DNA of 25,776 nt from a virus, in the IMG/VR virus record IMGVR_UViG_3300002460_000147, positions 1 through 25,776 of that record; one strand, given 5' to 3'. The position numbers and the translations under genes are program-made. The notes under the pieces were generated by a model. That model saw only the letters and a list, made by a program, of their open reading frames with translations, was not told the DNA's origin and did not search any database. This document shows positions 1 through 25,776 of the stretch, in pieces (positions within the stretch are counted from its first letter, which is position 1; the number at the start of each line of letters is the position of its first letter).

Positions 1-2
1 CG

Positions 3-179
3 CCACCTGATTCCGTTCGACGGATCTTGCGGCGGTTGCCATTGGAGGAGGTCCGTGAGGCTGTGAACATTACGGCCGCCAAGTTCCACATTGGGAACAC
101 CACCGCCTGGCGTTACTTCTTCGGAATCTGCTGGCGCAAGATTCGCGGAACGGGCAATGGCCAGAGCGCGGTGGATTAA
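3..179 (+). CDS. C-terminal part of a small phage protein, 5'-truncated
   Basis: The frame is open from the left edge and ends at TAA 177-179, giving 58 visible residues. The end reads TAAKFHIGNTTAWRYFFGIC followed by WRKIRG. This W-x-YF-x-G-x-CW ending resembles the C-termini of small phage proteins that sit just before replication genes, but the family cannot be named. It overlaps the next gene, whose ATG is at 157, by 23 bp, the same packing as the rest of the block. The function is unknown and the true start lies outside the window. Confidence 0.55.
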   Translation, partial: PPDSVRRILRRLPLEEVREAVNITAAKFHIGNTTAWRYFFGICWRKIRGTGNGQSAVD

Positions 180-993
180 GCCGGAGTTCTTCACCGATGC
201 GAGGACTTGTGCGGTCTCTGACCAAGCCGCGCTGGTATTCGCCGCCCTGTGGGTCGAAGCCGACGATGGGGGCGTGGCCCCTGGCGACCCGCGGGATGTC
301 TACGGCCGGCGTTTCATCAAACGCGGTTCGTGGTCGGTCGAACAGGTTACTAATGCGATGCACGAGCTGTCCGAGGCTGGATTGACCCGGCCTTTTGACC
401 ACCGCGGCGAGCGGTTCGTCTTAGTGCCGGACTTTGCCCGGAAGCAGGGGATTAAACCTAAAGAATGGCGTCACTTAGGGAAAGATCATGACACCATTAC
501 GAACCGCGTTTTATCAGAGTCGAACGCCGTTCGTTCGGCGTTTACCCCTAAGCCGTTAGCTGTAGCCGTAGCCGTAGCAGGAGCCGTAGCTGATTCGGTT
601 GTTTCACAACCGGCTGACGCCGGGACGATTCAGCCCCCGAAGGCGAACGCCATGAGCTACCCCGCAGAAATGATCCGGAAGCTCTGCTACCCGCCGGATG
701 GCCAGCCCCCGGAGGGCCATGACATCGGCCGAGATCTCCAGTGGTGGAAGGTCAAGCTAGTCAAGGGAGAATCGGTGGAGCGGATCATCATGGCCCTGGA
801 GGGTGCGCCCCAGGTGATGACCTCGCTCGCTGGGGTAAAATGGTCGCCGGCCAAGGTGTTCACGAAGGGCGGGGACTGGGCTAGCCTGTACGAGCGGGCC
901 GTCACCGCTCGCGGCCGGCAGTACGGGAAGAAACGCGCCCCGACGTTGATCGGGGAAGTGATGCACGACGCGCAACGGCGGGCGGCCCCGTGA
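157..993 (+). CDS. Phage replication-initiation-like protein (DnaD/replisome-organiser type)
   Basis: A 278-residue protein. The start at 157 is preferred over the upstream in-frame ATG at 91 because MARARWIKPEFFTDA is a typical beginning of phage replication proteins and because it leaves the preceding gene mostly uncovered. Residues 1-110 look like a winged-helix region (LVFAALWVEADDGG, then a helix-rich stretch ending in an RFVLVPDFARKQ strand). A low-complexity Ala/Val linker (AVAVAVAGAVAD) follows, then a helical C-terminal part with WWKVKLVKGESVERIIMALE. This linker-separated two-domain layout is typical of phage replisome organisers and helicase loaders. Followed by an HNH-like gene and RusA, so it belongs to the replication/recombination module. 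The assignment rests on layout and N-terminal resemblance. Confidence 0.55.
   Translation: MARARWIKPEFFTDARTCAVSDQAALVFAALWVEADDGGVAPGDPRDVYGRRFIKRGSWSVEQVTNAMHELSEAGLTRPFDHRGERFVLVPDFARKQGIKPKEWRHLGKDHDTITNRVLSESNAVRSAFTPKPLAVAVAVAGAVADSVVSQPADAGTIQPPKANAMSYPAEMIRKLCYPPDGQPPEGHDIGRDLQWWKVKLVKGESVERIIMALEGAPQVMTSLAGVKWSPAKVFTKGGDWASLYERAVTARGRQYGKKRAPTLIGEVMHDAQRRAAP
551..590 (+). repeat. Low-complexity GCCGTA hexamer repeats in the replication gene linker
   Basis: Several imperfect copies of GTAGCC/GCCGTA occur in tandem and encode the Ala-Val-rich linker of the replication-like protein. The likely role is a flexible linker. Slippage in this tract would change linker length in multiples of two residues without breaking the frame. 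Confidence 0.6.
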
Positions 994-1400
994 TTCCCCG
1001 CACGAAGCCGTTGGCCCGTTCGCGGAAGCGGATTCCCCGCGGGACGCGGCCCCGCAGCAAAGGCGGCCGGCGGTTTACGCACGCGAAGCGTGACCCGGAG
1101 AAGCTGGCCTATGTGCGGCGTTACGAGCCGTGTGTTGCTTGCCGCGCGCTGTTTCGGGCCAATCTGCTAACGAGTGCCCTTGTTGCTGGCGAGTGTGACC
1201 CACACCATGAGCCTCCGAAGTCTCGCGGTGGTGGCGATGACCAGGTGTGCGCTCTCTGTCCGACGCACCATGAGAGCCGGACTTCACGGCTGAACCGGAG
1301 CGCCTTTGAGGGCCTGTACGGTATCTCCTTCGCGGAGGAAACCACGGCATGCGAGGCGCGGTATCAAGCCTGGCGGGCCGCCCAGGCGGGGGCTGGCTAG
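990..1400 (+). CDS. HNH-nuclease-like zinc protein
   Basis: 136 residues; GTG start at 990 overlapping the previous stop as GTGA. The first 35 residues are strongly basic. Cys pairs at 48/51 and 87/90, together with His72-His73 (DPHHEPPKSRGGGDD) and His93-His94 (CPTHHESR), form a pattern typical of small phage HNH-type proteins in which two Cys pairs bind zinc and the His residues form the active centre. It lies directly before RusA, where phages often place NinG/HNH-like recombination nucleases. The function is inferred from this motif and position. Cleavage activity cannot be judged from sequence. Confidence 0.6.
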   Translation: MIPRTKPLARSRKRIPRGTRPRSKGGRRFTHAKRDPEKLAYVRRYEPCVACRALFRANLLTSALVAGECDPHHEPPKSRGGGDDQVCALCPTHHESRTSRLNRSAFEGLYGISFAEETTACEARYQAWRAAQAGAG

Positions 1401-1744
1401 TGACCCGGATTGTCTTGCCGGTCCCACCGAGTGCGGGGCTCTACTGGCGGCTGGTCCGCGGGCGGATCGTCAAGACGGCGGCGGCCCGCGGCTATCAGCA
1501 GGGGGTTAAACTGCGTGCCTTGGCCCAAGGCTGTCGCCCCACAGCCGGGCTCGTGGCGGTGACGGTCCACTGGTTCCGGGCCGCGCGCCGCGGGGATCTC
1601 GACAACCACCTTAAGGTGGTGCTCGACGCCTTGCAGGGCGCGGCCTACCGGAACGACAAGCAGATCGTGGAACTGCACGCCTATCGGCTGGAGGACCGCC
1701 AGAACCCGCGGTTGCAGATCGCCATCGAGGACGTGGCACCGTGA
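1400..1744 (+). CDS. rusA: RusA-family Holliday junction resolvase
   Basis: 114 residues from the GTG at 1400, whose G is the last base of the previous TAG. The longer frame from 1349 would overlap the upstream gene extensively. RusA enzymes are small dimeric endonucleases that cut Holliday junctions using clustered aspartates. Here GDLDNHLKVVLDAL supplies Asp66 and Asp68 and RNDKQI supplies Asp86, matching the spacing of the E. coli RusA acidic triad (Asp70, Asp72, Asp91) within one residue. Arg63/Arg64 precede the motif. Likely role: resolving recombination intermediates or branched DNA before packaging. Confidence 0.85.
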   Translation: MTRIVLPVPPSAGLYWRLVRGRIVKTAAARGYQQGVKLRALAQGCRPTAGLVAVTVHWFRAARRGDLDNHLKVVLDALQGAAYRNDKQIVELHAYRLEDRQNPRLQIAIEDVAP

Positions 1745-1950
1745 AGTACAAGGCCACAGAACGCGGCTGGGTGATGCGACTGCTGGCGCGCCTAACGCCG
1801 GCGCAGCGCATCCGCTACGAGGCGGCGATGCGGAAGGCTCCCGCGCACCCATATTCGGGGAAGAAGTACGACCGCCTGAAGGCCGAAGTCGCGGAGCGCA
1901 TCTTGTACGAGGACCGAGTAGGGTCGGTCCCTGCGGAGGGGGGCTTATGA
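1741..1950 (+). CDS. Small basic hypothetical protein
   Basis: 69 residues; GTG start overlapping the RusA stop as GTGA. Basic and helical, with RLLARLTPAQRIRYEAAM followed by AHPYSGKKYDRLKAEVAERI. No family recognised. Tight coupling on both sides supports it as a real gene in the same transcript. Confidence 0.6.
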   Translation: MKYKATERGWVMRLLARLTPAQRIRYEAAMRKAPAHPYSGKKYDRLKAEVAERILYEDRVGSVPAEGGL

Positions 1951-2423
1951 GCGAACGCGGTCAACCAGAGGAGCGTGGCGCAGCGATGAGCAGCCCACCA
2001 GAACGAGACTTTAGCACCACCGGTGGTCGGGAGCGTTGGTTTGTCGATGATTTGGTGCGTTCTTGGAAGTCTAATTTTGCTCGACTGGAGGCGGAGTTGG
2101 TCACCGCTAGGTACGAGTTGAGAGAGGCAGAAGCTAAGCGTGAGCGTATCTATCATGACTATCCACCCGAAGCTGGGCCTCGCCTACCGATGTTATACGC
2201 CGCCGCGTCCCCGCCGGACCTCGTGGAACGGCTCCGAGTGATTGCTGTGAATCCGCGCACGGCAACGCACAGACTCGATTACTGGTTTACACCCGAGCAG
2301 GTAGCGCGGGGGCTGGAGGCGATGAAGGGGGTACTACCACGACGAATGTACACAGACGCGCTTGAGACTTTCGTGGCCGCAGCGGGGGCGACCCCGAAGG
2401 AGGAAAATGATGGGAATGCGTGA
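1947..2423 (+). CDS. Hypothetical phage protein with a central coiled-coil stretch
   Basis: 158 residues, ATGA overlap with the previous gene. Residues about 38-65 (SWKSNFARLEAELVTARYEL and onward) have heptad-like spacing of hydrophobic residues, suggesting a helix or coiled coil. The C-terminal half contains DYWFTPEQVARGLEAMKGVL. An internal ATG at 1986 (MSSPPERD) is an alternative start. No homologue recognised. Confidence 0.55.
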   Translation: MSERGQPEERGAAMSSPPERDFSTTGGRERWFVDDLVRSWKSNFARLEAELVTARYELREAEAKRERIYHDYPPEAGPRLPMLYAAASPPDLVERLRVIAVNPRTATHRLDYWFTPEQVARGLEAMKGVLPRRMYTDALETFVAAAGATPKEENDGNA

Positions 2424-2646
2424 ACTGGAAGCTCATATCCTGCGAGAATTGCGGTTGGTCACGGGTATCCGTGGGCTACGGCAGAAGGATATTCAGGAAT
2501 GGTCAGCGGGTAAGATCAAGGGCCAGGGTGCTGAAGTAATCGTTCGTTTGCCTAACATGGGCGTGAACGTCGCCTACCTGAAACCCGTGCCAAAAGACAA
2601 AGCGGGCTCCTCCCCGACGCCGGAGCAGGAGGCGAACCGTGGCTAA
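2410..2646 (+). CDS. Small hypothetical protein
   Basis: 78 residues from ATG 2410 (MGMRELEAHI). This start was chosen because an AAGGAGG ribosome-binding site at 2397-2403 is well spaced from it; ATG 2407 is only three bases from that site. The upstream in-frame start at 2362 lacks support. Composition is mixed and slightly basic, with RGLRQKDIQEWSAGKIKGQG. No family recognised. Confidence 0.5.
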   Translation: MGMRELEAHILRELRLVTGIRGLRQKDIQEWSAGKIKGQGAEVIVRLPNMGVNVAYLKPVPKDKAGSSPTPEQEANRG

Positions 2647-2845
2647 TAAGCACCTGAAGTGTGACGCTCACCATCCAGGCGGGCTCACCAACTGGTGGTG
2701 GTACGAGGAGCGACGGGGAATCTTCGTGCTCCATCAAGAGACGGACGCTCAGGGCAACGTGATGCAGCCCGCGAGCGTCACCATTCCATGGAGCGCCCTC
2801 CGGGCCGCCCTGCGGAGAAAGGACAAGCCCGCTCATGCCCGCTGA
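2639..2845 (+). CDS. Small Trp-rich hypothetical protein
   Basis: 68 residues; GTG start overlapping the previous gene by 8 bp. The N-terminal half carries NWWWYEERRGIFVLHQ, which looks like a short beta-sheet core. The end, ALRAALRRKDKPAHAR, is echoed in another frame near 3340-3387 as part of a local duplication. No family recognised. Confidence 0.5.
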   Translation: MANKHLKCDAHHPGGLTNWWWYEERRGIFVLHQETDAQGNVMQPASVTIPWSALRAALRRKDKPAHAR

Positions 2846-2863
2846 CCCAGCCCGGCGCGAGGG
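2813..2863 (+). repeat. Direct repeat copy 1 (51 bp)
   Basis: Starts CGGAGAAAGGACAA and ends CCGGCGCGAGGG. It matches 3356-3406 over the same length, differing only in the central eight bases and one further position. It spans the end of one gene (LRAALRRKDK) and the beginning of the next (MPADPARREG). Confidence 0.85.
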
Positions 2864-2945
2864 CAGAGAGGCTCGACTTGATGCTGGAGAGCGCGTGGGT
2901 GTGCTGGCGGCGGCCTTCAAGGAGCTGGAAGGAGATCAGGAATGA
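2835..2945 (+). CDS. 36-residue micro-gene
   Basis: Reads MPADPARREGREARLDAGER then VGVLAAAFKELEGDQE and stops at TGA 2943-2945, overlapping the next ATG as ATGA and the previous gene by 11 bp. It fills what would otherwise be a 96-bp gap in a block where every other gene overlaps its neighbour. Its first ten residues recur as MPADPDRREG at 3379 in the duplicated copy. It may be translated or may only be a linker. Confidence 0.4.
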   Translation: MPADPARREGREARLDAGERVGVLAAAFKELEGDQE

Positions 2946-3127
2946 GCGACGAGCGGCGGACCCACGATGGGCTCATGTACCTCGTGACGGCGGTGAGCCG
3001 CCTGAATGTTGCGCTGCAAGGGCAGTTTCTTGGCGGGGTGCGAGAGGCACAGGAAATCAGTGAACTACTCAGGAAGGCGCTGGCGAGTTTTGATGAGGTT
3101 GAGCCCGAGGTTCCCGATGCAGACTGA
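2942..3127 (+). CDS. Small acidic hypothetical protein
   Basis: 61 residues, ATGA overlap with the micro-gene. Predominantly helical (LMYLVTAVSRLNVALQGQFL, then EAQEISELLRKALASF) with an acidic tail DEVEPEVPDAD. No family recognised. It could be a small adaptor or regulatory peptide; nothing in the sequence decides this. Confidence 0.5.
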   Translation: MSDERRTHDGLMYLVTAVSRLNVALQGQFLGGVREAQEISELLRKALASFDEVEPEVPDAD

Positions 3128-3530
3128 ACTACAGTTATTGCGGGCCGCGCTCGCCCAGGAGCGGGAGCGGCACGCGAGGCTGCTGGATACGCTGGTCGCA
3201 TCCGTAATCCCCTACGAAGCGTTGCTGGCCGATCAGGAAAGCCGCAAGTGGATCGCGCCGTCCATCTGGCAGGCGATGAAAGACTTCCGCTCTACAGTAC
3301 GCGCCCTGATACTGCCTTCAGACCAGGATGCTCAAGGGCCCTGCGTGCTGTCCTACGGAGAAAGGACAAAGCCCTCGATGCCCGCTGACCCAGACCGGCG
3401 CGAGGGTGAAGAGCCTGCAACGAGCGGCAATATGTGTGGCTGTAAGCCGTGGGCGACCGTACCACTCGCCCCATGCGGCACGTGTGGGAAATTGCGGCCT
3501 TACGATGATCCACCGAGGCCTAGCCCATGA
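3117..3530 (+). CDS. Hypothetical protein, possibly chimeric, with C-terminal Cys motif
   Basis: 137 residues from ATG 3117 (MQTELQLLRAALAQERERHA), overlapping the previous gene by 11 bp. Residues 1-60 are helical. The C-terminal part has CGCKPW, then CGTCGKLRP, a likely small zinc site. The middle (residues about 80-97) crosses repeat copy 2, and the second half beginning MPADPDRREG at 3379 has its own plausible start. The frame may therefore join two formerly separate genes. No family recognised. Confidence 0.45.
   Translation: MQTELQLLRAALAQERERHARLLDTLVASVIPYEALLADQESRKWIAPSIWQAMKDFRSTVRALILPSDQDAQGPCVLSYGERTKPSMPADPDRREGEEPATSGNMCGCKPWATVPLAPCGTCGKLRPYDDPPRPSP
3356..3406 (+). repeat. 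Direct repeat copy 2 (51 bp)
   Basis: Second copy of the 2813-2863 segment. In this copy the frame encoding the gene end (LRAVLRRKDKALDAR then stop) survives only as an out-of-frame remnant. The MPADPDRREG frame is fused into the gene at 3117-3530. This points to an old local duplication that was partly overwritten. Confidence 0.85.
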
Positions 3531-3754
3531 GCGCCGGGGACCGTCTCGTATCAGGATGCATTGAAGGCAGGCCACACTGCCCGCACCTAACAGGAACGGG
3601 CTCCAGCTATGGGACTGGAGGAGCAGACCAGGTGCTCTGCTGTTGGTGCGGTATAGTCTGGAGTCGTCCATGGCACATCAAAGGGGAACCGATACCCGAG
3701 CATGGCCCGCACGCTCACCGAAACGTGAAGGTCTATAATGACAGCGAACGTTAA
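3527..3754 (+). CDS. Small Cys/His-rich hypothetical protein
   Basis: 75 residues, ATGA overlap. Contains HCPH near residue 18 and CCWCG near residue 39, plus a His-rich tail (EHGPHAHRN). This is suggestive of a zinc-binding mini-domain, similar in style to the CWCG protein at 5332-5559. No family recognised. Confidence 0.5.
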   Translation: MSAGDRLVSGCIEGRPHCPHLTGTGSSYGTGGADQVLCCWCGIVWSRPWHIKGEPIPEHGPHAHRNVKVYNDSER

Positions 3755-4283
3755 CGCTCCCGCGCCGCCGCCGGGGGAGGTGGAACGGCTGACTACACTA
3801 CTCGAACAATGGCATTGGGAACAACTTGGGCCGAGCGCGACGCGCTTTCCGTGGTCTGGACGACCCCTTGCCGAATGGCTCCTTTCCCACGGCCTGACCG
3901 TCGCCCGCGATGCGGGGCATGACATCGAGCTTGTTGGTCCTGGAGAACTTCAGTGGTGCCGTCGCTGTCATGGCGGAGAAGTCGAGCTTCAGGAGTCCTG
4001 TGCTATCCGCTTGGCACGAGAGGTGGAGATTTTGCGGACACGAATCAAGCGCGGTCAAGAACGCGAGCAGGACTACTCGGCACGGCTTGAGAAATTGACC
4101 GTCGCCCGCGACGCGCCGAGCGAGGTGGCACGCGACCTGGCGACTGCGCTCGCGGCCCTGATGGATGCGGTTGGGAACATGCCAGCCGATCCGTCTGAGT
4201 GCTGGCCGGGAGAATGGAACGCGGCAATAGACGCCCTGGAAGCGTATAAGGCGTCCCGGCAGCCCGAGAAAGGGGGAGCATGA
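3738..4283 (+). CDS. Hypothetical protein with Cys motif and coiled coil
   Basis: 181 residues; ATG 3738 overlaps the previous stop by 17 bp and has a weak GAAGG site upstream. Contains WCRRCHGGEVELQESC (residues about 74-89), a possible zinc knuckle, followed by a long charged helix (EVEILRTRIKRGQEREQDYS). The C-terminal region with ECWPGEWNAAIDALEAY resembles generic phage accessory proteins. No function can be assigned. Confidence 0.55.
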   Translation: MTANVNAPAPPPGEVERLTTLLEQWHWEQLGPSATRFPWSGRPLAEWLLSHGLTVARDAGHDIELVGPGELQWCRRCHGGEVELQESCAIRLAREVEILRTRIKRGQEREQDYSARLEKLTVARDAPSEVARDLATALAALMDAVGNMPADPSECWPGEWNAAIDALEAYKASRQPEKGGA

Positions 4284-4591
4284 AGCCGATTGCATTTCCC
4301 GAGCAGACGACCGTATGGGCGAAGAACCAGCCACCGTATCTGCCGCTCCCGGCGTGGACCTCAGCCAAGGAGACGATCACGCTTTGGCGCCTCTCGTGGT
4401 GGGAACGCCTGCGCGTGCTGTGCACCGGGAAGCTGTGGCTTCGCCAGTTGAACTTCGGACGGGCGCTCCAGCCGCAGCGCCCGCAGGTCGAGTCTCCCTT
4501 CGTGACCGCATGGTTGACGGGCGCCAAGGTGCGGCTCCTCGAGGCCGAGCACCAGATTCCCGATGCCCCAGCCAATGGAGGGGGAGCATGA
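4280..4591 (+). CDS. Conserved-looking phage hypothetical protein (LPLPAW motif)
   Basis: 103 residues, ATGA overlaps at both ends. The central segment PPYLPLPAW, then WRLSWWERLRVLCTGKLWLR and QPQRPQVESPF, follows a pattern often seen in small uncharacterised proteins of environmental phages. No catalytic motif is visible. The Trp- and Arg-rich core may be membrane-associated or bind nucleic acid; this is speculation. Confidence 0.6.
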   Translation: MKPIAFPEQTTVWAKNQPPYLPLPAWTSAKETITLWRLSWWERLRVLCTGKLWLRQLNFGRALQPQRPQVESPFVTAWLTGAKVRLLEAEHQIPDAPANGGGA

Positions 4592-4700
4592 GCGACGAGG
4601 AGATCATCGAGATTGACGAGCTGGGGCACATCGTAAAGCCTACGGTGTTGAGAACGCCAGAGCTAGAAGGGCCGTGTGTAGCACCGGGCGCGGTGAGCGC
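4588..4700 (+). other. Probable start of a gene whose frame is lost (frameshift region)
   Basis: ATG 4588 is coupled to the previous gene as ATGA and encodes MSDEEIIEIDELGHIVKPTV, which looks like a genuine protein start. After about residue 30 the same frame becomes low-quality (Arg/Ser/Pro-rich) although open to 5016. The -1 frame then encodes a better protein to 5096. Either this is a -1 frameshift (no canonical slippery heptamer seen), an indel or sequencing error, or two overlapping genes. Confidence 0.4.
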
Positions 4701-5096
4701 GATACCCAAGAGGGAGGACAGCTCCGGGACCCCTGCTGGGAACGGATCGCCGCCCTGTTTGATGAGCCCGCCGCGCCTTCCGAACCGAGCCGGGCTGCGT
4801 GGATGGCGGCGGTGGATGCCGCGACACCGGGCCTTCCGAACGAGGTACAGGGCAACATCGAGACGGCAAGCCAGAGATACCGAAAGCCTGATCCACATGA
4901 GTATCCAGGGCTTGAGATACGAATGCGCGAAGTCGGCAACCTCATACGCGACGGGCTTCCCAAGGATGTGGGCTTCATCTTCTTCACCTTCCATTTTGGT
5001 GAAGGCGGCGGCATGAGTTACATGAGCAACGCCGAACGTGCGACGGCGGTCGCCGCGATCCGTGAGTGGCTCAACGTACAGGAGGACTTGGGATGA
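4674..5096 (+). CDS. Hypothetical protein (possibly the 3' part of a frameshifted gene)
   Basis: 140 residues from GTG 4674; the ribosome-binding site is poor, so the true N-terminus may be the MSDEEIIEIDELG frame beginning at 4588. The C-terminal half is convincing: IRDGLPKDVGFIFFTFHFGE, then GGGMSYMSNAERATAVAAIR. This resembles small phage proteins of unknown function with an FFTFHFGEGG-like core. It overlaps the next gene by ATGA. Confidence 0.5.
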   Translation: MCSTGRGERDTQEGGQLRDPCWERIAALFDEPAAPSEPSRAAWMAAVDAATPGLPNEVQGNIETASQRYRKPDPHEYPGLEIRMREVGNLIRDGLPKDVGFIFFTFHFGEGGGMSYMSNAERATAVAAIREWLNVQEDLG

Positions 5097-5335
5097 ACGT
5101 TGATACTGGGGAAATCAAGCGACGGCTCACGCCGGAAGAGTTGGCAAGCGGACGCTGGGTGCGCCTCACTGAAGAGGAAGCCGTAGCCGCTGCACAACTG
5201 AGCGCGCAGGAGCGGGCCCGTGGGTTCCGTGATCTCTTCAAACGCCGACTGAGCAGAAAGCGGGCACGTCGTCTACGAGAGCTTGGACTAGAAGGGGCCG
5301 AGCGTGGCGCGCCCCCACCGGAGGAGCCCGGATGA
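5093..5335 (+). CDS. Small basic hypothetical protein
   Basis: 80 residues from ATG 5093 (MNVDTGEIKRRLTPEELASG), ATGA-coupled. The middle is strongly basic (FRDLFKRRLSRKRARRLREL), suggesting nucleic-acid contact or simply a charged helix. No family recognised. Confidence 0.55.
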   Translation: MNVDTGEIKRRLTPEELASGRWVRLTEEEAVAAAQLSAQERARGFRDLFKRRLSRKRARRLRELGLEGAERGAPPPEEPG

Positions 5336-5559
5336 GGGATTGGTCGTTAACGGTTCCCACGACGGCGTTCAGGCTCTTCGCCCCAGGTGCCAAGGTCCGC
5401 TGTTGGTGCGGCTCCGGTATTGAACATCTGGGGCCACACACCTATGCTAGAGTCATGGTCCAGCCCGACTTCACCTCGGCAATCCCTGCGGATGTCCACC
5501 GCACTATCCGGTGCCGGTCCTGCGGCACCATCCTTCAGACGACCTACACGACAGGATGA
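5332..5559 (+). CDS. Small zinc-ribbon-like protein
   Basis: 75 residues, ATGA-coupled on both sides. Two Cys pairs, CWC (residues about 24-26) and CRSCG (about 61-65), are separated by a predicted beta region. This is the arrangement of a compact zinc ribbon. It sits immediately before the terminase genes. Role unknown. Confidence 0.55.
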   Translation: MRDWSLTVPTTAFRLFAPGAKVRCWCGSGIEHLGPHTYARVMVQPDFTSAIPADVHRTIRCRSCGTILQTTYTTG

Positions 5560-5870
5560 AGAAAACCCGCAAGAAAAGCCTGCCTCCACACTTGATACCC
5601 GGGAATCCTGGGAACTCGGGTGGCAAGAAAGGCCGCTCTGGTCGGAAGCCGAATGATTTCGTCGCCTGGTGCCGCGCTGTGACGGATGACCCGATGGTCC
5701 GGGACGTGAACTTGGCCCGGGCCAAGGCCGGTGATATCAAGGTGCTGACGCTGGCGGCCAGCTACGCTCACGGAAAGCCGAAAGAGCAGGTAGAGGTGAC
5801 TGGCCCAGGTGAAGGGGGAACCATCCCTCTCAGCTTGAAGATCTTCGATGCCCGCGACGCTGACGATTAA
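5556..5870 (+). CDS. terS: Putative terminase small subunit
   Basis: 104 residues from ATG 5556, ATGA-coupled to the preceding gene; an upstream ATG at 5511 would overlap it more. Terminase small subunits bind phage DNA and load it onto the large subunit. Evidence is mainly position, directly before and overlapping the large terminase by 23 bp. The N-terminus is basic and Gly-rich (IPGNPGNSGGKKGRSGRKPN), as often seen in terminase-linked small proteins. The rest is helical (LARAKAGDIKVLTLAASYAH, GKPKEQ). No definite helix-turn-helix is visible, so it remains putative. Confidence 0.55.
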   Translation: MKKTRKKSLPPHLIPGNPGNSGGKKGRSGRKPNDFVAWCRAVTDDPMVRDVNLARAKAGDIKVLTLAASYAHGKPKEQVEVTGPGEGGTIPLSLKIFDARDADD

Positions 5871-7101
5871 CTACCGTCGACCGGCACTCTATCCGAAGCA
5901 GCGGGCGGCGATCTTCAACCCCGCCCGCTATGGTGTGATCGAAGCCAGCACCAAGTCTGGGAAGACGGGAGGCTGTATCGCCTGGTTTCTGGAACAGGGA
6001 CTCGCTGGGCATGAAGGCCAGAACTACTGGTGGGTCGCCCCGGTATTCCCCCAAGCCAAGATCGCCTTTCGCCGGCTCAAGCGGGCCTTACGTCCCCGAA
6101 CGGCGTTCGAGCCCAACGAAGGCGAGCTCACGATCACATTGCTTAATGGGGCCATTCTCTGGTTCAAGAGCGCCGACAAACCGGACAGCCTCTACGGGGA
6201 GGATGTCTACGCTGCGGTGATTGATGAGGCTACTCGCTGTAAAGAGGAGGCATGGCACGCCATCCGCTCTACCCTCACGGCCACTCGGGGCCCTGTCCGG
6301 ATCATCGGCAACGTCAAGGGTCGGAAGAACTGGGCCTACCGCCTGGCTCGCAAAGCCGAATCGGGTGAGCGGGACATGCACTACGCCAAGCTGACGGCCT
6401 ATGATGCGGTCCAGGCCGGCGTGCTGGCGCGGGAGGAAGTCGAAGACGCAAGGCGCAAGCTTCCTGATGCGGTCTTTCGAGAACTGTACCTTGCCGAACC
6501 ATCGGATGACGCCGGGAACCCGTTTGGCCTCAAAGCCATCGCCGCCTGCGTAGCACCCATGAGCACAGGCGATGCCGTTGTGTGGGGCTGGGACATCGCT
6601 CGATCCGAGGATTACACGGTAGGTATCGCCCTGGACCGGCAGGGGGCTGTCTGTGGGTTCCAACGGTTTCAAGGGCCGCTTGAGCTGGCACGCTCCAAGA
6701 TCCTAGCATCGGTCAACGGGACCCGGGCAGTGGTCGATGAGACGGGCATGGGTAGTCCCGTGGTTGAGGCCCTCCAGAAGCACGGGACGAACTTTGAAGG
6801 GTTCACGTTCACCCAACCCTCGAAGCAGTATCTCATGGAGCAGCTGGCCGTGGCCATTCAGCAACAAGCGGTGCATTTCCCCGATGGAGAGATCCGTTCG
6901 GAGCTGGAGAGCTTCGAGTACGAGTACACCCGGACGGGTGTGCGCTACTGCGGCCCCGAGGGGTTGTATGATGACTGTGTGTGCGCGCTGGCTCTGGCGG
7001 TCCATGGATTCCACGGTGCCCAAGGCCGGATCCCCGTGGATCTGGACCCGAGCTTCTTTGAGGATTTCCACCGGGAAAGTCCGTGGAAAGGACGGTTCTG
7101 A
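5848..7101 (+). CDS. terL: Terminase large subunit
   Basis: 417 residues, a usual size for the family. This is the DNA-packaging motor: an N-terminal ATPase and a C-terminal RNase H-fold nuclease that cuts concatemeric DNA and drives it into the prohead through the portal. Walker A-like STKSGKT is at residues 34-40, and Walker B with the catalytic Glu is VIDEA (Asp126-Glu127). Nuclease acidic residues are visible as Asp249 (GWDIARSEDYTVG), Asp297 (VVDETGMG) and Asp375/Asp376 (YDDCVCALALAV). It overlaps the small subunit and is followed by the repeat-bearing gap at 7102-7162. Confidence 0.93.
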   Translation: MPATLTINYRRPALYPKQRAAIFNPARYGVIEASTKSGKTGGCIAWFLEQGLAGHEGQNYWWVAPVFPQAKIAFRRLKRALRPRTAFEPNEGELTITLLNGAILWFKSADKPDSLYGEDVYAAVIDEATRCKEEAWHAIRSTLTATRGPVRIIGNVKGRKNWAYRLARKAESGERDMHYAKLTAYDAVQAGVLAREEVEDARRKLPDAVFRELYLAEPSDDAGNPFGLKAIAACVAPMSTGDAVVWGWDIARSEDYTVGIALDRQGAVCGFQRFQGPLELARSKILASVNGTRAVVDETGMGSPVVEALQKHGTNFEGFTFTQPSKQYLMEQLAVAIQQQAVHFPDGEIRSELESFEYEYTRTGVRYCGPEGLYDDCVCALALAVHGFHGAQGRIPVDLDPSFFEDFHRESPWKGRF

Positions 7102-7121
7102 TCTAGATGACCACTCCTTCC

Positions 7122-7131
7122 CTGTTACCCA
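7122..7131 (+). repeat. CTGTTACCCA repeat A
   Basis: First of four exact copies of this 10-mer, all found between 7122 and 8502. A short hairpin follows (GGCAC-GAC-GTGTC, one G-U pair), then CATCGGAGGC and the start of the IS110-like gene, 31 bp downstream of the repeat. Confidence 0.75.
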
Positions 7132-7162
7132 GGCACGACGTGTCTAATCATCGGAGGCCAGG

Positions 7163-7876
7163 ATGAGTTACGATGGATTGCGCCAAGCGGCCCTTGAATG
7201 GGACGCGATTCAACAGACGCGACTCAAGATCAACAATATGCTGAAGGCGTTCGACCGCCTGAAGCGTCCCTATCCCGATCTCATTGCGCCCTGGCTGGAA
7301 CAGTTGGCCAGCTTGGAGACTCAGCGGCTTAAGTTCGTGAGGGCTCAAGCCGAGGATGGCGAGCCGTGGCTGCATGAGGTCGTGGCGTATATTGACGCGA
7401 CCCGTGGGTTGGGGCCGGCGGTCTTGTGTGTCCTAGGTCTGATCCCCCCCCTGCCGCAGTTTCCCAATCCTGCGAAGCTGTGGGCTTATCTGGGCTTGGC
7501 GGTGAGTGATGGGGCCGCAGTGCGCGTTCCATTGCCGCCCCCGCCGAACAATCCCCGAGGACCCAAAGGCCATCATTTCAGCCGGCGTATTCGGGCTTAC
7601 GCGACGGTGCGGATTGTGGAACCCATCATTCGGGATATGCAGTCGCCGTTGCGCGCTGTGTACGACGGACGGCGCCTACATACAGCGTCTACCCATCCCG
7701 AGTGGGGCGAGGAACGGAACAAGGCGGGAGAATTGGTCCCGAACATGCACTATCATCGGGACGCCATACGCTACACCGCCAAACGGATTTGGCGGGATGT
7801 GTGGAGGGTCGCGGTCGGTGACCAGCTGGGACGTGGAACCCATACACCGATTGTCGCTGAGGTACTGCCACTATGA
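7163..7876 (+). CDS. IS110/IS116-type transposase C-terminal-domain protein without the nuclease domain
   Basis: 237 residues; GGAGG ribosome-binding site before ATG 7163. IS110-family transposases have an N-terminal DEDD RuvC-like domain and a C-terminal Transposase_20 domain. Only the second pattern is visible. TRGLGPAVLCVLGLI (80-94) matches the helix-hairpin-helix-like beginning, QFPNPAKLWAYLGLAVSDG (99-117) the conserved middle, and PKGHHFSRRIRAYATVRI (134-151) plus SPLRAVYDGRR (161-171) the end. Residues 198-215 (YHRDAIRYTAKRIWRDVW) also fit. Residues 1-70 are helical with no acidic tetrad. It may be a domesticated derivative with a DNA-binding role. The flanking 10-mer repeats and its place between terminase and portal are unusual. 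Whether the Ser in VSDG corresponds to the IS110 catalytic serine is uncertain. Confidence 0.6.
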   Translation: MSYDGLRQAALEWDAIQQTRLKINNMLKAFDRLKRPYPDLIAPWLEQLASLETQRLKFVRAQAEDGEPWLHEVVAYIDATRGLGPAVLCVLGLIPPLPQFPNPAKLWAYLGLAVSDGAAVRVPLPPPPNNPRGPKGHHFSRRIRAYATVRIVEPIIRDMQSPLRAVYDGRRLHTASTHPEWGEERNKAGELVPNMHYHRDAIRYTAKRIWRDVWRVAVGDQLGRGTHTPIVAEVLPL

Positions 7877-7942
7877 AAATGGGCCAGCATGATCATGGTA
7901 CCCATGGGTCTACTGCCTTCGTTACGAACGACCAATTACGAG

Positions 7943-7952
7943 CTGTTACCCA
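7943..7952 (+). repeat. CTGTTACCCA repeat B
   Basis: Second exact copy; the following CCC...GGG can form a very small hairpin (7949-7961). Lies in the palindrome-rich gap after the IS110-like gene. Confidence 0.75.
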
Positions 7953-7988
7953 TTGTGCGGGTGTCTGTTCAAATGAACCATGCACAAA

Positions 7989-7998
7989 CTGTTACCCA
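7989..7998 (+). repeat. CTGTTACCCA repeat C
   Basis: Third exact copy, followed immediately by a hairpin AGAGAG-CGGTG-TTCTCT and then CATCGAGGC, closely matching the CATCGGAGGC that follows copy A. The gene at 8034 starts 35 bp downstream. Confidence 0.75.
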
Positions 7999-8033
7999 AG
8001 AGAGCGGTGTTCTCTTCAACCATCGAGGCTCCG

Positions 8034-8471
8034 ATGACCCGACAAGACTTGATGCACCGACTGGAACTGAGCTTGCAGGATACCCGCGGCAACCGCTACG
8101 CTGCGATCCAAGCTGTACTGGATAGTCTGAAAGGGGACCCGCGCGAAGCTGTCGAGGCGCTGGAGCTGTTGGGTCCCACAGCGCTGGCGGCGCTGCTGCC
8201 ACCTGAGAATAAGGGCCTACTGCCGCAACGGATTCAGAATGACGTGCAGCCGCCTCGGGCGGAATGGACAGTCGCCATGCTCAAGGCCCACATGGGCTGG
8301 ATTCGGGCACTACATCATGGCATCGGTCGGCGGTTGCAGCTCTGTCAATCGATGGTCAAACTGGCCCGGAGCGACGACGAACTGTTGGGGCGTGACATCG
8401 TCCCTCGGCTGCCGCTAGCAGAGCGTGGAGCAGTAGAACGGATGCTCGGCATCCGCACCTTGGCAGCCTAG
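8034..8471 (+). CDS. Hypothetical helical protein
   Basis: 145 residues from ATG 8034 (MTRQDLMHRLELSLQDTRGN), which has GAGG 7 bp upstream and a leader like that of the IS110-like gene. The upstream ATG 7980 lacks a ribosome-binding site and would run across repeat C. Predicted all-helical, with YAAIQAVLDSLKGDPREAVE and LKAHMGWIRALHHGIGRRLQ. No family recognised. It shares leader architecture with the IS110-like gene, so the two may be co-regulated. Confidence 0.55.
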   Translation: MTRQDLMHRLELSLQDTRGNRYAAIQAVLDSLKGDPREAVEALELLGPTALAALLPPENKGLLPQRIQNDVQPPRAEWTVAMLKAHMGWIRALHHGIGRRLQLCQSMVKLARSDDELLGRDIVPRLPLAERGAVERMLGIRTLAA

Positions 8472-8492
8472 GACGTAAAGGCCATTGCCGTC

Positions 8493-8502
8493 CTGTTACC
8501 CA
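8493..8502 (+). repeat. CTGTTACCCA repeat D
   Basis: Fourth exact copy, in the 79-bp gap after 8471. Followed by a weak GGCG-AACG-TGCC hairpin. The next ATG is at 8551, 48 bp downstream. Confidence 0.75.
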
Positions 8503-8550
8503 TGGCGAACGTGCCTAGCGTCTCGGATCGAAAGGTTGTAGACTAGCGCC

Positions 8551-8775
8551 ATGCAACGACGGGGGTTTGTCGGTTCGGTCGCAGCTTTCCTAATGCTCCC
8601 TGCCGTTCTGCGGGATGGCAGGAAAACCCCCGTCGTGAAGATGGTCGATCATTGGGGAGCAACCCGCGACCGACAGTGGCAACAGTTCCTGCGGGAATCG
8701 CTCCGGCACCGGGACCGTATCCGGGATCGGGAGCTTGCGATCGGGTTAAGGTATTCAACGGATTTCTATGCCTAA
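8551..8775 (+). CDS. Small protein with a twin-arginine-like N-terminus
   Basis: 74 residues, overlapping the portal start by 8 bp. The N-terminus MQRRGFVGSVAAFLMLPAVL has a twin Arg followed by a hydrophobic stretch, resembling a signal peptide or short membrane anchor; there is no second hydrophobic segment. The remainder is highly charged (RDRQWQQFLRESLRHRDRIR). Its first 30 codons contain both arms of a 13-bp inverted repeat, so translation may be affected by RNA folding. The ribosome-binding site is poor (AAAGG 16 bp upstream). Function unknown. Confidence 0.45.
   Translation: MQRRGFVGSVAAFLMLPAVLRDGRKTPVVKMVDHWGATRDRQWQQFLRESLRHRDRIRDRELAIGLRYSTDFYA
8556..8636. repeat. 13-bp perfect inverted repeat with nested hairpin
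   Basis: Arms ACGACGGGGGTTT (8556-8568) and AAACCCCCGTCGT (8624-8636) are exactly complementary. The 55-bp loop contains another stem (CCTGCC...GGCAGG). It lies at the beginning of the 8551 gene, directly after repeat D. It could be an RNA structure controlling translation or the remnant of a mobile-element end. Confidence 0.65.
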
Positions 8776-10549
8776 GACCACCTCCAAGGGTAACGGCCGC
8801 CACCGGCTCGCGGATGTCGCGAAGCAACAGCCGGCGCCGGATGCAGGGTTCTCCGAACTCGGCCAAACCGGCCTGCTCCGCTACTCTGGCTACATCAACG
8901 AAGAGTTCCACCGCGACCTCACCGGGGATCGCGCCCTCAAGATCTACAAGGAGATGTCCACCAACTCCGCCACCGTGGGGGCCTGTCTCTTCGCGGTGGA
9001 GAAGCTGATGCGGGGCACCAGCTTCTTCGTCCAGCCTGGTGGGGATAGCAATGATGATCTGCGGGCGAAGGACCTGATCGAGACCAGCCTGCACGACATG
9101 AGCCAGTCATGGCATGACTGCCTGGCTGAGATCCTGACGATGCTCACCTATGGCTGGTCCTACCACGAGCAGGTCTACAAGTATCGTCGCGGACCGCAAC
9201 GGGATGCGGGGCAATCGAGCCGCCATGATGACGGGTTGATTGGCTGGCGGAAGCTGCCAATCCGCTCCCAGGACAGTCGGACCCGGTGGGAGTTTGACGC
9301 ATCAGGCGGCATTAAGGGCATGTATCAGCAGCCGGTGACGGCCCCGAGGGAACTGTTCATCCCCATCGAGAAGGCCCTGTTGTTCCGGCCCAACGTCCAC
9401 AAGAACAATCCCGAGGGCCGCTCGGTGCTCCGGACGGCCTACCGCTCTTGGTACTACGTCAAGCGGATCGAGGAGATCGAGGCGATTGGGATCGAGCGGG
9501 ACCTGGCGGGCTATCCCATGGGGTTCGTGCCGGCGGAACTCCTGAGCGGTACCCGCAGCAGTGGCCAGGCGAGCATCTACAACGCGCTGAAGAACTTCGT
9601 CGTCAACATCCGGCGTGATGAGCAGGAGGGCGGCCTGTGGCCGATGGCCTACGATAGCCAAGGCAAGCCCCTGTACGATTTCAAGCTCCTCAGCACGGGT
9701 GGGACCCGGCAGTTCAACACGACCGAAGTGATCCAGCGCTACAACCGGGAGATCGCCATGAGCGTCATGGCCGATTTCCTGTTCTTGGGGTCCACCAACG
9801 TGGGGAGTTGGGCCTTGGGAGCGGCCAAGACCAGCTTGTTCGGGGCGGCCGTCGATTCCATGCTGGATCAAGTAGACGATGTGATGAACCGCCATGCCAT
9901 CCCCCGGCTGCTGGGCCTGAACGGGTTCCGCCTGGAGAAGCTCCCCGAACTCAAGCACAGCAATGTGGAGTCGGTGGACCTGAACACGATTGCCTCCATG
10001 GTCACGGCCCTTTCCGGGGCCGGGGCGCGGCTCTTCCCGGATCTGGATCTGGAGAACCACTTCCGCAACCTGCTTGGCTGGCCGGAGATGACGGAGGAGG
10101 GCTACGACGAGCGGGAAGCAGACCAAGTAGAAGCGGAACAGCGCCAGGCGGATGCCAAAGCGGAGTTGTTGCGCGCCAACGAGGAACGGATGCAAACGGA
10201 TGCGCAGGGGCGTAAGCCGACCGATGACGAACCTACGGAGAAACGCGAGGCGCAGCACATCACGGTCAATGTGCCGGCGGCCGCACAACCCAACATTCAG
10301 GTGCCGGTGACCATCGCCGAAGGGGCCATCAAAGTCGATACGCCGGCACCCGTGGTGAACGTGGCGGCCCCGAATATCACGATGCCAGCACCGTTCGTGC
10401 ATGTGGAGCCCGCCAAGGTGAACGTCGCGCCAGCCCAGGTGCAGGTAACTCCTCAGATCAACGTCACCATCCCGCGCAAGCCGGGGCGCTACGTCCTCAA
10501 GGGTAAGGACGGGCAGACATCCGTGATCGAGGTTCACGATGGCAGCTAA
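8768..10549 (+). CDS. Portal protein, DUF935 / Mu gp29-like
   Basis: 593 residues. Portal proteins form the dodecameric ring at the head vertex through which DNA enters and leaves. The body matches the DUF935 (Mu gp29) style: SGYINEEFHRDLTGDRALKI, EMSTNSATVGACLFAVEKLM, AEILTMLTYGWSYHEQVYK, then NPEGRSVLRTAYRSWYYVKR and the region with FLFLGSTNVGSWALGAAKTS. Size fits the family with an added tail. Residues about 490-575 are a Val/Pro/Asn-rich repetitive strand region (VNVPAAAQPNIQVPV, VVNVAAPNITMPAP, KVNVAPAQVQV, INVTIPRKPG), after a charged helix (about 445-490). It overlaps the next gene by 11 bp. Confidence 0.85.
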   Translation: MPKTTSKGNGRHRLADVAKQQPAPDAGFSELGQTGLLRYSGYINEEFHRDLTGDRALKIYKEMSTNSATVGACLFAVEKLMRGTSFFVQPGGDSNDDLRAKDLIETSLHDMSQSWHDCLAEILTMLTYGWSYHEQVYKYRRGPQRDAGQSSRHDDGLIGWRKLPIRSQDSRTRWEFDASGGIKGMYQQPVTAPRELFIPIEKALLFRPNVHKNNPEGRSVLRTAYRSWYYVKRIEEIEAIGIERDLAGYPMGFVPAELLSGTRSSGQASIYNALKNFVVNIRRDEQEGGLWPMAYDSQGKPLYDFKLLSTGGTRQFNTTEVIQRYNREIAMSVMADFLFLGSTNVGSWALGAAKTSLFGAAVDSMLDQVDDVMNRHAIPRLLGLNGFRLEKLPELKHSNVESVDLNTIASMVTALSGAGARLFPDLDLENHFRNLLGWPEMTEEGYDEREADQVEAEQRQADAKAELLRANEERMQTDAQGRKPTDDEPTEKREAQHITVNVPAAAQPNIQVPVTIAEGAIKVDTPAPVVNVAAPNITMPAPFVHVEPAKVNVAPAQVQVTPQINVTIPRKPGRYVLKGKDGQTSVIEVHDGS

Positions 10550-10925
10550 AACGATTGCCTATCGCACCGACATCATCAACGTGATGCGCGGAGTCAACAT
10601 CACGGCGCCGACGGCGGTCTATTTGGGTGCGTTTTCCGTGCTGTCCACGGATGGCAGTTCAGGGGGCACCCAGATCGTGGCCGCCACGCGCCAACCCGCG
10701 ACGTTCAGTACGGCTGGAAGTTCCGGTGATGGCGTCAACACCACGGAGATTCTGTTCCCCGTGGCGACGACGAATTGGGGGACCGTGGTGGGCATCGGCG
10801 TGTGGACATCCTCGGGCGCCGCTGGGGCGTTGCCCTACAGCCATGTGCTCACGACCTCGGTCACCATCAATGCCAACGATCAACTGAAGTTCTCCAGCGG
10901 CAGCCTGACGCTCCAAGAAATCTAG
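10539..10925 (+). CDS. Phage structural protein (tail-fibre-like or decoration family)
   Basis: 128 residues, beta-rich. The layout AVYLGAFSVLSTDGSSGGTQ, then ATRQPATFS, ILFPVATTNWGTVVGIGVW and LTTSVTINANDQLKFSSGSL matches a widespread small phage structural protein often annotated as tail-fibre-like. These have a jelly-roll-like strand order ending in a motif about being 'zero or on' in beta strands. It starts inside the portal end and precedes further structural genes. The exact virion location is unknown. Confidence 0.6.
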   Translation: MAAKTIAYRTDIINVMRGVNITAPTAVYLGAFSVLSTDGSSGGTQIVAATRQPATFSTAGSSGDGVNTTEILFPVATTNWGTVVGIGVWTSSGAAGALPYSHVLTTSVTINANDQLKFSSGSLTLQEI

Positions 10926-10933
10926 GAGCCTGG

Positions 10934-11719
10934 ATGCTCCTACTCACCAGCACCTCCGATCTTGTTCAAGTGGTCACCGCGCAAGCGGTCACGACGGATG
11001 TCCATGCATCCTGGGTGGACAACGCCGCAGGAACCATCACGCCGGGCCGGACCAACACTGCCATTAGCGGTGCCACGACGACGACCGTCGTGGCTTCCCC
11101 AGGGGCCTCGACGCAGCGGAACCTACAAACCCTCGTCGTTCGCAACAAACATGCCTCATCGTCCGTCACCGTCACGGTCCAGCACTTCGACGGCACGACG
11201 ACCGTCGAGCTGGTCAAGGTCACCCTGGCAGCGGGCGAGGAACTGCAATACATCGACGGGGCGGGGTGGGCCGTGCTCGATACCAACGGTGCCCTCAAGG
11301 TGAGCGAGGCCGGGTCAATCGCGACGCAGGCGGACATGGAGTCCGGGAGTTCCTTGACCACGTTCGTTACCCCAGGGCGGCAGCATTTTCACCCCTCGGC
11401 GGCCAAGTGCTGGCTCGTGTGCGGGGTGGCGGGCAACATCCTGGGCAGCTACAACATCACCAGTATCGCTGATACCGGGACCGGCGTCGTCACGATCACC
11501 ATCGCCACCGACTTCTCAGGGACCACCTATGCCTGCGTGGCGCAGGTGCAGGCGACGGCGACCACTTGGGCAGTTGCGAATGCGCGTGAATGTCACGTTC
11601 GTAGTGCCACCATCGCGGTAGGCAGCGTTGCGCTGGACTGCATCGATAACACGGCAACCACGAACCTGGTCAAAGACCCGACCACCTGGCACATGGCCGC
11701 CTTTGGAGATCACGCATGA
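10934..11719 (+). CDS. Phage structural protein, probably tail or virion surface
   Basis: 261 residues from ATG 10934, preceded by AGGAG at 10924-10928; the longer upstream frame overlaps the previous gene and is rejected. Thr/Ser/Val-rich and beta-predicted throughout. The C-terminal domain (about residues 150-260) has HFHPSAAKCWLVCGVAGNIL and GSYNITSIADTGTGVVTITI, the pattern of a domain common in phage fibre and baseplate-type proteins. No enzymatic motif. It is a plausible virion surface component and so a potential acceptor for the adjacent sugar locus (inference). Confidence 0.6.
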   Translation: MLLLTSTSDLVQVVTAQAVTTDVHASWVDNAAGTITPGRTNTAISGATTTTVVASPGASTQRNLQTLVVRNKHASSSVTVTVQHFDGTTTVELVKVTLAAGEELQYIDGAGWAVLDTNGALKVSEAGSIATQADMESGSSLTTFVTPGRQHFHPSAAKCWLVCGVAGNILGSYNITSIADTGTGVVTITIATDFSGTTYACVAQVQATATTWAVANARECHVRSATIAVGSVALDCIDNTATTNLVKDPTTWHMAAFGDHA

Positions 11720-12228
11720 CCAAGCCGCCGGCGACCCTACGGATCGCCCTGACGTGTGCCGATGGTACCTTGGCGCTCATGACCTTCGTGACGACCGAAT
11801 ACCGGGCTGACGGATCGGTCGCGTGGTCGCGGCTGGCGACGCGGCAAGCGGTAGACGCTGAGATTGCCCGTGCGTCCGTGTCGTTCGATCCTAGGCACGT
11901 GCCGGTCGTATCGTGGCGCTTCATCGAATGGAGTGACGTCCCCGAAGACCGGACCTACCGGAACGCTTGGCGCGATCGTGGCGCTGGCCCGATCGAGCAC
12001 GACATGGGGCAGGCTCGGGAGTTGCATCGAGTGTTGCTGCGCGAATGGCGGGCCCCACAACTTGCCGAACTGGATCTCGCCTATCTCCGGGCCGATGAGA
12101 CAAACGATGCCCCACTCAAAGAGCAGATCGCCCAGCAGAAGCAACGGCTGCGCGATGTCACCGCTGACCCGCGTATCAATGCAGCCCTAACCATCGAGAT
12201 GCTGAAGGCGATCGAGCTTCCAGCATGA
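11716..12228 (+). CDS. Conserved phage hypothetical protein
   Basis: 170 residues, ATGA-coupled on both sides. The N-terminal half is beta-like. The C-terminal half has RTYRNAWRDRGAGPIEHDMG followed by AREL, then LAELDLAYLRADETNDAPLK and EQIAQQKQRLRDV. This combination occurs in uncharacterised proteins encoded between tail-fibre-type genes in many environmental phages. It may be an assembly chaperone, judged only from position and size. Confidence 0.55.
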   Translation: MTKPPATLRIALTCADGTLALMTFVTTEYRADGSVAWSRLATRQAVDAEIARASVSFDPRHVPVVSWRFIEWSDVPEDRTYRNAWRDRGAGPIEHDMGQARELHRVLLREWRAPQLAELDLAYLRADETNDAPLKEQIAQQKQRLRDVTADPRINAALTIEMLKAIELPA

Positions 12229-13106
12229 GCCTCAAGTATCTCTATGACCAGACGCTCGGGATCAAGGGTTGGTTTGATCCGACCTTAGAGAGTGAAGCGT
12301 GGTTTGACGGCGAACTCGGTGCGGCGGCCGGTGGTGTTACGCAGAAATCCGGTAGCGCCACGCTCGATGCGAGCGCTACGATCAGTGCCGCCTCTCTACG
12401 GGTTCGTGCCGTCGCTGGGACGTTTGCCGGGGTAACTGTTCCCGATGTTCGCTACACCAGGCTACGGTACGAAGACGACATTCTGCCCGGAGTAGCCAAT
12501 CTTACCGGGACGTTGATTCGCCTGCGTTTGGAGGTGGGCCTAGTCGCTGGCGTTGCCACGCTGGTCCCATCATATCTACGGATCCGGCTGGAGGATGGAG
12601 CACTCAGTGGCGTAGCGACCATCGACGCCACTGTGGTGCGCGGGCGTCTCCCGATTGCGCAACTGACAGCTCCTGCCACGCTCAGCGCCTCGACTACGCG
12701 ACTGCGGTTAGAGGATGCCGGCCTGTCTGGCGTCGCCGAAGTTGAGCCCACGTTCGTGCGCCTGCGCTTGCGTGAGGCTCAAGCCTTAGGCGCAGCCACC
12801 ATCCTTGCGAGCCCCACGGTCGTAAGCGGGGGCGCGCAGAAATCAGCTACCTGCTCCCTGGCCGGCCTTGCCACACTTGTGGCTAGCCCGACTGTTGCTG
12901 CGGGCTATGTCGGGCCAGCCCCGCGCCCGAGTGGTGGCATGGTAGGTTCGCCGCGGAACCCGCCGCACAAGTGGTGGCAGAAGACCCGACCTGCCAAGCC
13001 GAAGGTCAAGGACGAAGAGGAGGACGAGGAGCCGGCCTTCAAGCTAGCGGAGGACGACTCTGAGGAGTTGGTTGCTGTTGTGATGGCGATGGAGGACGAC
13101 TACTAG
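12225..13106 (+). CDS. Structural protein with seven 20-residue repeats and acidic tail
   Basis: 293 residues. The N-terminus KGWFDPTLESEAWFDGEL is a pattern seen in phage structural proteins. From about residue 59, seven consecutive 20-residue units follow, for example RLRYEDDILPGVANLTGTLI, RLRLEVGLVAGVATLVPSYL and RIRLEDGALSGVATIDATVV. Period and alternation suggest a beta-solenoid fibre. A Pro/Gly stretch and a strongly acidic end (KDEEEDEEPAF, then EDDSEELVAVVMAMEDDY) finish the protein. Its stop TAG shares bases CTAG with the stop of the convergent HisF-like gene. It is a good candidate for the protein decorated by the sugar pathway, but this is inference. Confidence 0.65.
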   Translation: MSLKYLYDQTLGIKGWFDPTLESEAWFDGELGAAAGGVTQKSGSATLDASATISAASLRVRAVAGTFAGVTVPDVRYTRLRYEDDILPGVANLTGTLIRLRLEVGLVAGVATLVPSYLRIRLEDGALSGVATIDATVVRGRLPIAQLTAPATLSASTTRLRLEDAGLSGVAEVEPTFVRLRLREAQALGAATILASPTVVSGGAQKSATCSLAGLATLVASPTVAAGYVGPAPRPSGGMVGSPRNPPHKWWQKTRPAKPKVKDEEEDEEPAFKLAEDDSEELVAVVMAMEDDY

Positions 13107-13846
13107 AGCCGCACGTCGTAGCCCCGCGCCTTGAGATACTTCTTCGCTTCCAGGGGCGTCTGTTCGGTAAACAACCACATGGCACCAGCGGCGACAGCAG
13201 AAGCGCCAGCGTCGATGGCCTGGGCGAAGTGCCCGTAGGTGCCTGCCCCACCAGAGGCGATGATGGGACAATCTGCGGGATGAGGTGGCAAATGTGCGAG
13301 TTCTGGGTGTATGCCAGACCAGAACTTCAGTGCATCAACATCATATCCACGCATCGTACCATCACGCTTAACAGACTGGACCATTAACTCGCCTATCGTG
13401 CCGGCCACCCATGCATGGGCGCCTAGAGCTGAAGCCGTACTAGCCCAATCGTAGTCCACACAACCAATCAATACCTGTGCCCCGAATGTCTCCGCAATCC
13501 GTCCAGGTAAGCCACCATCGCCCTTCCATACATCGAGGGCGGTTCGGATGCTTACCTTGTCTGCCCCCGCCCGGAGCAGGTCCCGCACGTCCTCCACCGA
13601 CTTGACGCCCCCGCCGACCGTGAGCGGGACGAAGCACTTCTCCGCGAGCTGTTCCACCAACCCGAAGTTGGGCCGCCGGCCTTCTTTGGTTGCGGTGATG
13701 TCTAGGAACAGGATCTCGTCTACCTCCCGCATCTGAAACACGTTGATGGCTTGCAGAGGATGGCCGACGGAGCGCCAGGCGTCGAAGCCCACGCCCTTGA
13801 CCAGCGTCTGGCCGTTCCAGAGCAGCGTGGCGATGACGCGAATCAT
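13103..13846 (-). CDS. HisF-like subunit of an imidazole-type amidotransferase, acetamidino-sugar branch
   Basis: 247 residues, TIM barrel. Matches HisF over GFDAWRSVGHPLQAINVFQM, VDEILFLDITATKEGR, VPLTVGGGVKSVEDVRDLL and CPIIASGGAGTYGHFAQAI (phosphate-binding loops). The usual N-terminal catalytic Asp of HisF (Asp11, in CLDVKDG) is replaced: the segment reads TLLWNGQTLVKG. That change is also seen in non-histidine HisF paralogues that pass ammonia from a HisH partner to a WbpG/PseA amidotransferase. No other histidine genes are present and all three partners are here, so a sugar-modifying role is likely. It is the last gene of the minus-strand operon; ATGA overlap with the gene upstream. Confidence 0.8.
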   Translation of the reverse strand: MIRVIATLLWNGQTLVKGVGFDAWRSVGHPLQAINVFQMREVDEILFLDITATKEGRRPNFGLVEQLAEKCFVPLTVGGGVKSVEDVRDLLRAGADKVSIRTALDVWKGDGGLPGRIAETFGAQVLIGCVDYDWASTASALGAHAWVAGTIGELMVQSVKRDGTMRGYDVDALKFWSGIHPELAHLPPHPADCPIIASGGAGTYGHFAQAIDAGASAVAAGAMWLFTEQTPLEAKKYLKARGYDVRL

Positions 13847-14088
13847 CAGACTCGCAAATGAACAACGGTCTTAGCAGGGACAATTAGCTTATCACGCAAC
13901 CGTAGAATGTGGGCCCACTGGGTCCCATCTTCTCGAATCTCCACCGCGAGAATGAGGCACCGATCATCGTGCCCATCGGCCACACCGTCTTCCTTCCCCA
14001 GACCACAGCCGTACCCAATAAGGCCGTTCTCTAACCGATACATTGCGGGTTGTCCAACTGGTAACCGCGTAAGGTTGATACCGTTCAC
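13846..14088 (-). CDS. Hypothetical 80-residue protein in the Pse operon
   Basis: Beta-rich, with YRLENGLIGYGCGLGKEDGV and CLILAVEIREDG, then HILRLRDKLIVPAKTVVHLR. ATGA-coupled on both sides between the HisF-like gene and a 54-residue zinc protein. No family recognised. Its composition looks like a phage accessory gene rather than a sugar enzyme. Confidence 0.55.
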   Translation of the reverse strand: MNGINLTRLPVGQPAMYRLENGLIGYGCGLGKEDGVADGHDDRCLILAVEIREDGTQWAHILRLRDKLIVPAKTVVHLRV

Positions 14089-14249
14089 AGTTTCGCCCCG
14101 CAGATACCACAGATGAAGTTCGGTACCAAATCATCCATGCACGTTGTCTCGATAGGGCGATGGCCCTGCTTCGCGCATTCACGCACCCGTATCTTAGCTT
14201 CTAGTTCAACGAACGCCTCTCGTAGTTCCTCTTCCGTCCAGGCGTTCAC
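14085..14249 (-). CDS. 54-residue Cys/His micro-protein
   Basis: GTG start at 14249 overlapping the HisH-like stop as GTGA; reads MNAWTEEELREAFVELEAKI then RVRECAKQGHRP, TTCMDDLV and ICGICGAKL. Four Cys and one His could form a zinc site. The longer upstream frame is rejected because it overlaps the HisH-like gene. Role unknown; interleaved in the Pse operon. Confidence 0.5.
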   Translation of the reverse strand: MNAWTEEELREAFVELEAKIRVRECAKQGHRPIETTCMDDLVPNFICGICGAKL

Positions 14250-14842
14250 AATTTCAGAAACTCCCGCAGGAAGGCGAGGCCCGCCTTGCCGCTTTTCTCG
14301 GGATGGAACTGCACGGCCCAGAGATTGCCACTCAGGACCATAGCCATGAACATCTTGCCTGCGTATTCCGCGAAGGCCCCACCCCAAGGCGCCTTGTTAT
14401 CCATGATGGGTTGATCGGGGTGCAAGGCATAGCTGTGGCAGAAGTAGAAGCCCTTGGCAGCCTCATGTTCTGGGTTCGCCGCCGATGGGAGCACGATGTT
14501 AGACCAGCCAATGTGCGGCAAACGTGGCCCCTCCAACCGGCGACAGACACCCTCAATCCATCCCAAGCCCTTGACGCCGGGTGCTTCTTCGGAGCCCTCG
14601 CACATCAACTGCATCCCGAGGCAGATACCGAGGATAGGGATGCCAGCGATCCAAGCTTCCGTGAGCCCGCTGCGAATGTCTGGTGGGATGTCAGAGAAAG
14701 CGCCCTGTCCTGGTACGATAATGTGTGTTGCCCTGCCCGGGGTCCGTGCCCACCACGGGTCACCGCCAACTTCTTTGACAGCATTCGCCACAGAAGCAAG
14801 ATTACCGCCGCCCAGGTCAATGATCGAGACCTGAGGCTTCAT
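14246..14842 (-). CDS. HisH-like glutamine amidotransferase, acetamidino-sugar branch
   Basis: 198 residues, class I glutaminase. Nucleophile Cys74 sits in LGICLGMQLMCEGSEE, and His180 and Glu182 in VQFHPEKSG complete the triad. The HisH signatures IDLGGGNLASVANAV, PGQGAFSD and RLPHIGWSNI are present. It probably hydrolyses glutamine and channels ammonia through the HisF-like partner to the PseA/WbpG-type enzyme at 15109. ATGA-coupled at its start to a membrane micro-gene and GTGA-coupled at its end. Histidine biosynthesis is unlikely given the neighbours. Confidence 0.85.
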   Translation of the reverse strand: MKPQVSIIDLGGGNLASVANAVKEVGGDPWWARTPGRATHIIVPGQGAFSDIPPDIRSGLTEAWIAGIPILGICLGMQLMCEGSEEAPGVKGLGWIEGVCRRLEGPRLPHIGWSNIVLPSAANPEHEAAKGFYFCHSYALHPDQPIMDNKAPWGGAFAEYAGKMFMAMVLSGNLWAVQFHPEKSGKAGLAFLREFLKL

Positions 14843-14931
14843 CGGCGAGATCGCGGGAGATAGCCTAGCAATACAAATGCGGCCGCAGCAAGGATTGCCA
14901 GGACCACCAACAGAGCATCCATCCTATTCAT
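14839..14931 (-). CDS. 30-residue single-pass membrane micro-protein
   Basis: Reads MNRMDALLVVLAILAAAAFV then LLGYLPRSRR: one clear transmembrane helix with a basic C-terminal end. ATG 14931 overlaps the previous stop (ATGAATAG) and the end overlaps HisH as ATGA; ATG 14922 is an alternative start. May be translated mainly to keep ribosomes coupled, or may recruit the operon's enzymes to the membrane. Unproven. Confidence 0.45.
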   Translation of the reverse strand: MNRMDALLVVLAILAAAAFVLLGYLPRSRR

Positions 14932-15112
14932 TGCGGAACCACTCAACATGGCCGCACTGGTCGCACCGCACGAGCCGCCACTTCTCCGGCTGCGCGCCCC
15001 CGAGGCCGTAATTCCGGTAGTTGCCATGGGCGGGAATCACCATCGGCTGGTAGGAGCCTAGCAAACACCAGCGGCAAAGGCGCGGAACTTCCTTCTCGGG
15101 AATCGGCGTCAT
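14924..15112 (-). CDS. 62-residue zinc-ribbon protein
   Basis: ATG 15112 is coupled to the amidotransferase stop as ATGA, so the longer frame from 15208 is rejected. Two Cys pairs, LCRWC (residues about 13-17) and CDQCGHVEWF (about 51-60), form a classic zinc ribbon, with a Gly-Tyr-Asn loop between. Such small ribbons are frequent in phages. Why it sits between PseA- and HisH-like genes is unknown. Confidence 0.6.
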   Translation of the reverse strand: MTPIPEKEVPRLCRWCLLGSYQPMVIPAHGNYRNYGLGGAQPEKWRLVRCDQCGHVEWFRNE

Positions 15113-16293
15113 GGTTCGTTCAGCCTTTCCGGTGACCCGTCCGGCCGGCGGATAAGTGCCCCTTGCGGATCTGTTTTGAAGAGGGCGCGGTTGGTGAAGC
15201 GGTCGCAAATGGCATCAAACTTAGGCATTGGAAAACCCAAAAATGCCAGGACCGCTGAAAGCGGTGTAGCGAGGTACGTCGTGGGATACGCACCATCGTA
15301 TCGTCGGCAAATCTGTATCGCCGCTTGTCGGGAAAGACGCCCTCGGCGGATATGCATACTCGCAATGTCCGTGGCTCGGCCGAACGCGAACTTAAGGTAC
15401 TTGAAGTAGTCGTGGATGCCCGTGTGCGCGTTGTCGAGGTTTTCATAGTTTGCTAGTGATCCTTCCACCAGATGCGGGTAGGTCTCCAAGCCGTGAGCCT
15501 GCGCGACGAGTTGGTTACGCCAGCCGTCCCACGGAACATAGTACCCGAGGAACAGGCCCGTCACCTGAGCATGTGCCAGTTCCTCCTGGCTTGGATACGT
15601 GTAGATCCACAGGTCACGGGCCGTCACTCCTTCCTGGCCGATGAGATCGGAGACCCGAAGCCCCAAGAGGCCGCCGAATTCCTCTAGCCAGCGCCGGTCG
15701 AGCGTCGGGTTTTCCTGCGCCTGGGCCGGCCCCCCGTACTCGTTCTGGCTATTTTCGCCCCAGATGATGAGCGGGATCTGGTACTGGACCGCCAACCGGA
15801 CGGGGACAGTGAAGATGCGGACGTGCTCGGGCCAGGAGATGTCTCCCACGGTTTCCAAAGCGATGCGGTTGAGCTTCCGTGAGACCACGGGGTTGCAGGT
15901 GATCTCGACATAGTCCACGCCCTGAGCTTTCAAGTTCTCGATGTTCCGCCGGCCCAACTCGGTGAGGTGGTCCGTCGTCGCAGTGACGACCAGGGGCTTG
16001 AAGCCGAGTTCCAGGATGGTGAGCACCTGGAAGTGGGAATCCTTGCCCCCGGAGCTGGGGACGAGGCAATCGTAGCCCGAAGCGGGATTCCGGTGCTTCT
16101 CGATGAGCGCCACTAACTCCTGACGGCGGGCATCCCAATCCACGTCCGACCGCCGTTCGTAGGCCCGGCAGGCGGAACACACGCCCTCCTCGTCAATACG
16201 GAGATCGGGCTTCGTCGCCGGCATGACGCATTTCTGACAGTAGCGGATCGTGGTGTTTCTCCTTTCTAGTGTGTTGTCTGGTTCCACATCCAC
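15109..16293 (-). CDS. pseA: N-acetyl sugar amidotransferase (PseA/WbpG family)
   Basis: PP-loop ATP-pyrophosphatase-type enzyme that, with HisH/HisF partners, converts an acetamido group of a nonulosonic acid or amino sugar to acetamidino (as for Pse5Ac7Am). Zinc Cys pairs are YCQKC and CSAC; the PP-loop is VPSSGGKDSHFQ; LIIWGENSQNEYGG and NLDNAHTGIHDYFKYLKFAF are family-like. The listed start is GTG 16293, the longest permitted. However, homologues begin near RYCQKC, and a strong AAAGGAG site (16265-16259) lies 7 bp before ACG 16251 and 10 bp before ATC 16248, suggesting a non-standard start and a 380-residue protein. It follows a 59-residue gene whose TAG abuts the AAAGGAG. Confidence 0.85.
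   Translation of the reverse strand: MDVEPDNTLERRNTTIRYCQKCVMPATKPDLRIDEEGVCSACRAYERRSDVDWDARRQELVALIEKHRNPASGYDCLVPSSGGKDSHFQVLTILELGFKPLVVTATTDHLTELGRRNIENLKAQGVDYVEITCNPVVSRKLNRIALETVGDISWPEHVRIFTVPVRLAVQYQIPLIIWGENSQNEYGGPAQAQENPTLDRRWLEEFGGLLGLRVSDLIGQEGVTARDLWIYTYPSQEELAHAQVTGLFLGYYVPWDGWRNQLVAQAHGLETYPHLVEGSLANYENLDNAHTGIHDYFKYLKFAFGRATDIASMHIRRGRLSRQAAIQICRRYDGAYPTTYLATPLSAVLAFLGFPMPKFDAICDRFTNRALFKTDPQGALIRRPDGSPERLNEP
16249..16265 (-). promoter_or_regulatory. Strong ribosome-binding site pointing to a non-AUG start
   Basis: On the minus strand AAAGGAG is followed by AAACACC and then ACG ATC CGC TAC TGT, with no ATG, GTG or TTG at the right distance. The site directly follows the TAG of the preceding gene. 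Either ACG or ATC is used as initiator, or a mutated ATG has been rescued by the upstream GTG. Confidence 0.5.
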
Positions 16294-16445
16294 TCATACA
16301 CATGTTGCTGCTTTGCTTCTTCAACTGCCCCTTGGAGCCATTCATCGAACGTTTGGGTGCCACCATGCTCTAGCCAAAGAGCATAGCGTTCCTCCTGGCT
16401 TTCGGGCATGCCATATTCTTCAAGCCACCGTTGGACTCGATTCAT
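16266..16445 (-). CDS. 59-residue hypothetical protein in the Pse operon
   Basis: Starts at ATG 16445, overlapping the cytidylyltransferase by 26 bp, and ends at TAG 16268-16266 just before the PseA ribosome-binding site. Reads MNRVQRWLEEYGMPESQEER then YALWLEHGG, FDEWLQGAVEEAKQQH and YEWMWNQTTH. Acidic, helical and Trp-rich. The fit between neighbours and its protein-like composition support it as real. No family recognised. Confidence 0.6.
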   Translation of the reverse strand: MNRVQRWLEEYGMPESQEERYALWLEHGGTQTFDEWLQGAVEEAKQQHVYEWMWNQTTH

Positions 16446-17154
16446 CCTTGCGCTCCATCTCTGGGTGCTCTTTCAGGAACGCCAGCAATTCCCGTGTTGT
16501 AGGATGCGGTGGCGTGCAGTCGATCATCGCGGCCAGCTTGCAGAACCACTCATAATCCTCTTGGGTGTCTAATAGCCAGCGTAGATCTGGGCGATTCGTG
16601 GATGCCTTCATCGGCAGGCAGGCAACGTTGGCCCGTATCCAGGGGGTGACGTGTTCCCGCTCCAAGGGTTCCGTGGCGTAGAGATCGGCATCGATGAGGG
16701 CCCACATGGGGAACGCCTCGACATCCAAGCCCCGGGGTTCGGTGCGTGGGAACAGGCCCCGCGCTGTAGGAACCCCGCAGTTGGCCACATAGCAGTTGTG
16801 CTGTGCAGCCCCGTAGGCGCAGGTCCACACCATCCGCGGGTCGACGAAGGGACAGTCACCCGTTAAGCGCACTACGATATCGGCATGCTCCGCCATGGCG
16901 GCGGCGGCCATACGGCCGAGGACATCATCCTCTGGGCCGGCGTAGACGGGCATTGGACCAAAGGCCCGGGGCCAAAGAGCATCGATGATTTCCCATTGCT
17001 GGCCGTCCGGAACAGCAAGGGGCGTCTTGAATCCCGTCAGTCCTGCACGGGAAATCGTGTGGCTGATAGCGGGCACCGGCCCGATAGGCTTCAGCACCTT
17101 GCCTGGCAACCGGCTGCTAGTGAGCCGCGCCTGGATGATGACGACGGTGTTCAT
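16420..17154 (-). CDS. pseF: SpsF/PseF-type cytidylyltransferase (probable CMP-Pse synthetase)
   Basis: 244 residues. Sugar nucleotidyltransferase of the SpsF style: VVIIQARLTSSRLPGKVL (residues 4-21) is the NTP-binding start and VRLTGDCPFVDP (95-106) the metal/sugar loop; LDVEAFPMWALIDAD and EREHVTPWI are also typical. In Pse pathways such an enzyme activates the free acid with CTP to give CMP-Pse, the donor for glycosyltransferases. The neighbours make that substrate likely, but the sequence alone does not fix it. ATGA overlap with the small gene before it. Confidence 0.75.
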   Translation of the reverse strand: MNTVVIIQARLTSSRLPGKVLKPIGPVPAISHTISRAGLTGFKTPLAVPDGQQWEIIDALWPRAFGPMPVYAGPEDDVLGRMAAAAMAEHADIVVRLTGDCPFVDPRMVWTCAYGAAQHNCYVANCGVPTARGLFPRTEPRGLDVEAFPMWALIDADLYATEPLEREHVTPWIRANVACLPMKASTNRPDLRWLLDTQEDYEWFCKLAAMIDCTPPHPTTRELLAFLKEHPEMERKDESSPTVA

Positions 17155-17351
17155 GATGATGCGATGTCAGGGAAATGGAGCACAACCAGCGCGGCGCTGC
17201 TCACCAGTTGCCTAAACGCCTCGAATTGCCGCTGGCGCTCTGGATCACCGTCTTGTGGAAGCACTTCTAAGCCAGCGACCAAGCGTTCCTGCAAATCTCG
17301 TCCTACGGCAACACGACGATCAGGCAGGGCGTCGATCTCTTCAGATGTCAT
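17151..17351 (-). CDS. 66-residue hypothetical protein
   Basis: ATG 17351 coupled as ATGA to the GT-like gene; the longer frame to 17912 is a shadow of that gene. Helical and acidic, with MTSEEIDALPDRRVAVGRDL and RQRQFEAFRQLV, then AALVVLHFPDIASS. No family recognised. Tight coupling to the cytidylyltransferase suggests it belongs to the pathway or is passenger DNA of phage type. Confidence 0.55.
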   Translation of the reverse strand: MTSEEIDALPDRRVAVGRDLQERLVAGLEVLPQDGDPERQRQFEAFRQLVSSAALVVLHFPDIASS

Positions 17352-18058
17352 CGCCGCTCCACGAGATGGAATTCCTCGAACCCGTACTGCGTGTTCGATT
17401 GCACCAAATGGAAGATCTTCATTAGGTGGCTCTTCTCCGGGATGCGAATCGCCACTCCCCGTGCGGCTGCCTGGCCCAGCCAGAACTCGATACAGGCCCG
17501 TGCCGAGATCGGCTCCCCGCTTTCGGTCATGTTGAGCCCGTAGAGCGCGATTTCCTCGAAGCCTTCCCGCAGCGCCAAGGCAATCATCCAGTCTACCGTG
17601 CTGGCGTGATAGACCCCGAACGGCAGTTGTTCGACGTCGGCCTTCGGGAAGGCGACCGTGGTGGGGCAGTCGTCCCACACGGCCGGCGTGTAGATGGGCA
17701 ATGTGCGTTGCATCCGGGCCCATGCCTGATGGCTGGGCCAGTTGCGGTACCAGTCGTCCTTCATATGGTCCGGATGGTGGAGGTTGAACCACCGGGTGAA
17801 TCCCCGAGCGGGTACGTCGATGTATTCGTGGAGGTTGTTCAAGCCCCAGAACTCGTAGCTGCCATCGAGCCACGGCGCCTCGTAGATGGTATCGGCGAAG
17901 CCCACGAGGCACACCTTCCGCCGCCGCCCGTATGGACGGAGCCGTTCCGGCAGCGTGCTGGCGATGCCGAGTGGGCTGGGCCAGAGGAATGGTGGCTTGG
18001 GAAGATCTTCCACGATGTCGAAATCTCGCAGGATGATGCCTTCAATCGCGTCTACCAT
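17348..18058 (-). CDS. Candidate Pse transferase, GT42/Maf/MptE-like pattern (paralogue 1)
   Basis: 236 residues; start ATG 18058 overlaps the methyltransferase end by 7 bp. VCLVGFADTIYEAPW (49-63) resembles the N-terminal nucleotide-binding loop, with EFWGLNNLHEYI (69-80), RWFNLHHPDH (89-98), ASTVDWMIALALREGFEEIA (152-171), LYGLNM (172-177) and ACIEFWLGQAAARGVAIRIP (188-207). The segment '...AxALxxGxxEIxLYGxxM' is how CstII-type sialyltransferases and Maf/MptE-like proteins form their Rossmann core. Maf proteins transfer Pse to flagellin. It is paralogous to the protein at 19646. The transferase function is an inference. Confidence 0.5.
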   Translation of the reverse strand: MVDAIEGIILRDFDIVEDLPKPPFLWPSPLGIASTLPERLRPYGRRRKVCLVGFADTIYEAPWLDGSYEFWGLNNLHEYIDVPARGFTRWFNLHHPDHMKDDWYRNWPSHQAWARMQRTLPIYTPAVWDDCPTTVAFPKADVEQLPFGVYHASTVDWMIALALREGFEEIALYGLNMTESGEPISARACIEFWLGQAAARGVAIRIPEKSHLMKIFHLVQSNTQYGFEEFHLVERR

Positions 18059-18639
18059 GATTTCTCCATGAGCCACCAGGTGCAGTTGTCGAATCCCCAG
18101 TCCGTGCTCCAATGGCCGAACCGCATCACCCTGAGCTCCGGAAACCGGCGCAGGTATTCCTGATCGAACGGCCGCTTCCAGAGCATGTCGTCATGACCGC
18201 GATAACCCGTGACCGCCGTTTCGATGTCGGCTCGGTATTCGATGGCGACGAGATAGCGGCGTGCGACGCGGTGGATTTCCCGCAAGGCCGCATCCAGTTC
18301 GTCAGGCGGGATGTGGATCAGCAGGCCCGCCGTAAAGACCAGGTCGAACGATTGGTCGGCGAAGGGGATATTGGTTGCTGTGCCATCGACAGTCGGTGGC
18401 CAGGCGATGTCCCGGGCGTAAGCATTCGGCTCAACGCCAAGCAGGAGCCAGGAAGCGTTCAGTTCCTGCAAGGCGCGAAGGTTAGCCCCTTTATTGGAGC
18501 CCACCTCCAGGATGCTCTGGATCTCGAGGCCGGCCAGCATCGTGCGCCATGCCTCAAGCCGGGAACGCCAATCTACATCGTTGCGATCAGTGTAGTCATC
18601 ACCGAACTGACCGCGCCAGGCATCGAGTTGGTGGGTCAC
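18052..18639 (-). CDS. SAM-dependent methyltransferase of the Pse-cluster type
   Basis: 195 residues from GTG 18639, overlapping the PseC stop as GTGA; the alternative GTG 18645 adds two residues. Rossmann methyltransferase with motif I ILEVGSNKGANL (43-54), the acidic turn LLGVEPNA, motif FDLVFTAGLLIHIPPDELDA and a Trp-rich C-terminus. The N-terminus WRGQFGDDYTDRN matches the 'pseudaminic acid biosynthesis-associated methylase' family (TIGR03587) as I remember it. The substrate may be the Pse sugar or an intermediate; it is unproven in the family as well. Confidence 0.7.
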   Translation of the reverse strand: MTHQLDAWRGQFGDDYTDRNDVDWRSRLEAWRTMLAGLEIQSILEVGSNKGANLRALQELNASWLLLGVEPNAYARDIAWPPTVDGTATNIPFADQSFDLVFTAGLLIHIPPDELDAALREIHRVARRYLVAIEYRADIETAVTGYRGHDDMLWKRPFDQEYLRRFPELRVMRFGHWSTDWGFDNCTWWLMEKSW

Positions 18640-19649
18640 TGGCACTGCCCCACGACTTCTTTGACCGTGCCGGCGACATACTCCACTTCGGCATCCGTCA
18701 GCGTCGGAAACATGGGGATCGAGAGCGTCGAGGCCGCGAACGACAGGGCGTTAGGCAACGGCAGCAGTGCCGGGTAATGGATGGCGGTACCTATGTGCGC
18801 GTGCCGAAGGAGCAACTGGATCTCGTCCCGTCGCTCCGGTTTCACGAGAATCTGGTAGAGATGATAGACGCTGCCGGGAGGATGCACTACGAAACGCACA
18901 GTCCCCCGGAAGTACTCGTCGTAGTACTGGGCGATGAAGCGCCGGCGCTGAATGTTCTCTGGCAAGCGCTGAAGTTGCGACAGGCCGAGCGCGGCGCTCA
19001 TTTCCGGCATTCTCATGTTGAAGCCAGCCCGCCATCGGGTGGCGCCTGATCGACCGTGGTTTACCATCGCTCGGACGACGGTGGCTATCACTTCGTGATT
19101 CGTGACCACCGCCCCGCCTTCACCACAGGCGACATGCTTCGCGGGATGGAAACTGAAACACGCTGCCAGGGTGTGACCGGGATAGACCGCGCCAAGACTG
19201 TGGGTCGCATCAATCAGTATGCGCCCATACGTAGCGGCTGACCGCCCATCGAACGGCACGCCACCCAACGTGACGGGAAGACTGATCCCGCCAACGCTGT
19301 TCGGTGGATACCATGCTGGCCATCGCCCGGTCGCTGGGTCCACGTCGAGAAACTGCACAGCATCGAGGTTGCTTCCAAGATAGAGATTGATCGTTGCCGC
19401 AAACGTGATGGGCGTCGTCACGATGTGCGAGGCAGAACATGTACCGGCGCTCAGGTACAAAGCGCTCGCCCCGCTGTTAGTGCAGACTGCATACTTGGCA
19501 TCGCACAGCGTTGCTAATGCGGCCTCGAACTCTTCCACCTTGGGGCCCTGGGTCAGCCACTTGGACCGCAACACGCCGAGCACGGCCGCTTCATCGTCGG
19601 CGGTGATCTGATGCCGAGCGTAGGGGATCAGCTCCGTGGGCTGGATCAT
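18636..19649 (-). CDS. pseC: PseC-like PLP-dependent aminotransferase
   Basis: 337 residues; ATG 19649 is ATGA-coupled to the preceding gene, so the longer frame is rejected. DegT/DnrJ/EryC1 family. PseC converts the 4-keto product of PseB into UDP-4-amino-4,6-dideoxy-beta-L-AltNAc. Lys171 in FSFHPAKHVACGEGGAVVTN should bind PLP, with Asp147 (LIDATHSLGA) contacting its ring; N-terminal VLRSKWLTQGPKVEEFE and TPITFAATIN are PseC-like. Slightly shorter than most PseC proteins (about 370-390 residues), largely in the middle of the large domain. GTGA-coupled to the methyltransferase. Confidence 0.85.
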   Translation of the reverse strand: MIQPTELIPYARHQITADDEAAVLGVLRSKWLTQGPKVEEFEAALATLCDAKYAVCTNSGASALYLSAGTCSASHIVTTPITFAATINLYLGSNLDAVQFLDVDPATGRWPAWYPPNSVGGISLPVTLGGVPFDGRSAATYGRILIDATHSLGAVYPGHTLAACFSFHPAKHVACGEGGAVVTNHEVIATVVRAMVNHGRSGATRWRAGFNMRMPEMSAALGLSQLQRLPENIQRRRFIAQYYDEYFRGTVRFVVHPPGSVYHLYQILVKPERRDEIQLLLRHAHIGTAIHYPALLPLPNALSFAASTLSIPMFPTLTDAEVEYVAGTVKEVVGQCQ

Positions 19650-20536
19650 GTGCCGCTGGGCATCATCGTGGATTCTTCCTCCAGCGCCACCTCTGGAGCC
19701 CGTTCGTCGGTCCTGATCTTGTGGCTGTGGGGCATCGGGGCTCGGGCTACAGCGGAACCCTCGTCTCCAGGGAGCCAGGTGTTGATCTCCCAATCCAACG
19801 TTGCCTTCCGGCCGATCAGTTGCTGGAGCCGGTTGTTGGCCTCTGCGATCTGGGCTTGCATTTGCTTGATGCCCTGGTTCGTGTTACTCTGCTCGTATTC
19901 CAGCTTGGTGCGCCAGACGTTGCCGGCGTAGTCGCCATAGACGAACGCCGATTTCAGGATGTCCGCTTCGTTGGGAAGCGTGACGGGAATCCCAGAGAAC
20001 TCGGCAGCGGCGATCCAGTACTCGACGCTGGGGCGCTGGTAGCCGTACTCGTTGTTGATCCCTCCTCCACCGCCGGTCATCATATCCACCCCGTAAATGC
20101 CGATCTCGGTAGCGCCTTCCATGATCGCTAGGGCGATCTCGAAACTGATGGTGTTGGTGAAGTACTTGAGGCGGCCGCCGAGGTGCTTGTTGAAGTGTTT
20201 GTAGATTTCCTTATAGGGGTAGACGGTGGCTTCCGGGAAGTCTTCAGGTCGGGCCTCACTGAGGTAGACCCGCGCTCCCTGTTGGGCCAGTTTCCGCAGG
20301 ACCGGCATGTGGGCCCGGTCTACGGAGTAGGTCGTCGGCTTCCCGTCGGGTCCCTGTTCGTTCCACGGATGCATCTCGAACCATCGGACCCGTCTGGGGT
20401 CAATCGGCGGGAGTTGCTGCATGTAGAGATCATTGAGACACCAGATCTCCCAATCGGCGTGCTCCAATCCCCAGTGGGCCTTCTGGCGATGGGGCGTGTA
20501 GCCCACGATGTCTACTTTGAGAGGCGGCTTACGCAT
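19646..20536 (-). CDS. Candidate Pse transferase, GT42/Maf/MptE-like pattern (paralogue 2)
   Basis: 296 residues; ATG 20536 overlaps the PseB stop by 8 bp. It shares with the 17348 protein the blocks VDIVGYTPHR (8-17), EIWCLNDLYMQQ (30-41), RWFEMHPW (51-58), TISFEIALAIMEGATEIGIY (129-148), GVDM (149-152) and SVEYWIAAAEFSGIPVTLP (170-188), in the same order. A coiled coil (about 211-250, EYEQSNTNQGIKQMQAQIAE) and a charged tail are extra. The pattern suggests a Rossmann-type transferase fold. Its place between PseB and PseC suggests use of the Pse donor. A structural role cannot be excluded. Confidence 0.5.
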   Translation of the reverse strand: MRKPPLKVDIVGYTPHRQKAHWGLEHADWEIWCLNDLYMQQLPPIDPRRVRWFEMHPWNEQGPDGKPTTYSVDRAHMPVLRKLAQQGARVYLSEARPEDFPEATVYPYKEIYKHFNKHLGGRLKYFTNTISFEIALAIMEGATEIGIYGVDMMTGGGGGINNEYGYQRPSVEYWIAAAEFSGIPVTLPNEADILKSAFVYGDYAGNVWRTKLEYEQSNTNQGIKQMQAQIAEANNRLQQLIGRKATLDWEINTWLPGDEGSAVARAPMPHSHKIRTDERAPEVALEEESTMMPSGT

Positions 20537-21506
20537 GATGGTCCGGGGGTAAAAGGGTTCGCATTTCTTCAACGGAGATCCAGCGGGTGTTCTGGTCCGA
20601 ACTGTAGACCCAATCGTGGGGGACCGGCTCGGCGATGGCCGGCAATCCGCCCCAGTAGCGGATGGCTGGGTTCACGATGTAGAATCGCCGCTGACCGTCC
20701 GTCACGACCGTCCGGGTGGTTTCCTCGGCATTCAGCAACTTCTCATGCAGCTTCTCCCCACCAGGCCGCAGGTCGGTGACGAAACGGGGATGGTTGGGCG
20801 CGACCGCTTCGGCGAGATCCATGATACGCATCGACGGGAGGTCGGGAACGAAGAGTTCCCCACCATCCATCAAGGCAAGCGCGTCTTGGATCAACTGTAC
20901 CGCCTGGGGCATCGTGATGAAAAACCGGGTACACCGTTCGTCGGTGATGTTGATCGGCAGTCCTGCCGCGACAGCTTCGCGCCACAGCTCTACCACGGAG
21001 CCACGGGAACCGATGACGTTACCGTAACGGACGACGGAGACGCGGGTACCCTGCGGGTAACTGTAGACGTTGGACATGACCGCCAGCCACTCGGCGCACA
21101 TCTTGCTGGCCCCGTAGATGTTGGTGGGTTCGACCGCCTTGTCGGAGGACACTACTAAGACCTTCTTCACGCCGGCTTTGATAGCGGCGTGAATCACGTT
21201 CTGGGTGCCGATCACGTTGGTTTTGATGACCTCGGAGGGATCATACGCCACCCGGTCGATGCGTTTCAGGGCGGCGGCATGAATCACGGTATCGATGCCG
21301 TGGAAGGCTAGCTCCAGGCGCTCGGGATCGCGCACGTCGCCTAGGAACCAGCGGAGTCGGTCGTCCGTGAGTTCCTTGGCGAGCATGGCCTGCTTCCATT
21401 CGTCTCTGGATAGGATGGCGATCCGGGAGACTGGCGTGGCGAGATAGTGCCGGATCAGCGCCCGACCGAGGGAACCCGTGCCACCAGTAATCAGGACGGA
21501 GTTCAT
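20529..21506 (-). CDS. pseB: PseB, UDP-GlcNAc-inverting 4,6-dehydratase
   Basis: 325 residues from ATG 21506 (MNSVLITGGTGSLG). The first Pse step: NADP-dependent dehydration of UDP-GlcNAc with inversion at C5. GGTGSLG (8-14) binds cofactor. The catalytic set Asp122-Lys123, Tyr131 and Lys135 in SDKAVEPTNIYGASK has exactly the spacing of H. pylori FlaA1/PseB (132-133, 141, 145). VVRYGNVIGSRGSVV, FFITMPQAVQLI and GGELFVPDLPSM are also typical. First gene of the 15-gene minus-strand operon. No strong ribosome-binding site is seen; a large hairpin lies 34 bp upstream. Confidence 0.92.
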   Translation of the reverse strand: MNSVLITGGTGSLGRALIRHYLATPVSRIAILSRDEWKQAMLAKELTDDRLRWFLGDVRDPERLELAFHGIDTVIHAAALKRIDRVAYDPSEVIKTNVIGTQNVIHAAIKAGVKKVLVVSSDKAVEPTNIYGASKMCAEWLAVMSNVYSYPQGTRVSVVRYGNVIGSRGSVVELWREAVAAGLPINITDERCTRFFITMPQAVQLIQDALALMDGGELFVPDLPSMRIMDLAEAVAPNHPRFVTDLRPGGEKLHEKLLNAEETTRTVVTDGQRRFYIVNPAIRYWGGLPAIAEPVPHDWVYSSDQNTRWISVEEMRTLLPPDHHA

Positions 21507-21670
21507 GGATGCGATATGCCTGTAAGCTCTCAACGGAAAGCGGGCCGCCCCAGCACTTGCAGCTGGAACGGCCCGCGTGACCTTTGCTACGGGTTCTGGG
21601 GCCTCTTCCCTTGCCCCTAGGGTATAGTCTGGCGCGAATTGCCGCAAGCCCATACTTTGGGAGTCAGGCT
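21507..21670. promoter_or_regulatory. Divergent control region of the Pse locus
   Basis: 164-bp gap between PseB (minus) and the PseH-like gene (plus). It must hold or receive promoters for both directions. It contains a large hairpin (21540-21576) and, towards PseH, TATAGT at 21623-21628 as a possible -10 without a clear -35. No strong sigma-70 match is visible towards PseB. A GGGAG ribosome-binding site (21659-21663) precedes ATG 21671. Confidence 0.5.
21540..21576. promoter_or_regulatory. Large GC hairpin upstream of pseB
   Basis: Outer arms GCGGGCCG and CGGCCCGC pair perfectly. After a small CC/AA internal loop, CCAGC and GCTGG continue the stem over a 7-base loop. No T-run follows on either side, so a simple terminator is unlikely. 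An RNA leader element for pseB, or an operator, is possible. Confidence 0.65.
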
Positions 21671-22108
21671 ATGCTGATGCTGCGTCCCGCTATCATGGAC
21701 GACGCTCACTTCGTCTGGGAATGCCGGAACGATCCCGACGCACGGCGCGAGTCCCTGCATCCTGAGCCCATCCCGTTCAGCCACCACGCTGTCTGGTTCC
21801 GCCAAGCGCTGACCAATCCCCTGCGCCGGATCTGGATTGCCGAAACCGCCGATCAGACAGCGGTAGGCTATGGGCGGCTCGATTGGGAAACCGAAGGCGC
21901 AGACGCGACGATCAGCGTGGCGGTGGCGCCCGCCTTACGTCGCCTGGGTTTCGGCGTGCAGATCATTCAACTGACGACGAGCATGTCTAGAGCCTCAGTG
22001 TGGGCCACTATCCGCACAACGAACATTGGGTCATTGCGGGCCTTCGCCGCGGCGGGATACCAACCGATCGTCACCGGGGATGTGCAGCAGTGGAAGTTCA
22101 GCCGGTGA
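21671..22108 (+). CDS. pseH: PseH-like GNAT N-acetyltransferase
   Basis: 145 residues from ATG 21671, 7 bp after GGGAG. GNAT fold: LRPAIMDDAHFVWECRND at the start is typical of the PseH/RimJ style; acetyl-CoA loop VAPALRRLGFGVQIIQ (85-100); TNIGSLRAFAAAGYQP (117-132) closes the fold. In Pse synthesis PseH acetylates the 4-amino group of the PseC product. Slightly shorter than typical (about 160-180). Divergent from PseB and GTGA-coupled to the synthase. The substrate is assigned from neighbours. Confidence 0.75.
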   Translation: MLMLRPAIMDDAHFVWECRNDPDARRESLHPEPIPFSHHAVWFRQALTNPLRRIWIAETADQTAVGYGRLDWETEGADATISVAVAPALRRLGFGVQIIQLTTSMSRASVWATIRTTNIGSLRAFAAAGYQPIVTGDVQQWKFSR

Positions 22109-22854
22109 AGATCGCGGGGCGAGAGATCGGCGCCGGCCAGCCCTGCTTCATCGTGGCCGAAATTAGCGGCAATCACAATGGGAGTTTCCAGCGGGCCATC
22201 GCGCTGATTCAGGCAGCCTCACAGGCTGGTGCCGGCGCGGTCAAGTTCCAGGCATTCACCATGGAAGAGATCCTGGCGCTCCGAGGCACCGGACCAGCCC
22301 CGCCACCGTGGGAGGCCGTGACCCTTCCAGAGCTCTATGCCAAAGTGATTACCCCGGCCGCCTGGTTCCCCGCCCTGTTCGCGGAGGCGATCCATCGTGG
22401 GCTGATCCCCTTCTCGTCTGTGTTCGGGACTGATAGTCTGGCGATGCTGGAACAGCTGCATTGCCCGGCCTACAAAATCGCCAAGGCCGACCGGGGCCAG
22501 TTGAATTTACTCCGCGCCGTGCAGGCGACGGGGAAACCCGTCCTCGTGAGTGGACGCGACATCTACTGTCCTGGGGGCTATCCCTGCACGCCCGAGGAAT
22601 TGCACCTAGCGAAGCTGAGCTTTTCTTGGCTGAACCTGCATACGCGCGTTAGTGGAGTAGCATGGCTCGGGCTCTCCTGCCATTGTCCTGATCCGCTGGT
22701 GGGTCCCTTGGCCGTCGCCTACGGAGCGCATTACCTTGAAGCACATCTGACGTTGGACGATGGGCCGGCGACCATGGACGACTGCGTGAACTTCACGGCT
22801 TCCGCGTTTGCTGAATTGGTGCGGCTCACCCGCAAAGCCGAAGTGATGCGCTAA
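22105..22854 (+). CDS. pseI: Short PseI/NeuB-family nonulosonic acid synthase
   Basis: 249 residues from GTG 22105 (GTGA overlap). NeuB-type TIM barrel condensing PEP with a 6-deoxy-diacetamido hexose. CFIVAEISGNHNGSFQRAIA (14-33), GAGAVKFQAFTMEE (42-55) and AYKIAKAD are typical. The two metal-binding His (His215/His236 in N. meningitidis NeuB) are matched by His193 (LSCHC, usually LSDHS) and His214 (EAH, usually EKH), spaced identically. It is about 100 residues shorter than usual: the C-terminal SAF/antifreeze domain is absent and the region before GYPCTPEEL is contracted. The stop overlaps the minor head gene as TAATG. Activity is plausible but untested. Confidence 0.75.
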   Translation: MKIAGREIGAGQPCFIVAEISGNHNGSFQRAIALIQAASQAGAGAVKFQAFTMEEILALRGTGPAPPPWEAVTLPELYAKVITPAAWFPALFAEAIHRGLIPFSSVFGTDSLAMLEQLHCPAYKIAKADRGQLNLLRAVQATGKPVLVSGRDIYCPGGYPCTPEELHLAKLSFSWLNLHTRVSGVAWLGLSCHCPDPLVGPLAVAYGAHYLEAHLTLDDGPATMDDCVNFTASAFAELVRLTRKAEVMR

Positions 22855-23813
22855 TGCCCACCACCCGCCGCGGTCCTAGAGCGTATTTCACCGAACATGC
22901 GGTGGCGGATCGCTTCGCGCCCGACATGCGACGTGCGGTCCTGGAAGCAATTCAACGCTCCCGCCGCCGGCTGTCGCTGGACAGCTTCACCGCACGCTGG
23001 TCGCAGGGGCCGGAAGCCCTCTTCAACGCCCTGCCCTGGCGGCAGCTCGAATTGGACTGGTTCGATGGTTGGCGCTTGGCCTTGTTGCCCACGGTGCAGG
23101 CGGCGATGCGGGCGCAACTTAAGAATCTACGGATCGAGAAGGCCAGCGAACCAGTTAGTCAGCTGGGATTTAGGCTGGATCTCACCAATCCCCGAGCCAT
23201 CCGCTGGGCCGAAGACCACGCCGCGGAACTCGTGGTGCAACTGTCCGAAGAGACGAAAGCCAACATCCGGCGCACCATCGCCGACATGTACCTCAAGGGT
23301 GTCTCCCCTCGGGAGGCGATGCGGATTCTCCAGCGCCAACTTGGGCTGTCTGCCAGAGACGGTCGGGCCCTCGACGGATTGCGGCGCCGCCTGGAAGTCG
23401 AGAACGCCAAGCGGATCGTGGAGAACCGGAAACCGCTGCCCGTGGATCGACTGGATGAGGAGGTAGACCGCTACGCCAACCGCTTACTCCGTCACCGGGC
23501 GGAGGTCATTGTCCGTACCGAGAGTATTCGCGCCTCGGCCGAAGGCCAGCAAGAATTGTGGACCCAGGCACAGGAACAGGGCTATCTGCAACCAGCGGAT
23601 ACCCGGCGGGCATGGCTGATAACGCCTGATGAGCGGCTGTGTGACATTTGCGCTCCCCTGGCCGCCCATAACCGGCTGGTCGGGTTGGAAGAACCCTTTC
23701 TGGCCGGGGATGGCTCAGTGGTTCTGACACCCCCAGCGCACCCGCAGTGCCGGTGCAGCGTCGGGCTGGTCTTTTCCGATGCGGAAGGGAATTTCCGCCA
23801 CCCGCAAGCGTAG
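22854..23813 (+). CDS. Minor head protein, Mu gpF / SPP1 gp7-like
   Basis: 319 residues. Helical N-terminal two-thirds with the MuF signature region LDEEVDRYANRLLRHRAEVI followed by VRTESIRASAEGQQELWTQA, and a C-terminal CDICAPLAAHNRLVG with HPQCRCSVGLVF, the usual Cys/His end of the family. Such proteins lie inside the prohead near the portal and normally follow the portal gene directly. Here more than 12 kb separate them, mostly the Pse locus. Translationally coupled to PseI by TAATG, so it depends on the PseH-PseI transcript or on read-through. Confidence 0.8.
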   Translation: MPTTRRGPRAYFTEHAVADRFAPDMRRAVLEAIQRSRRRLSLDSFTARWSQGPEALFNALPWRQLELDWFDGWRLALLPTVQAAMRAQLKNLRIEKASEPVSQLGFRLDLTNPRAIRWAEDHAAELVVQLSEETKANIRRTIADMYLKGVSPREAMRILQRQLGLSARDGRALDGLRRRLEVENAKRIVENRKPLPVDRLDEEVDRYANRLLRHRAEVIVRTESIRASAEGQQELWTQAQEQGYLQPADTRRAWLITPDERLCDICAPLAAHNRLVGLEEPFLAGDGSVVLTPPAHPQCRCSVGLVFSDAEGNFRHPQA

Positions 23814-23817
23814 GCCC

Positions 23818-23846
23818 TTGCGGAAAAGGCCAGACGCATATACGAT
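23818..23846 (+). promoter_or_regulatory. Possible sigma-70-type promoter
   Basis: TTGCGG (23818-23823) and TACGAT (23841-23846) are separated by 17 bp, in the gap after the minor head gene. The match is moderate. Transcription would pass through the hairpin below before reaching the protease gene. Confidence 0.35.
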
Positions 23847-23888
23847 AGGCTCTTAGAGAGGCCCGAAGAGCGCCCCCAGAGCGCCGCC

Positions 23889-23920
23889 GAGGTCCAGTGG
23901 AAGGTGAGCTGGGCCTTTTT
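23889..23920 (+). terminator. Rho-independent terminator or attenuator
   Basis: GGTCCAG (23891-23897) pairs with CTGGGCC (23909-23915, one G-U) over an 11-base loop and is followed by TTTTT. The 3' arm can alternatively pair with AGGCCC (23859-23864) or with AAAAGGCC (23824-23831, against GGCCTTTT), so mutually exclusive folds exist. Confidence 0.6.
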
Positions 23921-23937
23921 CGTGGGGGTGCCCTTCG

Positions 23938-24543
23938 GTGCCGTTTGGCGACTACAGTTCCTTCGAGGATTGCGTAGCGCAGAACCAGCAGGCTGATGAT
24001 CCCGAAGCCTACTGTGCCGAAATCCAACGCACCATCGAAGGAAAATCCACCGCTGGCAGTATCGAGTTGACGCGGGATGAAGTCCGGAAACTCTGCCCCT
24101 CCTGCGCCGACCGGATGGATAGCCTCAAGATCACGACTCTCAAGCTCCCGATCGACAAACAGCGATTCACGGTTGCCAAGCTGGATGAAGCCCAACGCCT
24201 CGTGTTCGGATGGGCTTCAGTCGCTATTAAGACCGATGACCTTCTGGTGGACCGCCAAGGGGACATGATTCCGCCCGAGGTCCTTGAAGAGGCGGCCTAC
24301 GATTTCGTTGAGCATTCCCGGATTGCCAATGAGATGCACCAGGGCGGTCCGATCGGGGTTCTCGTTGAATCCCTCATGGTGACGCCCGAGAAGCTGGAGG
24401 CGATGGGGCTGATGCGGAAATCCGCACCGAAGGTTGGCCTCTGGGTCGGCTTCCGCGTCTCCCCGCAGGTCTTTCGGAAGGTCAAGGCGGGCGAACTGCC
24501 CATGCTGTCCATTGAAGGGACGGCGCTCAAGGTGGCTGCCTGA
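23938..24543 (+). CDS. XkdF-like phage prohead serine protease
   Basis: 201 residues; GTG 23938 chosen because MPFGDYSSFEDCVAQN plus DDPEAYCAEIQ is the usual N-terminus of this protein in phages. The body RLVFGWASVAIKTDDLLVDR, QGDMIPPEVLEEAAYDF, EMHQGGPIGVLVESLMVTPE and GLWVGFRVSPQVFRKVKAGE matches the XkdF family, thought to cleave scaffold or capsid precursors during prohead maturation. It is followed by a scaffold-like gene with the next ATG overlapping the stop (TGATG). Confidence 0.75.
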   Translation: MPFGDYSSFEDCVAQNQQADDPEAYCAEIQRTIEGKSTAGSIELTRDEVRKLCPSCADRMDSLKITTLKLPIDKQRFTVAKLDEAQRLVFGWASVAIKTDDLLVDRQGDMIPPEVLEEAAYDFVEHSRIANEMHQGGPIGVLVESLMVTPEKLEAMGLMRKSAPKVGLWVGFRVSPQVFRKVKAGELPMLSIEGTALKVAA

Positions 24544-25277
24544 TGGCGAACAAACTGAAGAACCTGGTCCTTCGCGCCATCGCGCTGGTTGATCGGGGCG
24601 CGAATCCGGAAGCCCGTGTGGTCCTCGCCAAACGCGACAACTCGGAGGATAGCACAATGCGGAAAGCCGAACACGGCTCGATGGAAGAGTGCATGGCGGC
24701 CGGGAAGACTGAAGCCGAATGCAAGGAACTCATGGCCGCGATGAAGCGCGCCGAGGAGGATCAGATGTCAGACAAGCTCCCCGAAGACGTGACCAAGGCG
24801 CTGGCTGAAGTCGCGGATCTGAAGAAGCGGGCAACCGAGGCCGAGGCCCGCGAAAAGGCGGCCGAAGCCCGGATTGCCAAGATGGAGGACGAGCGCCAGC
24901 GTGAAGTCTTCATCGCCAAGGCCCAGGAATTCAAGGAGCTGCCGGGCGCCAACCCCGATGACTTCGGCCCGATCCTGCGTAAGGCTTACGGGGTGTGGAC
25001 GCCCGAGGAGCAGCAGAAGGTGGAAGCCACCCTCCGCGGGGCGGTCAAGATCGCTCAGGATTCGGCGCTGTTCCAGGAGATCGGTGCAGCCCGGCCGGCG
25101 GTGGGATCGGCCTTGGACAAGCTCAACGCCAAGGCCAACGAGCTGGTGCAGAAGGATGGCAAGATGACCTTCGCCCAAGCCTTCACCAAGGTCTGCGATA
25201 CCGATGAGGGGAAAGCCCTCTATCACCAGCATGAACAGGAAGAGGCGTCGAAGGCTGGCGCCCGGAGGGTGCGGTAA
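24543..25277 (+). CDS. Scaffold-like phage capsid assembly protein
   Basis: 244 residues. An N-terminal LKNLVLRAIALVDRGANPEA segment, a small Glu/Cys-rich motif (MEECMAAGKTEAECKELM), then a long acidic/basic coiled coil (about 75-125, LAEVADLKKRATEAEAREKA). A C-terminal helical part ends basic (KAGARRVR). Coiled-coil proteins between the protease and capsid genes are usually scaffolds that shape the prohead and are degraded. Position and composition are the basis; no active site is visible. Confidence 0.65.
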   Translation: MANKLKNLVLRAIALVDRGANPEARVVLAKRDNSEDSTMRKAEHGSMEECMAAGKTEAECKELMAAMKRAEEDQMSDKLPEDVTKALAEVADLKKRATEAEAREKAAEARIAKMEDERQREVFIAKAQEFKELPGANPDDFGPILRKAYGVWTPEEQQKVEATLRGAVKIAQDSALFQEIGAARPAVGSALDKLNAKANELVQKDGKMTFAQAFTKVCDTDEGKALYHQHEQEEASKAGARRVR

Positions 25278-25696
25278 TGGCCTATCAGGACCCACAGTCC
25301 GCCATCGGCTTCGTCCAGGCGAGTACCAGCTTCGCCTCGACCGACCAGTACTGCCTGGTCAAGTTCTCGACCACCACCAACGCCGCCCCGGGCGACATCC
25401 GGATCAGCGATACGCAGGGCGAGTTCTGCAATGGGGTGCTGGATGATCTCGGCGCGGAAACCTCCGGGTCTGCCTGCCGGGTCGTCATCGGGGGGCTGAC
25501 CAAGTTCCGGGTCAGTACCACCCATGCGGCTATCGCGGTCAACACGATCCTGTATTCCGGCGGCGCAGGCACCGTACACACCGCAACGTCCTCGGGCTAT
25601 TACCCGGTGGGGTACGCCCTGGAAGCCGTCGCGGCCGATACGACCGCGATCATCGCGGGTGTCTTCATCCAATCGCTCAACCAGCGCACCACTTGA
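25277..25696 (+). CDS. DUF2190-like capsid decoration/stabilising protein
   Basis: 139 residues, ATG overlapping the previous stop. Beta-rich, with YCLVKFSTTTNAAPGDI and CRVVIGGLTKFRVS, then YYPVGYALEAVAADTTAIIA. The short conserved 'G-x-A-x-E' step resembles the DUF2190 proteins encoded just before major capsid genes, which bind the head surface. Assigned from pattern and position. Confidence 0.65.
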   Translation: MAYQDPQSAIGFVQASTSFASTDQYCLVKFSTTTNAAPGDIRISDTQGEFCNGVLDDLGAETSGSACRVVIGGLTKFRVSTTHAAIAVNTILYSGGAGTVHTATSSGYYPVGYALEAVAADTTAIIAGVFIQSLNQRTT

Positions 25697-25725
25697 CGCG
25701 GACCATGGAAACGGAGTAACGGACT

Positions 25726-25776
25726 ATGCCACAGCCCTATATCAGTTCGGTCCACGTCAACCAGCCGCTGACCAAC
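25726..25776 (+). CDS. Major capsid protein, first 17 codons (3'-truncated)
   Basis: ATG 25726 is preceded by CGGAGTAACG. The visible residues MPQPYISSVHVNQPLTN resemble the N-terminus of major capsid proteins ('..VHVNxPLTN') in phages with a DUF2190 neighbour. The remainder lies beyond the window, so the assignment rests on position and this short start. Confidence 0.6.
   Translation, partial: MPQPYISSVHVNQPLTN

Follow-up and report, generated by a model that had tools for sequence, protein, structure and literature searches.

A pseudaminic-acid-type gene set among phage head genes, with a phage family of sialyltransferase-like proteins, suggests virion glycosylation

Glycosylation of virions by phages is already known: according to PMC12363180 and PMC11256854 (both citing Freeman 2023), the mycobacteriophages Che8, Corndog and Myrna encode glycosyltransferases that add sugars to proteins of their own capsids and tail tubes. 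An example of pseudaminic acid genes carried by a phage is epaA/epaB of an A. baumannii prophage, which are responsible for 8-epimerisation of pseudaminic acid and thus remodel a host-capsule sugar (PMC12053666). In Caulobacter, cytoplasmic attachment of pseudaminic acid to flagellin is carried out by the soluble transferase FlmG (PMC7591256).

The window analysed here, an entire IMG/VR record of 25,776 bases, contains at positions 13103-22854 a pseudaminic-acid-type gene set between portal/head genes on the left and MuF/protease genes on the right (Table 1). The module consists of PseB, PseC, a GNAT acetyltransferase, a short PseI, a CMP-sugar synthetase, PseA/WbuX, HisH, a HisF-type WbuZ, a methyltransferase and the two putative transferases GT1 and GT2; each named gene is backed by domain searches, several at family level only. 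An earlier note on this DNA had described a nearly complete pathway inside a head/tail module. Most Pse genes are indeed present, but PseG was absent among the module proteins in domain and profile searches, so that "complete" would be wrong; likewise, head genes do flank the set (TerL, portal, head protein, head morphogenesis and head-maturation-protease-like genes), whereas tail genes were seen in relatives and none in the window. GNAT and PseI are encoded on the plus strand together with the head genes, the remaining module genes on the minus strand. Both overlaps claimed for the module borders were confirmed: the PseI stop and the MuF start have one base in common (TAATG, 22852-22856), and CTAG (13103-13106) is shared by the opposed stops of HisF and its left neighbour. 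The divergent intergenic region is 90% identical to that of a related contig (L003), one stem pair of the inverted repeat being altered on both sides; a promoter consensus scan gave hits no commoner than in shuffles.

Table 1. Features of the module and of the flanking head genes (positions in the window).
Feature	Position	Strand	Evidence
Portal protein	8768..10549	+	phrog_113 E 1e-76; 92% identity in five contigs of other metagenomes
Head protein, 25.8% Ser+Thr	10539..10925	+	phrog_240 E 5e-15
24% Ser+Thr protein between head genes	10934..11719	+	composition; 94% identity in L007
Fast-changing protein abutting the module	12225..13106	+	45% identity in L007 (tblastn); dN/dS 0.21
HisF-type WbuZ/AglZ, amidotransferase partner	13103..13846	-	TIGR03572 173 bits, below cut-off; dN/dS 0.26
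HisH glutaminase	14246..14842	-	TIGR01855 150 bits, above cut-off 105
Small Cys-rich Zn-ribbon-like protein	14924..15208	-	64% identity in L007; Pfam Zn_ribbon E 0.07
PseA/WbuX N-acetyl-sugar amidotransferase (acetamidino modification)	15109..16293	-	TIGR03573 311 bits, above cut-off 203
CMP-sugar (nonulosonate) synthetase	16420..17154	-	Pfam CTP_transf_3 E 2e-14; motif QARLTSSRLPGK; dN/dS 0.12
GT1, sialyltransferase-like, GT2 paralogue	17348..18112	-	32% identity with GT2
Pseudaminic-acid-associated methyltransferase	18052..18645	-	TIGR03587 135 bits, above cut-off 112
PseC-type aminotransferase	18636..19649	-	TIGR03588 224 bits, below cut-off 424; Pfam DegT E 1e-60
GT2, GT42-like putative CMP-nonulosonate transferase	19646..20572	-	AF2 pLDDT 81.7; fold matches
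PseB-type UDP-GlcNAc 4,6-dehydratase	20529..21506	-	TIGR03589 351 bits, below cut-off 408; start set at MNSVLITGGTG
Divergent intergenic region	21507..21670	.	long inverted repeat at 21540-21576
GNAT N-acetyltransferase, PseH position	21671..22108	+	Pfam GNAT E 4e-7
PseI-type nonulosonate synthase, 249 aa	22105..22854	+	TIGR03586 140 bits, below cut-off 340
MuF-like head morphogenesis protein	22854..23813	+	phrog_3517 E 5e-45
Head-maturation-protease-like protein	23938..24543	+	phrog_33677 E 2e-8; best match phrog_1530, named DNA methyltransferase

The best NCBIfam matches of PseB and PseC are the corresponding pathway models, both under the equivalog cut-off; the catalytic motifs of PseB (SSDK...YGASK; dN/dS 0.08) and the HPAK motif of PseC (start set at MIQPTELIPYARH; the open reading frame extends to 19793) are intact. 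The gene previously called PseH-like does encode a GNAT protein in the PseH slot, but the PseH assignment itself is weak (23.8 bits against the TIGR03585 cut-off of 93.1). The synthase scores higher as PseI than as NeuB (99 bits); it is devoid of the C-terminal SAF domain and of one barrel helix, yet still models as an intact barrel (AF2 pLDDT 93.5; closest fold PseI 8h2c, TM 0.83-0.87) and retains 12/12 residues invariant across 53 phage synthases. The PEP- and metal-binding positions among its residues were assigned by presumed analogy with NeuB. For the CMP synthetase the cytidylyltransferase family is clear, and the PseF equivalog gave no match. One relative (L083) carries a PseG-like gene (52.7 bits, the cut-off being 153); a PseG hidden in GT1 or GT2 was ruled out, as both resemble GT42 and match no PseG model. 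The amidation trio of WbuX/WbuY/WbuZ type is entirely present: the amidotransferase with an intact SGGKDS loop (dN/dS 0.12), the glutaminase, whose Cys and His-Pro-Glu motifs (GICLGMQ/FHPE) are intact, and a HisF-like partner with WbuZ and AglZ/HisF2 as best matches, both under cut-off. Values of dN/dS were 0.02-0.26 in all measured genes (GNAT not included), indicative of purifying selection. Inactive relics, a reading left to structure prediction by the earlier note, were ruled out by these ratios, the intact motifs and the barrel model of PseI, the most reduced enzyme of the set.

Both module junctions reappear in contigs of other metagenomes, with nucleotide identities of some 80-87%, the PseI-MuF junction in two of them (L003, L018). 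More distant relatives with a PseI of 36-38% identity (L084, L085, L172) keep the same layout, with PseC and PseB leftward and an acyl/formyltransferase and PseI rightward into MuF; their synthases form one clade with that of the window (97/91). Among the relatives, a formyltransferase replaces the acyltransferase and further tailoring genes are added. Independent contigs, purifying selection and divergent relatives thus concur on a phage-borne pathway, and the gene order, sought elsewhere, was met in other phages that the first reading of the DNA had missed. A nonulosonate synthase of the phage type is encoded on at least 333 IMG/VR contigs. Of 80 viral loci seeded with a synthase, at least 31 have a gene for head formation or packaging no further than 10 kb away; the number is a lower bound, since the query set comprised only a few proteins. 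Isolated phages yielded weak synthase matches at best, no PseA match and, in a Microcystis phage, a single weak GT match. Plasmid relatives of 12930-17200 were not found, and the MuF query against genome_contigs gave no match and hence no prophage route to the host; carriers at greater distance include some with an integrase (G013, G015, G016), and none turned up in the fragmentary contigs of the close relatives. Three near-identical phage contigs begin or end exactly at module gene boundaries. These ends fall precisely on start or stop codons, which a variable cassette would explain less well than the removal of "host" genes by the pipeline of the virus catalogue.

The "candidate transferases" of the earlier note turned out to belong to a large phage family. 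Sialyltransferases make up all of the 15 best Foldseek matches of the GT2 model in the PDB (E 7.7e-5 to 1.9e-3, probability 1.00), with TM values of 0.34-0.48, i.e. below 0.5, to GT42 structures. Phage homologues of GT2 gave an alignment of 46 rows, and the family profile ranked GT42 enzymes first among 177,635 PDB sequences, the similarity spanning the central A-I..G..EI.L.G.D segment; at a best E of 0.05 it is not significant at the sequence level, and GT2 has no Pfam match. By our reading, the invariant Asn47 of GT2 presumably occupies the position of CstII Asn31, and what we take to be the catalytic His of GT42 has no clear counterpart; E175, Y176, Q179 and R180 of GT2 are candidate catalytic residues. 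The family is represented on 61 viral contigs versus a single record among 84,980 cellular genomes, the latter a small phage-like contig with a lysozyme-like gene. GT2 occurs more often near phage nonulosonate synthases than at control loci (21/80 against 2/79, p 1e-5). Of the 61 family loci, 55 have no synthase nearby (in windows of up to about 12.7 kb), so that the family may use other donors; several synthase-carrying phages show no GT2. The C-terminal 57 codons of GT1 are 98% identical in L007. No 19-residue window exceeded a hydropathy of 1.6 in the module proteins except in HisH (1.82, marginal, and from a soluble family). By hydropathy, GT1 and GT2 would be soluble proteins; a GT42-like fold is predicted for GT2.

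It is fairly probable, in our judgement, that the phage makes a CMP-nonulosonate and that GT1/GT2 couple the sugar, within the cytoplasm, to head proteins of the phage itself. PseB and PseC would convert UDP-GlcNAc into an amino sugar that GNAT N-acylates; after removal of UDP (the PseG step), which would have to be supplied by the host or another phage gene, the short PseI would condense the resulting sugar and phosphoenolpyruvate into a nonulosonate of pseudaminic-acid type, to be activated as the CMP-sugar by the cytidylyltransferase and tailored by PseA with HisH/HisF (amidine) and by the methyltransferase. GT1/GT2 would then transfer it to structural proteins while heads are being assembled or earlier, most likely to the neighbouring head-gene products rich in Ser/Thr; the products of 10539..10925 and 10934..11719 are candidate acceptors. 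The benefit would probably lie in a shielded or altered particle surface. In L007, the product of the gene abutting the module diverges to 45% identity while the portal is 92% identical. Virion glycosylation is favored by the location among head genes, the run of PseI into MuF here and in the three distant relatives, the phage-only sialyltransferase-like proteins, the lack of predicted membrane proteins, the fold and profile rankings of GT2, its enrichment near synthases, the purifying selection on the module and the mycobacteriophage and Caulobacter precedents; of the three functions suggested previously (virion glycosylation, disguise against host defences, host-surface conversion), it thus appears the best supported. 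Against it stand the missing PseG, the low TM values, the unclear His counterpart, the incomplete association of GT2 family and synthase in both directions, and the position of most module genes opposite to the head-gene strand, which may entail expression at another time.

Conversion of the host surface, in which CMP-nonulosonate made in lysogeny or early infection would modify LPS, capsule or flagella and thereby block superinfection or alter receptors, is rather unlikely. It would agree with the known bacterial nonulosonates, which decorate surfaces of this kind, and with the moron-like arrangement of most module genes on the opposite strand behind a conserved divergent control region; however, family and hydropathy searches revealed no flippase, polymerase, ligase or membrane glycosyltransferase in the module, the transferase family is essentially phage-only, PseI lies inside the head operon and the close relatives, although fragments, yielded no integrase. 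That GT1/GT2 are non-transferases using the fold otherwise (e.g. for sugar binding), with a different end use of the sugar, would account for the TM values, the poorly evident His and the many family loci remote from a synthase, but is improbable given that sialyltransferases alone top both rankings and that the genes sit inside a CMP-nonulosonate gene set. Very improbable is a mere top-up, whereby phage copies sustain the supply of a host that already makes pseudaminic-acid-type sugars, without new chemistry: a host source would explain the lack of PseG (the L083 gene being also far below cut-off), but phage-specific transferases would then be unneeded, and the formyltransferase swap and extra tailoring genes of the relatives suggest selection for particular sugars. 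An assembly chimera or passing bacterial cargo, to which the border-exact contig ends might point, can be dismissed as exceedingly improbable, since the independent junctions in other metagenomes rule out a chimera, the layout persists in the distant relatives and dN/dS is well below 1.

If virion glycosylation holds true, bacterial viruses make and use nonulosonic acids as virion sugars, possibly for shielding of the particle, avoidance of adsorption to debris or wrong cells, or lectin binding; a phage-specific transferase family of hitherto unknown function would gain a testable role, the recurring sugar-synthesis genes in phage head modules would be explained, and virus catalogues would have to be seen as capable of cutting such modules off as "host" DNA. 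The wider proposition, that widespread tailed phages coat their virions with self-made sialic-acid-like sugars through a phage-radiated or phage-born GT42-like family and vary the sugar from lineage to lineage (acetyl, formyl, amidine, methyl), we regard as evenly balanced.

Searches of open PMC papers turned up no described system of this layout, in agreement with the earlier note, which knew of none. Compared with the bacterial Pse pathway (PseB-C-H-G-I-F plus PseA/HisH/HisF), the PseB, PseC, PseI, CMP synthetase, WbuX/PseA, HisH, HisF2/WbuZ and Pse methyltransferase families are present with intact motifs, but in a phage head module, without PseG, with a PseI lacking SAF and a GNAT only weakly PseH-like, and with phage-specific sialyltransferase-like proteins in place of the known bacterial transferases. 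The likeness to CAZy GT42 (CstI/CstII) resides in the fold of the GT2 model and the central-segment profile similarity; GT1/GT2 differ in being a phage-only family with a long C-terminal helix, in the E value of 0.05 and in the catalytic His, which is not evidently conserved. The epaA/epaB system (PMC12053666) shares phage-carried genes acting on pseudaminic acid, but comprises two remodelling genes and no de novo pathway, whereas FlmG (PMC7591256) is similar in logic, with soluble cytoplasmic transfer before assembly, its acceptor being a bacterial flagellin. With the mycobacteriophages, for which the cited reports describe glycosyltransferases, the locus has in common phage-encoded transferases for the phage's own structural proteins, here putative; it differs in that most of the enzymes for an unusual nine-carbon sugar are encoded by the phage as well, and in the predicted GT42-like transferase fold. 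What is new here is the GT1/GT2 phage family, with a sialyltransferase-like fold predicted for GT2 and an enrichment beside phage nonulosonate synthases.

The window, which is the entire IMG/VR record of 25,776 bases, carries terminase, portal and head proteins followed, further on, by the head morphogenesis gene MuF, a protease-like gene and more likely head genes; the sugar-pathway module is placed between gene 12225-13106 and MuF (22854). The module families backed by domain searches were PseB, PseC, GNAT (in the PseH position), PseI, a cytidylyltransferase, WbuX/PseA, HisH, a HisF-type WbuZ and a Pse-associated methyltransferase, while PseG was absent from the module in these searches. Catalytic motifs are intact. 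Because several of the enzymes scored below the equivalog cut-offs, pseudaminic acid or a close relative is a likely, but not a proven, product. The nonulosonate synthase PseI, of 249 residues, is devoid of the SAF domain and of one barrel helix and retains 12 of 12 positions invariant across 53 phage synthases; its model (pLDDT 93.5) was closest to C. jejuni PseI (8h2c, TM 0.83-0.87). Of the 84 phage synthases recovered, 42 do not exceed 310 residues; with length taken as a proxy only, phage synthases seem commonly to have lost the SAF domain.

The module is real and old. Its left junction, from head gene to HisF, recurs in contig 3300025309_000292 (L007/L011), and its right junction, from PseI to MuF, in the related contig L003 and, as a 71-base stretch, in L018; overall, these relatives share roughly 80-87% nucleotide identity with the window. 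At the protein level, the relatives match the window closely in the head genes (92% identity for both portal and MuF) and a little less closely in much of the module (HisH 53%, PseI 78%, PseA 86%, PseB 90%). The dN/dS values were 0.02-0.26 for the comparable module genes (GT2, PseC, the methyltransferase and GNAT left out) and 0-0.21 for head genes; the enzymes compared have therefore been kept functional. The divergent region between PseB and GNAT is conserved about as well as good coding stretches and is perhaps a shared control element. Within it lies a long GC-rich inverted repeat, unique in the window; L003 keeps the repeat, with a compensatory change of both bases of one stem pair. Among near-identical relatives in IMG/VR, the right ends of L012 and L013 stop exactly at the stop codon preceding the module and the left end of L017 is exactly the MuF ATG, a pattern that would fit removal of the module as host DNA by the catalogue pipeline. 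Modules of this type would then be under-counted, and similar cargo may be systematically missing from virus catalogues.

Aligned phage PseI proteins, used as the query, revealed at least 333 IMG/VR contigs encoding a PseI relative. In L084, L085 and L172, PseC and PseB point leftward (with a CMP synthetase additionally in L084 and L085), and a formyltransferase and PseI point rightward, followed by MuF and, in L085 and L172, by genes resembling those for protease, scaffold and later head proteins (the last ones named by eye). In L083, the portal is followed by a PseG-like gene, CMP synthetase, PseC and PseB leftward and PseI rightward, where the contig ends. The synthases of the window, L003, L082, L084, L085 and L172 formed one group in the maximum-likelihood tree (support 97/91). 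NeuB-type synthases are positioned between terminase and portal in L006, L100, L127, L129 and L139, whereas in L004 and L111 they adjoin the portal and are accompanied by NeuC and a relative of UDP-sulfoquinovose synthase. Of 80 loci, 31 had a gene for terminase, portal, major capsid or MuF within 10 kb, a minimum given the few query proteins used. In L004, the UDP-sulfoquinovose-synthase relative adjoins NeuB, NeuC and CMP synthetase between portal and capsid genes; this set, the same in L111, might make a sulfonated sugar. The sugar formyltransferase occupying the acyltransferase slot before PseI (L084, L172) suggests that the phage sugar is chemically diversified, and the deacetylase-like genes of L084 and L085 and the ATP-grasp-type gene inside the L085 synthesis cluster may tailor the nonulosonate further. 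Long CMP-synthetase ORFs occur in L086, L097, L101, L102, L104, L113, L114, L119 and L135; that of L086 is an unusual fusion with a glutamate-1-semialdehyde-aminomutase-like aminotransferase and adjoins PseB, PseC and a nonulosonate synthase. No open-access paper on a comparable nonulosonate pathway encoded by a phage was found; as subscription literature lay mostly outside the search, its novelty is provisional.

The paralogous module proteins GT1 and GT2 (32% identical) had no family match in Pfam, NCBIfam or PHROG. A GT42-like fold of GT2 was expected from the spacing of conserved residues ahead of the fold search. The 15 best PDB matches of the GT2 model (AlphaFold2, 46 window or viral sequences, pLDDT 81.7) were all sialyltransferases (CstI, CstII, Pasteurella enzyme; E 7.7e-5 to 1.9e-3, but TM-scores of only 0.34-0.48); with the family profile, GT42 sequences ranked first in the PDB, yet at E 0.05. 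The family was present in 61 viral contigs, whereas 84,980 cellular genomes (scanned with a single peptide pattern, not exhaustively) gave one record, a small contig with a lysozyme-like gene; within the reach of these searches, the family appears phage-specific. Its only match in the annotated phage collection, in Microcystis phage Mvi-Yong1342-1 (L081), is annotated as 'type 11 methyltransferase' and lies directly upstream of terminase genes.

GT2-family genes are enriched in the vicinity of nonulosonate synthases: in 21 of 80 synthase-seeded loci versus 2 of 79 MuF-seeded controls (Fisher p 1e-5; flank lengths unequal between the sets), a conservative comparison since the control seeds came partly from GT2-bearing phages. 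In the reverse test, a synthase lay nearby in 6/61 GT2-family loci versus 1/79 control loci (p 0.027), or 6/45 versus 1/67 after clustering of near-identical loci (p 0.016). When entire contigs were considered, a strong GT2-family match was present in 10 of the 17 synthase contigs selected, and others lacked one; eight of the 17 were already-known carriers, the new ones being only G020 and G023.

Positions of features in the window and in other viral contigs
Feature	Contig	Position	Remark
Gene between terminase and portal	window	7163-7876	no Pfam match
Ser/Thr-rich protein	window	10539-10925	25.8% Ser/Thr
Ser/Thr-rich protein	window	10934-11719	24.1% Ser/Thr
Ser/Thr-rich protein	window	25277-25696	22.3% Ser/Thr
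PseB/GNAT divergent region	window	21507-21670	
Inverted repeat	window	21540-21576	
Inverted repeat	L003	694-730	
GT2-family gene	L081	19905-20708	
UDP-sulfoquinovose-synthase relative	L004	7754-8905	414 bits (cut-off 575)
Sugar formyltransferase	L084	8707-9399	
Sugar formyltransferase	L172	1992-2684	
Deacetylase-like gene	L084	4918-5475	AHPDDE motif by eye
Deacetylase-like gene	L085	5123-5680	AHPDDE motif by eye
ATP-grasp-type gene	L085	6353-7273	

In the simplest reading, CMP-nonulosonate would be made in the cytoplasm and its sugar then attached to head proteins; no membrane proteins were predicted among those encoded by the module. Genes of Ser/Thr-rich proteins flank the module on both sides, and their three products are candidate acceptors. 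Conversion of the host surface, the main rival, is considered rather unlikely. Glycosylation of the virion, the best explanation, would resemble known systems: Caulobacter flagellin is modified the same way, by a soluble transferase (PMC7591256), and mycobacteriophage capsid and tail-tube proteins are glycosylated by the phages' own glycosyltransferases (PMC12363180, PMC11256854).
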